NCBI GenBank assembly: GCA_021779665.1
Contig: JAJYAG010000003.1
Span: forward strand, 1-64,000
Source of the DNA: Bacteroidota bacterium
GTDB lineage: Bacteria > Bacteroidota > Bacteroidia > Bacteroidales > JAAUTT01
Direction: 5' to 3'
Length of the DNA: 64,000 nt
Position 1 is the stretch's first letter; every line of letters starts with the position of its first letter. Shown in pieces: positions 1 to 64,000 of this stretch. Under the pieces are notes generated by a model. That model was not told where the DNA came from, did not search any database, and saw nothing but the letters and a program-made list of their open reading frames with translations. The translations under genes were made by a program, and so were the position numbers.

Positions 1-1
1 A

Positions 2-1006
2 AAGGCTGCTGAAATGACTCTTTTGATAAGAGAAACGATTGGAGACATGATATTTCAGATGCTGCGGAAGCATTCAGTATCAACCTCCGGGATTGTGTTG
101 GTGGGCAATACGGCTATGCAGCTTATTTTTGCAGGCGGGGATGTTACTCCGCTTTCAGCTTATCCATTTGCAGCATATAATATAGGTATGAAAACTTTCC
201 GTCCGGGGGAACTTGGCTGGAACTTTGGAGTTGAAGGAGAGGTAGCTTTTTATCCTTCTATCGGAAGTTTTGTTGGGAGCGATATACTTGCAGGAATTAT
301 GGCTACAGGAATCCATCAACGGGAAAGCTACACCGCTTTGATTGACCTTGGCACCAATGGCGAGATTGTGATTGGTAACAGGAATAGACTGGTTTGTGCT
401 TCAACTGCAGCCGGACCAGCTTTTGAAGGTTCCAACATATCCGTTGGCATGAGAGCGGTTACCGGCGCCATTTCGTCGTTAAAACTCACGGAGGGTAGGA
501 TAGAAGCCGCTGTGATTGGCAATGTTTCTCCCAAAGGTATCTGCGGGAGCGCCCTTATTGATGCTGTTGCCATTTTGAGACAATTAGACCTTCTTGGTAT
601 TTTCGGAGAAATTACCTCGGGCGAGAGTAAGGTTGCTATAACCGGGAAAATACAATTAACGCAGAAAGACATAAACGAATTTCAATTGGCAAAAGCAGCC
701 TTGGCTGCCGGCTTGGAGATCCTGGCCAAAACTTTAGGCATTGGACTTTCCGGTATCGAAACCGTTTATATTGCAGGGGGCTTTGGCACCTATATCAACA
801 TCGACAATGTAGTTGCAACCGGAATGATTGAAGTTCCCGGGGGAAAAATCCGTAAAATGGGAAACACAGCTTTAATCGGCGCTAAAATGTTTCTGTTTAA
901 CAAACAGGATGTAGTAAATGAAATACTTTCAAAAACCATGCATATCAATCTTGAGAGCGATCCAGAATTTCAGGATATTTATGTAGGAAAGATGATGCTG
1001 GTGTGA
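2..1006 (+). CDS. RACo-like ASKHA-domain protein, 3' part (corrinoid-protein reactivation type)
   Basis: The reading frame is open to the left edge, so the gene starts outside the window and only about 334 C-terminal residues are seen. They match the actin-like ATPase (ASKHA, DUF4445) domain of RACo-type proteins, which use ATP to reactivate corrinoid proteins in methyl transfer. Visible motifs are VGNTAMQ, the nucleotide-binding DLGTNGEIV, STAAGPAFEG with ISVGMRAVTGAI, the phosphate-2-like GICGSALIDAV, QLAKAALAAG and the adenosine-motif-like IAGGFGTYI. Full-length relatives are about 600 residues and carry an N-terminal [2Fe-2S] ferredoxin domain, which would lie to the left. The corrinoid partner is not in the window, so the physiological substrate cannot be named. 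The family call is secure. Confidence 0.85.
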   Translation, partial: KAAEMTLLIRETIGDMIFQMLRKHSVSTSGIVLVGNTAMQLIFAGGDVTPLSAYPFAAYNIGMKTFRPGELGWNFGVEGEVAFYPSIGSFVGSDILAGIMATGIHQRESYTALIDLGTNGEIVIGNRNRLVCASTAAGPAFEGSNISVGMRAVTGAISSLKLTEGRIEAAVIGNVSPKGICGSALIDAVAILRQLDLLGIFGEITSGESKVAITGKIQLTQKDINEFQLAKAALAAGLEILAKTLGIGLSGIETVYIAGGFGTYINIDNVVATGMIEVPGGKIRKMGNTALIGAKMFLFNKQDVVNEILSKTMHINLESDPEFQDIYVGKMMLV

Positions 1007-1400
1007 CACTTAAAGCCTATTTCTTCAAATAATATTTCCCATTCGTATTTCCGGTAAAATTGAGGATGAACTCAGCTGTAGCTCCTGTGCAAACACTTAT
1101 TCTGAAAGTGTACTTAGGTATAACTCATAACTTCAGTAAATCTCTTATTTTCTTCAGAAGTTGTTATTTTCTTTACCTTTCCTTCTCCAGTCTGCCTGAT
1201 ACTTTCTTTAATTCTTTCCTCCATTTCAGCATTAAACTCGATGTCGTTTTCATTTATAGGAGTTAAAGCAAGGTTTTATCTTTGCCTCGTTGAACAATAA
1301 TTTTCTCTCCTTTATCAGCTTTTTTAAAATGTATTGCTGCTAATTACTAACAGGTTATTCGTTTTTTGTGCACCATGATAGTAGACAATTTATTAAATGA
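1007..1400. other. Intergenic stretch after the ASKHA gene
   Basis: This 394-base gap holds the antitoxin remnant described separately. A plus-strand reading frame at 1060-1266 is only its antisense shadow. Between 1016 and about 1113 the minus strand has a short open frame ending in GNTNGKYYLKK, which was not recognised and may be another gene fragment. No promoter or terminator stands out. Confidence 0.5.
1114..1353 (-). pseudogene. Decayed Phd/YefM-type antitoxin gene
   Basis: Read on the minus strand, this gap encodes three pieces of a typical Bacteroidetes Phd/YefM antitoxin in different frames. The first is LVISS, the usual start of these proteins. The second is FKKADKGEKIIVQRGKDK, the core. 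The third is LTPINENDIEFNAEMEERI followed by a charged tail ending in VMSYT and a stop at 1114-1116. Near 1270 one missing base, relative to the usual K-T-Y-A-L-T-P, separates the second and third pieces. About ten codons between LVISS and FKK are lost or scrambled, and the start codon appears to be CTG. No toxin gene could be recognised next to it. This rests on remembered family consensus, not alignment. Confidence 0.72.
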
Positions 1401-2936
1401 CTACCTGTTATTCTTTAAATGTTTTACTGCTTCTTCAATCCAATTTACTGAATCACTTAAATAAATATTTGGCTGAATTTTATCTCTGTCAATGGAAAAC
1501 TTGGGTAACCAGTGCCTCCGGGTAGTCGCATACCCAAAATTAAAAATAAGACTGGGACAAGGCACATCTAAAACATTAGAGTAATCCAATGTACCGGAGG
1601 TAGGTTGTCCAAATAGTACCACCTTTTTACTTTCCCGGGCATTAAGTAAAAACTCTTCGGTTGAACTGCCACACCTTCCATTTATAAGAATTCCTATTTT
1701 TCTGGGATTAGTTAATATTGAATCTCGATGGACAACCCTATCTTCTGTTCTCAATGCAAATTTTCCCGGATTTTTCTTCATTTGTACCAGTGTTTTTTCA
1801 TAAAATTTGTAGCCCGCTGTATCTTTCAATATTTTAAGTATTTTCAAAGTACTTTCGTAGATGATTATATTATCAGCCGAAGCTATAATGTCCGTTCCAT
1901 AAATGAAGTATGGGTTAGTATATAGTAACGGTAAAATCCTAGAGAATGTTGGGTCGTTTCCTCCACCATTGCCTCGAACATCAATAATCAGATATGGTGT
2001 GTTAAGGATTTTTTTACGGTTTTTGGTAATTAACTCGTCGACGAAAGATTTATAATCCGATTTAAAACTTGGTAGGGTAAGAACTAAGGTTGAATCGTCC
2101 TTACTCTTCAAGCTAAACATTTTGTTTTTGTCGATCTTACTTTTGTCATTTTTACTTAAAGATGCATCATTAGGCTGATGTAGTTGTGAAACCATGGTAA
2201 ATTGGATATGACCATCATTAAAAAACTTTAAATAATAACTAATGTTATTATAGCACCAAAGAGTACTGTTAGGACTTTTTATAGCTAATTTTGTATAGGC
2301 CAGTAAATCATTATACTCTTTTTTTGTTTCGGAATTTACCTTATCCTGAAACCCGGCATAACTCGATTCAATCTTATTTCTTATAAATTCAAAATTTTCA
2401 GCGCAATTACAGGAATCCTTCTCTTCCCGGATTTTTTGAAATGTTTGGAATGACCATTGTGGAGATAACTCGGAAGAATAGTTTTTAAGAACAATATGTT
2501 TATTAAGTTCAATTGTAAGATATTTATTGATGGCTTTGCTCTTAATCAGAAGAGAATCCTTTTTTCCCGATATTATCCAGAACTGATTTTTGTTCCCATT
2601 GAATGTTTGCTGTATCACCGAGGAGTCTTTGGGGTTTATGGATAAAACCTTTCTGTTAAGATAGGATCTGATGATGTAACCTTTTTTTCTTTTTTCAAAA
2701 CGCCAGAACTGATTTCTGCTCCCATTGAATAAATTAAATCTCACATAAGCATCGCTTTCATCATTACTCTGAATTGCCTCGGCAACTCCAAATCTGCCAT
2801 AGGTGAGAACAAGAGGGGTGTAGGTTGGAATCGCATTGTAATTCTTCGTAATGTTTTTTTCCGGCTTTTCAAAACATGAAACTGTCAGAGTTATGTACAA
2901 AATTGAAATTACGGTTAACAAAGAACTGTTTTTCAT
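1401..2936 (-). CDS. Lipoprotein S41-family peptidase with ricin-type lectin-like domain
   Basis: The N-terminus is a lipoprotein signal ending in the lipobox LTVS-C with Cys21, so the protein should be membrane-anchored outside the cytoplasm. Residues about 45-165 contain repeated NGSRNQFW and NGNKNQFW motifs typical of a ricin-B (beta-trefoil) carbohydrate-binding fold. The C-terminal half is an S41 tail-specific protease domain: DVRGNGGGND, then GRCGSSTEEF with the likely nucleophile near Ser424, then the substrate-pocket motif GQPTSGT. There is no obvious PDZ domain. The lectin module suggests binding of glycan or glycoprotein; the substrate is unknown. It is preceded on its strand by about 195 bases without another gene and looks monocistronic. 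Confidence 0.8.
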   Translation of the reverse strand: MKNSSLLTVISILYITLTVSCFEKPEKNITKNYNAIPTYTPLVLTYGRFGVAEAIQSNDESDAYVRFNLFNGSRNQFWRFEKRKKGYIIRSYLNRKVLSINPKDSSVIQQTFNGNKNQFWIISGKKDSLLIKSKAINKYLTIELNKHIVLKNYSSELSPQWSFQTFQKIREEKDSCNCAENFEFIRNKIESSYAGFQDKVNSETKKEYNDLLAYTKLAIKSPNSTLWCYNNISYYLKFFNDGHIQFTMVSQLHQPNDASLSKNDKSKIDKNKMFSLKSKDDSTLVLTLPSFKSDYKSFVDELITKNRKKILNTPYLIIDVRGNGGGNDPTFSRILPLLYTNPYFIYGTDIIASADNIIIYESTLKILKILKDTAGYKFYEKTLVQMKKNPGKFALRTEDRVVHRDSILTNPRKIGILINGRCGSSTEEFLLNARESKKVVLFGQPTSGTLDYSNVLDVPCPSLIFNFGYATTRRHWLPKFSIDRDKIQPNIYLSDSVNWIEEAVKHLKNNR

Positions 2937-3089
2937 AGAAGGTTAGATAAAATAGTCAGATTGGTTTTGTGTTTAGCTCATTAATATTCAAGGTTTTTTA
3001 ACTAATCAATTCGGATTAGAGTCAATTTATTATCATTTTCACAATTATAATTAAAAGAATTGAAAATTCGATTTAATAATGCAGATGCT

Positions 3090-3125
3090 ATACTATAAAT
3101 AAAAAAGCCCTCTTTCGAAGGCTTT
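3090..3125 (-). terminator. Rho-independent terminator of the leuS-yitT-M23 operon
   Basis: On the minus strand, just past the M23 peptidase stop, AAAGCCTTC and GAAA form a 9-bp stem (one G-T pair) with the matching GAGGGCTTT, closed by a GAAA tetraloop. A T-rich tail (TTTTTTATTT) follows. This is a canonical intrinsic terminator and marks the end of the operon. Confidence 0.9.
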
Positions 3126-3133
3126 CTTATATT

Positions 3134-4393
3134 TTAGTTCATTGTTGTTTGCGGTATCTTATTCAGCGATGCCATCAGTGCATCTCTTTGCTTTTGGAAA
3201 TCTGCCATCAGGCTTTCTTTTACAGGTTCTACCGAGGGCGATTCGATTTTGAGCGGATCAACCGGGGTGTTATTTAGCCAAACCCTGAAGTCGAGATGTG
3301 GCCCGGTGGAGAGTCCTGAGCTTCCAACATAGCCGATTACCTGTCCCTGGCTAACACGTGAGCCTAATCTTAATCCGGGAGCATAGCCCCTCAGGTGCAG
3401 ATAACCAGAGCTGTATGCGCCATTATGACGGATCTTGATCTGGCGACCACCACCGCCATGATAACTGATATCGATAATTGTACCATCACCAATGGCTTCT
3501 ACCGGAGTTCCGGCAGGAGCGGCATAATCCACACCATGATGCGGGCGGCGGATTTTTAATACCGGATGAAGGCGACTGTTGGAAAAACGTGAACTGATGC
3601 GCGAAAACCTTACAGGTGATTTCAGAAAAGCTTTGCGTAAACTTTTACCGGTCATGTCGTAATAACTTTCCACGCTGTCCTGAACGAAGGGAATGGCATA
3701 ATATTCCTGTCCGTTGTGACGAAACCAGGCACCTTTAATTTTCTGGATGCCAACAGATATTGTATCTACATAAGCTTCGTCGTAAACTACTTTAAAAGCA
3801 TCACCTTTCTGCAATCCGAAAAAGTCGATGTTCCAGGCGTAAAGTTCCGACAGCTGCAGCGCAACAAGCGGGTTGATACCTCTATCTTTCATGGTATTCC
3901 ATAACGAGGTGTTTATTTCGCCAAAAACTTCCTTATGCTCTTTACGGATTTCTTTGGTATGTTTGGTTATCAGAACAGAATCGGACAGGTTCATGATAAT
4001 ATATTCGGTAGGCGTGTGCTCGTAAATGAAATACTTTACACGCATATCGTCTTTCGATTTGAAAATGGTAAAAGGATTCCCTGCACGGAACTTACTTAAA
4101 TCAAATATTCCACGGGCAGCGTCCGAAATCTGATTGATTATATCCGAAGAAACTTCGAAATCTTCAAGAACATCCGAGAGAAAAGCATTTCGCTGAACTT
4201 TTCCTTTTACAATTTCGAATGAATCAATGGGAAGACCGTATTCTCTTTTAATTTCAGCAATCTGAACGGCCGAAGAATCCTGACTTGCTATATCCTCCGG
4301 AATAACGGTTTTCTTTTCAACAACAGTATAAACAATACTCAACACAAGCACTAAACAAATAGCAAATAACAGCAGCTTTACAGGTTTAAACAT
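3134..4393 (-). CDS. Membrane-anchored M23-family peptidoglycan endopeptidase
   Basis: A single hydrophobic segment near residues 7-25 anchors the protein, with the rest in the periplasm. The C-terminal lysostaphin-type zinc domain is complete: His285-x-x-x-Asp289 in RPHHGVDY, His332 in GYLHLRG, and His366 in GPHLDFRV. The region between residues 40 and 250 resembles the helical and beta segments that shield the active site in cell-elongation endopeptidases of the MepM type. It should cleave peptide cross-links in murein. It is the last gene of a minus-strand operon after leuS and yitT, 18 bases behind yitT, and is followed by a strong terminator. Confidence 0.88.
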   Translation of the reverse strand: MFKPVKLLLFAICLVLVLSIVYTVVEKKTVIPEDIASQDSSAVQIAEIKREYGLPIDSFEIVKGKVQRNAFLSDVLEDFEVSSDIINQISDAARGIFDLSKFRAGNPFTIFKSKDDMRVKYFIYEHTPTEYIIMNLSDSVLITKHTKEIRKEHKEVFGEINTSLWNTMKDRGINPLVALQLSELYAWNIDFFGLQKGDAFKVVYDEAYVDTISVGIQKIKGAWFRHNGQEYYAIPFVQDSVESYYDMTGKSLRKAFLKSPVRFSRISSRFSNSRLHPVLKIRRPHHGVDYAAPAGTPVEAIGDGTIIDISYHGGGGRQIKIRHNGAYSSGYLHLRGYAPGLRLGSRVSQGQVIGYVGSSGLSTGPHLDFRVWLNNTPVDPLKIESPSVEPVKESLMADFQKQRDALMASLNKIPQTTMN

Positions 4394-4411
4394 AACATAA
4401 TAGTTTTGGGG

Positions 4412-5275
4412 TTACGATTTTATTCTTTCGAAGCCCTGACCATATACACCCATAACGCTACCCATGGATATAAATGCCGAAGGATCTTCCTGTTTTATAA
4501 TACGCATCAGGTCGGCAGTTTCGCTTTTACGCAAAACAATCATCAACACCTGCGATTTTTCTTTCGAATACCAGCCCTGACCTTCGAGCAGGGTTACCCC
4601 CCTGCGAAGTTCGGATGATATGCGGGAGGCAATGCTCTCGTAGCGTTTCGAGAAAATAAATACCTGGTACGATTGCCGCGAGCCAGATAACACAAAGTCG
4701 ATAGCATAAGATGTTAATGCAAGCGTTACAACCCCATAAACAATACGTTCTATCGAATGTAAAATAAGATACGATGATGCAATGATAAAAACATCAGTAA
4801 ACATCACCAGTTTTCCCGGGCTGATATTTTTGTACTTGTTGATACTCATTACAATAATATCAGTACCTCCTGAAGAACCGCCCTGCCAGAAAACAATTCC
4901 GATACCTGCACCGGCTAAAAAACCACCGATAACGGTAGCCATGAATAAATCGTTGATTACAGGTTCGGTAATGAGTGGCTGAAATACCGTAAACAGAAGT
5001 GTGAGAACCAAAACCCCATACATGGTGCGAATGGCAAACTTCATCCCCAGGATTCTTACGGCAAAAAGTAACAGAAAAGCATTAATAATGAGATAAGTGA
5101 TACCCACCGGGAATTTGGTTGCAAAAAAAAACATGGATGCAATACCACTTACGCCACCACCCACAATTTTGTTAGGAATCAGAAATGCGGTCCAAGCGAT
5201 CACATACAAAAACAGCCCGAAAGCTATTATTGCGTGAGACCGGATCTCATTCCATATTTTCCTTTTCTGTTCCAT
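4412..5275 (-). CDS. YitT-family membrane protein (DUF161 plus DUF2179)
   Basis: Five or six hydrophobic segments fill residues 15-200, with the family signature LIPNKIVGGGVSGIA after the first one and the glycine-rich FWQGGSSGGTDIIV near the fourth. The soluble C-terminus, about residues 215-287 and ending in MGSVMGVYGQGF, is the DUF2179 domain, a ferredoxin-like fold. Members are widespread integral membrane proteins; transport has been proposed but no activity is firmly established. Its start codon overlaps the stop of leuS by one base (TAATG), so it is very probably translated by coupling within the leuS operon. Confidence 0.88.
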   Translation of the reverse strand: MEQKRKIWNEIRSHAIIAFGLFLYVIAWTAFLIPNKIVGGGVSGIASMFFFATKFPVGITYLIINAFLLLFAVRILGMKFAIRTMYGVLVLTLLFTVFQPLITEPVINDLFMATVIGGFLAGAGIGIVFWQGGSSGGTDIIVMSINKYKNISPGKLVMFTDVFIIASSYLILHSIERIVYGVVTLALTSYAIDFVLSGSRQSYQVFIFSKRYESIASRISSELRRGVTLLEGQGWYSKEKSQVLMIVLRKSETADLMRIIKQEDPSAFISMGSVMGVYGQGFERIKS

Positions 5276-7929
5276 TAAATAACCACGTTTATAATTTTCT
5301 TATGAACAAAAATTACTTTTTTGGGTGTTTTGCCTTCGAGCCATTTTTGGGCTGTCGGGTCGCTCAGAACTGCCTTTTCAATATCGCTTTGGGTCATGTC
5401 AACTGGCAGCTCCAGGTCAAACCGCTTTTTGCCGTTAAACGAGACAGGATAATTAAAGTTACTTTCTTCCAGATATTTATTTTCGGCAACAGGCCATGGT
5501 TCGTAAGAAAGCGTTTGTTTATTTCCCAGGAACTCCCATAATTCCTCAGCAAGGTGCGGCGCAAACGGCGAAAGCAGTTTTACAAAGGTTTCGGCAGTTT
5601 GTTTGGTTACCTTTTGTTTTTTGATACACAGGTTATTCAGGATCATCATTTGAGAGATAGCTGTATTGAAACTCAGGTTTTCAACATCAGAACCTATTTT
5701 CTGAATGGTTTTATGCAAGGTTTTCAATACTTCCTGATCTTCTTCACCTGTGAAATAACTTTCGGGGTTACCAAAAAAGCGCGATACTCTTCCCAAAAAT
5801 CCAAATACACCTTTGACACCGTTTTCAGCCCATGGCTTGGTAGCTTCGAGCGGCCCCATAAACATTTCGTATAAACGCAACGAGTCGGCACCAAATTGTT
5901 TTACCACATCATCAGGATTCACAACATTTTTCAGCGATTTCGACATTTTAGCAACGATCTGCTTCAGTTCTTCGCCGGTTTCTTTGTGGAGGTACCTTCC
6001 ATCGCGGTCGTCAACAAGGTCGCTTGCTACTTTGGCACCTGTTTCGGTTTCGTAGGCAAAAGCCAGAATCATCCCCTGGTTGAAAAGTTTCTGATAAGGT
6101 TCGTCAGTAGAAACAATTCCCAGATCGAACAATACTTTATGCCAGAAGCGACTGTATAGCAGGTGAAGCACCGCATGCTCGGCGCCTCCGACATATAAAT
6201 CGACAGGCATCCAGTAGTTCTCCAGTGCCTTCGAGAATGGCTCTTTATCGTTGGTGGGATCGATATATCTTAAATAATACCAGCACGATCCAGCCCACTG
6301 GGGCATGGTGTTGGTCTCGCGGCGACCTTTACGTCCGTTTTTATCCGTCACTATCAGCCAGTCGTTTGCATTGGCAAGCGGAGATTCGCCCATTTCACCC
6401 GGTTCATACTTCTCAAGAGCCGGAAGTTGCAAAGGCAATTCTTCATCTGATAAAAGACTTACTTCACCATCTTCCCAGTGAATCACTGGAAAGGGTTCTC
6501 CCCAATAACGCTGGCGGCTAAACAGCCAGTCGCGCATTTTGAAGTTCACTTTTTCAACACCTTGTCCGGTTTTTTCGAGCCAGGAAATAACAGTGGCAAT
6601 ACCTTTTTCCTTGTTCAGGCCGTTGATATTTAAGCCGGTAGTTGCATCGGACGAGTTGATATAAGCACCATCTTCGGTCCAGCAGGCATCGCCTTTCAAT
6701 ACCTGTTCGCGAAGTTCAGGATTGGCTGATTGAGGATCGAGAATACAATCAACCGGTAATCCAAATTTCTTTGCAAACTCAAAGTCGCGGGTATCGTGAG
6801 CCGGTACAGCCATAATAGCGCCGGTGCCATATCCTGTGAGTACATAATCGGCAATCCACACGGGAATTTTCTTGCCGTTTACAGGGTTAATGGCATAGGT
6901 TCCTGTGAAAACACCGGTTTTGTCTTTGGCAAGATCGGTGCGGTCCAGTTCCGATTTTTTAGCTGCATTGTCTACATAAGCATTTACCTCGGCTGCTTTT
7001 TCGGGAGTGGTAATGCTGCTTACCAGCGGATGCTCGGGAGCAAGTACCATATAAGTGGCACCAAACAAAGTGTCGGGACGGGTGGTAAATACCCTGATCT
7101 TTTCTTCTCTGTCACTGATTTTGAAATCCACTTCCGCTCCTGTCGATTTGCCAATCCAGTTGCGCTGCATATCTTTAACACCTTCAGGCCAGTCGAGGCT
7201 ATCCAGTCCTTTTAATAAACGTTCGGCATAAGCAGGAATTCGGAGCATCCATTGTTTCAGGTTTTTTCGACGAACCGGATTTCCGCATTTTTCGTGGGTT
7301 CCGTCCATCAAAACTTCCTCGTTGGCACAAACAATTTTGCAACTGCTGCAGTACCAAACCTGGGCATCACCGTAGTAAGCCAATCTCTGGCTGTCAATAT
7401 ATTTTCGAACCGCATCTTTCCCGAAAGCCGTTATGTCGGATGGGATTTCAAGTTCACTGATGGGTCGGCCCTTTTGTAACTTTTGATCAAACCACGTATT
7501 GTAAAGACGAATGAAAATCCACTGGGTCCATTTGAAATATCCCGGATCGGTTGTATTGATCTCACGATCCCAGTCATAACTAAGACCTAGTAACTTAATC
7601 TGTCTGCGGAAATTATCGCAGTTCTTATTTGTTGTAATTGCCGGATGAGTACCGGTTTGAATGGCATATTGTTCTGCAGGTAAACCAAAAGCGTCCCAAC
7701 CCATGGGGTGAAGCACGTTAAAGCCTTTCATGCGTTTGTACCTGCTCACAATATCAGTAGCGGTATAACCTTCGGGGTGACCAACATGTAAGCCGGCACC
7801 TGATGGATAAGGGAACATGTCGAGAATATAGTATTTAGGCTTCGACGGGTTATACTCAGTCTTGAAAGTCTTGTTCTTTTCCCAGTATAACTGCCACTTT
7901 TGTTCGATGTCAGAAAAATTGTATTCCAT
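5275..7929 (-). CDS. leuS: Leucyl-tRNA synthetase
   Basis: This class Ia aminoacyl-tRNA synthetase charges tRNA-Leu in the cytoplasm. The HIGH motif is HVGH at residues 48-51, inside [16 protein letters not shown], and the KMSKS loop is KMSKSLKNV at about 661-669. The inserted CP1 editing domain shows [12 protein letters not shown] and [12 protein letters not shown], and a zinc-ribbon insertion near residue 195 has four cysteines (CSSC, then two further Cys). At 884 residues it is of usual length. It leads an operon with yitT and the M23 peptidase, preceded by a divergent intergenic region with a Bacteroidetes-type promoter. Nothing suggests a second copy or loss of function. Confidence 0.98.
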
Positions 7930-7961
7930 AAATAAAAATTATATTGCTCAATAAGAATTGA

Positions 7962-7992
7962 CAAAAGTATAAAAAGTGAGTTAACGGGCTAA
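7962..7992 (-). promoter_or_regulatory. Candidate leuS promoter
   Basis: On the minus strand TTAG (7992-7989) and TACTTTTG (7969-7962) are separated by 19 bases. This fits the Bacteroidetes -33 TTTG and -7 TAnnTTTG pattern with one mismatch in the -33 box. The leuS start lies about 33 bases downstream of the -7 box. Confidence 0.6.
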
Positions 7993-8069
7993 GCTCTGTT
8001 GTATTTTTGTTATGTTTAGCAGCAAGAAACTTTTTTAGGATTTTTTAGTAAATTCATTCGTCAATTAAA

Positions 8070-8100
8070 TTTGATAGTATTAATATTAAAATTAATTTTG
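8070..8100 (+). promoter_or_regulatory. Bacteroidetes-type promoter of the small secreted protein
   Basis: TTTG at 8070-8073 and TAATTTTG at 8093-8100 are separated by exactly 19 bases. This is a full match to the Bacteroidetes primary-sigma promoter (TTTG-N19-TAnnTTTG). The predicted transcription start near 8107 leaves a short leader before the ATG at 8121. Confidence 0.82.
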
Positions 8101-8120
8101 CACACAATATTTTTTGATTG

Positions 8121-8504
8121 ATGAAGTTGAAGGCCCAAACATATATAATAGTAGCTGTTTTGATACTATTCTGCATAAACGCTGTTTATGCTGTTAATGG
8201 TCCTTTTTTAATTTCAGGAAGAATTGGCGGTGACACTGTTAAAATTGCCAAGGTCCTGAATACCCAGGATAAAATCAAGATGGTTCATCGTCCCAGCGAA
8301 AGCCTCATACGAATAGAAACCGAATACCCGGCAGCTCAGCCTCTTACTGCCGAAATAATTAATATGATCGGGGTATCGTGCAAAAAAACAAATTTCAGGG
8401 TAAATACTACGTTGGATTACAATTTGAAACCCGGCGTTTATTTTGTTTTAGTATACCTTAATAAGCAGAGGGTCTCAAGTTCCAAAATTGTTGTTTCGCA
8501 ATAA
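8121..8504 (+). CDS. Small secreted protein resembling a lone T9SS C-terminal sorting domain
   Basis: The ATG at 8121 is preferred to an in-frame TTG one codon earlier, giving 127 residues. Residues 1-25 form a Sec signal peptide ending near AVYA. The remainder (EIINMIGVSCKK, then LKPGVYFVLVYLNKQRV and IVVSQ) follows the pattern of the type A C-terminal sorting domain of the type IX secretion system: a short beta-sandwich with the GxYxV strand and a final basic-hydrophobic strand. In known cargo this domain ends a much larger protein; here it is nearly the whole protein. It may be a free-standing domain of that fold with another role. Assignment is by pattern only. Confidence 0.55.
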   Translation: MKLKAQTYIIVAVLILFCINAVYAVNGPFLISGRIGGDTVKIAKVLNTQDKIKMVHRPSESLIRIETEYPAAQPLTAEIINMIGVSCKKTNFRVNTTLDYNLKPGVYFVLVYLNKQRVSSSKIVVSQ

Positions 8505-8510
8505 TTCCCG

Positions 8511-8540
8511 TTTGTTATCACAAAAATTTTTATACTTTTG
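8511..8540 (+). promoter_or_regulatory. Promoter for the small membrane protein and tRNA-Arg
   Basis: TTTG at 8511-8514 and TACTTTTG at 8533-8540 are separated by 18 bases, matching the Bacteroidetes promoter pattern. Nothing else promoter-like lies between it and the tRNA, so both genes are probably transcribed from here. Confidence 0.72.
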
Positions 8541-8613
8541 CCGCTGCAATCTTTTTAATGGATTCAGGTATAATTTTTGTGTTTTCTGCCTGATATTTTA
8601 AAAAGCTGGCACG

Positions 8614-8814
8614 ATGAAAAATTTGAACACTTTATTTATAGTTGCACAAGGTTCACTGATAATGGCTATTATTTTGAACCGTTACTTTACAAAGAATCTT
8701 GCAGTTCTTGTTTTCATGGGGGTATTTGCATGTTTGTCGATAATTTTTAACATCGTGTTTCTTGTTAAAAAGGGCAGGCAAATGGTTTCGAAATCTAAAA
8801 CACAAGATAATTAG
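8614..8814 (+). CDS. Small two-helix membrane protein of unknown function
   Basis: This 66-residue protein has two predicted transmembrane helices (about residues 6-22 and 30-50) and a charged C-terminal tail rich in Lys and Ser. No family is recognised. The last base of its TAG stop codon is also the first base of the mature tRNA-Arg, so processing the tRNA from a shared transcript would cut the mRNA exactly at its stop codon. A promoter lies about 75 bases upstream and a strong terminator follows the tRNA. The coding call rests on the hydrophobic pattern and the promoter; it could be a minor or non-functional ORF. Confidence 0.6.
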   Translation: MKNLNTLFIVAQGSLIMAIILNRYFTKNLAVLVFMGVFACLSIIFNIVFLVKKGRQMVSKSKTQDN

Positions 8815-8887
8815 GCCCGGTAGTTCAGCTGAATAGAACGTCAGATTCCGGTTCTGAAGGTCAGGGGTTTGAATCCCTTCCGGGTCA
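8814..8887 (+). tRNA. tRNA-Arg (anticodon CCG)
   Basis: A complete cloverleaf is visible. The acceptor stem is GGCCCGG with CCGGGTC (one G-T pair). The D stem is GTTC with GAAC, and the anticodon stem is TCAGA with TCTGA around the loop TTCCGGT (anticodon CCG, reading CGG). The T arm is AGGGG-TTTGAAT-CCCTT and the discriminator base is A. CCA is not encoded; the sequence continues CAG. It shares one base with the stop codon of the preceding small gene. Confidence 0.95.
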
Positions 8888-8890
8888 CAG

Positions 8891-8917
8891 AGGAGTTGCA
8901 GATGCAACTCCTTTTTT
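8891..8917 (+). terminator. Intrinsic terminator after tRNA-Arg
   Basis: AGGAGTTGCA and its exact complement TGCAACTCCT are separated by GA and followed by a run of T. This 10-bp perfect stem with a U tract ends the tRNA transcript 3 bases after the mature tRNA end. Confidence 0.92.
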
Positions 8918-8944
8918 GTTTGCATCGATTTTCAAAGTATTAAC

Positions 8945-9679
8945 TTACAACCCTATTGTTAATCCTGCCACCCCATAGTTCAACAGGGTAAAGTTGTATA
9001 CCTCATCATTGTCGGCGCCACCTTCCAGGATACGGTAACCGGCCCGAAGAGTAAAGATTTCCCAAAACTTCCAGGTAGCTGCAAGCATTACATCTTCGGC
9101 TCTCCCTTGTTTTGCGCCCAGAGCATCACCGTCCAGCAATAGCCCCAGACGGTCGTTCATGTGCCAGTGAAGCCTGAAGTTCACAATGGGAACAAAGCCT
9201 ACATTGGTTTTCGTTCCTTTACTCTGGCTGCTTTGCAGCGTTATTTCGGCATCGCGTATTTTGGCCGTGAAACCCAATCCGAATTCCAGCGCTTCTTTTT
9301 TGACAATATCATACCGGTATGTCAATCGGTACGAGTTAAACCTGTAAGTAGACCTGAGTTCAGTATTCGCAGGAAAACTTGCATCGTCAAATATTACCGG
9401 TTTATTCATGGAACCTTTGCCGTTGATTGTCAGTGGAGCATAAAGTAGCGAAAATGTATGCCTGTTAATCCGGTATCCTCCACGAAGTCTGAAAAATGCT
9501 TTAGATTCAGGCTTTATATCGTCTTTTAAAGATATCAGTGTGCCTCCATCGCCAGGAATGCGCACATCGTTATAACCTGAGGAAACAACGCCACTTTCGA
9601 AATCAATAAAAGTCTGAGATCGTAAAGAAGCTGCAAGGAAAAGCAGTAACACTAAAAAGATATACCGAATGCTGCTCAT
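8945..9679 (-). CDS. Outer-membrane beta-barrel protein, function unknown
   Basis: Translation from the ATG at 9679 gives a clean Sec signal peptide (MSSIRYIFLVLLLFLAAS, cleavage near RSQ); an upstream in-frame ATG at 9724 would put 15 polar residues before it and is less likely. The mature 225 residues alternate hydrophobic and polar residues in strands rich in aromatic residues and glycine, and finish with YGVAGLTIGL, a typical final barrel strand. There are no enzymatic motifs. It resembles the outer-membrane beta-barrel proteins of unknown function common in Bacteroidetes. It is divergent from the BlaI regulator, and the two share a 166-base control region. Confidence 0.65.
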   Translation of the reverse strand: MSSIRYIFLVLLLFLAASLRSQTFIDFESGVVSSGYNDVRIPGDGGTLISLKDDIKPESKAFFRLRGGYRINRHTFSLLYAPLTINGKGSMNKPVIFDDASFPANTELRSTYRFNSYRLTYRYDIVKKEALEFGLGFTAKIRDAEITLQSSQSKGTKTNVGFVPIVNFRLHWHMNDRLGLLLDGDALGAKQGRAEDVMLAATWKFWEIFTLRAGYRILEGGADNDEVYNFTLLNYGVAGLTIGL

Positions 9680-9770
9680 AGTCGTGTGTTTAGGATTTAA
9701 ACAACTGCCAGCCAAAAATGTCATTCGCTACCTTCAAACTTTATCAGGTTTGTAAATAAACTTTAACAAT

Positions 9771-9823
9771 AGTTAAATAACTGCAAAAATAGTTGACAAA
9801 CTTAAAAAATAGTTGTATGTTTG
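9771..9823 (+). promoter_or_regulatory. Phased operator repeats overlapping the BlaI/M56 promoter
   Basis: Three copies of AATAGTT place AGTT at 9771, 9791 and 9811, exactly 20 bases apart, or two helical turns. The first two are dyads of the form AGTT-N4-AACT. A promoter lies on them: TTGACA at 9793-9798 and the Bacteroidetes -7 box TATGTTTG at 9816-9823, 17 bases apart. BlaI-family repressors bind short dyads over their own promoter as dimers, so these repeats are the likely autoregulatory operator. Confidence 0.75.
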
Positions 9824-9845
9824 TTTTGAATTTAATTGAGAAGCT

Positions 9846-10226
9846 ATGATTAAAAAGTTAACCAATGCCGAAGAAGACGTAATGCAGATTCTATGGGATC
9901 TGGGCAAGGGATTTGTTAAAGATGTTATTGACCGGATGCCTGATCCTAAACCTCCTTATAACACCGTTTCGACTGTAATTCGTGTTCTTGAAAAAAAAGA
10001 TTTCATTACCCACAAACAATATGGGAATACCTATGAATACTATCCCAAAGTGACTAAGGAAGATTACACTAAAGTCCACTTTGGCGATTTCATGCAGAAT
10101 TATTTCAACAACTCTTTTCCTAAAATGGCGGCATTTTTTGCCCGCGAGAATAACATCACCATGAAGGAGCTGGAAGAAATTATGCGCTTGACTGAAGAAG
10201 AAATTAAAAAATCCAATAAACAATAA
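9846..10226 (+). CDS. BlaI/MecI/CopY-family transcriptional repressor
   Basis: The 126-residue protein has the family layout. A winged helix occupies residues 1-75 (LTNAEEDVMQILWDLGKG at the start; PPYNTVSTVIRVLEKKDFI as recognition helix and following segment), and a C-terminal dimerization helix pair runs to residue 120. In BlaI and MecI the repressor is inactivated by proteolysis after the partner M56 sensor detects a signal. The gene lies 3 bases before such an M56 protein and behind repeated dyads that overlap the promoter, so autorepression is expected. A link to beta-lactams is not shown: no beta-lactamase is adjacent, and related pairs in Bacteroidetes serve other signals. Confidence 0.92.
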   Translation: MIKKLTNAEEDVMQILWDLGKGFVKDVIDRMPDPKPPYNTVSTVIRVLEKKDFITHKQYGNTYEYYPKVTKEDYTKVHFGDFMQNYFNNSFPKMAAFFARENNITMKELEEIMRLTEEEIKKSNKQ

Positions 10227-10229
10227 TAT

Positions 10230-11846
10230 ATGGTACCAATACTTGAATATATTGTAAAATCGGCCGTGTCGCTGGCGGTATTTTATTCTTTTTATTGGGT
10301 ATTCCTAAGAAAGGACACTCATTTTGTCCTGAACCGGGTGATACTTATTTCATCGTTAATACTTGCTTTTATTCTTCCGTTGATTAACCTGAACATTGAT
10401 CAGCCCGAGCCTGTGATTCCAACGCTTAATATAAACTTTGATGAACCTGTTGGCGCGGTTTCCGCAATCTCTCCTGCTGAAAAAGCGGGGTGGAGCACCT
10501 GGGAATTCATAACCTTAATTTATCTTGCCGGGGCAGCTTTTGTCCTTTTAAGGCTTGTTTACCAAAGCATTTATATGCAGGCGCTTTCACGACTTTCGAA
10601 ATCGGAAAAGCAAAGCGACTTTACCCTTGTTTACATGAAGAAAGATATAATTCCCTTCTCGTATTTCAATAAGATATTTATTCCTGAATCAGTCTCGGCT
10701 GAAAATGGATTACAAAGCATTATAGACCATGAAAAATCACATTTAAGGCAAATGCACTTTGTGGATCTTTTTCTGGTTGAAGTTATTACAATAATTCAAT
10801 GGTTTAACCCTTTTGCATGGCTTTACGAGCGTTCTGTAAAGGAAGTGCACGAGTATCTTGCCGACAGGTCGGTACTCAGCAGGGGGTATAACCAGGGGAA
10901 TTACCAGGCATTACTAGTAAATCAGGCAATGGGAGGACCGGTATTCACTATTGCCAATCAATTCAATCAATCACTTATTAAAAAACGAATTGTTATGATG
11001 ACAAAAATGAAATCACCCCGACTGGCGCAGTTAAAAAGTTTTCTGCTGCTGCCTGTAATTGCCATAATACTCATGGCTTATAACCAGCCCGAAAAAGCTG
11101 TTGAGGTTCTAAGCAGTCTTAATCCCGAAGCTTCTTTGATGCCTGCTTCAACTCCATCGCCGCAACCGGTTAATTTTCAGTCTTCTACCACACCATCTTT
11201 AAAAAAACGTGTAAGTAATGTTAAAGCTGAACAGATAAAAATTGTTGGTAAGGTTGTGAATAGTGAAACAGGTAAGGATATGCCGGGAGTTGCCATAGTA
11301 ATAAAAGGTACAACTACCGGAACGATTACTGATGATGCCGGCGATTTTGCCATTCTTGTGCCCGACAAAGATGCTGTTCTTGTATTTTCAAGTGTTGGAT
11401 ACAATACACAACTTATTCCTGTTAAAAATAGTGACAGGATGTACGTTAAAATGGAGGAAAGTATAGTTAAAATTAATTTATCAGGGCCTAACTCATTAAT
11501 TGCGAAAGACAAACCCGCAAGTTTTGAAAAATCGCCCGGAGATACCTATGTTGTTATAGAGGAACTTCCCAGCTATCCGGGAGGAACAGATGCTCTTAAA
11601 AAATTTATTGCTGAAAACCTGAATTATCCTGCTGATGCAAAGGGAAAGATTACTGGAATGGTAACGGTAAACTTTGTTATTGACAAAGAAGGGAACATAG
11701 TAAATCCAAAGGTTAGTAAAAGTGTATATCCTTCCATGGATAAAGAAGCGTTAAGAGTTGTAAAGTTGATTAAAGGATGGAAACCCGCAATGCAGAATGG
11801 CAAACCTGTCGCCTGCAAGGTAAGTTTGCCGGTTATATTTAAATAA
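10230..11846 (+). CDS. M56-family (BlaR1-like) membrane metallopeptidase with carboxypeptidase-regulatory-like and TonB C-terminal domains
   Basis: Three N-terminal membrane helices (about residues 10-28, 36-52 and 92-112) precede a gluzincin domain with His167-Glu168-x-x-His171 (HEKSH) and a downstream glutamate in HEYLAD near 209. A fourth helix lies near residues 262-280. The BlaR1 penicillin-binding sensor domain is absent. In its place the extracytoplasmic part has a carboxypeptidase-regulatory-like beta-sandwich (about 335-405) and a TonB C-terminal domain (about 455-538, ending GKPVACKVSLPVIFK). The TonB domain suggests sensing of, or contact with, outer-membrane transport. It should act with the BlaI repressor, cleaving it or triggering its cleavage. 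The M56-TonB arrangement is common in Bacteroidetes, with unknown signals. Confidence 0.9.
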   Translation: MVPILEYIVKSAVSLAVFYSFYWVFLRKDTHFVLNRVILISSLILAFILPLINLNIDQPEPVIPTLNINFDEPVGAVSAISPAEKAGWSTWEFITLIYLAGAAFVLLRLVYQSIYMQALSRLSKSEKQSDFTLVYMKKDIIPFSYFNKIFIPESVSAENGLQSIIDHEKSHLRQMHFVDLFLVEVITIIQWFNPFAWLYERSVKEVHEYLADRSVLSRGYNQGNYQALLVNQAMGGPVFTIANQFNQSLIKKRIVMMTKMKSPRLAQLKSFLLLPVIAIILMAYNQPEKAVEVLSSLNPEASLMPASTPSPQPVNFQSSTTPSLKKRVSNVKAEQIKIVGKVVNSETGKDMPGVAIVIKGTTTGTITDDAGDFAILVPDKDAVLVFSSVGYNTQLIPVKNSDRMYVKMEESIVKINLSGPNSLIAKDKPASFEKSPGDTYVVIEELPSYPGGTDALKKFIAENLNYPADAKGKITGMVTVNFVIDKEGNIVNPKVSKSVYPSMDKEALRVVKLIKGWKPAMQNGKPVACKVSLPVIFK

Positions 11847-11860
11847 TCAAAAAATAAAGG

Positions 11861-11892
11861 GGCTGACTTGTAGTGTTTTACTGAAGTCAGCC
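11861..11892 (+). other. Inverted repeat downstream of the M56 gene
   Basis: GGCTGACTT and AAGTCAGCC form a 9-bp perfect stem with a 14-base loop, 14 bases after the M56 stop. No T run follows on the plus strand, so it is a weak terminator or mRNA-stabilising hairpin rather than a clear intrinsic terminator. Confidence 0.55.
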
Positions 11893-11915
11893 TCATATAA
11901 ATTCAATTCTATTTC

Positions 11916-12659
11916 ATGCACAAGCCTTTGGTTTTTGTTGGGCTTTTATTTCAAATTTTAGGGTCTTCAGGCCTTGCTCAGGTATCGGATCCCAAAAGTT
12001 TAAGCTTCAGTAAAGCAGATAGTCTTCAAAACCAGCTAACACCAGCCTCTTTGTGTCTCGAAGGAGAGTTGATCCTTAATTTATATGAACAGGAACATCG
12101 GTTCCCTTTCAAAAGGTTAATTAAGCATCCGGATAAATTAGTCACCATTTCCGAATTCGAGGGCAGGAAAAGGATCAGTGGTTTCGATGGTGAGAAATTT
12201 TGGGTCATGAATGAAGAGGTAATTAATAGCAGCAGGAGTATTGATATAATTTCGTCGCGTGTACAGGCAAATCTGGAAGGGCTCTCGAAATTTTACCGTA
12301 ATAATCAGGTTCGTTCTGTTGAGCAGACAGAGCTGAATAATTCAACTTATTTAAAGTTAACAGTCATAACAAATGACGGATATACCCTGCATTATTTTTT
12401 AAATACCAAAACCAATCTCCTGGAAATCCTTCAGATTCCCCTTGAAGAACCTTCCACGGGCAGGTTGAATATGACCGAGTACCGTTACTCAGATTACCGG
12501 GAAATTGATGGCATAATTTACCCTTTCAGAAAAGAATACTTTTTTAATCATGAGTTGAAATCGGTAGAACGTATTCGGAGTATTACGGTAAATTGTGAAA
12601 CAGACGATAAAATGTTTTCAAAGTCATCGGTATTATCCGTTTTGCAGCAATACCTTTAA
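11916..12659 (+). CDS. Secreted LolA-fold-like protein
   Basis: A Sec signal peptide (to about residue 21, SSGLAQ) is followed by alternating strands with the features of LolA/LolB-type half-barrels: ISEFEGRKRISGFDGEKFWVMN in the middle and TEYRYSDYREIDGIIYPFRKEY near the end. The last element is a hallmark of the outer-membrane lipoprotein-sorting-like proteins of Bacteroidetes. No lipobox is present, so the protein should be periplasmic. It lies 69 bases after the M56 gene on the same strand and may be co-transcribed. A role in binding a lipid or hydrophobic ligand is inferred from the fold only. Confidence 0.6.
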   Translation: MHKPLVFVGLLFQILGSSGLAQVSDPKSLSFSKADSLQNQLTPASLCLEGELILNLYEQEHRFPFKRLIKHPDKLVTISEFEGRKRISGFDGEKFWVMNEEVINSSRSIDIISSRVQANLEGLSKFYRNNQVRSVEQTELNNSTYLKLTVITNDGYTLHYFLNTKTNLLEILQIPLEEPSTGRLNMTEYRYSDYREIDGIIYPFRKEYFFNHELKSVERIRSITVNCETDDKMFSKSSVLSVLQQYL

Positions 12660-12737
12660 TTTGTTATTCATTTACAATTCATTTCCTTAAACTAATCCAA
12701 TCCGCCGACTGTTTTATTAGTCTAAAAGTTAAGCGAA

Positions 12738-13751
12738 ATGAATGATACAAATAAAATATTAGCATGGGGGGCCGTTGGTTTAGGTGCCGGATTTGCATTA
12801 AGCTATATGCTCCGTGAAAAAGAGGAGTACTCAGTTAAAAACAAAGTAGTACTTATAACCGGCGGATCCCGCGGACTTGGTTTAAATCTCGCCCGTCATC
12901 TGCTTGCCGAAGGAGCAAAGGTTGCCATCTGCGCCCGGAGCGAAAAGGAGCTGGAAAGCGCTGCTCTGGAACTCAGCACTATAGATGAAGTGCTGGCAAT
13001 TCAATGCGATGTTGCCGACAAGTGGCAGGTAGATGCTATGGTAGACGAGATAAGAGATAAATTTGGATCGGTTGATGTTTTGATTAACTGTGCCGGTATT
13101 ATTCAGGTAGGCCCTTTCGAAAACATGACAGTGGACGATTTTGACGATGCCATGAAAATTCACTTCTGGGGAGCGCTTTATACAACCATGTCGGTGCTCG
13201 AAGATATGAAAGCCAAAGGTGGAGGCCGGATCGTTAATATTTCCTCCATTGGTGGAAAAGTTACTGTTCCACATCTGTTACCCTATACATCCAGTAAATT
13301 TGCCCTTACCGGATTTTCACAAGGCTTGCGTACCGAGCTGAAGAAGTATAATATCCTGGTTTCGACCATTACCCCCGGGTTGATGCGTACCGGCAGCATT
13401 CATAATATAACACTGAAAGGCCAGCACGAAAAAGAATATGCCGGATTCAGCATTATGAGTGCTATGCCGCTGATAACCGTAAGCGCGGGCTATGCTGCCA
13501 GGCGTATTGTTAAAGCTCTTAAGAGAGGAGAAGGTTCTGTTACGATATCTTTCCCTGCAAAATTACTGGCAGCTTTTTACCAGCGATTTCCGGGATTTTC
13601 AACGGACATTTTTGCTCTCATTGACCAGATCCTGCCAGGAGCAACTTCATCCAACAGGAGCAAACGATCAGAGGAAAGTTATTCAAGACTTTCGCCGTCC
13701 ATTTTAACCGTAATGGCCGATCATGCTGCAATTGACAATAACCAGATATAA
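12738..13751 (+). CDS. Short-chain dehydrogenase/reductase, membrane-associated
   Basis: The classical SDR fold is complete: the nucleotide-binding TGGSRGLG at residues 41-48, NCAG at 117-120, the catalytic Ser near 169 and Tyr183-x-x-x-Lys187 in YTSSK. The N-terminal 25 residues (AWGAVGLGAGFALSYML) are hydrophobic and probably form a membrane anchor. A C-terminal extension of about 60 residues beyond the core includes RFPGFSTDIFALIDQILPG. The substrate cannot be deduced; similar anchored SDRs act on lipids or sterol-like compounds. It is probably monocistronic and is followed by a palindromic repeat that could act as a terminator. Confidence 0.88.
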   Translation: MNDTNKILAWGAVGLGAGFALSYMLREKEEYSVKNKVVLITGGSRGLGLNLARHLLAEGAKVAICARSEKELESAALELSTIDEVLAIQCDVADKWQVDAMVDEIRDKFGSVDVLINCAGIIQVGPFENMTVDDFDDAMKIHFWGALYTTMSVLEDMKAKGGGRIVNISSIGGKVTVPHLLPYTSSKFALTGFSQGLRTELKKYNILVSTITPGLMRTGSIHNITLKGQHEKEYAGFSIMSAMPLITVSAGYAARRIVKALKRGEGSVTISFPAKLLAAFYQRFPGFSTDIFALIDQILPGATSSNRSKRSEESYSRLSPSILTVMADHAAIDNNQI

Positions 13752-13784
13752 AATAGACCGCTATCAGGAATTCTGTTAAGGTCG

Positions 13785-13817
13785 AAATCTTTCAGGTTTT
13801 TAAAACCTGAAAGATTT
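13785..13817. repeat. 33-nt perfect palindrome, copy 1
   Basis: Arms AAATCTTTCAGGTTTT and AAAACCTGAAAGATTT (16 bases each) flank a single T, between the SDR gene and the PHP gene. The 25-base core is identical to the copies at 18055 and 58981; only the outer bases differ. It would form a strong hairpin in RNA from either strand and probably ends SDR transcription. Confidence 0.9.
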
Positions 13818-13831
13818 TTAAAGCAAAATAT

Positions 13832-13847
13832 CCTGTATTTTTACAGG
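13832..13847. other. Short inverted repeat before the PHP gene
   Basis: CCTGTA and TACAGG flank TTTT, 16 bases upstream of the PHP-domain start codon. The position suits an operator or a leader hairpin. No matching copy was found elsewhere in the window. Confidence 0.35.
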
Positions 13848-13862
13848 TTTAATGCGAGAAAT

Positions 13863-14432
13863 ATGCAGCTTAAACAGGATTTACATATACACACCGTTTT
13901 TTCAACAGGCGATGGCGCTATTGTTCCGCAACAAACAGTGGATCTGATAGCAGCCATGAATCATTCTGAAATAATTGGCATAAGTGATCACTTTGATTAT
14001 TTATTGGGTCCTGTTTTTGAAACTTACCGGAAAGCTGTCCAAAAATTTGGTTTTATGCTTGGAACAGAAGTGGATGGCGATGGCTGGGTGGACGAAGCAC
14101 TGCAGTATCCTTTCGATTATTATGTTTATCACTGTTATAATTCAAGCTCCGCATACAGAGGCGCCGAGAAACTGGTAGAAACAGGAAAACCTGTAATTAT
14201 TGCTCATCCTCAGGCGCTCGATACCGATCTTAAAAAAATTCCACCTCAGGCTTTGGTCGAAATAAATAACCGCTATGTTTTTCGTTACGACTGGCGGAAA
14301 TACTATACTCCACATTTGAAGCAATTCCGGTTTATTCTCGGGTCGGATGCCCACCAGCCGCATTGGCTAAACCATGTGGTTGCTGGTTATGTGGCCAGGG
14401 AACTTGGAGTAGAGAATACAATAATTTTTTAG
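13863..14432 (+). CDS. PHP-domain phosphoesterase-like protein
   Basis: Metal-binding motifs of the PHP (polymerase and histidinol phosphatase) superfamily are all visible: DLHIHT at residues 6-11, GISDHFD near 39-45, a glutamate in LGTEVDG near 62, YHCY near 85-88, IAHP near 110-113 and LGSDAH near 160-165. At 189 residues it is shorter than HisK-type histidinol phosphatases and closer to the compact YcdX-like members. It should be a trinuclear-metal phosphoesterase in the cytoplasm. No histidine-biosynthesis genes are nearby, so a general phosphatase role is more likely. It converges on the flavin reductase-like gene with one base between their stops. Confidence 0.85.
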   Translation: MQLKQDLHIHTVFSTGDGAIVPQQTVDLIAAMNHSEIIGISDHFDYLLGPVFETYRKAVQKFGFMLGTEVDGDGWVDEALQYPFDYYVYHCYNSSSAYRGAEKLVETGKPVIIAHPQALDTDLKKIPPQALVEINNRYVFRYDWRKYYTPHLKQFRFILGSDAHQPHWLNHVVAGYVARELGVENTIIF

Positions 14433-14433
14433 T

Positions 14434-14988
14434 TTATTCCACCAATTCGCCGGGCTGAACAAATTTGTCATTTCCAAGGTGGTGAAGTGTTTTGCCCATA
14501 TCTTTTTCGGGAATCAACCTGTCGCGGTAACTGCCTTTAATGGCTTTGGCATTGATAACTTCGCCCATTACAATTGAAACACCGTCTTCAATTATCTCCC
14601 GTATTTTATTACATTCAATATAAGCAATACAACCGACAGGTACCGGGAGCTGATATTTCTCTGACAAGGCATATTCAACACCAAACTTCTGAAGTTTATT
14701 CACCTCCGATCCGGAGCAACTTCCCATTTCGCGCACCAACTTTAACTGAGAAGAATGAGGAATGCAAACCACAAACTTGCCTGTTTCGCGGATGTTAGCA
14801 TAAGTTTTATGCTTAACATCGGTTACAAACAGGAGCTTTGTTGCCGGCTCATAATCAACCGGGCAATGCCAGGCAATAGGAGCCAGGTTGAGGTTTTCTT
14901 CCATATCCGATGTGCTTACTAATATTAAAGCACCCGTGTTTAGGAGCCGGTAAGCCTCATTAGGTGGGATGTTGAGATAAATTGCCAT
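14434..14988 (-). CDS. Flavin reductase-like (FMN-binding split-barrel) protein
   Basis: The 184-residue sequence matches flavin reductase-like split-barrel proteins: LILVSTSDMEENLNLAPIAWHCPVDYEP at the start, where such proteins carry V-S-x-x-x-x-G-x-x-N-x-x-P, and FVVCIPHSSQLKLVREMG in the middle, followed by IECNKIREI and GEVINAKAIK. Such proteins bind FMN and reduce flavins with NAD(P)H or act on unknown substrates. The distal part agrees with the flavoredoxin-like group of anaerobes. It converges on the PHP gene and begins about 75 bases from the end of the next minus-strand gene. No partner monooxygenase is nearby. Confidence 0.8.
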   Translation of the reverse strand: MAIYLNIPPNEAYRLLNTGALILVSTSDMEENLNLAPIAWHCPVDYEPATKLLFVTDVKHKTYANIRETGKFVVCIPHSSQLKLVREMGSCSGSEVNKLQKFGVEYALSEKYQLPVPVGCIAYIECNKIREIIEDGVSIVMGEVINAKAIKGSYRDRLIPEKDMGKTLHHLGNDKFVQPGELVE

Positions 14989-15063
14989 AACAAATAACTG
15001 TTTAGAGGTTAGTTCATTAATCTTATAACTGAAATGAAAGCGATTTCAGATTTATACGGAAAA

Positions 15064-16236
15064 TTATTTGTTTGGTATTAAAATGTTATCAATAGTTTCT
15101 CCCTTTAGGTTAATGACCTGAATGTTAAGCTCTTTTTCGTTGGCTTCGGCTTTTAAAACCGTGTTGTTGGAGTTTGCAATCACCGGAAATTGATTGAGTC
15201 CTGGTTGAGGTTTCTGATTTACATACCGGTGAAGATGACCGCATAGCATTACCTGGATTCCACCTTGGTTCAATACAGGAACAAACTTATCAGCTATTTC
15301 CTGTTCCCCGAACCAACCGCCAAAGGGAGGCATGTGAATAATAGCCACTTTGTAAGGTGCATCTTTATATACTTTACTTTGTAAGGCCGATTTTAGCCAT
15401 TGAGCCTGTTTGGTGCGGTATTCGGTATATGCTGTAATGTCAGAATATTCCATATCGGAGTCGGGTTTATCCTCCCCGCAATCCATCACGACAAAGCATA
15501 CAGGACCCTGCCTGAGCAGATAATACAAATTACCGTTTACGCCTGGGAAGTATTTGTAGAACCCGCTGGCGAACTTGCCTCTGGTTTCATGGTTTCCTCT
15601 TGCATAATACATCGGTTTTTCCTTTGCAAAAACTTTGATGGCGGTGTCCATAAAATTGGCAAACATTTGCGATTCGTCTCTTAAATCGCTTGCCATGTCT
15701 CCGTTAAAGAAAACCATATCGGCCTTTTTGTAATCGCCAATTTTAAGCAATCCGGTCAGCAGATCATTTTTTCCGTGAATATCATTCACCATAAGAAATG
15801 AAATGCTTTTACTGTTTTGATTACTTGTTGTGAACGTCAGTGGTTTTGCGCTGTAAACATTGGTGGCAACTGTGTTTCCATATTGAATTTTGAAACCTTC
15901 GTGGCTTAGAACTTCCTTTGAATAAATCCGGTAGCGATACCTTGTTGATGGTTTTAATCCTTCCAGGTTTACTGAATGAACCGTGGAAACATTTTTTATG
16001 CCATGAAGCGTGGCAAAATATTTGGGTCGCGCTGTTTTGTAAAAATGAGAGCTGTCATCAGGGGCAAGTTCAACCCAGGCCACTGCCGGACGATTTGTAG
16101 TCCAGACGATGATGACACTTGAATCGCTCAGGTTCTGAAGATATGGGCCGTGCGTAATATTAAAATCTTCCTGGGCAAAGCAATTGAATGAAAGAGCAAT
16201 TAAAAAGCTCAGTATGAAAAGAGATTTGATTTGCAT
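15064..16236 (-). CDS. Secreted metallophosphoesterase with purple-acid-phosphatase-type N-terminal domain
   Basis: A signal peptide (to about residue 21, NCFAQ) is followed by a fibronectin-III-like domain at about 25-130 (GPYLQNLSDSSVIIVWTTNRPAV, as in purple acid phosphatases). The calcineurin-like phosphoesterase domain follows, with the metal motifs VNDIHGK, NGDMASD, RGNHETRG, IIHMPP and CGHLHRY in the usual order. It should hydrolyse phosphomonoesters or diesters in the periplasm. It is divergent from lipA. Family membership is secure; the substrate is not known. Confidence 0.88.
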   Translation of the reverse strand: MQIKSLFILSFLIALSFNCFAQEDFNITHGPYLQNLSDSSVIIVWTTNRPAVAWVELAPDDSSHFYKTARPKYFATLHGIKNVSTVHSVNLEGLKPSTRYRYRIYSKEVLSHEGFKIQYGNTVATNVYSAKPLTFTTSNQNSKSISFLMVNDIHGKNDLLTGLLKIGDYKKADMVFFNGDMASDLRDESQMFANFMDTAIKVFAKEKPMYYARGNHETRGKFASGFYKYFPGVNGNLYYLLRQGPVCFVVMDCGEDKPDSDMEYSDITAYTEYRTKQAQWLKSALQSKVYKDAPYKVAIIHMPPFGGWFGEQEIADKFVPVLNQGGIQVMLCGHLHRYVNQKPQPGLNQFPVIANSNNTVLKAEANEKELNIQVINLKGETIDNILIPNK

Positions 16237-16355
16237 ATAAACTTTTTTAGGCAGATAGTGTTAGAATCGTGTTTTTTTACAATGTTATACAATCTTTCTC
16301 TGGAATCATAGAGAAGCACCTATGTTTCTTTGGCGAAAAGGAGATGTAAAACAGG

Positions 16356-16384
16356 TTTCTGCAAAATAAATTGAAGTATCTTTG
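16356..16384 (+). promoter_or_regulatory. Candidate lipA-lipB promoter
   Basis: The -7 box TATCTTTG (16377-16384) matches TAnnTTTG, and TTTC at 16356-16359 lies 17 bases upstream as a degenerate -33 box. A start near 16391 would leave a 15-base leader before the ATG at 16406. Confidence 0.55.
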
Positions 16385-16405
16385 CAATTTGTTGAAAATA
16401 TAATT

Positions 16406-17302
16406 ATGTCGGACGAGGCGAAATACCTGAGAAAACCCGAGTGGCTTAAAATAAAATTACCCAAAGGCGAAAACTTTACAAAAGTTAACCAGCTGGTAAA
16501 TAAGAACAGTCTCCATACCATTTGTACCAGTGGTAGTTGTCCAAATCATGCCGAGTGCTGGGGAAACGGCACCGCTACTTTTATGATTCTGGGAGATGTT
16601 TGTACGCGTTCCTGCAAATTCTGCAATGTTAAAACCGGCAGACCTTTGCCTCCCGATTGGACAGAACCGCGCTGCATCGCCGAAACCATCGGAGAAATGA
16701 ATCTGAAGCATTGTGTGCTTACCAGTGTTGATCGCGACGATCTTCCTGATGGCGGAGCTGAGCTTTGGGCTGAAACTATCCGGCAGGTTAAAAAGCACAG
16801 TCCCGGTATCACTATGGAAACTTTAATCCCCGACTTTGATGGGCGTGTTGAGCATATTCATAAAATTATTGATGCCGGCCCCGAGGTAATATCGCATAAC
16901 CTTGAAACCGTAGAAAGGCTTACTCCTCAAATTCGTACGAAAGCGAAATATGCAACCAGTCTGAGTGTGCTGAAAATGATAGCCCAGGCAGGAGTAACCG
17001 CTAAATCGGGCATAATGCTGGGCTTAGGCGAAACAGAATCTGAGGTACTCCAAACCATGGACGATCTTCTGAAAGTAGGTTGTAAAGTATTTACAATCGG
17101 GCAGTACCTGCAGCCTACACGGAGTCATTATCCGGTTAAAGAATATATTACTCCTGCAAAGTTTGAGGAATATAAAAAGATTGGTCTTGAAAAAGGATTT
17201 ATGTTCGTGGAAAGTGGGCCGCTGGTACGATCGTCGTATCACGCAGAACGACATGTGCCACCTAAAATAGCTTGCAAAAATTTATCTATCTCACCCGAAT
17301 GA
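16406..17302 (+). CDS. lipA: Lipoyl synthase
   Basis: Translation from the ATG at 16406 gives MSDEAKYLRKPEWLKIKL, the normal beginning of the family; the longer TTG-initiated frame adds only eight atypical residues. The auxiliary-cluster cysteines (Cys40, Cys45, Cys51 in CTSGSCPNHAEC) and the radical-SAM triad (Cys66, Cys70, Cys73 in CTRSCKFC) are intact, as is the C-terminal RSSYHAE with the serine ligand. The enzyme inserts two sulfurs into octanoyl groups on lipoyl-dependent enzymes, using two [4Fe-4S] clusters. Its stop overlaps the lipB start (ATGA), giving a lipA-lipB operon for the complete octanoylation and sulfuration route. Confidence 0.97.
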   Translation: MSDEAKYLRKPEWLKIKLPKGENFTKVNQLVNKNSLHTICTSGSCPNHAECWGNGTATFMILGDVCTRSCKFCNVKTGRPLPPDWTEPRCIAETIGEMNLKHCVLTSVDRDDLPDGGAELWAETIRQVKKHSPGITMETLIPDFDGRVEHIHKIIDAGPEVISHNLETVERLTPQIRTKAKYATSLSVLKMIAQAGVTAKSGIMLGLGETESEVLQTMDDLLKVGCKVFTIGQYLQPTRSHYPVKEYITPAKFEEYKKIGLEKGFMFVESGPLVRSSYHAERHVPPKIACKNLSISPE

Positions 17303-17973
17303 TACAAGTAAAAGATCTTGGACTGAAAGATTACAAGGAAACCTGGGATTACCAGGAAACTCTTTTCGAAGAGGTTGTTGAAAGTAAAAAGAATAAAGCT
17401 GGCGATATCCCCGGATTTCTGTTGCTGGTGGAGCATCCTCATGTTTATACCCTGGGTAAAAGCGGAGACGAGAACAACCTGTTGATTCAACCGGAGTTTT
17501 TAAAGTCGATTAATGCAACCTATTACCGTATTAACCGCGGAGGCGATATCACCTATCATGGGCCTGGACAGTTGGTTGGTTATCCCATCATCGATCTGGA
17601 AAGTTACAACCTTGGGGTAAAGGATTATGTGCATCTTTTGGAGGAGGTGATCATCAACACGCTTAAGGAATTTGGAATATCTTCAACCCGCTTTGAAGGA
17701 GCCACCGGGGTATGGCTGGATGTGGGTACACCGCGTGCCCGGAAAATCTGTGCCATAGGAGTGCGCATCAGCCGCTATGTGTCCATGCATGGGTATGCGT
17801 TGAATGTAAATACAAATCTCAATTATTTCAATTACATCAATCCCTGCGGCTTTCAGGATAAGGGTGTGACTTCCATGCAGAAAGAACTTGGAAGAGAATT
17901 GGATATGAGTGAAGTAAAGAAGGTTTTTGTGAAGGAGTTCGAAAAGGGGTTTAAGGTAAAGAGTTTGATTTAG
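17299..17973 (+). CDS. lipB: Octanoyl-[acyl-carrier-protein]:protein octanoyltransferase
   Basis: The ATG at 17299 overlaps the lipA stop by four bases and gives 224 residues; an upstream TTG is less likely. The signature RGGDITYHGPGQLVGYP starts at Arg80. The catalytic pair is Lys149 in RKICAIG and Cys183 in NPCGFQDKG. The enzyme transfers octanoate from acyl-carrier protein to lipoyl domains, providing the substrate for LipA. Translational coupling to lipA is evident. The gene is followed by a 33-nt palindrome that lies between it and the convergent nrfA. Confidence 0.97.
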   Translation: MIQVKDLGLKDYKETWDYQETLFEEVVESKKNKAGDIPGFLLLVEHPHVYTLGKSGDENNLLIQPEFLKSINATYYRINRGGDITYHGPGQLVGYPIIDLESYNLGVKDYVHLLEEVIINTLKEFGISSTRFEGATGVWLDVGTPRARKICAIGVRISRYVSMHGYALNVNTNLNYFNYINPCGFQDKGVTSMQKELGRELDMSEVKKVFVKEFEKGFKVKSLI

Positions 17974-17987
17974 AGAATACATATTAC

Positions 17988-18033
17988 ACAGAGCACCACT
18001 GAGAAATACAGGAGAACCACAGAGGAATATATA
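17988..18033. repeat. Degenerate CACAGAG-type repeats
   Basis: The segment holds loosely repeated CACAGAG, CACTGAG and CACAGAG units. Such tracts recur between genes in many Bacteroidetes. No protein is encoded and no function can be assigned. Confidence 0.4.
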
Positions 18034-18054
18034 AGTGAGAGTATCTGGAAACCT

Positions 18055-18087
18055 AAACCTTTCAGGTTTTTAAAACCTGAAAGGTTT
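18055..18087. repeat. 33-nt perfect palindrome, copy 2
   Basis: Arms AAACCTTTCAGGTTTT and AAAACCTGAAAGGTTT flank one T. It lies in the 158-base gap between convergent lipB and nrfA, where a symmetric hairpin could stop transcription from both sides. It is identical to copy 3 and shares the 25-base core with copy 1. Confidence 0.9.
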
Positions 18088-18131
18088 GACTCTGGCTCCC
18101 TGTCAACTGTATTATTAAACTGTCAAAGCAC

Positions 18132-19634
18132 TTAATTCGTTTTATAAGTCGCTTCTCTTGCTTCAGCTTGTTTTTTCCATTCGGGAAGAACGGTTTTATT
18201 GAATTCGGCTTTTTCGGCATTCAGTTTTGCCATGTCCAGACCGATATATTTTTGCGCTTTTTCTTTTGTAGAAATATCAGGATAAGGCACTTCCTGTTCA
18301 ACTCCGAGCTTATAAAGAATTTTCGAGAGTTTGATACGGGCTTCCTGAGCGATGTCGATTCCATCGCCTGCAATACGGGAGAGTTCTGTTGGAGAATGGA
18401 ACGAATTGCCATGGCCGGCAGCCATATAATCCCAACGCCACTGAGCTTTCCGGATCAGGTCAAGTACCGGTTTCATCGTTTCTTCGGTAGCTCCTTTGTC
18501 CCAGGCTAGTTTAGCTTCCACATGTGCACGAACAAGGGCTTTTTCAAGCTTTTCACGAACTTCAAGTACCTGTTTCTGGCGGTCGTTTACATTCTTTACA
18601 AGCTCAGCTTCGCTTTGGCGGTGGCAAACCTGGCAAGAGTTCGATACATTATTTAGAGGACTCTGAATATGGTGATCCGTGAATTTTTGGCCGCCTTCGC
18701 TCTTATAAGGCATGTGACAGTCGGCGCAGGAAACACCGCGTTGTGCATGGATACCGGTTGTATATACTTCGTAATCGGGATGCTGCGCTTTCAGCATGGG
18801 GGCACGGCTCATTCCATGGGTCCAGTCAGCAAATTTAACAGAATCGTAGTAGGCTTCCATGTTTTCTGCTTTCAGGCCATTTTTCCACGGGAATGTAAGA
18901 TACTTGCCATCCCCTTTAAAATAGTATTCCACGTGGCACTGGGCACATACAAGTGATCTCATCTCCTGATGGGTTGCCTTTGTAATGTCCTTGCCCATGC
19001 TTTGGAAGGCTTCCACCAGAGCCGGACGTGTAATACGCAGGTTCATCGTTTTAGGATCGTGACAATCTGCACAACCAATGTGGTTGTTAATTTCAGGTCC
19101 CATGCCAGCCCATTTGGCATGATAGAAACTATCGGGTCCTGTTTTCTGCATTACCCGGGGAACGTCAGGACTCTTGCAGGTCCAGCAGGTAGCCGGTTGA
19201 GGGCCGTCTGTCGGTAACTTGGGAGCACCTGTACGCAGTGATTTCTGAATATCTTCAATAGCGTAATAGTGACCACGGGCCTGGGTGTATTCTTTCGAAA
19301 AGGCATAACCAGCCCAGAGCACAACCATGCGGGGATCCACCTCGAGCATGTCAATCACCGCATTGCCGTTATAAAGGCTTAAAAAGCTGGTATCGGCAGT
19401 TTGCATATACGACTGGTATTCGCGCGGATAGTTTTTTGCCCACTCTTCATTACGTGGTTCATAATCGGTCAATTCTACTTTTGGAGTATTCACAAATACA
19501 GCCTCGGCTCTTCTTTCGATAATGGAAGAGGCTAATAGACCGAAAAGGAAGACAACTACTACAGTTACTCCAAAAATTACCCATCCTAACCAGGGTTTTT
19601 CATTAATAATTTGCTTAACAGGCTTCATGTTCAA
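18132..19634 (-). CDS. nrfA: Ammonia-forming cytochrome c nitrite reductase
   Basis: The catalytic heme motif is CWTCK at residues 150-154, with lysine in place of histidine as the axial ligand, as in classic NrfA. Four further heme sites follow: CADCH 188-192, CAQCH 230-234, CADCH 303-307 and CQVCH 334-338, giving a pentaheme protein. An N-terminal membrane helix or uncleaved signal (residues 18-37) directs it to the periplasm. It reduces nitrite to ammonium with six electrons delivered by NrfH. At 500 residues it is normal for the family. It follows nrfH by 14 bases and is the last gene of the Rrf2-led cluster. Confidence 0.97.
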   Translation of the reverse strand: MNMKPVKQIINEKPWLGWVIFGVTVVVVFLFGLLASSIIERRAEAVFVNTPKVELTDYEPRNEEWAKNYPREYQSYMQTADTSFLSLYNGNAVIDMLEVDPRMVVLWAGYAFSKEYTQARGHYYAIEDIQKSLRTGAPKLPTDGPQPATCWTCKSPDVPRVMQKTGPDSFYHAKWAGMGPEINNHIGCADCHDPKTMNLRITRPALVEAFQSMGKDITKATHQEMRSLVCAQCHVEYYFKGDGKYLTFPWKNGLKAENMEAYYDSVKFADWTHGMSRAPMLKAQHPDYEVYTTGIHAQRGVSCADCHMPYKSEGGQKFTDHHIQSPLNNVSNSCQVCHRQSEAELVKNVNDRQKQVLEVREKLEKALVRAHVEAKLAWDKGATEETMKPVLDLIRKAQWRWDYMAAGHGNSFHSPTELSRIAGDGIDIAQEARIKLSKILYKLGVEQEVPYPDISTKEKAQKYIGLDMAKLNAEKAEFNKTVLPEWKKQAEAREATYKTN

Positions 19635-19648
19635 TTATTTAGTTAGCA

Positions 19649-20218
19649 TTATTTTGTTATTTCTTTTATCCAATTGGGAACCGGACTTTCGGGCAAAGGA
19701 ACTTTTGCATTTGGCACACTCGACAAGCTGTTTACTCTGCCATGTGGTGTTTCGCGATGACATTCCCAGCAAAGCCTGTCCGACTGATGGACCTTTTGGC
19801 TTACCGAAACGGCTTTTGTGTCGAACAGGTGATTGTGGCAGCGGATACAGTTATTCTGTACCACTTCTATTCCGGCTTCTTTGATAAAAATTACCTGAGG
19901 TTCGTTACGCAATGTAAATATGGTAGCATGCCGCAATCCATCTTTTGCCTTAAAGTAATAATGGCTGAAAAAATTATTATGCGGAACGTGACAGTCATTA
20001 CAATTGGCAACTTCGCGGTGTGAGCTGTGATTCCAGGTAGCAAATTGCGAAGTCATAACGTGGCAGTTAACGCACGTCTTAGGGTTATCCGAAAGATAAG
20101 AATAGGCATTGGAAACATAAAAAATGTAAATGCCCGATCCTGTAAAGATTCCAAGTGCAATTATCACCGGAACCCGCCAGAACGGTGGCGGAGTTAGCTT
20201 TCTTATCAAATTTTTCAT
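19649..20218 (-). CDS. nrfH: NapC/NirT-type tetraheme quinol dehydrogenase of the nitrite reductase
   Basis: A single N-terminal membrane helix (about residues 15-36) anchors a periplasmic domain with four heme sites: CVNCH 49-53, CNDCH 73-77, CIRCH 124-128 and CWECH 150-154. It takes electrons from menaquinol and passes them to NrfA, forming a membrane NrfHA complex. The 189-residue length is slightly above that of typical NrfH. It lies 14 bases before nrfA and 5 bases after the DUF1905 gene, so it belongs to the operon. Confidence 0.95.
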   Translation of the reverse strand: MKNLIRKLTPPPFWRVPVIIALGIFTGSGIYIFYVSNAYSYLSDNPKTCVNCHVMTSQFATWNHSSHREVANCNDCHVPHNNFFSHYYFKAKDGLRHATIFTLRNEPQVIFIKEAGIEVVQNNCIRCHNHLFDTKAVSVSQKVHQSDRLCWECHRETPHGRVNSLSSVPNAKVPLPESPVPNWIKEITK

Positions 20219-20223
20219 AACGG

Positions 20224-20706
20224 CTATTTTTTCTGATTATCTGGAGTTCTGGTGCCTTTCAGCAAAAGCTCAATAGTTTTCTGGAGCCTGTTTTCTCTGG
20301 TTTCGGCTTTTTTTGCTTCGGTAATCCAGCGAACATATTCCTTTTTGTGGGTATACGAAAGCTTTTCGTAAATTGCTTTGGCTTCAGGAAACTGCTCTAA
20401 CAGCTCTTTCAGATCGGAAGGTAATTCTACTACTCTGGGTTCAATATCTTCCTTTAGGGTAACTTTGATGATATCGCCAGGTTCTTTATTGATTTTTTTC
20501 CTCACTTCCTGGGTTAAACCAATCCAATGACAGTCCGATTCCATCTTAACCATCGACCCACGGTATTCCAGTCTGTCGAAAGTGGCTAAAACTTTAATCT
20601 GACCTTTTTTGCCGAATTCTTTTTCCACGTCGTAAGGGAATTCAACAAAGGCAGCGTTAAGTTTCGGGTGTTTCTTGATTTCAGCTTCAAATGAAAAAGT
20701 TCGCAT
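20224..20706 (-). CDS. DUF1905 / YdeI-type protein, copy 1
   Basis: Residues 1-95 match DUF1905, a small beta-barrel domain (FVEFPYDVEKEFGKKGQIKV, then GDIIKVTLKEDIEPRVVELP). The C-terminal third (KELLEQFPEAKAIYEKLSYTHKKEYVRWI with the EAKKAETRENRLQKT segment) is the OmdA/YdeI helical domain. The biochemical role of the family is not established; YdeI-like proteins have been linked to resistance to cationic peptides. It lies between the cupin and nrfH genes. A paralog is at 40483-40965. Its relation to nitrite metabolism is unclear. Confidence 0.85.
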   Translation of the reverse strand: MRTFSFEAEIKKHPKLNAAFVEFPYDVEKEFGKKGQIKVLATFDRLEYRGSMVKMESDCHWIGLTQEVRKKINKEPGDIIKVTLKEDIEPRVVELPSDLKELLEQFPEAKAIYEKLSYTHKKEYVRWITEAKKAETRENRLQKTIELLLKGTRTPDNQKK

Positions 20707-20784
20707 ATTTCAGGCGGCTTAGGTTAGTAAATGTAGTCAGAATCTAAATGTAAGTCAAATATTTGAAGTAAACCTAATGTATTT

Positions 20785-21108
20785 TTAACCTTTAATCATG
20801 ATCAGCATCATTTTGAAGTTTTCGGTTGCATGAAGTGCATGCGCAATATTGGCTGGCATTATGATGGCTTCTCCGGCTGTGAGTTCGTGAACCGTCCCGC
20901 CGATAGTAATTTTTGCAGAACCATCCACAATGTATACCATCGCATCAAAAGGAGCCGAATGTGTTGATAAGCCTTCGCCTTTTGCAAATGCAAACAGGGT
21001 TACGGTTCCTGTATCGCGTTTTACAACAGTTTTACTAACAACTGCCTGTGCAGCATACGATACACTTTTGTCCAGATGAAATGCTTTTGCTTTTTCTATT
21101 GTTTCCAT
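20785..21108 (-). CDS. Small cupin-domain protein
   Basis: Starting at the ATG at 21108 gives METIEKAKAFHLDKSV and 107 residues; the longer frame from 21156 adds 16 residues read from repetitive DNA. The single cupin barrel shows STHSAPFDAMVYIVDGSA as motif 1 and HELTAGEAIIMPANIAHALHA as motif 2, with His, Asp and His residues that could bind a metal. Members with this look often accompany Rrf2 regulators and hybrid-cluster or nitrite genes in Bacteroidetes; the exact function is unknown. It sits between the ferredoxin-like gene and the DUF1905 gene in the same direction. Confidence 0.85.
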   Translation of the reverse strand: METIEKAKAFHLDKSVSYAAQAVVSKTVVKRDTGTVTLFAFAKGEGLSTHSAPFDAMVYIVDGSAKITIGGTVHELTAGEAIIMPANIAHALHATENFKMMLIMIKG

Positions 21109-21116
21109 AATTTTAT

Positions 21117-21166
21117 TATTAGTCGATAGTCCATGGCTCCTAGTCCATAGCCACATAGGTTTAAAG
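21117..21166. repeat. TAGTCCATRG tandem motif
   Basis: Between the cupin and ferredoxin-like genes the motif TAGTCCAT followed by GG or AG occurs twice, about 15 bases apart, preceded by a related TAGTCGAT. Short tracts of this kind occur in Bacteroidetes intergenic DNA. It has no gene and no clear regulatory form. Confidence 0.35.
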
Positions 21167-21189
21167 TTTCACTCTTGCGCTGCAACTCA

Positions 21190-22101
21190 TTACATCCAGT
21201 CTTCAGCGAGAATTTCTCCCTGAATTCCTACGGTAACTGTTTTTACAGGTACTTTGCGATTGGCTTGCTGAGCGGCATTCATTGCCAACTGCAAAAGTCC
21301 GCCGCAACAAGGCACTTCCATTATTATAACAGTTATGGTGTTGATTTTGGCTTCTTCAATCAGTCGAATTATTTTCTGCTGATAAATTTCTTTGTTCTGA
21401 TCGAGCTTCGGACAAGCAATTCCTAAAGTTTTTCCTTTTAAATATTTTCCATGGAAATTACCAAGCGAATAAGCAACACAGTCGGCAGCAAGCACAAAGT
21501 CGGATTGCTGAAAGTGCGAAGCGCCGGGATTTATCAGATGCATCTGTACCGGCCATTGTGCAAGGGCTGAAGGGATATCGCCGTTCACAGATGAATCGGA
21601 AACTGATACAGGCTTGAAACTTTGCGAACGGGAACCGGGGCATCCGCCTCCCTGGTGATTATGTAAGTCCATTTTTATTTGTTTTACAGGTTGTGGTGAG
21701 TTTTTTTTGTTTTTGTATTGTTCAACCGAGGCAATGATATCCCTGACATCATGTTTTATAGCTGAAGCATTTTTGTTCAGATATTCAATTCCCTGGCGCA
21801 AATATTCATTTTCGTTGTGATCAACAAGATGAGTGAGATGGGCAATAACAACATTTTTTGTTTTTTTCACCATATCGCTCATAACCAATTCTTCATCGTA
21901 TGGTGCGGCTTCCCGGGTAATGATTTCCAAAGCACCTTCAGGGCAATGCCCCAGACAGGCTCCTAATCCATCGCACATCAAATCGCTAATCAGAACCGCT
22001 TTCCCGTCAATAATCTGCAGCGCTCCTTCGTGACAATTAGGTACACACATTCCGCAGCCGGTGCACTTCTCCTCATCTATTTTTACTATTTCCCTGTTCA
22101 T
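21190..22101 (-). CDS. Ferredoxin-like protein with two [4Fe-4S] motifs and a C-terminal cysteine domain
   Basis: The ATG at 22101 (MNREIVKIDEEKCTGCG) is chosen over one 14 codons upstream. Cluster one is CTGCGMCVPNCHEG (Cys13, 16, 19, 23). The second is CDGLGACLGHCPEG, in which the first spacing is five residues instead of two (Cys43, Cys49, Cys53). A linker of about 90 residues follows. The C-terminal domain has AADCVAYSLG, GIACPKLD and VPCCGGLLQ, and could hold another cluster or thiols. Such proteins stand next to Rrf2 regulators and hybrid-cluster protein genes in anaerobes, which suggests electron supply for NO or hydroxylamine reduction; no hcp gene is present here. It has its own promoter with an inverted repeat. 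Confidence 0.8.
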   Translation of the reverse strand: MNREIVKIDEEKCTGCGMCVPNCHEGALQIIDGKAVLISDLMCDGLGACLGHCPEGALEIITREAAPYDEELVMSDMVKKTKNVVIAHLTHLVDHNENEYLRQGIEYLNKNASAIKHDVRDIIASVEQYKNKKNSPQPVKQIKMDLHNHQGGGCPGSRSQSFKPVSVSDSSVNGDIPSALAQWPVQMHLINPGASHFQQSDFVLAADCVAYSLGNFHGKYLKGKTLGIACPKLDQNKEIYQQKIIRLIEEAKINTITVIIMEVPCCGGLLQLAMNAAQQANRKVPVKTVTVGIQGEILAEDWM

Positions 22102-22117
22102 TAAAATTAAGTTTTTG

Positions 22118-22147
22118 CAAATATAAGTAAATAGGTATAACAATACC
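22118..22147 (-). promoter_or_regulatory. Promoter of the ferredoxin-like gene with an overlapping inverted repeat
   Basis: On the minus strand the -7 box TATATTTG (22125-22118) matches TAnnTTTG. Just upstream, at 22134-22147, lies GGTAT-N4-ATACC, a 14-base perfect dyad in the spacer of the promoter. A related site, GGTA-N6-TACG, is at 22581-22594 at the Rrf2 promoter. Together they suggest the operator of the neighbouring Rrf2 protein. Confidence 0.55.
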
Positions 22148-22173
22148 GAAATGTGGTAAATATTTTTTGATTA

Positions 22174-22575
22174 TCAGTTCAGGTATAGATCAAGTGTTTG
22201 TCCCTGAAGGTACTCAAGGAATTCCTTTGATATTTTAGCCGTAATGTTATTCATAATACAATGATCGAGCGGGCAAACCGGAGCCTGAAATACGCAATGA
22301 GCAATTTCGGCTTTTCCTTCTATGGATTCGTAAATATTCAAAAATGAAATTTCACTGGCTTTCTTTTTCAGGATAAAACCTCCTGCAGGGCCTCGTGTGG
22401 AATTAATGAGTCCGTCTTTGGCCAAACGTTGCATTACCTTGGCAACATGGTGTTTCGAGGTTTTTGTGATCTCGGCTATCTGATTTACATTGATAGCTCC
22501 TTCCGATTTAGCAACCAGCACCATAGCATGTATGGCTATAGATGAGGCTTCGGACAGCGAAAATAGTTTTGCCAT
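22174..22575 (-). CDS. Rrf2-family transcriptional regulator
   Basis: The 133-residue protein shows the Rrf2 winged helix (residues 5-70; recognition region KTSKHHVAKVMQRLAKDGLI, then RGPAGGFIL) and three cysteines at 94, 101 and 106 (C-x6-C-x4-C). IscR and NsrR bind a [2Fe-2S] or [4Fe-4S] cluster with three such cysteines; the spacing here differs by one residue from both. NsrR-type members sense nitric oxide. Given its place at the head of a cluster ending in nrfHA, a nitrosative-stress sensor is the best reading. It has a TACATTTG -7 box at 22602-22595, with a possible operator just downstream. Confidence 0.88.
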   Translation of the reverse strand: MAKLFSLSEASSIAIHAMVLVAKSEGAINVNQIAEITKTSKHHVAKVMQRLAKDGLINSTRGPAGGFILKKKASEISFLNIYESIEGKAEIAHCVFQAPVCPLDHCIMNNITAKISKEFLEYLQGQTLDLYLN

Positions 22576-22580
22576 AAACA

Positions 22581-22602
22581 GGTAATTAAATACGCAAATG
22601 TA
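22581..22602 (-). promoter_or_regulatory. Rrf2 gene promoter and possible autoregulatory site
   Basis: The -7 box TACATTTG (22602-22595, minus strand) matches TAnnTTTG. Directly downstream, over the predicted start, is a degenerate dyad (GGTA-N6-TACG on the plus strand at 22581-22594) like the perfect GGTA-N6-TACC at the ferredoxin-gene promoter. A -33 box is not evident, as expected for an activated or repressed promoter. Confidence 0.45.
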
Positions 22603-22695
22603 AAATTAATTCATTCTTATTTTACGAATTGCAGCGGATTTTTGAAAAGTCGAAATTAATGATTAAATTAAATTCAGATAAAGAGTTTATATTCA

Positions 22696-23868
22696 ATGGT
22701 GAAAAGAAGCGGGAGAATGAAGTCGCTGCTGGTTTTATGTCTGGTTCTGGTTTTTGTTTCAGAGATTAAGTCTCAGAAATTAGCCGATGCAATTAGTTTT
22801 TCAACCAAAGTTACGGGCGATTTTATATACAATCACACAGGAGGCATCAAAAAGGGCTACACCTACATTGGTATGGAAGATTTTACCATTAATCTGAGCA
22901 CTGAAACTGCAGGTTGGTGGAAAGGCGGAAATTTTTTTCTTCATGGATTGAATGGCCATGGGGTAGGGTTTAGTGAAAACTACAGCGGAGATCTCCAGGT
23001 ACTTTCCAACATCGAAGCCGGAGATTATACCGGACTTTACGAATACTATTATTCTCAGGATTTGGGTCGTTTTACCTTTCTTTTTGGTCAGCACGATCTG
23101 AATTCGGAGTTTATTGGTACCAAATACGGAGGAACATTTGTAAACAGCTCTTTTGGCATTGCCCCAAGCATTTCCCTCAATGTGCCGGTTTCCATCTATC
23201 CGGTGGCAGCTCCTTGTATTATGGTGAAATATCTCACACCCAGCGGGTTTACCTACAAAGTTGCAACTTACGATGGCAATCCGGGTGATTTCGAATCGAA
23301 CAGGTTCAATGTGCAATGGAATATAAACTCACACGAAGGTTTCTTTTCGATTACAGAAGTGGAATATAATCAGGTTTTGGGAGAGAGATCTGTCAGTACC
23401 TATAAGGCTGGCACTTATTACCATTCCGGAGAATTTGTAAACTATTCCGACACATCCCGTTTAAGTAAAGGTAACTATGGCTTTTATGCAATAATTGATC
23501 GTCCTCTTTTTGCCAATAGCTTAGGGGCGGGCAGAGGATTGTGCTTTTTTATTCAGGCCGGGGTTGCTCCCCAAAAGTTTAATATGGTTTCAAACTACAT
23601 CGGTGCCGGGTTTCGTTACCATGGAATTTTACCCAACCGGTTTTACGATGAATTAGGGATTGCTTTTGCCCGAATTGGGGTTGGAAATGATTATTACAAC
23701 TCTTTTCGACCAGTAAAAAAAGCAGAAACGGCTATTGAGGCAACTTACAGGTTTGTTTTTGGAAGGAGGTACACCCTCCAGCCCTGTATGCAATATATCA
23801 TCGATCCGGGCTTTGGCGCTTATGGAAGCAGTTTGGTGTCACTGCTTAGGTTCTCCCTCGAATATTGA
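22696..23868 (+). CDS. OprB-type carbohydrate porin
   Basis: A signal peptide (residues 1-26, ending IKSQ) is followed by about 360 residues of alternating aromatic-rich strands. The pattern FSTKVTGDFIYN, GMEDFTINLSTETAGWWKGGNFFLHG, YYYSQDLGRFTFLFGQHDLNSEF and FGIAPSISLN is characteristic of OprB carbohydrate-selective porins. The last strand ends LRFSLEY, an outer-membrane insertion signal. It should form a passive outer-membrane pore for sugars or other small solutes. The ATG used is followed by a second ATG seven codons later, which is an equally good start. It is divergent from the Rrf2 gene and 69 bases before a chemoreceptor. Confidence 0.8.
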   Translation: MVKRSGRMKSLLVLCLVLVFVSEIKSQKLADAISFSTKVTGDFIYNHTGGIKKGYTYIGMEDFTINLSTETAGWWKGGNFFLHGLNGHGVGFSENYSGDLQVLSNIEAGDYTGLYEYYYSQDLGRFTFLFGQHDLNSEFIGTKYGGTFVNSSFGIAPSISLNVPVSIYPVAAPCIMVKYLTPSGFTYKVATYDGNPGDFESNRFNVQWNINSHEGFFSITEVEYNQVLGERSVSTYKAGTYYHSGEFVNYSDTSRLSKGNYGFYAIIDRPLFANSLGAGRGLCFFIQAGVAPQKFNMVSNYIGAGFRYHGILPNRFYDELGIAFARIGVGNDYYNSFRPVKKAETAIEATYRFVFGRRYTLQPCMQYIIDPGFGAYGSSLVSLLRFSLEY

Positions 23869-23937
23869 AAGAACTATTTAAACAGTCAATTTTTAAAATT
23901 ATATTATTAAATTTATAAAACACATAAAATCGGTTAT

Positions 23938-25473
23938 ATGAGTAATCTTTTAAATAATCTGAACCTTAAATCGAGGTTTATCATCGTGTTTTCAGTAGTT
24001 ATTTTGTTAAATCTTGTCAATCTGTTCTTTACTTTTAACAACCTGGGGATACTCAGGAAAGTTGGTGAAAAATTGTACACCCAAAATTTTATTGGGATGA
24101 ACAGGCTGATTGAAGCTGACCGCGATGCTTATCAATCCAGGCTGGCTATCAGCGAGAGCTTTCATTTAACCAAACGGAACAACGGAGAAGACATTGAAAA
24201 ACTTCAAACCGAAATTACCTCAAACCTTGATCAGATAAATACACGTTACGCCGAATTTTATAAGCTTTATAAAGAATCGGTGGCGAACGCCAATGAAGAG
24301 TTAAACAGCGATGTTGTTTCAAATTATGAAAAGGTAAAGACGCTTACATCGCAGATTAACAGCTTGTTGAAACAGCAACAGTTTGATCAGGCTGAAAGCA
24401 TGTATTATTCCGAATATGCGCCCGCTTTCAATGTTATGCGGGAAGATATGAATAAGTTTACCGACCTTTTCCTGGATGCTACAGAAAAGGAGCAGAAAAA
24501 TACCGCAATAAACGGAAAACGAATTTTTATTGCTGCTACTATCGGATTTATCATCACCATTGCTATTTTGATATTTAGCGGTTATATACTTAACAGCAGT
24601 ATCACTCGTCCTTTAAATGTTGTTGTGGAGGCCACAAAAGAAATTTCTGAAGGGAAACTTGACTTCAATATTAAAGCCGAAGGGAATAATGAGATAGCAA
24701 AAGTTCTGATATCCGTAGATCAGATGCGGCAGAAGCTGCTGGATATAATTTCCGAAATTTCCTCAGCTTCGGTGAGTATTTCTTCGGCAAGCAACAATCT
24801 GAATTTACGTTCACAGCGCATGTCACAGGCAGCTACCGAACAAGCCAGTTCGGTTGAAGAGCTGTCCTCGGCTATGGAAGAAATGGCTTCGAATATTCAC
24901 CAGAATGCTGACAATTCTAGACAAACCGAAAAAATAGCCATAAAGGCTTCCGCTGAAGTAAAGAATGGCAGCTCTGCAACCAGCGAAGCCATTGAACTGA
25001 TGAAGGAAATAGCAGGGAAGATATCCATTATCAATGATATAGCTTTTCAAACCAATATTCTGGCCTTAAATGCTGCAGTTGAGGCTGCCAGAGCTGGCGA
25101 ATACGGCAGAGGCTTTGCTGTTGTTGCTGCTGAAGTGCGAAAACTGGCCGAAAGAAGTAAATTGGCAGCCGATGAAATCCAGCAGCTTTCGGTAAAAGTG
25201 GTAGGTACATCGCAGCAGGCTGGGGAAAAGCTGGAAAGTATAGTTCCCGAAATTGAGAATACAACCAAATTAATTCAGGAAATCACAGCTTCAAGCCTGG
25301 AACAGAATAGTGGCGCTGAGATGATAAATAATACCATCCAGCAAATGAATCAGGTGACACAGCAAAATGCAACACTGGCCGAAGATATTGCTTCAAGTTC
25401 AGAGGAATTAACGGAGCAGGCCAGAAAACTTATCGCGGTAACCGAGTACTTTAAAACTGAGAGAATCAGTTAA
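23938..25473 (+). CDS. Methyl-accepting chemotaxis protein (4HB sensor type)
   Basis: The receptor has two membrane helices (about residues 13-33 and 196-216) enclosing a periplasmic four-helix-bundle sensor of about 165 residues. A HAMP linker follows (residues 217-270, [21 protein letters not shown]), then the long cytoplasmic coiled coil. The hairpin tip that binds CheA and CheW is near 365-405: [20 protein letters not shown], then [20 protein letters not shown]. Glu/Gln-rich helices supply the methylation sites. No CheW or CheA gene is in the window. With the second receptor at 41203 it implies that the organism, or a related signalling pathway, uses chemoreceptor arrays. Confidence 0.95.
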
Positions 25474-25509
25474 ATCCGGCCTTTTGATTTGTAAGGTTCT
25501 CCTGAGCTG

Positions 25510-26304
25510 TTATGATGTTCTATTTAAATAATTCCTTGTAAGTTCGAGGAGTTGTGGCTGTATTTTACCGGCGGCAATTACTTCAGGACAATAAACATCC
25601 TCATTACCGCTAAAGGTACTTGCAAATCCTCCGGCTTCCTTAACCAAAAGGTATCCGGCAGCAATATCCCATGAATGGAGGTTAAACTCGATAAAGGCAT
25701 CGGCATATCCTGCAGCAACGTAGGCCATATCAATTGCGGCAGAGCCGGTGATTCTTATTCCCAGTGAGTTTTCGTAAATGAACCTGATCAGGTCGAAATA
25801 GCTGCTTGTATTTTCACCCATATTATAAGGTGTTCCTATAATAATGAGGCTTTTTTCCAGCTGGTCGTTACTTTTTACGGTTATCTTTTCGTTGTTGCAA
25901 AAGGCTCCCTTTCCTTTACAGGCATAATAGCATTTGTCGGAAGTAATTTCGTAAGTAATGCCCAGTAAAATATCGTTCCCTTCGGCAAGAGCCAGTGTAG
26001 TTGAATATAAAGGGAAACCAGTAATAAAGTTTGTAGTTCCATCCAGCGGATCGACAATCCAGTTAATGGTTCCCGTTTTATCGGTAGTTTTTTCCTCGGT
26101 AATAAAACCTGCTTCGGGAAGAATTTTCGAAAGCTTTTCGACTAACATTCTCTCGGCCGTTTGATCTACATACGAAACCAAATCGCGGGCACTTTTATTT
26201 TGAACGGCCCCCTGGTCAAATCTTGTTCTTTCAGTTCTGATGTAATTCCCGGTTTCTTTAATAATATCGATAGCCGAACGGCAAAGTATTTCAAGATTGT
26301 TCAT
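25510..26304 (-). CDS. Inositol monophosphatase family protein
   Basis: Starting at the ATG at 26304 (MNNLEILCRSAIDI) gives 264 residues, the family norm; an upstream in-frame ATG adds ten residues. The metal-binding signature is intact: Glu70 in ITEEKTTD, Asp85 and Asp88 in WIVDPLDGTTNF, and the second motif HSWDIAAGYLLVKEAGG near 211-227. It is a Mg-dependent, lithium-sensitive-type phosphatase acting on inositol monophosphate or similar sugar phosphates such as glycerol-phosphate or PAP-like compounds. It is close to SuhB and converges with the chemoreceptor gene. Confidence 0.92.
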   Translation of the reverse strand: MNNLEILCRSAIDIIKETGNYIRTERTRFDQGAVQNKSARDLVSYVDQTAERMLVEKLSKILPEAGFITEEKTTDKTGTINWIVDPLDGTTNFITGFPLYSTTLALAEGNDILLGITYEITSDKCYYACKGKGAFCNNEKITVKSNDQLEKSLIIIGTPYNMGENTSSYFDLIRFIYENSLGIRITGSAAIDMAYVAAGYADAFIEFNLHSWDIAAGYLLVKEAGGFASTFSGNEDVYCPEVIAAGKIQPQLLELTRNYLNRTS

Positions 26305-26480
26305 AATTTGAGGTTTTGAATTCCAATAGTACAAAATATTATGACGGGAACGGTTAATATAACATTTAAGTTATTTTATTGTTTCCGGCCTTTATTATCA
26401 CTGTTCTTCAAATTTAACCACCAAAAGGTTTTACATATGAGCTAATCCATTATTTTTATGAAATTTTAAAGTACCATTTT

Positions 26481-26984
26481 ATGGATTATGCAATTGATTT
26501 TGTGCCGGTTGAAGAAAAGTATGTTGAGGCTATTAAAAACATTTACAATTATTATGTTGAGCATACAACTGTAACTTTTCATGCGGAACTGCTCGATAAT
26601 GAGGAAATGAAGGGTATTTTGTTTTTCAAAAATCCACGTTTCGTGTCATATGCGATTCTCAACACCAGTGGTACAGTTATCGGTTATATTATCGTAGGAT
26701 ATTACAAACCCCGCCAGGCTTACGATTTTACTGCAGAGGTCACTATTTATCTGCATCCGGATTATACTCATAAAGGAATCGGCAACAAGGCAATGATTTT
26801 TATTGAAAAGATTGCACGGGAAAGGAAGTTTCATGCGCTACTGGGAGTTATTTGCTCCGAAAACGATGCAAGCATCAGCCTTTTCAAAAAGTTTGGATAT
26901 TGGGAATGTGCCTGTTTTAAGGAGGTTGGACTTAAGTATAACCGGCTCCTCGATGTGGTGGTTTACGAGAAGATACTTGACTAG
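26481..26984 (+). CDS. GNAT-family N-acetyltransferase
   Basis: This single-domain GNAT protein of 167 residues resembles phosphinothricin-type acetyltransferases: VEEKYVEAIKNIYNYYVEHTTVTFH at the start, then AEVTIYLHPDYTHKGIGNKA, where the acetyl-CoA-binding motif A (Q/H-x-x-G-x-G) reads HKGIGN. The C-terminal segment LFKKFGYWECACFKEVGLKYNR is motif B. It should acetylate a primary amine in the cytoplasm; methionine sulfoximine or related compounds are typical substrates of the subfamily. It stands alone between divergent neighbours. Confidence 0.88.
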   Translation: MDYAIDFVPVEEKYVEAIKNIYNYYVEHTTVTFHAELLDNEEMKGILFFKNPRFVSYAILNTSGTVIGYIIVGYYKPRQAYDFTAEVTIYLHPDYTHKGIGNKAMIFIEKIARERKFHALLGVICSENDASISLFKKFGYWECACFKEVGLKYNRLLDVVVYEKILD

Positions 26985-27021
26985 CGTATTATTTTAGGGC
27001 ACTCTGAATAAAAAGGGTCAA

Positions 27022-27058
27022 ATACATAGAAAAATACATAGAAAAACATTTAAGTTTG
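27022..27058 (+). promoter_or_regulatory. Promoter of the PLC-LamG regulator with 12-bp direct repeats
   Basis: The -7 box TAAGTTTG at 27051-27058 matches TAnnTTTG exactly, but no TTTG -33 box is present. Instead the region upstream holds two copies of ATACATAG, at 27022 and 27034, a 12-bp spacing within AATACATAGAAA. Winged-helix proteins of the PhoB type bind direct repeats next to a weak promoter, so this could be an autoregulatory or activator site. Confidence 0.5.
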
Positions 27059-27090
27059 TTGAACCTAATTAATCGGATCAGTTATAATAC

Positions 27091-29634
27091 ATGGTTCCTT
27101 CATTGAAAAAGCTTTTTGCGCTTATCGTCTTTGCAATAACTCAGGTTTACGTGCTTTGCGCTGCCGATGAAACTTCATTCAGGAGATATGATGAAAGCTT
27201 TTTTGTTATTTCCAACTTTTCCGGAGTTGATGCGGTAACCAGCGAGGATAAAAAAATAAGCGAATTGCTCCAGTCGGGAGTCGATGGTTTCCGTTTTCTG
27301 ATCGATTGGGACAAGTCAAACAATACCCTTATATTAAAAGAATCAAATGGTAATTCGATTTTGCTGATTGATGCTCTTACAACAATCAAAAACTATCTGG
27401 AGAGTCAGCCTGATAAGATACTTACGCTTTTTCTCGATTTTAATGTTAACATCAACGAATTAAACGATGTATTCGATAAATCAGGGCTCTTACCTTATTT
27501 GTACAGGCACGAAGAAGAAGCAGGCTGGCCGGCAATTTCAACTCTGGTTCAATCCGAAAAAAGATTGGTAGTATTTTCGATGCAGGAACACCGGTCGAGC
27601 CCCGACTGGGTGCATTATATCTGGAATTACGCGGTGGAACCTTATTTTTCGCTGATGGATGCTCCCGATTTTATTGGAGAGTATTTAAAAGGCGATCCCA
27701 AAAACGAACTGCTGATATATAACGAGTTTAATGTTCAGGGGCCGGGAGACAGGAACAAGCCTAAAAAGCTTGATCTTAATTTTAATCCATATTTGCTTGA
27801 GCATATAAAAAACGTTTGGTCAAAAACTGGCAAAGCGCCAAACTTTATTATGCTGGATAAGTTCGATCCCAATATAAGCAGGGTAATTTACTTCCTGAAA
27901 ATGTTTAAGACACTTAAGGGAACAGTAACTTTTAATACCCAGTTGCTCGATTATGTTAGCTGGGAAGGCCGTAATAGTCTAACAAGCGGAAAATTCAGTT
28001 TCCCAATAGGACCTGGTGATAATGTAACTTTAACACCACGCAGTCCGGGATACCGGTTCAAGCCAGAGTCGGTTGCTTTTGGCGAATTAAATACCAGCCG
28101 GGAACAACATTTTATTGCTTCGCCTCTGGATATAAACGAGGACCTGGAGGCATTTTACCCATTTGATAACAATATTAACGACATCAGTGGTAAAGGATTA
28201 AATGGCAATCCTATCGGAGTTGTTTTTCAGAAAGATAGCATACGTGGAACGGTTGCATTTTTTAATAACAAAAGTCACGCTGTGCTTTCAAAGTCGGAGG
28301 ATTTTAAAGTTCGTGACCACGATTTTACAGTAGCAGCCTGGGTTAAAATTGAAAAGTTTCTTCCCGGGAAAACAGATTATTGTATTTTGGGAACACCCAC
28401 AAATTCCTACCAGGAAGGGATTCATCTGGTTATCAGAAACCGGAAGCCTTACTTCGGATTCTACAGCAACGACCTGGAAGGGAACATGTTGTTCGACGAG
28501 AACAGGTGGTACCATGTTGTTTGGCGCTATACAAAACAAACAGGCGAGCAAGCCATTTATGTGAACGGTAAACTCGATTGTCAATCGTGGGGGCATCCCA
28601 GTTATAAGGGCAAGGAGAAATTGTTCATTGGCGTTGCAGGGTTCAGTTGGGAGTCAAATATGTACGGTAGCATCGATAACCTGATTGTTTGGAGCAGACC
28701 CCTTGGAAATGAAGAAATATGGGGTTTAAGCAAGAATATTGTGGAGGTGCTGCCCGTAAATAGTTTACTTTTCCGGTATTATTATCTGTTAATTGCACTT
28801 GGAGCAATCCTTATTGCGATATTACTTTATATTTTTCTCAGGAGACGATTGAATAAGAACAGAGAGCAGAAAATTTTCATTCCACGCAAAATAGAAGTAG
28901 ACCAGCAAGCTCAGAAAAGGAACTTTATCCGGTTGTTTGGCGATTTTATTATAATTGATAAAAATGGCGAGGATATCACATCAAGTTTTACACCTAAGCT
29001 GAAGCAGCTTTTCCTTCTTATCCTGGTTAATTCGCAACAGAATAAAAAGGGAATTACAACAAAAGAGCTTACCGACATTGTCTGGCCAAACCATTCCTAC
29101 CAGAATGCAAAAAACAGTCGCGGAGTCACAATCCGGAAGCTTCGTCTTTTGCTGGAAGTGATGGATAAGATTGAAATAGTTTTCCATGTGGATACCTGGT
29201 CGATGGAATTCTCGGGGAATGTTTACTGCGATTATGTAGAATGTTTGAAGCTGTTAGAGTTTGGCGATACCAATGATCCTGCATTTTATAAAGAGTTTTA
29301 CCGGATTGTTAAAAAAGGGGAAATATTTAAGGGTGAATCGCACGATTGGCTCGACGATTATAAAGGGCATATTGCTAATAATGTTGTCGATATTCTTTAT
29401 AAATACATACAAAAGCTGGATCAGAACACCGATCCTGACTTAATTCTAAAGCTCGCCGACAGGATATTGCTCGCTGACCCGGTAAACGAAGAAGCGCTTT
29501 CTTATAAATTAAAAGCGCTCATTAAACAGAATAACTATAAGAACGCAAAGTTCGCCTACGACAAATTCACCTCAAACTACCTTGAAATGTATGGAGAGAA
29601 ATTTGGGACGGCATTTGAAAAACTTATCGAATAA
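27091..29634 (+). CDS. Membrane-spanning one-component regulator: PLC-like and LamG sensor with SARP-type (winged-helix plus BTAD) output
   Basis: Four parts are seen in one 847-residue protein. Residues 1-24 are a signal peptide. Residues about 30-330 resemble a PI-specific phospholipase C-like TIM barrel (GVDGFRFLIDW, ILTLFLDFN, NFIMLDKFD), but the catalytic histidines are not evident, so it may only bind ligand. Residues 355-555 form a LamG/concanavalin-like lectin fold (LEAFYPFDNNINDISGKGLNG, FTVAAWVKI, WYHVVWRYT). A membrane helix spans about 562-585. The cytoplasmic part has an OmpR/PhoB-like winged helix (612-705) and a tetratricopeptide-like BTAD domain (715-847), as in SARP regulators. 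It should sense an external glycan or lipid head group and regulate transcription directly. The targets are unknown. Confidence 0.78.
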   Translation: MVPSLKKLFALIVFAITQVYVLCAADETSFRRYDESFFVISNFSGVDAVTSEDKKISELLQSGVDGFRFLIDWDKSNNTLILKESNGNSILLIDALTTIKNYLESQPDKILTLFLDFNVNINELNDVFDKSGLLPYLYRHEEEAGWPAISTLVQSEKRLVVFSMQEHRSSPDWVHYIWNYAVEPYFSLMDAPDFIGEYLKGDPKNELLIYNEFNVQGPGDRNKPKKLDLNFNPYLLEHIKNVWSKTGKAPNFIMLDKFDPNISRVIYFLKMFKTLKGTVTFNTQLLDYVSWEGRNSLTSGKFSFPIGPGDNVTLTPRSPGYRFKPESVAFGELNTSREQHFIASPLDINEDLEAFYPFDNNINDISGKGLNGNPIGVVFQKDSIRGTVAFFNNKSHAVLSKSEDFKVRDHDFTVAAWVKIEKFLPGKTDYCILGTPTNSYQEGIHLVIRNRKPYFGFYSNDLEGNMLFDENRWYHVVWRYTKQTGEQAIYVNGKLDCQSWGHPSYKGKEKLFIGVAGFSWESNMYGSIDNLIVWSRPLGNEEIWGLSKNIVEVLPVNSLLFRYYYLLIALGAILIAILLYIFLRRRLNKNREQKIFIPRKIEVDQQAQKRNFIRLFGDFIIIDKNGEDITSSFTPKLKQLFLLILVNSQQNKKGITTKELTDIVWPNHSYQNAKNSRGVTIRKLRLLLEVMDKIEIVFHVDTWSMEFSGNVYCDYVECLKLLEFGDTNDPAFYKEFYRIVKKGEIFKGESHDWLDDYKGHIANNVVDILYKYIQKLDQNTDPDLILKLADRILLADPVNEEALSYKLKALIKQNNYKNAKFAYDKFTSNYLEMYGEKFGTAFEKLIE

Positions 29635-30198
29635 TAAGATCTAAAGCGAAAAAACTGCCGAAAAATAAATGTGTTTGCTGCACATATTAGATTGTTTTAA
29701 TCCAGCAGCATTGGCGAATTCAGGAATTTTTAACGGACTTTATTCAGGAAGAACAATTGTTTTTAACGGCACTTCGTCTACAAAAAAGACATATTTATCT
29801 TTAGATTTCATTGGAACGTCTATTTAATAATATTATCTGCTTTTTGATGTATTACTTTTGGCATCGAAAGGTATTAACTTAATTTTTTCTGTTAGAACTT
29901 AACTTTATTGTCATCAATCTTTTTTGAAAAATATATCAGCTACACGTATGTGTATCTGTGGATTTTAATAAGGGTAATTTGTTAAAAATTCTATTTGGGT
30001 GCTTAGAGATAAGCATCCGGATTGCTAGTTAGTTTTTTGTTTTAAACATCCTGGTGTGAATCCCGATGTTTACTTTTAAAAACACAGACCCTCTATATTT
30101 AACTTTCGAATATTTCATATCCTTTGCACACCGCGTCTTTCCGACCGAACAAACTAATTAGTTAAGAGTTTCTTTAGGAAAGCGTTAATGGAAATTTT
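29635..30198. other. 564-base intergenic region before cmoA
   Basis: No protein-coding frame with family features is seen. It holds the hairpin described at 29997-30018 and a weaker AAACATC-N14-GATGTTT stem at about 30044-30071. TATCCTTTG near 30119, a possible -7 box with one extra base, lies about 75 bases before cmoA. The length and structure would suit a long leader or a small RNA. Confidence 0.4.
29997..30018 (+). other. Stable hairpin with GAGA tetraloop
   Basis: GGGTGCTTA pairs with TAAGCATCC (9 bp, one G-T pair) across a GAGA tetraloop. A T-rich stretch (GTTTTTTGTTTT) begins 13 bases later, too far for a classic intrinsic terminator. It may end the transcript of the upstream regulator or be part of an RNA leader of cmoA. 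Confidence 0.5.
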
Positions 30199-30927
30199 AT
30201 GCAAACCGATAATATATTCAAGGTGCGGCAGGAAAGGTCCTCCGACTTTAAATTCGATGCCTCTGTGGTAGACGTGTTCGACGACATGGTGGTTCGTTCC
30301 GTTCCTTTTTATCTCGAGTTTCAACGGATGATAACTGAGATTTCACGCGATTTTTCTGTTCCCGGCACGTCTCTTTACGATTTGGGCTGTTCAACAGGCA
30401 CAACCATGCTTTCTCTTAATAAAGTACTCGATACTTCCGTAAAATTTGTTGGGATCGATAATTCCACTGAAATGCTTGAAGTTTGCAAGCACAATTTCTT
30501 AAAGGAAAATTTCAGCAGGGAGTTTGAGTTGCAATACCGCGACCTTAACAGACCTTTCGAAGTAAAAAATGCTTCAGTAGTGGTACTTTGCCTCACTTTA
30601 CAATTTATAAGACCAGTTTACAGGTTCAGATTATTACAATCCATTTATGAGCAGTTAAATCCGGGAGCGTGCCTGATCCTGGTTGAAAAGATCCTCGCCG
30701 AGGAGCCCAATTTTAATAAGGTAATGATTAAGTATTATTACGACTTTAAACGTCGCAATAGTTACGACGATATGGAGATTTCCCAGAAAAGAGAGGCCCT
30801 TGAGAATGTTTTGATACCCTATAAATTGAGTGAGAATATTGAGATGCTGATGGAAGCCCGGTTTAACTCAATTGAGACTTTTTTCAAATGGTACAATTTT
30901 GCAGGGATGGTGGCCTTTAAAAGTTAG
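30199..30927 (+). CDS. cmoA: CmoA-like carboxy-S-adenosyl-L-methionine synthase
   Basis: The protein matches CmoA over its full 242 residues. It opens with DNIF, and then shows VDVFDDMVVRSVPFY near residue 24, the class I methyltransferase motif YDLGCSTG at 60-67, FVGIDNSTEML, and the family-typical C-terminus FFKWYNFAGMVAFKS. CmoA makes carboxy-SAM from SAM and prephenate, used by CmoB to modify uridine 34 of tRNAs. CmoB is not in the window, so the product may serve a cmoB elsewhere or another carboxymethyl transferase. It is followed after two bases by a membrane methyltransferase-like gene, an unusual partner. Confidence 0.82.
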   Translation: MQTDNIFKVRQERSSDFKFDASVVDVFDDMVVRSVPFYLEFQRMITEISRDFSVPGTSLYDLGCSTGTTMLSLNKVLDTSVKFVGIDNSTEMLEVCKHNFLKENFSREFELQYRDLNRPFEVKNASVVVLCLTLQFIRPVYRFRLLQSIYEQLNPGACLILVEKILAEEPNFNKVMIKYYYDFKRRNSYDDMEISQKREALENVLIPYKLSENIEMLMEARFNSIETFFKWYNFAGMVAFKS

Positions 30928-30929
30928 TT

Positions 30930-31643
30930 ATGGCAAATACTTATGTTAAATCGCAATACGCTAATATGATTGTTCAATTCGGAAATTGGATTTTCCATAT
31001 CCGGAACTTTCTTTTCCCTTTATTTTATATTGCCTTGTTTATCCCTTCGCAACCTGTAATTCAGAATCAGGGAGCTGCTGATGTTTTGGGATTTACGCTC
31101 ATTGGCGCGGGAATCCTGATCCGCAGTGTAACCATTGGGCTGGTTTATATTGTCCGAGGTGGGAAAAACCGTCAGATTTTTGCTGATGATCTTGTAACAG
31201 GAGGTATATACAGTGTTTGCCGCAACCCTATGTACCTGGGTAACATTTTACTTTTAGCCGGTTTTGGCATCCTGGCCAACTCACTCTTGTTTCTGCTTTT
31301 GTTTTTTCCCCTTTTCGTCTTCTTTTATTTTGCAATTATCAAGGCTGAAGAAGCTTTTCTGTATAATAAATTCGGCAGTCAGTTTGAATCTTATCGAACC
31401 CGCGTGAAGGCGCTGCTACCCGATTTGGGAAATATTAAGAACGCATTTCAGGGGCAGGAGTTTAAGTGGAAAAAAGTATTAAAAAAGGAATACAACTCTT
31501 TATTCATTTATTTATCAGGAGTTTTGCTCATTTTTATCTATCAGGCAAGAATTTCTCCACAAGCCTTTCTGGTGAGTTTTATTGTTTTGATTTTACTTTA
31601 CATTACAGTTAAATTTCTGAAGTATCGTAAAAAACTGGACTAA
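30930..31643 (+). CDS. Isoprenylcysteine carboxyl methyltransferase (ICMT)-family membrane protein
   Basis: Six hydrophobic segments are visible. The ICMT/PEMT signature is present: VTGGIYSVCRNPMYLGNILL near residues 89-108, followed by a helix pair and EEAFLYNKFGSQFESYRTRV near 148-167, where Glu and Arg contact SAM in the family. The last two helices (about 190-205 and 212-230) are an extension beyond the bacterial minimum. It should methylate a lipid or isoprenoid-like substrate at the membrane. The start lies two bases after the cmoA stop, so the two are co-translated. Confidence 0.85.
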   Translation: MANTYVKSQYANMIVQFGNWIFHIRNFLFPLFYIALFIPSQPVIQNQGAADVLGFTLIGAGILIRSVTIGLVYIVRGGKNRQIFADDLVTGGIYSVCRNPMYLGNILLLAGFGILANSLLFLLLFFPLFVFFYFAIIKAEEAFLYNKFGSQFESYRTRVKALLPDLGNIKNAFQGQEFKWKKVLKKEYNSLFIYLSGVLLIFIYQARISPQAFLVSFIVLILLYITVKFLKYRKKLD

Positions 31644-31709
31644 AAACCTAAAAAATTTTGCATGAATTTATGAACAAAAATATCTGATGTAAAGCAATGA
31701 AATACAGAA

Positions 31710-31772
31710 GTATAATAAGTATAATTTATACATTTATTACCCCAATTAACCCTTAAATTAACCCGGGATTAA
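31710..31772 (+). promoter_or_regulatory. Inverted and direct repeats upstream of the cytochrome-SUMF1 gene
   Basis: Two dyads stand in the 178-base gap. GTATAA-T-TTATAC (31719-31731) is a perfect 13-base inverted repeat, with an extra GTATAA half-site at 31710. TTAACCCGGGATTAA (31758-31772) is a near-perfect palindrome, preceded by another TTAACCC at 31746. No full TTTG/TAnnTTTG promoter is seen, so the promoter may depend on an activator bound here. Confidence 0.45.
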
Positions 31773-31845
31773 CTCCGTTATAAACTTCAGATAAGGATTC
31801 ACTAATAGCCTGTATTTAGATTTGAATCGTATTTCAAAAATATTT

Positions 31846-33387
31846 ATGGGAAAACTACGCAGTCTTTTTCAAGGATTAAAGTCGGGTAAAAAAGCTTTCA
31901 TTGCATTTACTGTTTTAGGAGTAATAATCACCATTTTTATTTCAGCTTTAGGAGGGAAGGCAATCTCCTATACATCGAGTGATAAGTATTGCATGTCGTG
32001 CCATGTACACCCTCACGCTGAAAACAGTTGGAAACTTGGTGCACATCATAATAACAGAACCGGAGTTGTGGTTCACTGTTCCGAGTGTCACCTGCCTCCT
32101 AAAGGCCACGGCTATTTATATGCCAAAGCAAAACACGGGATGACCGATTTGTATGGATATTTATTCAAGGACACTTCAGAAATAAATTGGGAAAGCAAAC
32201 GCACAGTTGAAAAGGCTGATAAATTTGTTTATCAGGAATCGTGTATCAAATGCCACCAAAACCTGTTTCCTGCCACACTGTCGAAAGATGGCGATAACGC
32301 ACATCTTTATTTTCTTACAAGCAATCAGGGGCTGCGCTGTATTAACTGTCACCTGAATGTAGGCCATTTCGATCCAAAAGCAAAACACGAGCACAATACC
32401 AATTTTGGAGCGGATGTTGAACATACCGAAATATATACTGAAGCTGCCAAAGTTGATAAGTTTGAGAATTTCACCGAAAAGATTCCAGGCACAGGGGTTG
32501 CTTTCGATATGGTAGCAGTTCGCGGTGGTACATTTAAAATGGGTAGCCCTAAGGACGAACCCTTACGCGATGATGATGAAGGTCCTGTTCATCAGGTTAA
32601 AGTATCCGATTTCTGGATGGGTAAAATCGAGGTAACATGGGAGGAGTATCTCTCCTTCTTCAAAGCCACATCCTCACAGGGCAGAACTGAAGGAGAAGAA
32701 GTTAAAAATAAAAATGTGGATGCAATTACTGGTCCAACCCCCCCGTGGGGAGCTCCCGACCAGGGATGGGGTAAAGGTTCAAGGCCGGCCATCACCATGA
32801 GTTGGCATGCTGCAAGGGTATATTGCGAATGGTTGTCAAAGGTAACGGGCAAAAAATATCGTCTCCCAACTGAAGCGGAATGGGAATATGCCTCCAGGGG
32901 TGGTACCAGTTATCCTTACTTTTTCGATGGAAATCCCAAAAAATATTCTTCCAAAGGTTTCATGAAAAAAATCTTTGGTCCCGATACTTCGCAAATAGCA
33001 TCCAGAGTTATTTATAAGGAAAATAGTTACTCAAGAACTCAGGAACCTGAGATTGTGAAAGAAAATCCGTTTGGTTTAAAAAACATGTTGGGGAATGTTG
33101 CCGAGTTTTGTCTGGATTATTATTCGCCTGATGCTTATAACGCCCAAAAGGGTAAAATAGCTGTGGATCCAAGAGGTCCCAAGAAGGGAACGGAGCATGT
33201 GATAAGGGGCGGTTCGTTCATGAGTGATGCCAGAGATACCCGTTGTGCTGCACGCGATTTTACAAGAACCAAAGAATGGTTGGTTACCGATCCGCAAATG
33301 CCAAAGAGCATATGGTGGTATTCCGATTGTATCGACGTAGGATTTAGAGTTGTATGTGAAACAAAACCTGTTTTAGAGAAAAAATAA
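31846..33387 (+). CDS. Membrane tetraheme cytochrome c (NapC/NirT-like) fused to a SUMF1 domain
   Basis: The ATG at 31846 gives 513 residues; an in-frame TTG eight codons upstream is possible. After a membrane helix (about 17-40) come four heme sites: CMSCH 49-53, CSECH 78-82, CIKCH 133-137 and CINCH 165-169, a NapC/NrfH-like layout. Residues about 216-510 form a sulfatase-modifying-factor (formylglycine-generating enzyme) fold: DMVAVRGGTFKMGS, PAITMSWHAARVYCEWLS, LPTEAEWEYASRGG and GNVAEFCLDYY. In the C-terminal IRGGSF segment only one cysteine (Cys467) of the usual pair is seen, so formylglycine activity is doubtful. It opens a cluster with two sugar oxidoreductases and a ThuA protein, suggesting an electron-accepting role in the periplasm. 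Confidence 0.82.
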   Translation: MGKLRSLFQGLKSGKKAFIAFTVLGVIITIFISALGGKAISYTSSDKYCMSCHVHPHAENSWKLGAHHNNRTGVVVHCSECHLPPKGHGYLYAKAKHGMTDLYGYLFKDTSEINWESKRTVEKADKFVYQESCIKCHQNLFPATLSKDGDNAHLYFLTSNQGLRCINCHLNVGHFDPKAKHEHNTNFGADVEHTEIYTEAAKVDKFENFTEKIPGTGVAFDMVAVRGGTFKMGSPKDEPLRDDDEGPVHQVKVSDFWMGKIEVTWEEYLSFFKATSSQGRTEGEEVKNKNVDAITGPTPPWGAPDQGWGKGSRPAITMSWHAARVYCEWLSKVTGKKYRLPTEAEWEYASRGGTSYPYFFDGNPKKYSSKGFMKKIFGPDTSQIASRVIYKENSYSRTQEPEIVKENPFGLKNMLGNVAEFCLDYYSPDAYNAQKGKIAVDPRGPKKGTEHVIRGGSFMSDARDTRCAARDFTRTKEWLVTDPQMPKSIWWYSDCIDVGFRVVCETKPVLEKK

Positions 33388-33391
33388 TCAT

Positions 33392-34738
33392 ATGAGTTCA
33401 AAAAATATTGACCGCCGCAAGTTTTTAGAATCGACTGCTTTTGCAGGAATGGCAGGCCTGGCAGCCGGAGCTCTTTTAACCTCCTGTAAAAAAACTCCCG
33501 ACAATAAAGAATTGGGACTTCCCCCGATTTTAAACGGAGCCCCTAAAGGCCGCAAGTTAAGAGCTGGCCTGATAGGTGCCGGAAATCGCGGAACCGGGGC
33601 TGCCATTAACTTTCTGAGCTGCGGCCCCGACCTTGAAATTATTGCTTTAGCTGATGTTTTTCAGGATAAAGTAGATGGTTGCCGGCAGAGATTAGAAAAA
33701 TACAAAATGAACATCCCGGCAGAGAATTGTTTTGTTGGTTTCGACGGCTACAAAAAATTAATTGCACTGCAGGATGTTGATGTGGTTTTGCTGGCCACAC
33801 CACCTCAATTCAGGCCTGATCATTTTTTAGAAGCTGTTCAGAATAAAAAGCATGTCTTCATGGAAAAGCCGGTAGCTGTTGATCCTGTTGGGATCCGGTC
33901 GGTGATTGCTACTGCGAAAAAAGCCGAGGCACTGGGACTTTGTGTTGTAACCGGCACACAGCGTCGTCATCAGGAGGATTATATAGAAACCTACAAGCAG
34001 ATTGCAGGTGGCGCTATTGGTCAGATTGTTTCTGCAAAAGCTTACTGGAACCAGGCTCATGTGTGGTTCCGTACCCGCGAGGAAGGCTGGAGTGATATGG
34101 AATACATGATCCGTAACTGGAACAATTTCTGTTGGTTATGCGGTGATCATATTCTTGATACCCATGTTCATAATATCGACGTTATCAACTGGTTTATGGG
34201 TAAACACCCTGTAAGTGCAATTGGTTACGGTGGTCGCGTGCGACGTGTTACAGGTGATCAGTATGACTTTTTCAGTATTGATTTCGATTATGGTAACGGT
34301 GTTAGTTCTCACAGCATGTGCCGACAGATTGACAGTTGTGCAAATGGTACAGGCGAAATAATTATGGGAACAAAAGGATATACCAACTGCCGCAATACTG
34401 TCTGGAATCTGGATGGCAGCGTAAAGTGGAGCTTTGAATATCCTAAAGATCAGAACGGGAACCCGATGAATCAGATCAAAATTCCGCCCTATGTCCAGGA
34501 GCACATACATCTGGTTCATGCTATCCGAAAGAATGAATATGTTAACGAAGCGGAGCAAACAGCGCTATCTACGTTAACGGCAATTATGGGCAGAACTGCT
34601 GCATACACCGGTAAGCTTGTAACCTGGGACGAAATATTCAAATCGAATATGGATCTTGGACCCGAGAAAATCGAATTTGGACCAGTTAACATGCAGTTTG
34701 ATGTTCCTCTTCCGGGAACGCCAATCACAAACGTTTGA
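33392..34738 (+). CDS. Tat-exported lipoprotein Gfo/Idh/MocA-family oxidoreductase, first copy
   Basis: The N-terminus has a twin-arginine motif (DRRKFLES) and a lipobox (LLTS-C, Cys32), so the folded protein with its cofactor is probably exported and lipid-anchored. The Rossmann motif GAGNRG is at residues 62-67, the family EKP is at Glu158-Lys159-Pro160, and GDHILDTHVHNID at 251-263 holds the likely catalytic histidines. Relatives oxidise or reduce sugar carbons, often carbon 3, with tightly bound NAD(P). It starts 4 bases after the cytochrome-SUMF1 gene and is followed by a second family member, so all are probably one operon. Confidence 0.9.
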   Translation: MSSKNIDRRKFLESTAFAGMAGLAAGALLTSCKKTPDNKELGLPPILNGAPKGRKLRAGLIGAGNRGTGAAINFLSCGPDLEIIALADVFQDKVDGCRQRLEKYKMNIPAENCFVGFDGYKKLIALQDVDVVLLATPPQFRPDHFLEAVQNKKHVFMEKPVAVDPVGIRSVIATAKKAEALGLCVVTGTQRRHQEDYIETYKQIAGGAIGQIVSAKAYWNQAHVWFRTREEGWSDMEYMIRNWNNFCWLCGDHILDTHVHNIDVINWFMGKHPVSAIGYGGRVRRVTGDQYDFFSIDFDYGNGVSSHSMCRQIDSCANGTGEIIMGTKGYTNCRNTVWNLDGSVKWSFEYPKDQNGNPMNQIKIPPYVQEHIHLVHAIRKNEYVNEAEQTALSTLTAIMGRTAAYTGKLVTWDEIFKSNMDLGPEKIEFGPVNMQFDVPLPGTPITNV

Positions 34739-34766
34739 CATTTACACAACTACTAAATAATTAACT

Positions 34767-36077
34767 ATGGTAAACAAGTCATCACGAAGGGAGTTTCTCA
34801 GGAAAGCAGCTGCCACAACAGCCGGGGCGTTTATTCTGCCCCAGATTGTGCCTGCATCGGCACTTGGATTAAATGGAAAAACGCCACCCAGCGACAGGAT
34901 AGTTATGGCTGGTATTGGTGTGGGTTCTCAGGGTAAGAGCAACATGCGGAGCTTTTTGAATAAAAAGGAAATTCAGTTTGTTGCGGTTTGCGACGTCGAT
35001 AAAAACAACGGTCTTTCTGCAAAGGACCTTGTTGATAAGCAATACGCAAATTCTGACTGCCGTCAGTATTCTGATTTCCGGGAGATTCTGGAGAAGGAAA
35101 AACTCGATGCAGTTTGCCTCGCATTGCCTGATCACTGGCATGCTATCATTTCAGTAAATTGTGCTAACAAAAAGCTCGATATATATGGTGAAAAACCTTT
35201 GGCCAGAAGTATCCGCGAGAGCCAGGCTATAGTTAATGCTGTTAAAAAGAATAATATTATCTGGCAAACAGGTAGTTGGCAACGTTCAGTCGAAAATTTC
35301 CGCATTGGTGCTGAACTTGTTATGAACGGCCGTATTGGAAAGGTTAATTATGTGGAGGTAGGACTTCCGGATGGTAAGAGATCTATTGGTACTCCGCCTG
35401 TTATGCCTGTTCCTGAGGGCCTCGATTGGGAATTCTGGTTAGGACCGGCTTTAAAAGTTCCCTACAGGGGAGTATGCCATTGGAACTGGCGCTGGATTCA
35501 GGATTATTCAGGAGGGCAGTTAACCGACTGGGCGGGTCATCATATCGACATTGCTCATTGGGGACTTGGATTCGACAGAACAGGTCCGGTAAGTGTTGAA
35601 GGTACAGGAATATATCCAAGAGAAGGTATTTATGATGTGGCTGTTGAATACGACTTTTTATGTACTTACGCCAATGGTGTAAAAATGCGGGTAGCGAATG
35701 CATCGCGTTTGAAACATGGCATGGGAACTGTATGGCATGGCGAAAATGGTTGGATTCAGGTAAACAGAGGTAATGTTTTGGAAGCTTCCGATCCGTCTAT
35801 CCTTAAAAATATAGTTAAGCCCGGTGAAAAACTTCTTTATAAAAGTACCGATCATCAGCAGAACTTCATCGACTGTATCCGCAGTCGTAAGGAAACCATC
35901 ACTCCCGCTGAAATAGCGCATCGTTCCATCTCGGTAGGATTGCTAGGTGAAATAGCAATGCTGACAAATACAAAAATACAATGGGATCCTGAAAAGGAAG
36001 AAATAATTGACAACCATTATGCAAGCCGGCTTTTAAACAGGCCTTACCGTGAACCTTGGACTTTACCAGTAATTTAA
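34767..36077 (+). CDS. Tat-exported Gfo/Idh/MocA-family oxidoreductase, second copy
   Basis: A twin-arginine signal (SSRREFLRKAA) without a lipobox opens the protein. The Rossmann motif GVGSQG is at residues 51-56, EKP at 142-144, and the Bacteroidetes-type C-terminal domain has LDWEFWLGPA, YRGVCHWNWRWIQDYSGGQLTDWAGHHIDIAHW and PREGIYDVAVEYDF. It is only distantly related to the first copy, which suggests different substrates or successive steps, for example oxidation of a glycoside and of the released sugar. It lies 28 bases after the first copy and 12 bases before the ThuA gene. Confidence 0.9.
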   Translation: MVNKSSRREFLRKAAATTAGAFILPQIVPASALGLNGKTPPSDRIVMAGIGVGSQGKSNMRSFLNKKEIQFVAVCDVDKNNGLSAKDLVDKQYANSDCRQYSDFREILEKEKLDAVCLALPDHWHAIISVNCANKKLDIYGEKPLARSIRESQAIVNAVKKNNIIWQTGSWQRSVENFRIGAELVMNGRIGKVNYVEVGLPDGKRSIGTPPVMPVPEGLDWEFWLGPALKVPYRGVCHWNWRWIQDYSGGQLTDWAGHHIDIAHWGLGFDRTGPVSVEGTGIYPREGIYDVAVEYDFLCTYANGVKMRVANASRLKHGMGTVWHGENGWIQVNRGNVLEASDPSILKNIVKPGEKLLYKSTDHQQNFIDCIRSRKETITPAEIAHRSISVGLLGEIAMLTNTKIQWDPEKEEIIDNHYASRLLNRPYREPWTLPVI

Positions 36078-36089
36078 ACTCAGGAAACC

Positions 36090-37301
36090 ATGAAGAAAGC
36101 AATTATATTTTTACTGATAACCGGAGTATTTTCTGCTTTTTACGGGTGTAAAAAGCAACATGCCTATAGCGCATTAATAGTAACCGGACAAAATAATCAT
36201 AACTGGAAAGCAAGTTCCAGAATTCTGAAACAACTACTGGATCAAACTGGTTTATTCTCTACTGATATTATTGAAACTCCGGCTGCAGGAAAGGATATGA
36301 CTTCCTTTGCTCCCGACTTTCAGAAGTACGATGTGGTAGTGATGGATTATACAGGCGATTCCTGGTCGGACAAGACAAAGAGCAGTTTTGAAGAATATAT
36401 CAAAGCTGGTGGCGGACTTGTTATATACCATGCTGCCGACAATGCATTCCCGGAATGGAAAGCTTACAACGAAATGATTGGTCTTGGCGGCTGGGGTAAA
36501 AGAAACGAAAAGGACGGACCTTATATTTATATGAAAAAGGATTCTTTAATAACAGATACAACTGCCGGACCCGGTGGGTCGCATGGCAAAAGACATGAGT
36601 TTGTTGTTAAAGTAAGAAACGAAGAACATCCGATTACCAAAGGTTTACCTAAGAAATGGCTGCATGCTGAGGATGAACTTTACAGCCAGTTAAGAGGGCC
36701 GGGCAAAAACATGGAAATTCTTGCAACTGCTTATGCCGATACAGCTCAGAAAGGTACCGGACGCGATGAACTGGTTTTGTTTACGGTAACCTACGGCAAA
36801 GGACGAATATTCCACACTGTATTGGGACATGCAGGTAACGATACAACAGCTTTTCCGGCTATGGAATGCCAGGGGTTCATTACCACCTTTCAAAGAGGTG
36901 CCGAGTGGGCTGCCAGTGGCGTAGTTACTCAGACTGTGCCGGAAGGGTTTCCTAATGCTGCAGGAGTTGTTCAACTCGAAAATTATAAGCCTTTAACCCT
37001 TGAGCAATTGATGCGGAATGTTGAAAACTACGATATTGCCAAGAGTCGTAAATATTTCTACGATCTGCAGAGCCGAATACGCTCATCCGATAGAACTCCG
37101 GCAACACTTTTGTCATTTGAGAAGTTAATTGTAAAATCACTCAAAAAGAAGAGTGTTTCAGCTGATGCAAAAAGGCTGCTCATCAAAGAATTGAGCTGGA
37201 TGGGCTCTGATTATAGTATTTCAGTTTTAAAAGATATGCAAAAGGAAACTGAACTGAAGGATGAAGCTCAGTTTGCTTTGGCAAGGTTAGAGTCAAAGTA
37301 G
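36090..37301 (+). CDS. ThuA-domain lipoprotein with C-terminal helical repeats
   Basis: The lipobox FYG-C (Cys20) makes it a lipoprotein. Residues about 26-290 form a class-I-glutamine-amidotransferase-like ThuA domain: LIVTGQNNHNWKASS, YDVVVMDYTGDSW, GGLVIYHAADNAFPEW, WLHAEDELYSQLRGP and GRIFHTVLGHAGND. ThuA-type proteins take part in catabolism of 3-keto sugars made by ThuB-like Gfo/Idh/MocA enzymes (trehalose and related disaccharides). The last 110 residues look like HEAT-type helices. Its position directly after two such oxidoreductases supports a shared extracytoplasmic pathway. It is the last gene of this cluster before the glycosyltransferases. Confidence 0.85.
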   Translation: MKKAIIFLLITGVFSAFYGCKKQHAYSALIVTGQNNHNWKASSRILKQLLDQTGLFSTDIIETPAAGKDMTSFAPDFQKYDVVVMDYTGDSWSDKTKSSFEEYIKAGGGLVIYHAADNAFPEWKAYNEMIGLGGWGKRNEKDGPYIYMKKDSLITDTTAGPGGSHGKRHEFVVKVRNEEHPITKGLPKKWLHAEDELYSQLRGPGKNMEILATAYADTAQKGTGRDELVLFTVTYGKGRIFHTVLGHAGNDTTAFPAMECQGFITTFQRGAEWAASGVVTQTVPEGFPNAAGVVQLENYKPLTLEQLMRNVENYDIAKSRKYFYDLQSRIRSSDRTPATLLSFEKLIVKSLKKKSVSADAKRLLIKELSWMGSDYSISVLKDMQKETELKDEAQFALARLESK

Positions 37302-37328
37302 AAACTATTAAGTTAAAACACAATCGAA

Positions 37329-38270
37329 ATGCTATCTCTGGTTATTCCAATTTTTAACGAAGAATGCCTGATTGAAGAATTGGTAAATCGTTCAGTGGCG
37401 GCACTGGAGCGGTTTACCTCTGATTATGAAATAATTCTGGTTGATGATGGAAGTACAGATTCCAGTTTAGCAATACTCCTCGATTTTCAAAAGGCTAATC
37501 CCAAACTGAAAATTCTGAGCCTTTCCAGAACTTTACGACATCAGGCGGCTTTTACCGCTGGTCTCGACCATGCAACAGGCGATATTATTGCCATGATGGA
37601 TGGAGATCTTCAGGATCCTCCCGAACTCTTCGAAGCCATGTACAAAAAAATTACCGAAGAAGGGTTCGATGTCGTTAGCGGTAAACGAAACCGAAGGATT
37701 GGCAAGGGAAGCCGGATGTTTTATACTTTTTTATTTCACCTGCTGTTTAAAAAGCTCGCCGGAATTAAAAACATGGAGAATACTGGTAATTTTTCCATGA
37801 TGAAACGCAATGCCATGGATGCCCTCCTGAAAATGAATGAGAAAGTACGGTATCTTCCGGGCTTGCGTTCTTTTATTGGATTTCGTCAGGGATTTATTGA
37901 ATATGTGCGTGAAGACCGGAAGATTGGCGATACAAAAATGAATCTGAATAAGCTGTTTCTCTTAGGAGCTGATGCCATATTTTCTTTCTCAAAGTTCCCC
38001 ATCAGGATGTGTATGGTTTTGGGGATAATGGGAACGATCATTTTTATGATTGCCGGAATTTACGTAATCATAGCACGTATTCTGGGGCTTGCAGTTCTTG
38101 GCTGGTCATCAACCATGCTGAGTATATATTTTTTGGGTTCCATTCAGCTGATATTCATGGGAATCATTGGGGAATATGTATTCAGAATTTATAAGGAGTC
38201 GCAAAACCGACCTATATATTTTGTAGGTAAATTCTATAAAGCTGAAAACGAGGACAAAGAGGCAAAATGA
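37329..38270 (+). CDS. Family 2 glycosyltransferase, polyprenyl-phosphate sugar type
   Basis: A GT-A domain covers residues 1-220 with LVIPIFNEE, VDDGSTD (38-44), the metal-binding MDGDLQDPPE (90-99) and RKIGDTKMNL. Two membrane helices follow (about 228-250 and 258-285). This layout is that of DPM1/GtrB/ArnC-like enzymes that move a sugar from a nucleotide donor to undecaprenyl phosphate on the cytoplasmic face. The gene ends in an ATGA overlap with a GT39-type transferase, which would use the lipid-linked sugar on the outer face. The pair therefore forms a plausible two-step glycosylation module. Confidence 0.9.
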   Translation: MLSLVIPIFNEECLIEELVNRSVAALERFTSDYEIILVDDGSTDSSLAILLDFQKANPKLKILSLSRTLRHQAAFTAGLDHATGDIIAMMDGDLQDPPELFEAMYKKITEEGFDVVSGKRNRRIGKGSRMFYTFLFHLLFKKLAGIKNMENTGNFSMMKRNAMDALLKMNEKVRYLPGLRSFIGFRQGFIEYVREDRKIGDTKMNLNKLFLLGADAIFSFSKFPIRMCMVLGIMGTIIFMIAGIYVIIARILGLAVLGWSSTMLSIYFLGSIQLIFMGIIGEYVFRIYKESQNRPIYFVGKFYKAENEDKEAK

Positions 38271-40324
38271 CCCCAAAAGTGTTTAAATATATCTTCTTTT
38301 TGCTAGCCTTTATAATTTTGGCAGGGATGCTTATTACAAGCAAAGATGCCGGAATTTCGGGTGATGAGGAGGTGCATTATAAACAATCCGAAATGGTGTA
38401 TCAGTATTTTGCCACCCAGGGGGAGGATAAATCGTCCCTGAGTACACCGGTTACACACCTGAAATACTACGGACAGGCCTACGATAACCTTGTAACAATT
38501 CTGATTCATTGGTTTTCTGTTGAAGATATCTACACGTTTCGCCACTTTATGAGTTCTGTTGCTGGTTGGCTTGCCATATTTATAACCGGCTTGCTGGCAG
38601 TTTCACTGGGCGGATATTCAGCAGGAGTTCTGGGCTTAGTTCTTTTTGCAGTTTCTCCAACTTTTTTGGGGCATGCGCATAACAACCTGAAGGACGTTCC
38701 TTTTGCTCTCGCGTATGTTGCCACCATCTTTTTTATGGTGAGATTATTCTTTTTTGACAAGACATCAAAAACAAGCTTATTGTTGCTGGTTTTTAGCATT
38801 GCTCTTGCCATAGGTATCCGACCGGGTGGACTTTTGGTTGTAGCTTATCTGTGGTTTTTTGTTACCCTTGAAACGGCTTATAGAAATCGGAGTACACACA
38901 GAGTCGACTGGACAGCTCTTAGAAAGAGATTCTTACTTATAACCGGGATATCTGTTTCTGGATATTTACTTGGGTTGATTCTCTGGCCTTATGCGTTGCA
39001 AAACCCTGTTTCCAATCCCTGGAAATCGTATCAGGTAATGACTCACTTTCCTACTACCATAAGGCAAATATTTGAGGGGAACTTAATATGGTCCGACCTG
39101 CTCCCATGGTATTATCTGCCAAAGTCGATGCTTATTACAATTCCCATTATTGTTTGGGTGGGAGTTGTACTGTTTATCAGTTTTGGTTGGAAATTAATCA
39201 AGGAAATGCCTGTTTTATATGTGTTTCTGGTATTTGCTCTAATATTTCCTCCTGTTTTTGCTATTATTAAAAAATCGAATCTTTACGGAAGCTGGCGGCA
39301 TTTTCTGTTTATTTATCCACTTTTAGTGGTATTGGCGGCGCTTGGATTTAATTACGTGTTGTTGCTTTTCAAGAGTAAGGTGATAAAAGTTGCAGCCGTT
39401 TTTATAATCATTTTACTGGCTTTTCACCCGTTCCGGTTTATGGTTAAAAATCACCCTTATTATTATTTGTATTACAATCAAATAGCCGGAGGACTTAAAA
39501 AAGCCTACGGAAATTACGAGACCGACTATTATTATCATTCGGTTCGCGAAGCTACTGAATGGTTGGTTCAGCATCTGGAAGAAAATAATATCAAATCGGC
39601 TGTGATTGGTTCAAATTTCATGATTTCGTGGCATTTACGCGATCATCAAGAATTTAAGCCTGTATTTTTTTCTTGGGATAAGCGCAGCCGGGCCGATTGG
39701 GATTATGCTATTGTAGCCAACAGCTATATTTTACCCTATCAGTTGCGAAATAACATCTGGCCGCCTCAAAATGCAATTCATAACATTTCCGTTGAAGGAG
39801 TACCTGTATGTACTGTTTTAAAGAGAGAAACAAAATCGGATCTGGAAGGAATTAATGCATTTCAGGCAGGAGAGAATGCTGCTGCTATCGAAAAATTAAG
39901 CGCTACTGCTAAAGCTGATAGCACCAATGAAACAATTTATTACTTTCTGGGACAGGCATATGCAAAATCAGGTAAAAGAGCTGCTGCCGACTCAGCATAT
40001 AAGCTTAGCCTGAAATGGCATCCTCAGTACGAAGTGTCGTTGTTTGAACTGGGAAAAAGTGCGGAAGCCAAAGGAGATATTGAGGGTGCCATAAGTTACT
40101 ATGATAAATTGATTGAGGCCAATCCCAAGTTTCTCAGGGCATACATTTTAAGAGCTAAATTTTTTCCGGATACCGATCGTGAAAAAGCAAGGAAACTCTT
40201 AAGGTATTGCCTGTCAATTAACTCTCGTTATGTGCCGGCAATTAATGCCTTAGCCGATACATACCGTGATACAGAGCCTTCGGTGGCGGAGAAGTATTAT
40301 AACCTTGCTAAATCGATTAAATGA
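38267..40324 (+). CDS. GT39-type (ArnT/PMT-like) membrane glycosyltransferase with C-terminal TPR domain
   Basis: About eleven hydrophobic segments fill residues 8-415, with the acidic first periplasmic loop near residues 25-35 (GISGDEEVHYKQ) typical of GT39/GT83 polyprenol-dependent transferases. A soluble part follows, and residues about 530-685 are tetratricopeptide repeats (YFLGQAYAKSGKRAAADSAY, LFELGKSAEAKGDIEGAISY). The enzyme should move a sugar from a polyprenyl-phosphate donor onto an external acceptor; the TPR domain may bring the target. Its ATG overlaps the stop of the GT2 gene. The acceptor, protein or glycan, cannot be told. Confidence 0.82.
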   Translation: MTPKVFKYIFFLLAFIILAGMLITSKDAGISGDEEVHYKQSEMVYQYFATQGEDKSSLSTPVTHLKYYGQAYDNLVTILIHWFSVEDIYTFRHFMSSVAGWLAIFITGLLAVSLGGYSAGVLGLVLFAVSPTFLGHAHNNLKDVPFALAYVATIFFMVRLFFFDKTSKTSLLLLVFSIALAIGIRPGGLLVVAYLWFFVTLETAYRNRSTHRVDWTALRKRFLLITGISVSGYLLGLILWPYALQNPVSNPWKSYQVMTHFPTTIRQIFEGNLIWSDLLPWYYLPKSMLITIPIIVWVGVVLFISFGWKLIKEMPVLYVFLVFALIFPPVFAIIKKSNLYGSWRHFLFIYPLLVVLAALGFNYVLLLFKSKVIKVAAVFIIILLAFHPFRFMVKNHPYYYLYYNQIAGGLKKAYGNYETDYYYHSVREATEWLVQHLEENNIKSAVIGSNFMISWHLRDHQEFKPVFFSWDKRSRADWDYAIVANSYILPYQLRNNIWPPQNAIHNISVEGVPVCTVLKRETKSDLEGINAFQAGENAAAIEKLSATAKADSTNETIYYFLGQAYAKSGKRAAADSAYKLSLKWHPQYEVSLFELGKSAEAKGDIEGAISYYDKLIEANPKFLRAYILRAKFFPDTDREKARKLLRYCLSINSRYVPAINALADTYRDTEPSVAEKYYNLAKSIK

Positions 40325-40431
40325 TGTTAACGCTTTTTACACAACAACCATAGATACTATTTAACAATTCTGTTAGCGTTTTATTACGGGAATAAAGATT
40401 TTTTCCTGATGTTTTTAACTTAACCAAACCA

Positions 40432-40476
40432 TGTTTCGCAGTGTAAGTCTCTCCGGCTTACCTGCGAACATTTTTT
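40432..40476 (+). terminator. Strong terminator after the GT39-type gene
   Basis: TGTT-T-CGCAG-T-GTAAG pairs with CTTAC-CTGCG-AACA (14 bp with two bulged T) across a 9-base loop and runs into TTTTTT. It ends the plus-strand transcript before the convergent DUF1905 gene. Confidence 0.88.
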
Positions 40477-40482
40477 GCTCAC

Positions 40483-40965
40483 TTAGCTCATATATTTTCT
40501 TTTCCTTTTAAGCTTTTCTATTTCGTCAAGCATTTGGGCTATTCTTTTTTCGCGGGTACTTTCTTTTTTGGCATCGGTAATATAATCAACAAAATCTTTT
40601 TTGCGGGTGTACGAGAGCTTCTCAAAGGTTCTACCGGCTTCCTCGTGTTCTTTGAAGATGTTCATGATAATTTCAGGAATTTCAACCATCCGTTCTTCAG
40701 TATCGGGCTCCATCGTTACATGTATTACATCGCCCCGTGTTATACCAGCAGCTTCCTGTATCGATTTGCTCACTACCATATAATGTTGGCCGTCGCCCCG
40801 CGGGGTGAGAGATGAACGGAATTCAATACCGTTGATAGAACCTCTTACTTTAACATGGTTTTTTTGTCCAAATTCTTCTTCAACATTAAACGGGATAATG
40901 AAAAAAGTCCATGCCCCTACGGTTTCAGGTTTAATAAGAATGGTATCAAATTCCTTAGATGCCAT
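40483..40965 (-). CDS. DUF1905 / YdeI-type protein, copy 2
   Basis: The layout equals copy 1 at 20224-20706: a DUF1905 beta-barrel (FIIPFNVEEEFGQKNHVKVRG, DVIHVTMEPDTEERMVEIP) followed by the YdeI/OmdA helical tail (FEKLSYTRKKDFVDYITDAK) and a basic C-terminus. Both are 160 residues long, and the two are clearly paralogous though diverged. This copy stands alone, convergent with the GT39-type gene. Function in the family is unsettled. Confidence 0.85.
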   Translation of the reverse strand: MASKEFDTILIKPETVGAWTFFIIPFNVEEEFGQKNHVKVRGSINGIEFRSSLTPRGDGQHYMVVSKSIQEAAGITRGDVIHVTMEPDTEERMVEIPEIIMNIFKEHEEAGRTFEKLSYTRKKDFVDYITDAKKESTREKRIAQMLDEIEKLKRKRKYMS

Positions 40966-41202
40966 GATGTTTTGTTTAAGGGTTTTTGTTAAAATTATGC
41001 TAAGATAGTCAAATTAACGGTTTTATAAAATTTACCCCTTTATTTAGGTTCATTTAAGGAGTGATTCATGTAAATTCCCATGCTTTTGTTTATTCTAAAT
41101 TACAATCATACATATTAATATTTTAAATTCTTGAATCCTTCTTTCGTCCGGTACGTAAAGGATAGCCGGATTGAATATCGTTAGGGAAATAAATTTTGAA
41201 GT

Positions 41203-42780
41203 ATGGTCAGAGGGGGCAGATTAAAAGATTTCATTTTAAAATCTATTGGTAATAAGATATATTCTATTATCATCGTTATGGCAATAGTTGTGTTGACCAT
41301 TGTGCTGGTTTCGGCTTATACCGGCAGCACACTGTCGATGGTTACAACACTCGCCAGGTTGGAGAGAGTTCATTCGGTTGAGTTAAGCAATGCAAAATCC
41401 GATTTTTACAAGTATTTGGTTCTTAAGGAACCTTCTTATCTGAATGAGTACCGGAAGCATATCAGCCGCGCTAATTCTTATTCTCACACGTTTGGGATGA
41501 TTCCTGAATATCTCGAAAATCAGCCACACAGTGAAGTAGTCAGAATTTTTGATGAGGTGTTTGAGGAAGTCGGAGAAAAGGAGTCGGATGTTATTATTAC
41601 AAGGGTGAACTTGTTAACATGGAATCCCATCGTTCAAAAGCTTGTAAAGATAGCCCGCGAGACCGATGTTGCTACTGCAAATTATCGGGCAATGGCCGAA
41701 GATATTATTAAGGCTGGTGAAGAAGAGCGCTTAAAAATATTTCCCAAATTACAGGCTGCGGAAGAAAAGCTTGAGAGGATGCCAAAAGAATTTTCGGATG
41801 CTACAGGTGAGCTTTCGGCCTATGCATCCTCACTGGTGAGCACCGTATTATGGGTACTTTATATCGGCCTAACACTGGTGAGTTTGATAATTGCAATACG
41901 AATAACCCGTTCCATCACAAACCCATTGACACGCGTAAACAGTGCCATGAAAGACATTGCGGAAGGAGAGGGGGATCTTACCGTACAGATTCACGTAGAT
42001 TCTAAAGATGAGATTAATGCCCTGGCCGTTAGCTTTAATAAGTTTGTGGAAAAAATGCGGGGTGCCATTGGAGAAGTAATTGAAAGTATGAACGTACAAA
42101 CCGCTGCCGCTGCTGAAATTCAGAGAACTTCGCAAGCCTTGAGCGACACGGCCGGCAAACAAGCATCAGCTGTTGAAGAAATTACCGCAGCTATTCAGCA
42201 TGTTAACTTCAGCATTTCAAAAAATGCCAACAACGCAAAGCATACCTCTCAAATTGCGACGGAAGTTTCGGGTAAAGCAGAGGAAGGAGGGAAAGCCGTT
42301 ACTGAGGCGGTTCATATGATGCAGAATATTCATCAGCGTATACACGAAATTGCCGGCATTGCCTATCAGACAAACCTTCTTGCCCTTAATGCCACAATTG
42401 AGGCTGCCAGGGCCGGAGCACACGGGAAAGGTTTTGCAGTTGTGGCTAACGAAGTTAAAAAACTGGCCGATAATAGTCAGAATCTGGCTAAGGAAATCAT
42501 CACACTTGCTAAAAATACCATGGTTGCTTCCGAAAACGCCGGAAAGCTGGTAGAACAAATTGTACCGGAAGTTTCGAAAACGGCGCTTCTGATTCATGAA
42601 ATAACTGAAGCCTCGGAGGAGCAGGATGAAGGCGTGAGCAGCATAAATGCCACCATGGAAGAGTTAAGCCATATTTCGTCCGATAATGCTTCTATGGCCG
42701 AAGAGCTTGCCGCTTCAGCCTCTCTGTTGAGTGAGCAATCGGAAAAACTTCACCGGAATCTTGGGTATTTCAAAATCTGA
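41203..42780 (+). CDS. Methyl-accepting chemotaxis protein, second receptor
   Basis: Two membrane helices (about residues 15-37 and 208-228) flank a periplasmic helical sensor of about 170 residues. The HAMP domain is near 229-282 ([23 protein letters not shown]). The signalling tip is near 387-426 ([20 protein letters not shown], then [20 protein letters not shown]), and Glu/Gln methylation helices lie on both sides. It is a separate receptor from the one at 23938, with an unrelated sensor. No chemotaxis kinase genes adjoin it. Confidence 0.95.
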
Positions 42781-42803
42781 AAGACCGCACTTTAAGGGTG
42801 AAT

Positions 42804-44972
42804 TTAATTAAGTTTTAAAACTTTCCTCAGGTTGGGTTTTAATTCCAGCTCCATGGTTGCGGGATTCCCAGCTATTCCGTCCAGGTGGAGAACAATTCTT
42901 TGCGGAACTCTTCTGTTATTGGTGTCCAGATTCATCTCGAGTGTTGCCGAGGTGCCATCATCCGAGAATTTAATGTAGAATTTCAGCAATCCGAAATCAG
43001 TTAAAACATTATCGAGTTTTATTTCCATTCCGGGCCTGGTCCAGGTGGTTGGTACTCCTTCGAACAAATGCAGTTCGTTGCTGCGTTCCATTACCATCAA
43101 ATGACGTACTAAACGTATAAAATCGGCACTAACCCGACTATTGGGCATGTCGCCCAGGAATGTTTTTTCGGCAGCAGCCTGCGGAGACTGTTGCTCGAAC
43201 CAGGCGTAATTGGGTGAAGCGTGATTTGCCAGAGCATACATCAAGTTAAGTGCTTCCTGCTGTTTGCCTGTCCATTGCAAAGCATGGGCATAATCTACAG
43301 CCGCTGAAAGAACAACCATATTATTAGCCAAACCGGTATTTACAAGCAATCCTTCCTGAATAGTTTTTTCAAGCATCTTCATGTTTCCGGTGACAATCGG
43401 ATTGTTCAGATCGAATATTTTGCCAGGATACAGCGCATTTAAAAAGGTCCATTGCATTTTCTGCGTTACAGGCTTTTTCTCGGCCGAGGCTCTTGCCGGC
43501 AGGTAACTGTTTCCAAAAGCATCTTTTTTCATGTATTTGGGTGTAGCTTCCAGAAATGCTTTGTAATAATCGTCGTACTGACTTTGCCATTTTATTGCCT
43601 GTGCATTGCGACTTCCCCAGCGGGCGGCAGTGATCGCCGAATTTAACCCTGCCAGTACCCAGTAGTTATTTACAAAATCAATCCCCTGAGAATCTCCGTC
43701 TGCACCCGGAGGAATTAATCCTGAATATGACAGTTTGCTGTTGCTGAGGGTGCTTTTTTGAAGTTCCATCAGATAATTAAACCCTTTTTCCAGCTTAGGC
43801 CAGGAGGTTTCAAGCCATTGCTTGTCGCCGGTGAGACGTGCATAATTGGAAATAGCCCAAAGTACCATCCCTGTTTGTTTCCAGTCTTTATCCTGTTGCG
43901 AAAACGACCCGTCAGCCTTTTGGAGACTCAGCAGGTAATCCATTGCTTCACGGGCATATTTATCCTCGCCAAGCATGGTTAAGGCATCCACGATAAAAGG
44001 TGCATCGTTCACGGAGAATTTTCTGTTTGAAGAGGGTCCTGATTTCAGAATTACCATGTTGTTTTCTCTTTCGGCTACCTGGTAAATGTTGCGGATGGAA
44101 GCATCCAGTAGGTTTTGAATTTCAGTATCGGGCACGACAATATTATTGTAGGGGAGAGTTACATTTTCCCACCAGGCGACCGACTGTTTTTGAAGATACA
44201 AAGCCTGCTTCAAATTATTGGGGCAATCGATGGCCGTATATCCATGGGCAACGCCAAAAGCGAGCTGTATCGTTTTGCCCGGCTCAAGATCGACAGCTTT
44301 AAGTGTCACAATGATCTGCTTGCGGGCTTTATCATTGGGAAGCGCTTCAGTCGATGTCTTAGCAATGGCATGAGGGATAACAATTCTTAAAAAACCACCC
44401 ATGAAAACTCTTCCTTTTGCGGTATCCACAAGCGATTGATGGCTGGTAATTATTTTAAGTTCGGGACTAAGGCTTATAGTTGCATTTCCTTTATTTTCGT
44501 AAGTAATAATAACAATATCGTTACCTGGTTTACCATTCACCTTTTGGCCCAGCCATGTGCCCAGGAAATCGCTTACGGTGTTGTCGTCAGCACCAAACAG
44601 GAGAGGGGCAACGGCAAATGTTTCTTCGGTAACTTTGATATTATTCAGCTCTTTTCGGGTAATTAGCATAGGGATACGGGCATTGTAAAGCTGCTGGTTT
44701 GCCCAGGTTTCTTTTTCGCCGGCACTGAAACGGATTACAGTTCCAAATCCTGACTGCTGATTGCTGTTTGCGTTTGGAAATTCATACATCAGCTCCCCGT
44801 TTTTACCAACAACGCTTTTGCGGGCACTTTCTGGCTGGTTTATCAAAGTCTGCCACCAGGAAGGAGCATATTTATAGTTTACTTCCTGAATGGTTGCATT
44901 AGTCTGTGCTTTTAAAGAGGAGATGGTAAAAACAATCAGAAGAATTGAATTATATATCCGGGTTAAGCTCAT
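42804..44972 (-). CDS. Secreted six-hairpin glycosidase-like protein
   Basis: A signal peptide (residues 1-22, SLKAQ) precedes a beta-rich N-terminal domain to about residue 280. Residues 285-640 are alpha-helical pairs of the six-hairpin type: AREAMDYLLSLQKADGSFSQ, GMVLWAISNYARLTGDKQWLE and WTFLNALYPG. A small C-terminal beta domain follows. This architecture is shared by GH78, GH127, GH63-like and related enzymes, but I do not recognise a specific family. It stands divergent from the HTCS regulator of the arabinan locus, 230 bases apart, so it may be co-regulated and act on the same polysaccharide. The catalytic acids could not be assigned. Confidence 0.6.
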   Translation of the reverse strand: MSLTRIYNSILLIVFTISSLKAQTNATIQEVNYKYAPSWWQTLINQPESARKSVVGKNGELMYEFPNANSNQQSGFGTVIRFSAGEKETWANQQLYNARIPMLITRKELNNIKVTEETFAVAPLLFGADDNTVSDFLGTWLGQKVNGKPGNDIVIITYENKGNATISLSPELKIITSHQSLVDTAKGRVFMGGFLRIVIPHAIAKTSTEALPNDKARKQIIVTLKAVDLEPGKTIQLAFGVAHGYTAIDCPNNLKQALYLQKQSVAWWENVTLPYNNIVVPDTEIQNLLDASIRNIYQVAERENNMVILKSGPSSNRKFSVNDAPFIVDALTMLGEDKYAREAMDYLLSLQKADGSFSQQDKDWKQTGMVLWAISNYARLTGDKQWLETSWPKLEKGFNYLMELQKSTLSNSKLSYSGLIPPGADGDSQGIDFVNNYWVLAGLNSAITAARWGSRNAQAIKWQSQYDDYYKAFLEATPKYMKKDAFGNSYLPARASAEKKPVTQKMQWTFLNALYPGKIFDLNNPIVTGNMKMLEKTIQEGLLVNTGLANNMVVLSAAVDYAHALQWTGKQQEALNLMYALANHASPNYAWFEQQSPQAAAEKTFLGDMPNSRVSADFIRLVRHLMVMERSNELHLFEGVPTTWTRPGMEIKLDNVLTDFGLLKFYIKFSDDGTSATLEMNLDTNNRRVPQRIVLHLDGIAGNPATMELELKPNLRKVLKLN

Positions 44973-45202
44973 GCTTTTAATTTTAGTTTTAAGTATAACA
45001 GCTTTAAGAACGATAATTGGGGCACAAAAATATAAAACATTGGAAATATTTGTAAACAGGCAGGTTACTTATTAGAATAATCCTCCATGTTTTTAAGCGT
45101 TGCGCGTACACTTAATAAAAAATATTATTTAATTTGTGATTATATTTACAACGGAAGTATTTTCATCAACGCGGTCTGACGTAAGGTATTCAGGGAATTA
45201 TT

Positions 45203-48200
45203 ATGAAAATATACATGAGATACATACTACTGCTATTCATCTTTTTTTCCCCGGCAATCTCCCTGGTGGCCCAAAAATCGGTTATTCGTTTCAAACATTA
45301 TACTACCGATGAAGGATTATCGCAAAACATGGTCGATTGTATTCTCAAAGATTCGCATGGTTTTATGTGGTTCGGCACATGGAACGGGCTTAATCGTTTC
45401 GATGGATATTCCTTTACTGTTTTCAAACAGAACTCACAGGACCCCAACAGCATTTCCAATAACTTTATCTATGCCATATGTGAAGATAAATTTGGAAACA
45501 TTTGGGTGGGTACCAATAATGGCCTGAATGTTTTTATCTATGCCGAGAATCGGTTTATTCGATATTATTACGGCAAGGAGCACCCCGGTATTTCGTCGCC
45601 CACTGTTAATGCTCTTGTTTGCGATGCAAATGGAAGCATATGGGCAGGTACCAACGGCGGTTTAGACAAAATAGAGATTGAAGGCAGGAGTGGGCGTATT
45701 AAAAGTATCAAAAATTACAAGGCAGGGAATAGCCCTGACCAGCTAAGTTCCGGTGTTGTTCAGGCCATATCGGAAGATCGGCAGGGTAACCTTTGGATTG
45801 GAACAGATAACGGATTTAACTGGTTAAAAAAGGACGGGTCAATCACTCAATTCAGAAACGATCCGGCAAATATCAATAGTCTGAGCGATAATAACATCAA
45901 ATCGGTTTATGTTGATAAGAATGGTAATGTTTGGGCTGGCACAAGTTTCGGACTTAATTTGTTGGATGAAGAAGGTAAACTTATCCGGCGATATTATCAT
46001 AACCCCGCTGATCCTACATCAATTGTCCACAATACAACCATGAATATTGCGGAAGACCTGAATGGCAGGCTCATTTTTGGTACATTGGGTGGTATCAGCA
46101 TTTACAAAGCCGGCACGAATAATTTTATAAACTATTCCTACAGAATCAACGACATTTATGGTTTAAACAATGAATTTGTTAACTGTTTGCTTGCAGATAA
46201 GGAAGGTAATATCTGGGTTGGAACTGAAAAAGGAGGAATCAACATTTTTAACATCTATCAGAAACCATTCGAGTTCTTCGAAAACGAACCCGGAAACGCA
46301 GGTTCTTTAAGTCACAACACCATTAACTCCATATTGGAGGATCAGGATTACATCTGGATTGGCACTGCGGGTGGTGGATTAAACAAATATGACAAAAAAG
46401 CAGGCCGATTTTTTAATTACAGAAACAATTCGCGGGTTGCTTCATCGTTGAGCAGCGATTTTGTGACATCTCTTTTTAAAGATAAACAAGCAAGACTTTG
46501 GATAGGCACCTGGGGTGGAGGCTTAAATCTCATTCAAGGTGCCGGAGTGAGAAACTTTCGTTTTATCATCCGGCCTTTAGCCGGCCAGGGCAATGGCGTA
46601 AATACGTATGATTTCATTTCATGCATTCTCGATAATGGCGACGGAAAATTCTGGATTGGCACGTTAGGAGGGTTGATACTTTTTGATCCCGTGTCCTTTG
46701 AATACGAGCACCTGGTTCCTGCAAATCCCAATATGCCGATTACCCAGGTGGGATGCCTTCAGTATGACAACTCCGGAAATTTATGGGCAGGTACCATTAA
46801 AGGGCTGTACCGAATTTTCAAAAACAGCGGTGGGGAAGTTTCTGCAAAAGGATGTATGGCCGAATTCTACCATAACATTCCCAGGAATTCGAATTCCATC
46901 AGTGGCGATTATGTAATCTCGATTCATAAGGATAAGAAGGGCACTATGTGGTTCGGAACATACGGGAACGGACTTAACCATTTTATTGAAGGTAAACCGG
47001 CGAAGACTCCAGGAACTTTTGTTCACTATACCGAGCAGGATGGCTTATGCGATAATGTTGTTTATGCAATTCTGGAAGATGAAAAGGATAACTTGTGGTT
47101 AAGTACCGACAATGGATTATCGAAATTCAACACCAGGGATAAAAGATTCCGGAACTACTATAAAACTGATGGTTTGCAAAGTAACCAGTTCTACTGGTCG
47201 GCCAGTTATAAAAACAAGGACGGGAAAATGTACTTTGGAGGAATGAAAGGCATAAATGCCTTCTATCCCGACAGCATTCACGATATTAAGCTGCCCGCAC
47301 GGACCATGATCACCGACTTCAAAATATACAACCAATCGGTTGAGGTGGGCAAAAAGTACAGCGGCCGCGTTGTTCTGGAGAAATCAATTTCAGAGACAAA
47401 AGAAATTAAGCTTTCCTATAAATCGAACGAATTCTCGTTTGAATTTTCTGCCTTACAGTATTTTCAACCCGAAAATGTAAGTTATGCCTATAAACTGCAA
47501 GGGTTCGATCAGCAATGGACCAACGTATCCTCATCGCGCAGGTTTGCCATTTATACCAATATAACCCGGGGTTCGTATGTATTTATGGTTAAAGCTGTTG
47601 ATAATGAAGGTCAGGCCATTCAGGAGCCATTTGAAATGCGGATTACCATTATCCCGCCATTTTGGTCCACCTGGTGGTTTATACTTATTATTGCCGCTCT
47701 AATTATCTCAGGAGCAATTTCATACTTCCGCTACAGGGTTTATGCTTTAAAGCGACAAACCCGCAAGTTGGAAAAGCTTGTAAGCCAGCGTACCGAAAAA
47801 ATAGAACAACAAAAAGAAGAGCTTGTTACTCAGGCCGAACAGTTATTGGAAACGAACCAGCAACTGGAGAAAAAGAAAGAGTTGATCGAAGGTCAGAAAG
47901 AACAGCTGGAAAAGCAAAACCTGGAGATCTCCCAGCAACGCGACAAGCTTATAGAGTTAAACCGGAAGGTTCAGGTTGCCAACCAGCAACAGCTTAATTT
48001 CTTCACACATATTTCCCATGAGTTCCGCACTCCTTTAACACTCATCACCTCGCCCGTTGAACAGCTTTTAAGGGAAATCGCCGCTGATGGCAGTGTAAAA
48101 TCAAAATTGAACATGGTTTACAAAAATGCCCAACGGATGCTCCATTTGATAAATCAACTAATGGATATCAGGAAAGTTGAAACAGGCAAAACAGAGCTAA

Positions 48201-49675
48201 AGGCATCAAAGGACAACTTGGTGAAATTTGTCGAAGGTATTTCTGCATCCTTTAATTCACTGGCCGCACAGCGGAATATCAAGTATAACCTGATAATGAA
48301 CAGGAAAACTCCCGATATTTATTTTGATCACGAAATTGTTGAGAATATCCTTTATAACCTGCTCTCCAACGCTTTTAAATACACTGGCGAAAACGGCGGC
48401 ATTTCCGTAATTATTGAAACGTCGGATGGCAAACCGTCGGGAAAAGACGATATTCCGATCGTAGACAAGCATTTCTACAAGCAATACAATATAAATGAAT
48501 ATCTCAAAATTGAGGTTCGCGATACAGGGATAGGTATTGCACAGGAACAGGTCCGCGATATTTTCAGACGTTTTTACCGCATTCATTCCCATTTGAGTAC
48601 CCGGACAACCGGAACAGGAATCGGACTGTATCTTACCCGCGAGTTAATCAAAGCGCACAAAGGTCTTCTCTATGTAAATAGCAAACCAGGCGCGGGAACT
48701 TCAATAAAGCTGATGCTGCCAGTTGGATCTGCGCACCTTTCCCCCACTGAAATCGTGGACAAAACGGCACCGGAAATCTCTGCCGGTTCAGAACTGCAGA
48801 TAAAGTTACTGAATGAGCAACTGGCTGGTAATTTTAAAGAGAAAAAAAGCCACATGACTGAACCCTCAAGAGTTGTTCTGGATACTGAACCGTTTGAAAA
48901 GCCTTCGTCTGATAAGCAGTTAATTCTCATTATTGACGACGACACCGACCTCTGCTCTTATCTGGCAGATTCTCTCAAAACATCGTTCAGGGTGATAAAG
49001 GCCGAAAATGGAAAAGAAGGTTGGGCACTGGCCAATAGTCACTTTCCCGATGTGATTATCTCGGATGTAATGATGCCCGAAATGGATGGCCTTGAACTCT
49101 GTACCAGGCTGAAAACCGAGATCCAAACCTCGCACATTCCCGTAATTCTGTTAACAGCCCGTTCTGAGGCTGAGCATTATATTGAAGGCCTGGAAACCGG
49201 TGCCGACGATTATATAGCAAAACCTTTTAACGTTCGTATTATTGAAGCCAAAATAAAGAACCTGATCGAAAACCGTAAAAGACTCAAAGCCCTCTTTGCA
49301 AACAGTCTTATCCCTGTACCCCGCGAGGTTACAACAACCCGGTCCGACGAAATTTTTCTGCAACGTGCTATTAAGCTGGTAGAAGATAATATAAACGATG
49401 CCGGTTTCAGTGTTCAGGAAATGGCTTCGGAACTGTGTATAAGCCGAAGTTTATTGCACAAGAAACTTACAGCCATTGTCGACCAGTCGGCCGGCGATTT
49501 TATAACGGCCATAAAACTTAAAAAATCGGCTCTGCTTATGCACGAAGGCAATTCCAATATTTCGGAAGTTGCGTATGCCGTTGGTTTTAACGATCCAAAA
49601 TATTTCAGCCGCTGTTTCAAAAAGCATTTTGGCAAATCGCCCTCCGAGTATGTAAAGGACAATAGTCTAAATTAA
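45203..49675 (+). CDS. Hybrid two-component system sensor-regulator (HTCS)
   Basis: One 1490-residue chain joins all parts of a PUL regulator. After a signal peptide (1-23) come 14 repeats of the x-W-x-G-T-x-x-G-L type, two seven-bladed Reg_prop propellers (about 30-690), then a Y_Y_Y domain (about 730-810) and a membrane helix (about 820-845). A coiled coil leads to HisKA with His939 in SHEFRTPL, the ATPase domain (N box NLLSNAFKYT; G boxes DTGIGIA and GTGIGLYL), a receiver with phospho-accepting Asp1288 (ISDVMMPEMDG) and a C-terminal AraC-type HTH (about 1385-1488, ending FGKSPSEYV). It senses a released oligosaccharide in the periplasm and activates the adjacent arabinan genes. Confidence 0.95.
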   Translation: MKIYMRYILLLFIFFSPAISLVAQKSVIRFKHYTTDEGLSQNMVDCILKDSHGFMWFGTWNGLNRFDGYSFTVFKQNSQDPNSISNNFIYAICEDKFGNIWVGTNNGLNVFIYAENRFIRYYYGKEHPGISSPTVNALVCDANGSIWAGTNGGLDKIEIEGRSGRIKSIKNYKAGNSPDQLSSGVVQAISEDRQGNLWIGTDNGFNWLKKDGSITQFRNDPANINSLSDNNIKSVYVDKNGNVWAGTSFGLNLLDEEGKLIRRYYHNPADPTSIVHNTTMNIAEDLNGRLIFGTLGGISIYKAGTNNFINYSYRINDIYGLNNEFVNCLLADKEGNIWVGTEKGGINIFNIYQKPFEFFENEPGNAGSLSHNTINSILEDQDYIWIGTAGGGLNKYDKKAGRFFNYRNNSRVASSLSSDFVTSLFKDKQARLWIGTWGGGLNLIQGAGVRNFRFIIRPLAGQGNGVNTYDFISCILDNGDGKFWIGTLGGLILFDPVSFEYEHLVPANPNMPITQVGCLQYDNSGNLWAGTIKGLYRIFKNSGGEVSAKGCMAEFYHNIPRNSNSISGDYVISIHKDKKGTMWFGTYGNGLNHFIEGKPAKTPGTFVHYTEQDGLCDNVVYAILEDEKDNLWLSTDNGLSKFNTRDKRFRNYYKTDGLQSNQFYWSASYKNKDGKMYFGGMKGINAFYPDSIHDIKLPARTMITDFKIYNQSVEVGKKYSGRVVLEKSISETKEIKLSYKSNEFSFEFSALQYFQPENVSYAYKLQGFDQQWTNVSSSRRFAIYTNITRGSYVFMVKAVDNEGQAIQEPFEMRITIIPPFWSTWWFILIIAALIISGAISYFRYRVYALKRQTRKLEKLVSQRTEKIEQQKEELVTQAEQLLETNQQLEKKKELIEGQKEQLEKQNLEISQQRDKLIELNRKVQVANQQQLNFFTHISHEFRTPLTLITSPVEQLLREIAADGSVKSKLNMVYKNAQRMLHLINQLMDIRKVETGKTELKASKDNLVKFVEGISASFNSLAAQRNIKYNLIMNRKTPDIYFDHEIVENILYNLLSNAFKYTGENGGISVIIETSDGKPSGKDDIPIVDKHFYKQYNINEYLKIEVRDTGIGIAQEQVRDIFRRFYRIHSHLSTRTTGTGIGLYLTRELIKAHKGLLYVNSKPGAGTSIKLMLPVGSAHLSPTEIVDKTAPEISAGSELQIKLLNEQLAGNFKEKKSHMTEPSRVVLDTEPFEKPSSDKQLILIIDDDTDLCSYLADSLKTSFRVIKAENGKEGWALANSHFPDVIISDVMMPEMDGLELCTRLKTEIQTSHIPVILLTARSEAEHYIEGLETGADDYIAKPFNVRIIEAKIKNLIENRKRLKALFANSLIPVPREVTTTRSDEIFLQRAIKLVEDNINDAGFSVQEMASELCISRSLLHKKLTAIVDQSAGDFITAIKLKKSALLMHEGNSNISEVAYAVGFNDPKYFSRCFKKHFGKSPSEYVKDNSLN

Positions 49676-50050
49676 TTCCGAAAACAGCATCCTCGTTTCA
49701 GGCTAAGGTTTCCAAAACAAATCTTATTTCATTTCTCGCCTTAAATCAAATTACCATGCGGTTATGTTGTTGAATTTCAACACATAAAAAATAAGTGTGC
49801 TTTTTACACATTTTTACACCATAAATACACAATTCTCCACCTCAATTTTCTTCACTCCCGATACTTTTACACCTGCCGGACTTTCTCTTACATCCGGGCA
49901 ATTATAGTAACTACTAATTATTAAACTAATGAAACAATTTTTATGGGAGGTATAAATAATCAGAGAGTCCTGATTTTAGCAGCTGGAAATTATGCGGTTC
50001 GTTACCGTGAATCTGGAGTAAAAAAGTAAATCAATAAAATCGATGATGAT
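49676..50050. other. 375-base leader region between HTCS and the GH51 gene
   Basis: The gap holds the TTTTACAC-type repeats described at 49801-49873. It also holds two short open frames (8 codons from 49929, 28 codons from 49943) that may be leader peptides or chance, and a 6-bp hairpin AATCAG-N6-CTGATT near 49958-49975. No classical -33/-7 promoter is seen, as expected for an HTCS-activated promoter. Confidence 0.5.
49801..49873 (+). promoter_or_regulatory. Candidate HTCS binding repeats upstream of GH51
   Basis: TTTTTACAC occurs at 49801 and 49811, followed by TAAATACAC at 49822, so three ACAC ends fall about 10-11 bases apart on one face of the helix. A fourth TTTTACACC is at 49865. AraC-type output domains bind direct repeats of this spacing, so this is the likely site for the neighbouring HTCS. 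Confidence 0.55.
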
Positions 50051-52027
50051 ATGATAAATAAATTTTTTCTCAATGTAAGTATTGCATTGTTCCTGACCGC
50101 AGGAGCTATAGTGGCGCAGAAAAGCTCTCCCATTGTGGTGAACGCCGATAAACCGCTGGCAGCTATTCAACCGACTATGTATGGTATTTTCTTCGAAGAT
50201 ATCAATATGGCTGCCGATGGAGGAATATATGCCGAGCTTGTTAAAAACCGCTCATTTGAATTTTTTCATCCTCTGATGGGTTGGAAAGAAATGAAACAGG
50301 ACAGTGCTGCCGGCTCACTTCTGGTGAGTAACCGAGGCGAAAATAGTCCTGTTAATCCAAGGTATGCTCATGTAGAGTTTGATAACAGCAAAGGCACCTA
50401 TGGTTTGACAAACTTTGGATTCCGTGGCATGGGCATCAAAAAGGATATGAAATATCATTTCTCGGTAATGGTGAATCATAAAGGGGGAAATGTAAAGTTA
50501 AACCTCGAATTGACTGATCCGCAGGGGAACAAAATAGGTCAGGCCACGCTTGTGCCTGGTAATGAGGTCTGGGAAAAATATACAGTGGATATTACGGCCA
50601 CCAAAACCGAGCCGAAAGCCAAACTTACCATCTGGTTCGAGGGTGCAGGTTCTCTGGATATAGATATGATTTCCCTTTTTCCCGACGATACATGGAAAAA
50701 CCGTCCCAATGGCCTGAGAGCCGACCTCGTGCAACTGCTTGCCGATATGAAGCCCGGTTTTGTTAGGTTTCCCGGAGGATGTATTGTGGAAGGCCGCGAA
50801 CTTGCAACCCGCTACCAATGGAAAAAAACTGTTGGCAAGGTGGAAGACCGTCAGTTAATAGTCAACCGCTGGAATACAGAATTCGCACACCGTCCCGCGC
50901 CCGATTATTTTCAGACTTTTGGTCTGGGATTCTACGAATACTTCCAGCTTGCTGAAGATATCGGCGCCCAGCCTTTGCCAATTCTGAGCTGCGGTATGGC
51001 CTGCCAGTTCAACACTGCCGAAGTGGTGCCGATGGATATGCTCGATCCCTATATTCAGGATGCCCTCGACCTTATTGAGTTTGCAAATGGCTCAACATCC
51101 ACAGCCTGGGGAAAACTTCGTGCCTCGATGGGGCATCCTGAGCCGTTTAACCTTAAAATGATTGGTGTTGGCAACGAGCAATGGGGGCCTCAGTATATCG
51201 AGCGATATAAGGCTTTCCACGATACATTGAAAAAATATCACCCTGAAATTACTTTAATAACGGGTACCGGTCCGTCACCCGATGGATTGCTGTTCGACTA
51301 TGCTGCCACGGAACTCAAAAAACTAAACGCCGAAATTGTGGATGAGCATTATTATAAAAATCCGCAATGGTTCCTTGAAAATGCTACCCGTTACGACAAT
51401 TACGACCGCAACAGTTATAAAATTTTTGCCGGCGAATATGCAGCTCAAAGTGTGGCTACCGTAAGTCCGCTCAATAAAAACAACTGGAACTGCGCCCTTT
51501 CCGAGGCTGCCTTTATGACCGGCCTGGAACGCAATGCCGACGTGGTTTACATGAGTTCCTATGCTCCGCTTTTTGCCCATAACGAAGGCTGGCAGTGGAC
51601 CCCCGACCTCATCTGGTTCAACAATCTTAGCTCGTTTGGAACACCTAATTATTATGTGCAGAAACTCTTTTCTGTAAACAAAGGAACCAATGTCCTTTCC
51701 ATACTTAAGGACAACAAGACTTTAACGGGACAGAATGGTTTGTACGCATCCGCCACATTCGATAAAGCCACTGGTGAAATCATCCTCAAAATTGTAAATG
51801 CATCCGATAAGGCAATAACCGAACCTATCATTATCCAATCGGCCAGACGACTTGCGCCTGCCGGTAAAATGACTGTTCTTGCAAGTAAGAATCCGGAGGA
51901 GATGAATTCGATAGAAAAGCCACAGAATGTTGCACCTCAGGAAAAGCCGCTCAACATTAAGGGTAAAAAACTGGATCTGAATCTCGATCCGCTTTCATTC
52001 ACTGTAATACGCCTTAAAACAATGTAA
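50051..52027 (+). CDS. GH51 alpha-L-arabinofuranosidase with CBM4_9-like module
   Basis: A signal peptide (residues 1-22, IVAQ) directs the enzyme to the periplasm. The catalytic TIM barrel carries the general acid/base Glu376 in GVGNEQW and the nucleophile Glu462 in FAGEYAA, with GFVRFPGGC marking an early strand. The N-terminal part after residue 100 contains a CBM4_9-like beta-sandwich (YHFSVMVNHKGGNVKLNLEL), and the C-terminal 150 residues form the usual beta domain ending LDPLSFTVIRLKT. The enzyme removes non-reducing arabinofuranose from arabinan or arabinoxylan. Its location between the HTCS and SusC/SusD makes it the first enzyme of the locus. Confidence 0.95.
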   Translation: MINKFFLNVSIALFLTAGAIVAQKSSPIVVNADKPLAAIQPTMYGIFFEDINMAADGGIYAELVKNRSFEFFHPLMGWKEMKQDSAAGSLLVSNRGENSPVNPRYAHVEFDNSKGTYGLTNFGFRGMGIKKDMKYHFSVMVNHKGGNVKLNLELTDPQGNKIGQATLVPGNEVWEKYTVDITATKTEPKAKLTIWFEGAGSLDIDMISLFPDDTWKNRPNGLRADLVQLLADMKPGFVRFPGGCIVEGRELATRYQWKKTVGKVEDRQLIVNRWNTEFAHRPAPDYFQTFGLGFYEYFQLAEDIGAQPLPILSCGMACQFNTAEVVPMDMLDPYIQDALDLIEFANGSTSTAWGKLRASMGHPEPFNLKMIGVGNEQWGPQYIERYKAFHDTLKKYHPEITLITGTGPSPDGLLFDYAATELKKLNAEIVDEHYYKNPQWFLENATRYDNYDRNSYKIFAGEYAAQSVATVSPLNKNNWNCALSEAAFMTGLERNADVVYMSSYAPLFAHNEGWQWTPDLIWFNNLSSFGTPNYYVQKLFSVNKGTNVLSILKDNKTLTGQNGLYASATFDKATGEIILKIVNASDKAITEPIIIQSARRLAPAGKMTVLASKNPEEMNSIEKPQNVAPQEKPLNIKGKKLDLNLDPLSFTVIRLKTM

Positions 52028-52073
52028 AACTCTCATCTTCATACACTAACTATTAATGAACAAATTAAAATTT

Positions 52074-52112
52074 ATGAAAACAACTAAACTGATGATTTAT
52101 GAAAACAAGTAA
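52074..52112 (+). other. Duplicated 5' end of the lipoprotein gene (12-codon upstream frame)
   Basis: ATGAAAACAACTAAACTGAT at 52074 is an imperfect copy of the true gene start 25 bases downstream (ATGAAAACAAGTAAATTAAT at 52099). The upstream copy reads 12 codons in another frame and stops at 52110-52112, just inside the gene. It looks like a short tandem duplication and may act as an overlapping leader. Confidence 0.6.
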
Positions 52113-53826
52113 ATTAATAAGGAGCGCTTTGTACGCAGCAGTTCTGGCAGTATTTGCCTTAATTGGGTGCGAGGAGTTGGATATTTATTCAATAGATTCG
52201 CCCTCGGACCTGCAAAGGAGAATAGACTCCATTGCGGCTGCGAAACCCAATACCGGAGACACTACTTACCTCACCATTACTACAGCCATTGTTGGAGCAG
52301 AAGATAACAGTGCCGGTTGGTGGTCAGCATTTTCCGATTATTTCAGGATCCCGGCAAACAAGCTTTTGCATCTCGAGTTTATTAATTACGGTACCGGGGT
52401 TAACAACTGGAACAACTGGAATCTTGCTGTAACTAATGAAATTGCCGACAGAGCTGCTGCCGACTATAAAGAATATTTTGTTCTCCGCTCCGATGCATAT
52501 GGCTGGGGTGGTAAAATGGCAAATGATGATCCTAAATATACTTTCGATCTCAAGATGATCACCAAGGACTACGCCGACACTGACGGTAACGGCGATATCT
52601 GGAACGACTTTCGCACGACCATGAATGGCGCTAAAGTTACTCTTGAGGTTGACCACTCTGCTACTGGCAATGTATTTGTAAAAGCCACTGCTGTTGGAAC
52701 AAATGGGACAACACTGGTACAAACATATCAACAACCAGTTTCGGCTACTTCTGATATCATAGCATTCTTAATTGGCGATGGAAGCCATTTCCTGATGAAA
52801 AAAGCCTACCTTATACCTTCGAAGGTTACTGTGGTAAAAGATGTTAATCCGGTTTCAGTTGCTATTCAGGGAGCTCCTGATTTTATTGAATTAGGGACCA
52901 CAAATTTCTGGGGCGATGCAAAAGCAACTGTTACTTTCGCTGATGGATCTTCTGCACAAGTTGATTCTGCAGATCTGTCATTCAATGTTGTTCCTGATAT
53001 GACTACGCTCGGGAAAAAGACCGTTGTTGTAGCTTACAGTAAAACCAAGCAGGGAGCATATGGCAAAGCTGTATCCACTTTCTACAATTTAGAAGTAACT
53101 AATCCTGTTTCGAGTATGGAGGTTACTAAAATGCCAACAATAACCAAATACTATTTTTATAACACCGACCACATTATATTCAACACCAAAGGTATTGTGG
53201 TTACAGCCACATATTCGGATGGTACAAAAGGTGTCCTACCAAATGAAACGCTGAAGTTTGGCAAAATTCCGGCTGCCGAAGGTGTTCAGGCAGTTACAAT
53301 TACTTATGTTGGCGCAACAAGAACTGTAAATACAACTTGTCCGGTAACACTAGTAAAAGGTATCAGTCAGGTGGGTAAAACAGATTTCTCTACCGCATGG
53401 TGGACAGCATTCTCCGATGACTATGCAGTTCCTACTGGTACAAGTAAGACAATTACAATGTACTGCTACTCGAACAATGTTAATAACTGGCACAGTCCGT
53501 GTACAATTCTTCGCAAGGCCGATAAGACCGAATATGTCGTAGTTCGTATGGACAACTTTGGATGGAGTCCTGCAGGTACAACTAATTATAGCGTAGCTAC
53601 CAAAACATCCGACTGGAATTGGGATACATTCACATCAAACATAAGTGGCTCTAAGGTGGTAATCACAGTAACTAATAATGGAAATAATACTGCCGATATA
53701 CTTTACACAGTGACTTACGCTAACGGTGAAACGCATTTCCAGAAGTATGCCGGTATAACCATTGACAGTTCTGATTTGAGTTGTGCACTTGTAACAGAGG
53801 GGTCATATCTGGTAATTACTCAATAA
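52099..53826 (+). CDS. PUL surface lipoprotein with duplicated WWxAFSD module and bacterial Ig-like domains
   Basis: The lipobox LIG-C (Cys24) is followed by Glu-Glu and acidic residues, the Bacteroidetes surface-export pattern. Module 1 (about residues 55-250) and module 2 (about 425-575) share a layout: a WWSAFSD (Trp74-Trp75) or WWTAFSD (Trp434-Trp435) motif, VNNWNNWNL or VNNWHSPCTI, EYFVLRSDAYGW or EYVVVRMDNFGW, a W(N)DxFxxxxxGxKV segment, and a final strand near SDI..FLIGDGSHF or SDL..ALVTEGSYL. Two Ig-like domains lie between (about 255-340 and 345-430). The paired aromatic residues point to glycan binding. It probably serves as a surface glycan-binding protein for the SusCD complex. 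I know no named family with certainty. Confidence 0.72.
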   Translation: MKTSKLIRSALYAAVLAVFALIGCEELDIYSIDSPSDLQRRIDSIAAAKPNTGDTTYLTITTAIVGAEDNSAGWWSAFSDYFRIPANKLLHLEFINYGTGVNNWNNWNLAVTNEIADRAAADYKEYFVLRSDAYGWGGKMANDDPKYTFDLKMITKDYADTDGNGDIWNDFRTTMNGAKVTLEVDHSATGNVFVKATAVGTNGTTLVQTYQQPVSATSDIIAFLIGDGSHFLMKKAYLIPSKVTVVKDVNPVSVAIQGAPDFIELGTTNFWGDAKATVTFADGSSAQVDSADLSFNVVPDMTTLGKKTVVVAYSKTKQGAYGKAVSTFYNLEVTNPVSSMEVTKMPTITKYYFYNTDHIIFNTKGIVVTATYSDGTKGVLPNETLKFGKIPAAEGVQAVTITYVGATRTVNTTCPVTLVKGISQVGKTDFSTAWWTAFSDDYAVPTGTSKTITMYCYSNNVNNWHSPCTILRKADKTEYVVVRMDNFGWSPAGTTNYSVATKTSDWNWDTFTSNISGSKVVITVTNNGNNTADILYTVTYANGETHFQKYAGITIDSSDLSCALVTEGSYLVITQ

Positions 53827-53852
53827 TAGTACGATAAAAATATTAAATATGA

Positions 53853-53887
53853 AACCCGCATGTTTTGCGCAACACAGCATGTGGGTT
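53853..53887 (+). other. Hairpin between the lipoprotein gene and susC
   Basis: AACCCGCATG pairs with CATGTGGGTT (10 bp with one G-T pair) across a 15-base loop. No T run follows. Between a binding-protein gene and a highly expressed SusC gene it may act as a partial terminator or an mRNA-processing or stability element. Confidence 0.6.
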
Positions 53888-53920
53888 CCATCTGACCTTT
53901 AACATTAAAAATATAAACAG

Positions 53921-56900
53921 ATGAAATATATATATTTAATCCTGTTGGGATTGCTGGCGCTCGCACCGGCATCATATGCAGAAGGCAACGGTAGTACCGA
54001 CCCAATGTCAAGCACTCAGCAAGGCAATATTACAGTAAAAGGTAAAGTGGTTGACGAAAAAGGAGAACCGCTTCCGGGAGCAACAATACAGCAAAAAGGT
54101 ACAACTACGGGTGCAGTTACCGACATTGACGGGAACTTCTCTATTTCTGTTTCTTCGGATGCTACGCTGGTAGTATCTTTTTTAGGATATCAAGGCCTTG
54201 AAGTAGCTGTTGCAGGAAAAACTGATCTTGGTAACATCACCCTGGTTTGGGATGTAAAGGAACTCGAACAGGTGGTGGTAATTGGTTACGGTACACAACG
54301 TAAGGTCGACCTCACTGGTTCGGTTGCTATTGTGAACACCGAAGAGATGAAAAAAGTATCGCACTCCAACATTTCCACAATGCTCGAAGGAAGGGTAGCT
54401 GGTGTTCAGATTACTTCCGACGGTCAACCGGGCGCCGATCCTACAGTGCGCATCCGCGGTATTGGTTCGTTCGGTAGCACCGCCCCTCTCTATGTAATCG
54501 ATGGAGTGCCCATGGGAACTACCATACGTGATTTCTCGCCTAACGATATTGAAACTCTTCAGGTACTTAAGGACGCTTCTGCTGCTGCAATCTATGGTTC
54601 GCGTGCAGCCAACGGTGTGGTTATCATTACCACAAAGCAGGGTAAGAAAAACCAGGCTATGAAGATAAACTACAGCGGCTATTATGGTTTCGACCAGGTG
54701 GAGAAAGATGTTTACGATGTTATGGACTCTTACCAATATGGTAAATACGTCACCATGGCATATCAAAACAGCGGTATGGATGTTCCTGGCGGATACAATC
54801 CTGCAAATGCAAAATATTTGTATAACGCCGACGGTACACCCAAAGTGGACACAAACTGGTTCGATGAAGCCTTCAAAACAGGTATCCGTCAGAATCATAA
54901 CATCAACATGTCGGGTGGTGGTACTAACAACACCTACAACATAGGCCTCGACTACTATAGCCAGAATGGTACCATGGTGGGAGCCGGTCCTAACTTCGAC
55001 CGTTACACTGCCCGTATTAACAATACCATGGATGTTAAGTTTATCAAATTCAAAACCAGCCTGGTGTATAGCTATAGCGATCAGGACAATATGGCACTCA
55101 GTAATGCCAACGAGTATGTACAGGGATTATATGGTGCTCAATATCCTGTAATGGCTTCAGCTCTGCTTATACCTCCTACTATCAGGGCATACGATGAATC
55201 GACCTGGGTGCTCGACGACAAAATTCCTGCTGCAACAGAATACAACTACGACTCTTATGGTTACGGTACTTACTACGACGATGTTCATGGCGACTTACGC
55301 GTAACAAACCTTTTGCTTACCAATAGTTTACTTAAGAGAAATACAACTGTGAACCGCATTGTTGCTTCAGGTTCAGCAAATGTTGACCTCATAGGCATGG
55401 TTGGCCAAAAGAGCAGCAATCACAAGTTTGATTACAACCTTAACCTGTCGTACAGCAGAACCAATGCAAAGGACTTTACATTTGTGCCTGCATTTATACA
55501 GAGTACTACCAACTACTTGTCGAAGAGCAATGAGAATCTGGCTGAAGGCTATCGTAACTTTAGTGATGTACTTATTGAAAACACCATTAATTATGAAGGT
55601 AAGATAGGACGTCATAACATCAATATGGTTGCCGGACAAACATTTCAGCGGGAGCTTTATCATACACTCACCGGCAAAGGAGTTACAATGCCTGAGCCAT
55701 ACTTCCTGCAAATAAACAATGCAGAGGAAACATCGGGAACCAGCTACGAAAGTGAACATGTTCTGGCATCGTACATTGGTCGTATCAATTACAATTTCGA
55801 TGAGAAATACCTTATTTCGGCAACAGCACGTCGTGATGGTTCAAGCCGTCTTTCTTCGGATGATCGTTGGGATTGGTTCCCGTCTGTGTCAGCAGGTTGG
55901 CGTTTGGAACGTGAAAACTTCTTCCCTGTCTCCAAATCGATTATTGGTCTGCTCAAAATTCGCGGTAGCTATGGTGAACTTGGTAATGAGAACATTGGCG
56001 AATACCAGTACATGGATGTTATGTCGAGAGGAAACTACACCTATAGCTATGGGAATAACAAGGTTACAGGTTCGGCAATATCGAACTATGTAAATACAGC
56101 TATCAGATGGGAAAAGAAGAAAACTATTGACTTTGGTCTCGACCTGGGTATGTTTAGCAATCAGTTTGAATTTACTTTCGACTGGTATAAATCCACATCC
56201 GAAGACCTTCTCTATAGTGTAGCCGTTCCGACCAGTGCCGGTGCTACCAACGGAACAGTAACCATGAACGCAGCCACCATGGAAAACTCAGGTCTTGAAT
56301 TCCTGCTCGCTTATCACAATCATAAAAACGCTGTTAAATTTGATATTTCCACAAACTTATCTACCCTGCAAAATAAGGTAACCAAGTTGGGTGTTTCGGG
56401 CGAACCTCGTACCGATGGATACACCCGCACAGAGGTAGGTCGCGAAATTGGTGAATTCTATGGTTACGTTTCCGAAGGCATTTTCCAGAAGCAGTCGGAT
56501 ATTGATAACCGTGTAAACGCAAATGGCATGCATATAAATCAGAACGGAGCGCAACCGGGCGATGTTATCTATGCCGACCTTAACAACGACGGCGAAATTA
56601 CCAACGCCGACCAGAAATTTCTGGGTAGCGGTTTAGCAAAGGTTCATTATGGTTTTAATATCAGTGCCGAATGGAAGGGGCTTGATCTGAGTATATCCAC
56701 TTATGGAGCTGCCGGTTTTAAAGCTGTTGATTTTGTTGACCTCACATTGCATAGCTCATATGGAGCACTCAACAAAAGTGTTGACCTGTTGAATGCATGG
56801 ACTCCTGAGAACACAAATACTAACGTGCCTCGCGTGGCTTACAAATCGAACGGTTCAATTACAAACGATATGTTCAGCCAGCGTTTCCTGCAGGATGCAT

Positions 56901-57130
56901 CATATCTGAAGATTGCAAATGTAGAATTGGGCTATAATGTTCCCGATAAATGGTTTGGTGGTTATGTTACCGGTGTGCGGATCTATGCATCGGGTCAAAA
57001 CCTGGCAACATTATCAAAATACAAAGGCTACAACGTAGACTTCGCCGGGGGCACATTTACTCCGGGTTACAACTATGCTTCGTATCCGACACCACGAACC
57101 ATCATGTTCGGAGTACACTTCTCATTCTAA
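53921..57130 (+). CDS. SusC-family TonB-linked outer-membrane transporter
   Basis: A signal peptide (1-20) leads to a carboxypeptidase-like beta-sandwich (about 37-115: VKGKVVDEKGEPLPGATI). The TonB box region and plug domain follow (VVVIGYGTQRKVDLTGSV, APLYVIDGVPMG, DIETLQVLKDASAAAIYGSRAANGVV), then a 22-strand barrel ending TIMFGVHFSF. The STN domain seen in transporters with anti-sigma signalling is absent, consistent with regulation by the HTCS instead. With SusD it imports oligosaccharides through the outer membrane using TonB energy. The sequence is full length at 1069 residues. Confidence 0.97.
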   Translation: MKYIYLILLGLLALAPASYAEGNGSTDPMSSTQQGNITVKGKVVDEKGEPLPGATIQQKGTTTGAVTDIDGNFSISVSSDATLVVSFLGYQGLEVAVAGKTDLGNITLVWDVKELEQVVVIGYGTQRKVDLTGSVAIVNTEEMKKVSHSNISTMLEGRVAGVQITSDGQPGADPTVRIRGIGSFGSTAPLYVIDGVPMGTTIRDFSPNDIETLQVLKDASAAAIYGSRAANGVVIITTKQGKKNQAMKINYSGYYGFDQVEKDVYDVMDSYQYGKYVTMAYQNSGMDVPGGYNPANAKYLYNADGTPKVDTNWFDEAFKTGIRQNHNINMSGGGTNNTYNIGLDYYSQNGTMVGAGPNFDRYTARINNTMDVKFIKFKTSLVYSYSDQDNMALSNANEYVQGLYGAQYPVMASALLIPPTIRAYDESTWVLDDKIPAATEYNYDSYGYGTYYDDVHGDLRVTNLLLTNSLLKRNTTVNRIVASGSANVDLIGMVGQKSSNHKFDYNLNLSYSRTNAKDFTFVPAFIQSTTNYLSKSNENLAEGYRNFSDVLIENTINYEGKIGRHNINMVAGQTFQRELYHTLTGKGVTMPEPYFLQINNAEETSGTSYESEHVLASYIGRINYNFDEKYLISATARRDGSSRLSSDDRWDWFPSVSAGWRLERENFFPVSKSIIGLLKIRGSYGELGNENIGEYQYMDVMSRGNYTYSYGNNKVTGSAISNYVNTAIRWEKKKTIDFGLDLGMFSNQFEFTFDWYKSTSEDLLYSVAVPTSAGATNGTVTMNAATMENSGLEFLLAYHNHKNAVKFDISTNLSTLQNKVTKLGVSGEPRTDGYTRTEVGREIGEFYGYVSEGIFQKQSDIDNRVNANGMHINQNGAQPGDVIYADLNNDGEITNADQKFLGSGLAKVHYGFNISAEWKGLDLSISTYGAAGFKAVDFVDLTLHSSYGALNKSVDLLNAWTPENTNTNVPRVAYKSNGSITNDMFSQRFLQDASYLKIANVELGYNVPDKWFGGYVTGVRIYASGQNLATLSKYKGYNVDFAGGTFTPGYNYASYPTPRTIMFGVHFSF

Positions 57131-57153
57131 AATAATTTAAAAACAGAGTCAAT

Positions 57154-58908
57154 ATGAAAAGTTTAAATATAATTCTAATAATGTTGGCGCTTATTGGAGG
57201 CATGACAGCCTGCAATGACGAACTCGATGTTCAGAACCCGAACAGTCAGACAACTTACGATTTTGGTAATACTGAGTCTGATCTGAAGGAGGCTGTTATC
57301 GCATGCTACAACCGTATACGTCTCGAAGGTACATTTGCCCGCGTTGGCTACACTTTGGATGCTGTGCGTGGCGACGAAGTATGGAACTCGTCTCAGCAAT
57401 GGTATCTGGAGTACGACAATCTCAATTCTCCGGGTACTATAGGAATAGGCGACGAATGGCCATGGCGCGACAACTACCATGTTGTAAACCGCACCAACTT
57501 TGTATTGTCTAAAGTCGATAAAGTTAAAATGTCCGAAGAGTCATATAATCAAATTGCCGGACAGGCTCTTTTCCTCAGATCTTTGGCATACTATAATCTG
57601 GCAACCTATTACCAGACTGTTCCTTTGATTACAGATTATGCATCTTATTCGGACATCAACACCATGTATGCGCCTAACAATACCCAGGACGAGGTGTTTG
57701 ATCAAATAGAAGCCGATCTCAAGAAAGCTATGGAAATTTTGCCTTCGCGCGATAAAGGTGGCGAATGGGCTAAAGGTCGTGCTACCAGCGGTGCTGCTGC
57801 CGGATATCTGGCCCGGGCTTATATGTTCCGTCATAAATATACCGAGGCTTATGCTGTACTGAAAGACATCATTGCCGGCAAGTATGGAACATACAAACTT
57901 ACAAACGACTATGGCGACAATTTCAGAGAAGGTGCCGCTTATGAAAATAACTCAGAGAGCCTCTTCGAAGTTCAGTTTCTGGACTTCGGCACAGGGGGCA
58001 CCGACGAAGAATGGACTCCGGTTAACATAAGCTCACAGGCAACTCAGGGTCATGCGGTCGAAAGTAACTATGCTTCACAGCAAATGGGTAGCTGGGGCGA
58101 CCTTGCCGGTTCACCATGGTTATATAACCTGTTCAAGAAGGAAAACAGTACCGATGGCCGTCTCGATCCTCGTTTATACTGGACATTGGTTACTTATGAA
58201 AACGAATATAGCTCCTACACCGGGTTGAAAACAGCAGCATATCCTGATGGAGATCCGCGTCGCAACACTATTTATCAGAAGGATATAACTGCAACTCCGC
58301 TGTCGAACAGTGCTCAGGGAGGTATCTCCATAGCCAAGTTTACCAATGCCCGAAATAATATTTACAGTTCTATCACTAACGGATTACATTGTGGAGTTAA
58401 CCTGCGCCTGATGCGTTACAGCGATGTTTTATTGCGGGCAGCAGAATGCGAAAACGAAATTAATGGTCCAACCCAAACAGCTATCGATTATATTAACATC
58501 GTACGCAGGCGTGTTGCTCTTAAAGATCTGAAACTTTCCGACTTTCCGACGGCGAATGCTCTTTTCGAGCAGATAGCAAATGTTGAGCGTCCTAAAGAGT
58601 TCGGTTGCGAAAATGGTCGTGGTATCGACTTACTCCGTTGGGGATTTTTCTACGATGAAGGTCGTCTGAATCAGTTGGTTGAGCACGGCTATTACAAGCT
58701 CGACGGCAAAGCTTCTACAGATGAGCTTACTGCCGAAACGGCTTCCAGCTCATCATTCAAGCATTATTATAAGGGACATGAGTATTTTCCCATATTCCAG
58801 TCAACGCTTAATGCCAACCCTAAACTTACAGGTAACTCGGCAAACAAGAATGAGGATAATGGGCCAGCGTTCAAAGCTAAATGGGCTGTTCGTCCGGTTG
58901 TAAAGTAG
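57154..58908 (+). CDS. SusD/RagB-family surface glycan-binding lipoprotein
   Basis: The lipobox MTA-C (Cys20) is followed by an acidic stretch (NDELDVQNP) marking surface export. SusD-type features are the N-terminal PNSQTTYDFGNTESDLKEAVIACYNRI, the TPR-like helices with AGQALFLRSLAYYNLATYYQTVPLIT, RATSGAAAGYLARAYMF, and the late MRYSDVLLRAAECENEI and FGCENGRGIDLLRWG motifs. It forms the lid of the SusC transporter and binds the polysaccharide. It lies 24 bases after susC. A 33-nt palindrome about 70 bases downstream may lower read-through into the GH43 genes. Confidence 0.96.
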   Translation: MKSLNIILIMLALIGGMTACNDELDVQNPNSQTTYDFGNTESDLKEAVIACYNRIRLEGTFARVGYTLDAVRGDEVWNSSQQWYLEYDNLNSPGTIGIGDEWPWRDNYHVVNRTNFVLSKVDKVKMSEESYNQIAGQALFLRSLAYYNLATYYQTVPLITDYASYSDINTMYAPNNTQDEVFDQIEADLKKAMEILPSRDKGGEWAKGRATSGAAAGYLARAYMFRHKYTEAYAVLKDIIAGKYGTYKLTNDYGDNFREGAAYENNSESLFEVQFLDFGTGGTDEEWTPVNISSQATQGHAVESNYASQQMGSWGDLAGSPWLYNLFKKENSTDGRLDPRLYWTLVTYENEYSSYTGLKTAAYPDGDPRRNTIYQKDITATPLSNSAQGGISIAKFTNARNNIYSSITNGLHCGVNLRLMRYSDVLLRAAECENEINGPTQTAIDYINIVRRRVALKDLKLSDFPTANALFEQIANVERPKEFGCENGRGIDLLRWGFFYDEGRLNQLVEHGYYKLDGKASTDELTAETASSSSFKHYYKGHEYFPIFQSTLNANPKLTGNSANKNEDNGPAFKAKWAVRPVVK

Positions 58909-58980
58909 GAATCGTTCTTTTAAAAGCGGTTGTGCGAAAAGTTTTTTTTCATGAATCGCACGTTCTAAAATGAGTAATTT

Positions 58981-59013
58981 AAACCTTTCAGGTTTTTAAA
59001 ACCTGAAAGGTTT
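58981..59013. repeat. 33-nt perfect palindrome, copy 3
   Basis: It is identical in sequence to copy 2 at 18055-18087 (arms AAACCTTTCAGGTTTT and AAAACCTGAAAGGTTT around one T). It lies between the susD-like gene and the first GH43 gene, inside the arabinan locus. Confidence 0.9.
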
Positions 59014-59126
59014 CGATTATTAAGACAGCTTCTGTTTTCTAATTAATTTGTTAGTTTATCGGCACCAGGCTTTAGGATGTCAGCCAAAACCTGAGTAGGT
59101 AAGTTTTTTAATAAACCATTTTCGAC

Positions 59127-60788
59127 ATGAGACTAAAGTATTTACTGATTTATTCTTTCGGCATAACAGCTATATTATTTGGTGGTTGCAAAGATGATGA
59201 TGTTGAACCTAAAGAAGAGCCAGATCCTGATACAACTTTTACCATTCCAGCATACGCCGATGATTATTCATCGATATCGTCATGGGCAAACCGGAACAAA
59301 TGGAACCTGGCAAATGTACACGATCCGTCGGTTGCATATTACAACGGCTATTACTATATGTATGGCACCGATGCTTCGTATGGTAATGAGGCCGCAGGAC
59401 ACGGGCATTTTCAGGGAAAACGTTCAACCGATCTGGTTAACTGGGATTGGGTTGGCGGACCATTTTATGATCCGCCCGCATGGGTAGCCGACTCGCTCAA
59501 TGCAGTCCGTTCGCGCATGGGGCTTGCTGCCATTGCCAAAGATAATATTATGTATGGCTACTGGGCGCCGGTAGTTCGAAGGGTCACCGTTGGAGGAAAA
59601 GATATCTTGCGTATGTATTACTGCATAGTTATCGATAACTATATCAAAACAGGTAAAGCCAACACTGCAGCTAACTTTGACGGAAGCTGGACCGAACGGG
59701 CATTTATCGGAATGTGCGAATCGACTGATCCAGCCGGAGCTGTATGGACCGACAAAGGTTTTGTTACATCTTCTTCATCCGACCGTGGTATTAACTACAG
59801 TCGTGCCAGCTTATCCGACTGGAATGGCTATTTTTACTACAATGCCATCGACCCAACCTACATCGTTACCCCCGAAGGAAAACATTACCTGATACACGGA
59901 TCCTGGCACAGCGGTTTCGCATTGTTGCAGGTTGATGCAACAACAGGTAAGCCTCTTACAAAACTCGGTGAGCCTTATGCAAGCAGTGCAAGTGAGCTGT
60001 CAGCCCGATATGGTGTGAGAATTGGCACACGTACAGCCTCGTCGCGCTGGCAGGGAAGCGAAGCCCCCGAAATAATCTACAAGGATGGCTTCTACTATTT
60101 GTTCATGGCCTACGATGGACTCGATGTACCATACAACACAAGAGTAGTAAGAAGCACAAACATCGAAGGGCCATACCTCGACATCACCGGACGCAACTTT
60201 ACCAATGGGAGCGGGGATTGCTATCCGATAGTAACTCACCCTTATAAATTCAATCTTAGCTATGGTTGGGTAGGTATTTCGCACTGTGGTGTCTTCCAAA
60301 AGGAAAATACCAACGAATGGTTCTACATGTCGCAGGGACGGTTGCCTGCAAATGTTGGTGGCAACGCCTTCTCCAATGCCATTATGATGGGGCATGTGCG
60401 CCGTATTGTATGGTGTCCGGCTTCTGTAAATGAACCAAACAACCTGTGGCCAATAGCCTTGCCCGAAAGATACGCTGCCGTACCTGATTATGGCACTATT
60501 ACCAAAGACTCACTAGTAGGTACCTGGGAGCACATCAACCTAAAATACACTTACGGAGTCCAGGCCAGCGCGGTCACTCTAACCCTCAATGCAAATGGCA
60601 CCATGTCGGGAGCGCTCACCGGTAATTGGAGTTACGATGCCACAAAAAAGCAACTGACATTGGGCAACGTAATTGTTTGCGTTGAACGCGAAGTTGACTG
60701 GGAAGCTACTCCACGCCGGGTAACAATAGTATATGCAGGGACAGAAAAAAATCTGAACGCAACCTATTGGGGCAAAAAGAAAAAATAA
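59127..60788 (+). CDS. GH43-family lipoprotein, arabinan-active type, with C-terminal lipocalin-like domain
   Basis: The lipobox FGG-C (Cys21) followed by acidic residues indicates a surface lipoprotein. The five-bladed beta-propeller of GH43 has its catalytic base Asp66 in VHDPSVAYYNGYYYMYGTD, pKa-tuning Asp242 in AIDPTYIV and general acid Glu312 in GSEAPEII. The last 90 residues (LVGTWEHINLKYTYGVQASAVTLTL, then ATYWGKKKK) form a small beta-barrel like that found in extended arabinanases. The extra length over the second GH43 suggests endo-action on polymeric arabinan at the cell surface. It follows susD on the same strand after 218 bases. Confidence 0.9.
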   Translation: MRLKYLLIYSFGITAILFGGCKDDDVEPKEEPDPDTTFTIPAYADDYSSISSWANRNKWNLANVHDPSVAYYNGYYYMYGTDASYGNEAAGHGHFQGKRSTDLVNWDWVGGPFYDPPAWVADSLNAVRSRMGLAAIAKDNIMYGYWAPVVRRVTVGGKDILRMYYCIVIDNYIKTGKANTAANFDGSWTERAFIGMCESTDPAGAVWTDKGFVTSSSSDRGINYSRASLSDWNGYFYYNAIDPTYIVTPEGKHYLIHGSWHSGFALLQVDATTGKPLTKLGEPYASSASELSARYGVRIGTRTASSRWQGSEAPEIIYKDGFYYLFMAYDGLDVPYNTRVVRSTNIEGPYLDITGRNFTNGSGDCYPIVTHPYKFNLSYGWVGISHCGVFQKENTNEWFYMSQGRLPANVGGNAFSNAIMMGHVRRIVWCPASVNEPNNLWPIALPERYAAVPDYGTITKDSLVGTWEHINLKYTYGVQASAVTLTLNANGTMSGALTGNWSYDATKKQLTLGNVIVCVEREVDWEATPRRVTIVYAGTEKNLNATYWGKKKK

Positions 60789-61108
60789 AAATCATACAGA
60801 TTAAAATCAACATGGCTTACTATATAACTAAAAGGCACATTTCTTTTGATTTAGCAAAAAAAGCTTCTGATCGATGCATGGCGAAGCCTAAAATACTAAT
60901 ACCTTGCTGACGGCGGTCCGTTCAAGGGAAGTCGACGAAGGAGACGGACCGCGTTTATTCCCTTCGGTCATGAGAACGCTATCGCTAAGTTCCGCCGTCA
61001 AAGATTTTTTTGGTGACTTTTTTGGTCACAAAAAAGTTACAAATGGCTGTATGAAAACCTAATGTTATCTACCGTAATGTTTGTTTTGATAAATACGATT
61101 AACTTATT
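60789..61108. other. 320-base intergenic region between the two GH43 genes
   Basis: No gene is recognised. Its central part is the GC-rich structured element described at 60908-61036, unlike the AT-rich gaps elsewhere. The rest is AT-rich without a clear promoter for the second GH43 gene. Confidence 0.5.
60908..61036. repeat. Structured GC-rich intergenic element with nested inverted repeats
   Basis: TGACGGCGG (60908-60916) and CCGCCGTCA (60992-61000) are perfect 9-bp inverted repeats closing a 75-base segment. Inside are CGGTCCGT with ACGGACCG (60914-60921 and 60944-60951) and AAGGGAA with TTCCCTT (60924-60930 and 60958-60964). It ends in a T-rich tail with GTGAC-N7-GTCAC and CTTTTTTGGTCACAAAAAAG. 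The nested pairs cannot all form at once, so alternative folds are possible. The form suggests a dispersed palindromic element or small RNA. Confidence 0.6.
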
Positions 61109-62104
61109 ATGAAAACGAAAATAATCATCCTTTTTCTGCTTGGTATCTTTTCCTTTCTACCGTCAGAAGCTCAGCAAATAGTTGTTCACGATCCTGTAAT
61201 GGTGCAGGCTGATGGTACTTATTACCTGTTCTGCACGGGAATGGGCATATCTTCGTTTAGTTCTGCGGATATGAAGAACTGGAAAAAAGAAAAGCCGGTA
61301 TTTGCAAAAGCACCGGAGTGGGCTGTAAATACAGTGCCCGGATTTAAAGGGCATATATGGGCTCCGGATATAATTTATTTTAATGGCAAATACAACCTGT
61401 TTTACAGTGTTTCGGCCTTTGGTAAAAACACCTCATGCATAGGGTTGGTTACTACTCCTACACTTAAGCAGGACGATCCAGCCTTTAAATGGACTGATCA
61501 CGGAAAAATTATTCAGTCAGTTCCGGGACGTGACGATTGGAATGCCATTGACCCTAATCTTATCGTCGATGAAAACAATCAGCCCTGGCTGGCATTCGGG
61601 TCGTTTTGGTCGGGCATTAAACTGGTGAAGCTCAGGTCTGATTTGACCGCCATTGCTGAACCTCAGGAGTGGTATGGACTGGCAAAGAGGCCAAAAAGCT
61701 TTTCTATTTCCGATACATTAGCCGGCGATGGGGCTATTGAGGCACCTTTCATTTTCCGTCATAAAAAATACTATTACCTGTTTGTATCATTCGATTACTG
61801 CTGCCGGGGTGTTAATTCCAATTACAAGATTATGGTTGGCAGGAGCGAAAAAGTAACCGGTCCGTATCTGGATAAAGATGGAAAAGCTATGGCAGAAGGA
61901 GGGGGAAGCCTTGTTCTGCAGGGCGATGAAAATTACCATGGTTTGGGTCATAGCGCCACTTACACGTTCAATGGAAAGGATTATATCATTTATCACGCAT
62001 ACGATTCCAAAGATGCCGGTAAACCTAAACTTATCATCAGCGAACTTGCATGGTCAACCGATGATTGGCCTCAGGTTGTGAGGCAGGAAGAGAGCGGAAA
62101 ATGA
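61109..62104 (+). CDS. GH43-family arabinan endo-1,5-alpha-L-arabinosidase-like enzyme
   Basis: After a signal peptide (1-21, PSEAQ) the whole protein is a GH43 propeller of 331 residues, the size of single-domain arabinanases. Catalytic residues are Asp28 in VHDPVMVQADGTYYLF, Asp148 in AIDPNLIVDENNQPW, and Glu211 in AIEAPFIF; the calcium-associated His is in YHGLGHSATY. SFWSGIKLVKL and YYLFVSFDYCCRGVNSNY are typical of the endo-arabinanase subfamily. It should cut alpha-1,5-linked arabino-oligosaccharides in the periplasm after import. It is the last gene of the locus. Confidence 0.92.
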   Translation: MKTKIIILFLLGIFSFLPSEAQQIVVHDPVMVQADGTYYLFCTGMGISSFSSADMKNWKKEKPVFAKAPEWAVNTVPGFKGHIWAPDIIYFNGKYNLFYSVSAFGKNTSCIGLVTTPTLKQDDPAFKWTDHGKIIQSVPGRDDWNAIDPNLIVDENNQPWLAFGSFWSGIKLVKLRSDLTAIAEPQEWYGLAKRPKSFSISDTLAGDGAIEAPFIFRHKKYYYLFVSFDYCCRGVNSNYKIMVGRSEKVTGPYLDKDGKAMAEGGGSLVLQGDENYHGLGHSATYTFNGKDYIIYHAYDSKDAGKPKLIISELAWSTDDWPQVVRQEESGK

Positions 62105-62226
62105 TATTCGCGTTGATTTTCATAGGATTATACCTGAATATTTGTTCATAATCTTACAATTTTATAACGGAGTATTGTAATGGTTTGAAGGAATAATTGC
62201 CTGACCTTTGTCCAAAATTTCCGGAT

Positions 62227-63045
62227 ATGAAAAACGCAATATATTCCTTCAGCATAATTTTAATTTCAGCAGTTATATTTGCTGGTTGTTACTCTTCCTC
62301 ACCTGCCACATCTTCCAACCGGTATTCTGCTCCCGACTGGGTTCCGATGTATGAGCCGGGAGTCAGGTATTATTACCTGCCTGATATCGAAACCTATTAC
62401 GATGTAACGAGTGGTAACTTTATTTATTATGACCATGGGCAATGGTTATATTCTCCCCAGTTACCGCCTGCTTACAGGGGATATGATTTATACAACAGTT
62501 ATTCGGTTATTCTCGACCGGAGGGTTTATCAGCCATGGAGGTACCATCAGAATTATGTTTCAAGCTATCCAAGGTATTATTACCGGGATACTTATGGAAA
62601 TCAGAACAGCGGTACTGTTCGCGGATATAACGAAAACGAACGCAAACCTGTTCATATGACTCCATCCGACAGGGCGCGCAGAAACTCAACAACATCTCCC
62701 GCAACACCCGAAATTAATTCGGGCTCTAAAAATGAGTCGAGATCATCGGATTACAGTAATCGGAGAGTTGGTCAACCGGTTAAAGTAACGCCGGAGATGC
62801 GGGAACCCCGTCAGTCTTCATCATCTTCATCTTCAACAGGCAGTTCAAGGAGGCAAAGTTCTTCCGTGGGAACGGGAACCGGATCGGGAGATAATAATGA
62901 TGCTAATGTAAGGCAGCGGAAAAGCAGTAGTTCAGCGCCTCCTCCTTCAGCCAGGAGAAGTAATGATGGGTCGGCGAGGTCGTCAGATGCAAAAGCAGAA
63001 TCGGGAAGCAGTACCGACGACAAACGGCCATCGCGCAGACGTTAG
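62227..63045 (+). CDS. Tyr- and Ser-rich lipoprotein of unknown function
   Basis: The ATG at 62227 gives MKNAIYSFSIILISAVIFAGC, a lipoprotein signal with Cys21; an upstream TTG frame adds ten residues and is less likely. Residues 30-145 are rich in Tyr, Trp and Pro (YEPGVRYYYLPDIETYYDV, YDHGQWLYSP), a pattern also seen in small Bacteroidetes surface lipoproteins. Residues about 150-272 are a disordered Ser, Arg and Gly-rich tail with a run of seven serines. No family is recognised. The stop is followed after five bases by the EcsC-type gene, suggesting co-expression. Confidence 0.7.
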   Translation: MKNAIYSFSIILISAVIFAGCYSSSPATSSNRYSAPDWVPMYEPGVRYYYLPDIETYYDVTSGNFIYYDHGQWLYSPQLPPAYRGYDLYNSYSVILDRRVYQPWRYHQNYVSSYPRYYYRDTYGNQNSGTVRGYNENERKPVHMTPSDRARRNSTTSPATPEINSGSKNESRSSDYSNRRVGQPVKVTPEMREPRQSSSSSSSTGSSRRQSSSVGTGTGSGDNNDANVRQRKSSSSAPPPSARRSNDGSARSSDAKAESGSSTDDKRPSRRR

Positions 63046-63050
63046 GTGAC

Positions 63051-63779
63051 ATGGAATATCAGGCAATAAGCAATCATCGCACTTATCTGGAATTAACACG
63101 CTGGCAAAGGGAAATGCTTCGCGACCCGTCAATTTTAAGCAGGTTGTCGAAAAAAGTCCAAACCCGTGTTAATAGCTGGATTCCCGAAAAGGTTCATAAT
63201 GCAATTACAACTGCAATAAAGCAGATGATCCGTGCCGTATTATTTGGTGCCACCTATACTGCAGTGAAACCGCCTGAAGATAGCACTCTTGAAACCCGTG
63301 AGGCAGCAGTAATGCAAAGAATAGAATTTTACAGAAAAACGGCTGCCGTGGAAGGTGGAATAACAGGTGCGGGCGGCTTTTTGCTCGGTCTTGCCGATTT
63401 CCCGATATTAATAGGAATTAAATTGAAGCTTCTGTTTGATATTGCTTCCATATATGGCTTCAACGTTAAGGACTATAAAGAAAGGGTTTATCTTCTCCAT
63501 ATTTTTGAACTGGCATTTTCGAGCGACTCCCACCGGAAAAAAGTCTACCTGAAAATGGAGGATTGGGACCAGAAAAGTAAAGAACTTCCTGATGACATAA
63601 ACCAGTTTGATTGGCGAAATTTCCAGCAGGAATACCGCGATTATATTGACCTTGCCAAGATGGCACAACTCTTGCCCATTATTGGAGCGCCCGTTGGGGC
63701 AATCGTAAATTACAGGATGATTAAGAAGCTGGGAACAACTGCAATGAATGCTTATAGGATGCGGCTTCTAACCAACTGA
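63051..63779 (+). CDS. EcsC-family protein
   Basis: The 242-residue sequence matches EcsC-type proteins: YLELTRWQREMLRDPS at the start, TAAVEGGITGAGGFLLGLADFPILIGIKLKLLFDIASIYGFNV in the centre with a glycine-rich hydrophobic helix, and LLPIIGAPVGAIVNYRMIKKLGTTAMNAYRMR at the end. In Bacillus EcsC accompanies an ABC transporter, but in Bacteroidetes the homologs stand alone. The function is not established; membrane association is likely. It converges on the DUF4256 gene. Confidence 0.88.
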   Translation: MEYQAISNHRTYLELTRWQREMLRDPSILSRLSKKVQTRVNSWIPEKVHNAITTAIKQMIRAVLFGATYTAVKPPEDSTLETREAAVMQRIEFYRKTAAVEGGITGAGGFLLGLADFPILIGIKLKLLFDIASIYGFNVKDYKERVYLLHIFELAFSSDSHRKKVYLKMEDWDQKSKELPDDINQFDWRNFQQEYRDYIDLAKMAQLLPIIGAPVGAIVNYRMIKKLGTTAMNAYRMRLLTN

Positions 63780-63789
63780 ATCTTAAAAT

Positions 63790-64000
63790 TCAAACTTTCA
63801 GACAACCACGAAATCCCCGGGCACTGTAATATGACTCGGCACCATTGTGGTAAATAAAAACTTTATCGTACCGCCGGTCACAAAACAGGGCGCCTCCAAG
63901 TTTTCTGACATCTGGTGGCGTTTTCACCCAGCTTGATGTCTTCAGATCGAACTTTCCAAGTTCCTGTAAAAACCGGTATTGATCTTCGGTTAATATTTCA
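63790..64000 (-). CDS. DUF4256-family protein, C-terminal part
   Basis: On the minus strand an open frame runs from the right edge to a stop at 63790-63792. The 69 visible residues read EILTEDQYRFLQELGKFDL, then SSWVKTPPDVRKLGGALFCD, then YDKVFIYHNGAESYYSARG and FRGCLKV. This is the conserved end of DUF4256 proteins, which are about 185 residues long, so the start lies outside the window. The family is common in soil and marine bacteria but has no known function. It ends 10 bases from the convergent EcsC gene. Confidence 0.85.
   Translation of the reverse strand, partial: EILTEDQYRFLQELGKFDLKTSSWVKTPPDVRKLGGALFCDRRYDKVFIYHNGAESYYSARGFRGCLKV

Follow-up and report, generated by a model that had tools for sequence, protein, structure and literature searches.

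A candidate transmembrane SARP-type regulator in Bacteroidota, with exchangeable ectodomains and a predicted 11-bp repeat operator

SARPs are chiefly known as soluble actinobacterial activators, the type being best known from antibiotic-producing Streptomyces. A preliminary description of a 64,000-nucleotide stretch of Bacteroidota DNA (contig JAJYAG010000003.1; this whole stretch is called the window here) assigned a DNA-binding output of this type to a chain that also carries a signal peptide, a phospholipase C-like barrel, a LamG domain and a membrane helix. The locus thus raises the question of whether such a protein is an isolated curiosity or the representative of a wider group of regulators, and of which genes it might control and by what means.

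One chain from putative periplasmic sensor to SARP-type output

The open frame and the order of its parts agree with what had been described, and are as follows:

27091..29634, + strand: regulator gene, 847 aa, open frame starting with ATG; 22 orthologues with the same layout
27091..27165, + strand: signal peptide, aa about 1-25, from a hydrophobic stretch at 8-26
27178..27894, + strand: degenerate PI-PLC-X-like TIM barrel, aa about 30-268, from alignment to a PLC-X protein, a model and structural matches
27898..28125, + strand: transthyretin/CnaB-like beta domain, aa about 270-345, from VIA matches with Z 7-8 over about 70-76 residues (moderate)
28276..28719, + strand: LamG domain, aa 396-543 (PF13385, E 3.4e-16)
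28783..28839, + strand: membrane helix, aa 565-583, from hydropathy and the positive charges behind it
28918..29214, + strand: OmpR-type winged helix, aa about 610-708, from an AlphaFold model and structural matches
29230..29631, + strand: BTAD-like helical domain, aa about 714-847, from the AlphaFold model and AfsR/EmbR matches over the whole output

LamG is the only domain of the window protein above the Pfam cut-off (60.2 bits against 27.6), and the hydropathy profile contains a single internal hydrophobic helix, at 565-583, followed by RRRLNKNR. These positive charges, together with the signal-peptide-like N-terminus, point to a sensor outside and an output inside. Neither a kinase nor a receiver domain was found in the chain by Pfam and profile scans, and the regulator would bypass a phosphorelay. 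Since the same layout recurs on 22 other contigs when named genomes are scanned with an alignment of the output, it is neither an assembly nor a fusion artefact; at least two of these contigs (L047 and L048) are, by their lengths, G002:C394 and G003:C10.

Profile searches of PDB sequences were uninformative, with nothing useful for the PLC part and chance-level rows only for the output, so that folds were needed for the assignment of both. In the barrel region of the window protein Pfam gave no match above cut-off, and the row below it was PF25506 (MTC6 TIM-barrel, E 0.0011). Residues 92-259 do align with a secreted-type protein encoded at locus L041 (pair E 2e-27, 30% identity over 170 aligned positions), which itself has a PI-PLC-X match of 2.5e-9 and a Por secretion tail. 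A structure model of the N-terminal region had been suggested as a check of the PLC fold. The model of residues 25-345, built from 23 sequences and of moderate confidence (mean pLDDT only 65.1), is PLC-like: its leading structural matches are mostly PI-PLCs, and every match at VIA Z >8.1 is one. These matches and the sequence link through the L041 protein connect the barrel with PI-PLC-X. The beta domain behind it, at about 270-345, is a part that the preliminary description overlooked. A link with inositol, suggested by a nearby Inositol_P-family gene (25510-26334), was considered and dropped, as no such gene was matched at the orthologue loci.

The general acid-base chemistry of PI-PLCs requires both catalytic histidines. 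As the preliminary description had supposed, neither is present at its position in any of the 22 aligned rows (the window and 21 orthologues, L054 being left out of this count for its late ORF start), and among four more distant members one (L138) has the first histidine without the second and the other three lack both, which looks as if an enzyme had decayed step by step into a receptor. One may ask whether the barrel is still an enzyme with an altered active site, acting on a lipid or glycan besides signalling, given that it is strongly conserved, that the PNFI..D motif preserves its Asp in 22/22 rows and that L138 retains the first histidine; with the pair missing from all aligned rows and the second histidine from all four further members, we regard this as very unlikely.

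The output is where fold and profile searches diverge. An AlphaFold model of residues 600-847, calculated with 68 rows (the window and 67 of 68 loci), reached a pLDDT of 92.9, and the only PDB chains at Foldseek E <= 0.001 were AfsR and EmbR (six chains). VIA Z scores were 14.8 for AfsR (232 residues) and 13.6 for EmbR, the matches spanning 228-232 residues, with the next row at 10.0; the winged helices of ToxR and CadC were also among the structural matches. Identity to AfsR and EmbR is 13-14%. Pfam does not recognise the winged helix or the BTAD domain in the window protein, a PF03704 search of its own genome did not pick up the regulator, and Pfam plus NCBIfam applied to the output of 10 members gave nothing above cut-off. 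Among the 10 members of alignment A2, PF03704 and PF00486 had a single match apiece, at 0.005 and 0.045, and the BTAD profile was found in 2/45 Kelch-type members (see below), the best at 0.0013. The winged helix and BTAD domain proposed earlier are thus clear by fold, though not by Pfam, and the model suggests an output with the fold and, by prediction, the function of a SARP, forming a distant branch outside the Pfam family.

A family with exchangeable sensors

Scanning named genomes with this alignment of the output gave 68 loci. The PLC-LamG-membrane helix-output layout is found at 22 of them, mostly from genomes named Prolixibacteraceae or Sunxiuqinia, and its carriers include cultured Sunxiuqinia and Gaoshiqia. 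The remaining 46 have only the membrane helix and the output in common with the window regulator, and a Kelch-type profile was matched in 44 of the 45 non-PLC members scanned (one fragment of the 46 was left out; L112, a 187-aa fragment, was dropped from alignments A4 and A5). Within the order of the window the output is present in 28/393 genomes and the PLC part is matched in 8/393; in G031, G040 and G238 the latter occurs only in frames of at most 423 aa, too short for the regulator layout. The regulator is therefore no singular oddity, and belongs to a conserved family whose ectodomains are exchangeable.

The two kinds of loci differ in their surroundings. By BLAST with example ORFs, SusC-like ORFs were found in 24 of the 37 non-PLC loci of at least 10 kb, at no more than 1.5 kb from the regulator in 15, against 1/21 PLC-type loci and none within 1.5 kb (0/21). 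Three of the SusC examples, taken from the window, L071 and L089, are TonB plug proteins by Pfam, and two SusD examples and one GH92 example were also checked. Judging by this proximity, the Kelch-type relatives seem to regulate loci for glycan use. The window has an ordinary glycan-use locus of its own at 45203-58908, where a long hybrid two-component-like ORF is followed by TonB-plug and SusD proteins (Pfam).

An orthologue with 38% identity (WP_211744650.1, on NZ_OY725768.1) occurs in Parabacteroides distasonis beside Gfo/Idh and sugar isomerase genes. Although labelled a plasmid, the record has rpsA and lpxB on it and seems to be chromosomal; directly 3' of its regulator gene, at 11750-11890 of the locus, there are GC-rich repeats of the GTGCCA/TGGCA type with a pitch of about 11 bp.

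The linked operon and its predicted operator

Downstream of the regulator in the window lies a set of genes of which the first is the predicted target:

31846..33387, + strand: NapC/NirT cytochrome c + FGE-sulfatase fusion, by Pfam and synteny
33392..34738, + strand: Gfo/Idh/MocA oxidoreductase 1, by Pfam, at 21/22 loci
34767..36077, + strand: Gfo/Idh/MocA oxidoreductase 2, by Pfam, at part of the loci
36090..37301, + strand: ThuA-like protein, by Pfam, at part of the loci
37329..38270, + strand: glycosyltransferase family 2, by Pfam, at most loci
38267..40324, + strand: PMT-like membrane protein with TPRs, by Pfam (PMT_2 below cut-off), at most loci

The NapC/FGE and first Gfo/Idh genes accompany the regulator at 21 of the 22 PLC-type loci, the exception (L050) being a contig that breaks off a short way past the regulator. 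GT2 and the PMT-like gene are present at most PLC-type loci, and the second Gfo/Idh and ThuA genes are variable. Operon genes were matched at none of the 46 other loci. NapC/FGE is found in 14/99 related genomes and also occurs without the regulator, and at all eight further loci examined it adjoins a Gfo/Idh-1-like gene. One of these eight, in the window's own genome, is a second NapC/FGE-Gfo/Idh pair (G000:C274, 8444-11394) with neither regulator nor 11-bp array, and with another short-named Tat-type gene downstream. Between regulator and operon, the window holds a methyltransferase and a phospholipid/isoprenylcysteine-type methyltransferase gene (30199-31643) that were unmatched at the 22 orthologue loci. 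From the gene families, our guess is that the operon serves periplasmic oxidation of sugars or glycosides, with electrons passing to the NapC-type cytochrome; nothing on this operon was found in the literature searched on 3-keto-sugar pathways.

TAnnTTTG is the -7 consensus of Bacteroidota. Upstream of the NapC/FGE gene, a putative element of this kind is preceded by an array of direct repeats:

31745..31810, + strand: predicted operator, six direct repeats with TAA starts at 31747, 31759, 31770, 31781, 31792 and 31803, the array being conserved at PLC-type loci
31817..31824, + strand: predicted -7 box, TAGATTTG, its start 14 bp downstream of that of the last TAA

On inspection, the listed TTG start of NapC/FGE (31822) falls in this box, and the ATG at 31846 is the likelier one.

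The first repeats are close to TTAACCC, and the pitch is 11 bp with a first gap of 11 or 12. At strict 11-bp spacing, 5 or 6 of 6 TAA were counted in each of 21 regions (20 orthologue loci and the window), with 6 of 6 in 12 of them, against at most 3 of 6 at periods 7-10 and 12-15; none of 21,000 dinucleotide shuffles reached 6 of 6. The two loci omitted from this first count, L067 and L050, both have 6 of 6 at 11 bp, which brings the total to at least 5 of 6 in 23/23 loci. Orthologous regions are not independent of one another, but relatedness itself creates no period. The TAA core was picked after the sequences had been seen, the guards being the period controls, eight regulator-free operons and loci fetched later. 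Among the latter, the divergent L137 and L138 (35% identity) have 5 of 6 each and no more than 3 at other periods; the homologous NapC/FGE genes without regulator have at most 3 of 6 in 8/8 cases. No clear TAA array, with 2 of 6, was found at L139 (a 29% relative with other neighbours) or at the P. distasonis locus.

Other searches set bounds on this pattern. With no preset core, a search for 4-mers repeated identically four times at a constant period gave an 11-bp signal at 0/22 PLC-type loci, because the repeat units vary beyond TAA, and at 3/46 other loci, all intergenic. Six TAA at exactly 11 bp had no match in the window's own genome, since the array in the window opens with a gap of 12. 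The five-TAA pattern is imperfectly specific, with 2 matches in G000, one of them elsewhere; its reversed control gave 1 match in G000, 13 in G002 and 2 in G003.

As to its position, the last TAA starts 14 bp upstream of a TAnnTT[TC]G box in 16/22 regions (two with an extra TAA after it), the box being unmatched in the other 6/22. In SARP promoters, as far as an excerpt of PMC10936776 describes them, the repeats stand 11 or 22 bp apart with the 3' repeat 8 bp from the -10 element, and a partial view of PMC5930380 has them as heptamers with 4-bp spacers. If the unit is framed as TTAACCC, a framing of our own, 8 bp are left to the -7 box and the array has the spacing given for SARPs. It belongs to the operon promoter and stands apart from the regulator in the window, with two genes between, and in L067, with about 4.5 kb between. 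Autoregulation was considered and discarded: none of the 21 PLC-type loci whose upstream DNA extends for 150 bp or more has an 11-bp TAA array 5' of the regulator. At many PLC-type loci (such as L049, L050, L051 and L055) one inverted half-site, GGGTTAA, stands a little way past the regulator stop codon, some 60-90 bp 5' of the array; it may serve as a distal site or belong to a terminator.

Arrays of the same pitch accompany some of the Kelch-type relatives. At 8/46 of these loci, at least 4 of 6 TAA or TTA cores recur at 11 bp, and from the end of the array it is 13-16 bp to a TAnnTTTG box. Counted with TTA cores, period 11 gives 4 or more at 8 loci, against 0, 0, 1 and 0 loci at periods 9, 10, 12 and 13; with TAA cores the figures are 5 against 0, 0, 0 and 1. 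The box faces the divergent gene, away from the regulator, in 7 of the 8 loci, and in L089 it faces a downstream TonB-plug gene. By the same measure no array was found at the other 38/46 loci: either the rule does not hold throughout or these loci have other cores.

Proposed mechanism and relation to known systems

We consider it quite probable that the regulator is a one-piece transmembrane SARP activator of the NapC/FGE-Gfo/Idh operon, its DNA binding, ligand and activating role being predictions. The periplasmic half, with its degenerate PLC-X barrel, beta domain and LamG domain, would bind a ligand outside the cell, in all probability a glycan or else a headgroup that is glycosylated or phosphorylated; the LamG domain and the operon's sugar enzymes speak for a glycan or glycoside. 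The signal would then pass through the single membrane helix, and the winged helix and BTAD halves may align side by side on the six 11-bp repeats, a number that suggests cooperative stacking and would extend the afs box of AfsR, for which the part of PMC10936776 consulted gives two repeats and two protomers. By analogy with AfsR, the promoter-proximal protomers might dock the sigma factor and recruit RNA polymerase, with the repeats taking the place of the upstream promoter element. A membrane-held SARP could act in place, like CadC, which the excerpted literature presents as a one-piece transmembrane activator.

The same data could be read otherwise. Soluble SARPs act freely, and between the helix and the winged helix there is a poorly conserved stretch of about 25 residues, so that proteolysis on signal might free the output from the membrane to work as a soluble SARP; but none of the linked genes listed stood out as a protease and CadC, on the account just mentioned, is an activator that spans the membrane in one piece, which makes release unlikely in our view. 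The array might also be the site of another factor, for instance a soluble regulator, the membrane protein being a mere neighbour or controlling something else. The lack of a clear array beside the L139 and P. distasonis relatives would fit this. Nonetheless, the array goes together with the regulator and is missing from all eight homologous operons that lack it, 11-bp arrays recur beside family members with different neighbours, and pitch and spacing match the available parts of the SARP descriptions; we give this explanation little credence. Much the same low likelihood attaches to the regulator repressing the operon instead of activating it: repeats extending close to the -7 box would suit repression too, but SARPs with repeats so placed are described as activators in the excerpts of PMC10936776 and PMC5930380.

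The comparisons thus support the preliminary description on the parts of the protein and, for the most part, on their meaning; what is new here, at the level of sequence, is the family, its fixed operon linkage and the predicted operator. In the literature searched, with most subscription papers outside its scope, no description was found of a membrane SARP, a Bacteroidota SARP or the Kelch-type locus regulator. On balance we favour the view that the transmembrane SARPs of Bacteroidota constitute an undescribed class of sensor-regulators, with a Kelch propeller at glycan-import loci and a pseudo-phospholipase together with LamG at an operon of periplasmic redox and sugar genes, in which ligand binding would stack as many as six protomers, each held in the membrane, on a DNA ladder of 11-bp steps that replaces the upstream promoter contact. 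If so, SARP promoter logic has been transferred to the membrane and into a phylum whose promoters are different, a dead enzyme is used as a receptor, and a membrane-spanning SARP branch near SusC/SusD and glycosidase genes in many species would be a further class of glycan-locus regulators. The predicted operator allows target and mechanism to be tested together, and cultured carriers are available in Sunxiuqinia, Gaoshiqia and Parabacteroides distasonis.

The regulator shares features with several known systems. Its barrel shares the fold of the bacterial PI-PLC X domain, and a sequence relation through secreted Bacteroidota PLC-X proteins, but lacks both catalytic histidines. SusR and the hybrid two-component systems likewise have an N-terminal periplasmic sensor, a membrane helix and a cytoplasmic DNA-binding end, and relatives of the regulator adjoin SusC/SusD or GH92 genes; the difference is a SARP-type output with neither kinase nor receiver. 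ToxR and CadC also combine a sensor, one membrane helix and an OmpR-type winged helix in one chain, with the DNA-binding domain at the N-terminal, cytoplasmic end, whereas here the periplasmic part is N-terminal and the DNA-binding part C-terminal, with a BTAD domain in addition. Closest in the output are AfsR of Streptomyces and EmbR of Mycobacterium, in which an OmpR-type winged helix followed by BTAD matches the whole output and 11-bp direct repeats stand beside the promoter; in the window regulator, by contrast, this output comes C-terminal to a signal peptide, an ectodomain and a membrane helix, and the predicted operator has six repeats where the afs box of AfsR has two.

Follow-up and report, generated by a model that had tools for sequence, protein, structure and literature searches.

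The window analysed here is a stretch of 64,000 nucleotides, positions 1 to 64,000 of contig JAJYAG010000003.1 in the 6.9 Mb genome of a Bacteroidota bacterium (assembly GCA_021779665.1). On its plus strand lie four consecutive open reading frames separated by gaps of 4, 28 and 12 bases, and the coordinates agree with the sequence-only reading of this DNA that had first singled them out. The first frame (31822..33387) encodes a cytochrome-SUMF1 fusion of 521 residues from the TTG at 31822, or 513 residues from the ATG at 31846, consisting of an N-terminal membrane anchor, a NapC/NrfH-type tetraheme domain and a C-terminal SUMF1 domain. It is followed by GFO1 (33392..34738), a Tat-exported lipoprotein of the Gfo/Idh/MocA family in which the GAGNRG, EKP and GDHI...H..D...W motifs are intact, by GFO2 (34767..36077), a second Tat-exported Gfo/Idh/MocA protein, and by a ThuA-family lipoprotein (36090..37301) whose closest solved structure is 4e5v (E 1.5e-102). 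Pfam agrees with the family identities given earlier to the last three proteins, and export signals are found in all four, as had been claimed: the N-terminal membrane helix of the fusion, RRKFL...LTSC in GFO1, SRREFLRK in GFO2 and an FYGC lipobox in the ThuA protein. The operon extends past 37301, where the earlier reading stopped, into a GT2 glycosyltransferase gene (37329..38270) and a gene for a PMT_2-like membrane protein with TPRs (38267..40324), both on the plus strand. An nrfHA pair distinct from this operon is located at 18132-20218.

The joining of a tetraheme cytochrome to a SUMF1 domain is confirmed by Pfam, with 91.6 bits for NapC/NirT (cut-off 24.1) and 155.5 bits for FGE-sulfatase/SUMF1 (cut-off 23.3; 32506..33258), and by four CxxCH motifs, which recur in every complete homologue. 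In the source protein the motifs stand at residues 57, 86, 141 and 173 and, together with a K102...D109 pair, occupy 31990..32352 on the plus strand. A single membrane helix, residues 14-43 in the AF2 model, precedes them. K102 and D109, seven residues apart, are invariant in the fused family and align with KAIAGARD of NrfH (2j7a), whose Lys and Asp are residues of the quinol site; this conservation is consistent with contact with quinone. NapC/NrfH cytochromes usually oxidise quinol, which runs against the direction proposed below. The curated cut-off of the NrfH equivalog TIGR03153 is not reached by the fusion (77.2 of 134.2 bits). The AF2 model contains neither heme nor flavin, and with pLDDT mostly below 80 in the tetraheme domain and below 50 in the candidate flavin loop described below, it is too uncertain for placing a flavin relative to the hemes.

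Conservation of the cytochrome-SUMF1 and GFO1 pair

Of 149 genomes in the order of the source organism, 21 encode the fusion at full length. Counts from the genome-contig scan for the fusion refer to the matches listed, which are a sample; among these matches the carriers are Sunxiuqinia, Tannerella and other Bacteroidales or Bacteroidia MAGs. GFO1 adjoins the cytochrome-SUMF1 gene in 31 of the 32 distinct fusion copies, the sole exception (L050) lying near SusC/D-like genes, and only 8 of the 32 also have GFO2 and ThuA. The conserved unit is therefore the pair of cytochrome-SUMF1 and GFO1, and the exact four-gene set, which the sequence-only reading had put forward as the unit, is ruled out as such. 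That reading had also named homologues regularly lacking Gfo/Idh/MocA or ThuA neighbours as evidence against itself: across genomes ThuA and GFO2 are mostly absent, as that would have it, and GFO1 is kept. GFO2 and ThuA, lineage-specific accessories, are limited to a single sublineage, with L055 as an additional, diverged case, and in several loci of this sublineage the GT2 gene comes next after ThuA and the PMT-like gene after GT2. On another contig the source genome repeats the cytochrome-SUMF1/GFO1 pair (C274), there with a TIM-barrel gene substituting for GFO2 and ThuA. A link to nrfHA or cydAB was discarded as too rare, with nrfHA adjoining one locus and cydAB two.

The pairing extends to relatives of the SUMF1 domain that carry no tetraheme domain. 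These unfused members are found in Flavobacteriia, Sphingobacteriia, Chitinophagia, Planctomycetes and Verrucomicrobia, and a GFO1-type Gfo gene adjoins 46 of 64 copies. In a phylum-wide sample of 296 genomes, GFO1 is present in 36/36 genomes with the SUMF1 family and in 10/260 others (Fisher 1.5e-37); in 8 of those 10 a divergent SUMF1 protein with the same signature stands beside GFO1. Within this sample GFO1 lies immediately downstream, on the same strand, of 34 of 40 SUMF1 copies. The adjacency of SUMF1 and GFO1 is far beyond chance.

GFO1 has the features of an exported NAD-binding dehydrogenase of its family. The Tat lipoprotein signal is conserved, its RR and Cys being invariant in 25 homologues, and Pfam matches over the cut-off give a Rossmann NAD-binding domain, the EKP lysine and a C-terminal alpha/beta domain. 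G62, G64, E158, K159, H260 and D263 are invariant across 36 homologues. The AF2 model (pLDDT 90.4) lies closest to YjhC, RgNanOx and AAOR (aldose-aldose oxidoreductase) and also matches GFOR; relatives of the first three retain NAD(P) while turning over. GFO1 is nearer to inositol dehydrogenases than to BT2158. GFO2, a distant relative of BT2158, finds its best solved chain in 8tdf (E 1.2e-27) and stays below the BT2158 glycoside 3-dehydrogenase equivalog NF058561 (167.6 of 750 bits). An exported AP_endonuc_2 TIM barrel is encoded close by in 16 of the 32 distinct fusion copies and in many loci overall, and 3-keto-disaccharide hydrolase domains occur at the loci L054 and L155, two of them at L155. 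These companion genes suggest a 3-keto-glycoside as the product of GFO1.

The SUMF1 domain, its candidate flavin loop and ApbE

The closest solved fold of the SUMF1 domain is PvdO (Z 28.9), with FGE structures at Z about 25; in NCBIfam the PvdO model ranks second for the fusion, at 95.8 of 500 bits and thus far below its cut-off. The copper-binding active-site cysteines of FGE (LCHESYC in 6s07) are both missing from the aligned region, GGSFMSDARDTRCAARD, where the first falls in a gap and the second on a non-Cys column. Because these cysteines are absent, the domain is not a sulfatase activator, and with sulfatase genes adjoining only 3 loci a role as formylglycine generator for sulfatases is ruled out for this SUMF1 family. 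Two elements set the family apart. The first is an additional loop that precedes the DQGWG stretch, D300-A-I-T-G-P-T306 in the source protein (32719..32739, plus strand; Thr306 codon 32737-32739), a candidate site of ApbE flavinylation. The second is the signature D490-P-Q-x-P-K-S-x-W-W499 (33289..33318, plus strand), an insertion that is near invariant across fused and unfused members and missing from generic SUMF1 proteins.

In Verrucomicrobia, the SUMF1 domain is joined to a different cytochrome. One or two CxxCH motifs occur in five verrucomicrobial members, and PSCyt1 cytochrome c domains are fused to SUMF1 in 3/3 of those scanned with Pfam. Independent fusion to two unrelated cytochrome types, NapC/NirT in Bacteroidales and PSCyt1 in Verrucomicrobia, argues that the SUMF1 domain of this family may exchange electrons.

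ApbE, an FMN transferase, couples FMN to extracytoplasmic proteins. Its gene adjoins 26/64 unfused copies of the SUMF1 family and 8/8 divergent members; it is found beside generic SUMF1 genes in 0/39 loci and beside GFO1 paralogues without SUMF1 in 0/9. On this distribution ApbE goes with the present SUMF1 family and with neither SUMF1 nor GFO1 proteins at large, and the 0/9 count sets aside the possibility that it tracks GFO1 instead. Flavinylation of GFO1 itself or of the TIM barrel was likewise rejected, neither having a conserved ApbE-like motif. In the phylum-wide sample of 296 genomes, ApbE is present in 36/36 genomes with the SUMF1 family and in 156/260 others (p 8e-8). Within the order its presence is uninformative, because 135 of the 149 genomes have ApbE anyway. 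Beside the fused copies ApbE is found in 0/32 cases, and in the source genome it is present elsewhere. Since ApbE never stands beside fused loci and is common in the order, the flavin step is proposed for the source locus by homology. Beyond these nine paralogue loci, a GFO1 locus (L187) is accompanied by ApbE, and no SUMF1 gene was found there.

The loop resembles the target motif of ApbE, D-[GAIQ]-[IALVF]-[ST]-G-A-[ST] (PMC10722498, PMC12052999). The loop sequence conforms to D-[AG]-[IVF]-x-G-[PA]-T in 32/32 fused copies, and DAITGPT of the source protein misses the motif only at -1, where Pro stands; the other positions fit. Pro replaces Ala before the candidate Thr in 28 of the 32 fused members, the source protein included, and the loop of unfused members is mostly D-A-[VI]-T-R-P-[ST]. 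The exact motif is found in 4/70 members (DGFSGAT in L046, DAISGAT in L064, DAVSGAT in L077 and L078); of 1275 further proteins encoded at these loci only one has it, a protein that resembles NqrC by its N-terminal sequence, NqrC being a known ApbE target. In the literature consulted no precedent was found for acceptance of Pro at -1 or Arg at -2, and the Pro before the candidate Thr is a genuine point against flavinylation. The loop aspartate is missing from three divergent members that have ApbE next to them (L182, L184, L186); a change of Asp to Ala in the motif is reported to matter little. AF2 predicts the candidate loop to be flexible; it could instead be structural.

Proposed electron path and its rivals

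NADH donates a hydride and is a poor source of single electrons for heme, hemes take one electron each, and flavins convert between the two. A flavin step is proposed because such a converter is needed between the NADH of GFO1 and the hemes of the fusion; the sequence-only reading, which had the cytochrome as a possible outlet for the electrons, missed both this mismatch and the likely ApbE-type flavin bridge. By standard potentials, electrons passing from NADH via FMN and heme to menaquinone run downhill.

The reading we tentatively favour, at slightly less than balanced confidence, is a two-protein exported sugar dehydrogenase in which electrons would pass from GFO1-bound NAD to a covalent FMN on SUMF1, then to the hemes and to menaquinone. 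Lipid-anchored, Tat-exported GFO1 with retained NAD would oxidise a sugar hydroxyl, probably at C3 of a glycoside, and the oxidised sugar would feed TIM-barrel or DUF1080 lyases or hydrolases, and at the source locus also GFO2 and ThuA. The SUMF1 domain would serve as the dedicated electron acceptor of GFO1: ApbE would put FMN on Thr306 of the family-specific loop, and this FMN would take the hydride from GFO1 NADH and release single electrons to the fused NrfH-type tetraheme domain, which would reduce menaquinone. Where relatives lack the tetraheme domain, PSCyt1 domains, other carriers or oxygen may receive the electrons of the reduced flavin. NAD retention, the substrate, flavinylation and the direction of electron flow are the parts of this scheme that we infer. 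The cytochrome-coupled oxidation suggested earlier survives in part, since SUMF1/GFO1 adjacency and the PSCyt1 fusions favour electron transfer, for the pair and not for the four-gene set.

Extended beyond this locus, the family may be a distinct branch of the SUMF1/FGE superfamily acting as a covalently flavinylated carrier for exported NAD-dependent sugar dehydrogenases and linked to quinone through unrelated cytochromes across phyla, an undescribed form of respiratory sugar oxidation; we regard this generalisation as somewhat less likely than not.

The same pair could operate without a covalent flavin, the electrons of GFO1 or of its product, for example an enediol keto-sugar, passing through the cytochrome-SUMF1 protein to quinone, with SUMF1 as a C-type-lectin-like docking or substrate-binding module and ApbE serving another protein. 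The SUMF1/C-type-lectin fold does include binding proteins, the Treponema variable protein and PorK/GldK among them, and the lack of ApbE beside fused loci and the atypical Pro at -1 would fit. This arrangement is unlikely, as it leaves the mismatch of two-electron NADH and one-electron heme, a matter of general chemistry, while ApbE tracks the SUMF1 family specifically and the loop resembles the ApbE motif, exactly so in a few members.

An electron sink may also be unnecessary. That exported enzymes with bound NAD need one, as assumed in the earlier reading, is unsupported, since GH4 and GH109 enzymes hold NAD tightly through cycles with no net redox change, and an Agrobacterium Gfo re-reduces 3-keto-glucose (PMC10628242). 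GFO1 and GFO2, the latter with its distant kinship to BT2158, could accordingly run a redox-neutral cycle of oxidation, cleavage and re-reduction on glycosides, in the manner of GH109 or of 3-keto-glucose re-reduction, with the cytochrome-SUMF1 protein serving another purpose and merely co-regulated. As to a GH109-type domain, Pfam reports for GFO1 only the general GFO_IDH_MocA_C and C3 C-terminal domains. The cycle is quite unlikely as an account of the locus: the adjacency of SUMF1 and GFO1, spanning several phyla, is too tight and too old for co-regulation alone, and SUMF1 is fused to two unrelated cytochrome types.

PvdO, which acts on dihydropyoverdine, offers another model, with the SUMF1 domain itself as an oxidase or dehydrogenase on the GFO1 product that would draw on oxygen in aerobes and, in anaerobes, on the fused cytochrome. 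The best structural match and the second rank among NCBIfam models point towards PvdO, but no catalytic residue is known, a common fold is silent on function and ApbE is left unexplained, making this distinctly improbable. Reverse flow, from menaquinol through the hemes (and flavin) to a keto-sugar as periplasmic electron acceptor, would suit the normal direction of NrfH/NapC proteins, and it would have a precedent in the flavinylated reductases of urocanate and fumarate, which draw electrons from the chain (PMC8238504). It is very improbable, because by standard potentials menaquinol cannot reduce NAD+ without energy input, and the companion TIM-barrel and DUF1080 genes are in keeping with a keto-sugar being made and cleaved.

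If the flavin-bridged scheme is true, SUMF1 becomes an added carrier fold for protein flavinylation, SUMF1 genes otherwise annotated as sulfatase activators are explained, and glycan breakdown is tied directly to respiration. The scheme is also a proposal, testable with Thr306, GFO1 and, in relatives, ApbE, for how electrons leave the Gfo/Idh/MocA enzymes that Bacteroidota, Planctomycetes and Verrucomicrobia export with NAD bound.

Comparison with known systems

The literature searched, in which few subscription papers were covered, holds no description of SUMF1 paired with cytochromes, Gfo or ApbE, a weak negative. The parts of the system have separate counterparts. With NrfH of the NapC/NirT family the fusion shares the single membrane anchor, the four hemes and the K...D pair of the quinol site; it differs by the SUMF1 domain and by having no adjacent NrfA partner. 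The SUMF1 domain has a common fold with FGE (SUMF1) and PvdO (Z 25-29), differs from FGE in having neither copper-binding cysteine, and adds to both the loop with D..G.T and the DPQxPKSxWW insertion.

On the sugar side, the BT2158 pathway of Bacteroides thetaiotaomicron is alike in periplasmic glycoside oxidation by Gfo/Idh/MocA enzymes, GFO2 being a distant relative far under the equivalog cut-off; no cytochrome-SUMF1 partner was found described for that pathway. The LacABC lactose 3-dehydrogenase and GlycDH-type glycoside oxidases likewise perform exported or membrane-linked sugar oxidation, producing 3-keto-glycosides that are cleaved by DUF1080 or TIM-barrel enzymes (PMC9007349, PMC10628242). 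Neither is a Gfo/Idh/MocA protein with a SUMF1 partner: GlycDH belongs to the flavoenzymes, and LacABC forms a membrane dehydrogenase of three parts.

The ApbE-flavinylated extracytosolic systems (NqrC, RnfG, NosR, UrdA; PMC8238504, PMC11334425) resemble the present one in their exported redox proteins, in the ApbE linkage seen here in relatives and in a D-x-x-[ST]-G-x-T loop, and they often include multiheme cytochromes. Neither of these two papers mentions a SUMF1 or sulfatase-type domain. In the system proposed here, the carrier would be the SUMF1 domain, the donor would be an NAD-bound Gfo protein, and the residue at -1 is mostly Pro.

SUMF1 relatives with altered partners or loops

Among the copies that share the cytochrome-SUMF1 fusion, only L050 lacks GFO1, the exported Gfo/Idh/MocA lipoprotein, and SusC/SusD-like genes lie nearby. 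At the flavobacterial locus L152 (6242-11713), a SUMF1 gene of the same family is followed by genes for YceI, the FMN transferase ApbE, a protein of PSCyt1-DUF1549-DUF1553 architecture and DUF1501. GFO1 is absent within range; the SUMF1/ApbE pair may therefore serve further exported redox proteins too. The gene arrangement at L153 is apparently similar. In the divergent SUMF1 members L182, L184 and L186, which both ApbE and GFO1 adjoin, alanine replaces the aspartate of the candidate flavinylation loop (AAVARPS).

Candidate regulators

Upstream of the cytochrome-SUMF1 gene, in the window as in L039, L040 and L046, lies a gene for a LamG-type protein. The window protein (27091-29634; 847 aa, exported) carries a membrane helix besides its LamG domain. 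Its C-terminal part, read by eye, resembles a BTAD/OmpR-like DNA-binding region; the protein is possibly a membrane-bound regulator of the operon. At L069, the gene for a Hemerythrin-LuxR type regulator (6943-7887, minus strand) is divergent to the cytochrome-SUMF1 gene, an arrangement that hints at control by oxygen or redox state.

Other genes of the window

By-eye inspection of translations points to an apparent arabinose/xylose polysaccharide utilisation locus (50051-62104; arabinofuranosidase-like, SusC/SusD-like and GH43-like proteins), preceded by a hybrid two-component regulator (45203-49675). The nrfA/nrfH pair on the minus strand (18132-20218), encoding an ammonia-forming nitrite reductase, possibly provides a terminal reductase for a menaquinone pool shared with the cytochrome-SUMF1 system; nrfHA also lies near the cytochrome-SUMF1/GFO1 pair at L048.
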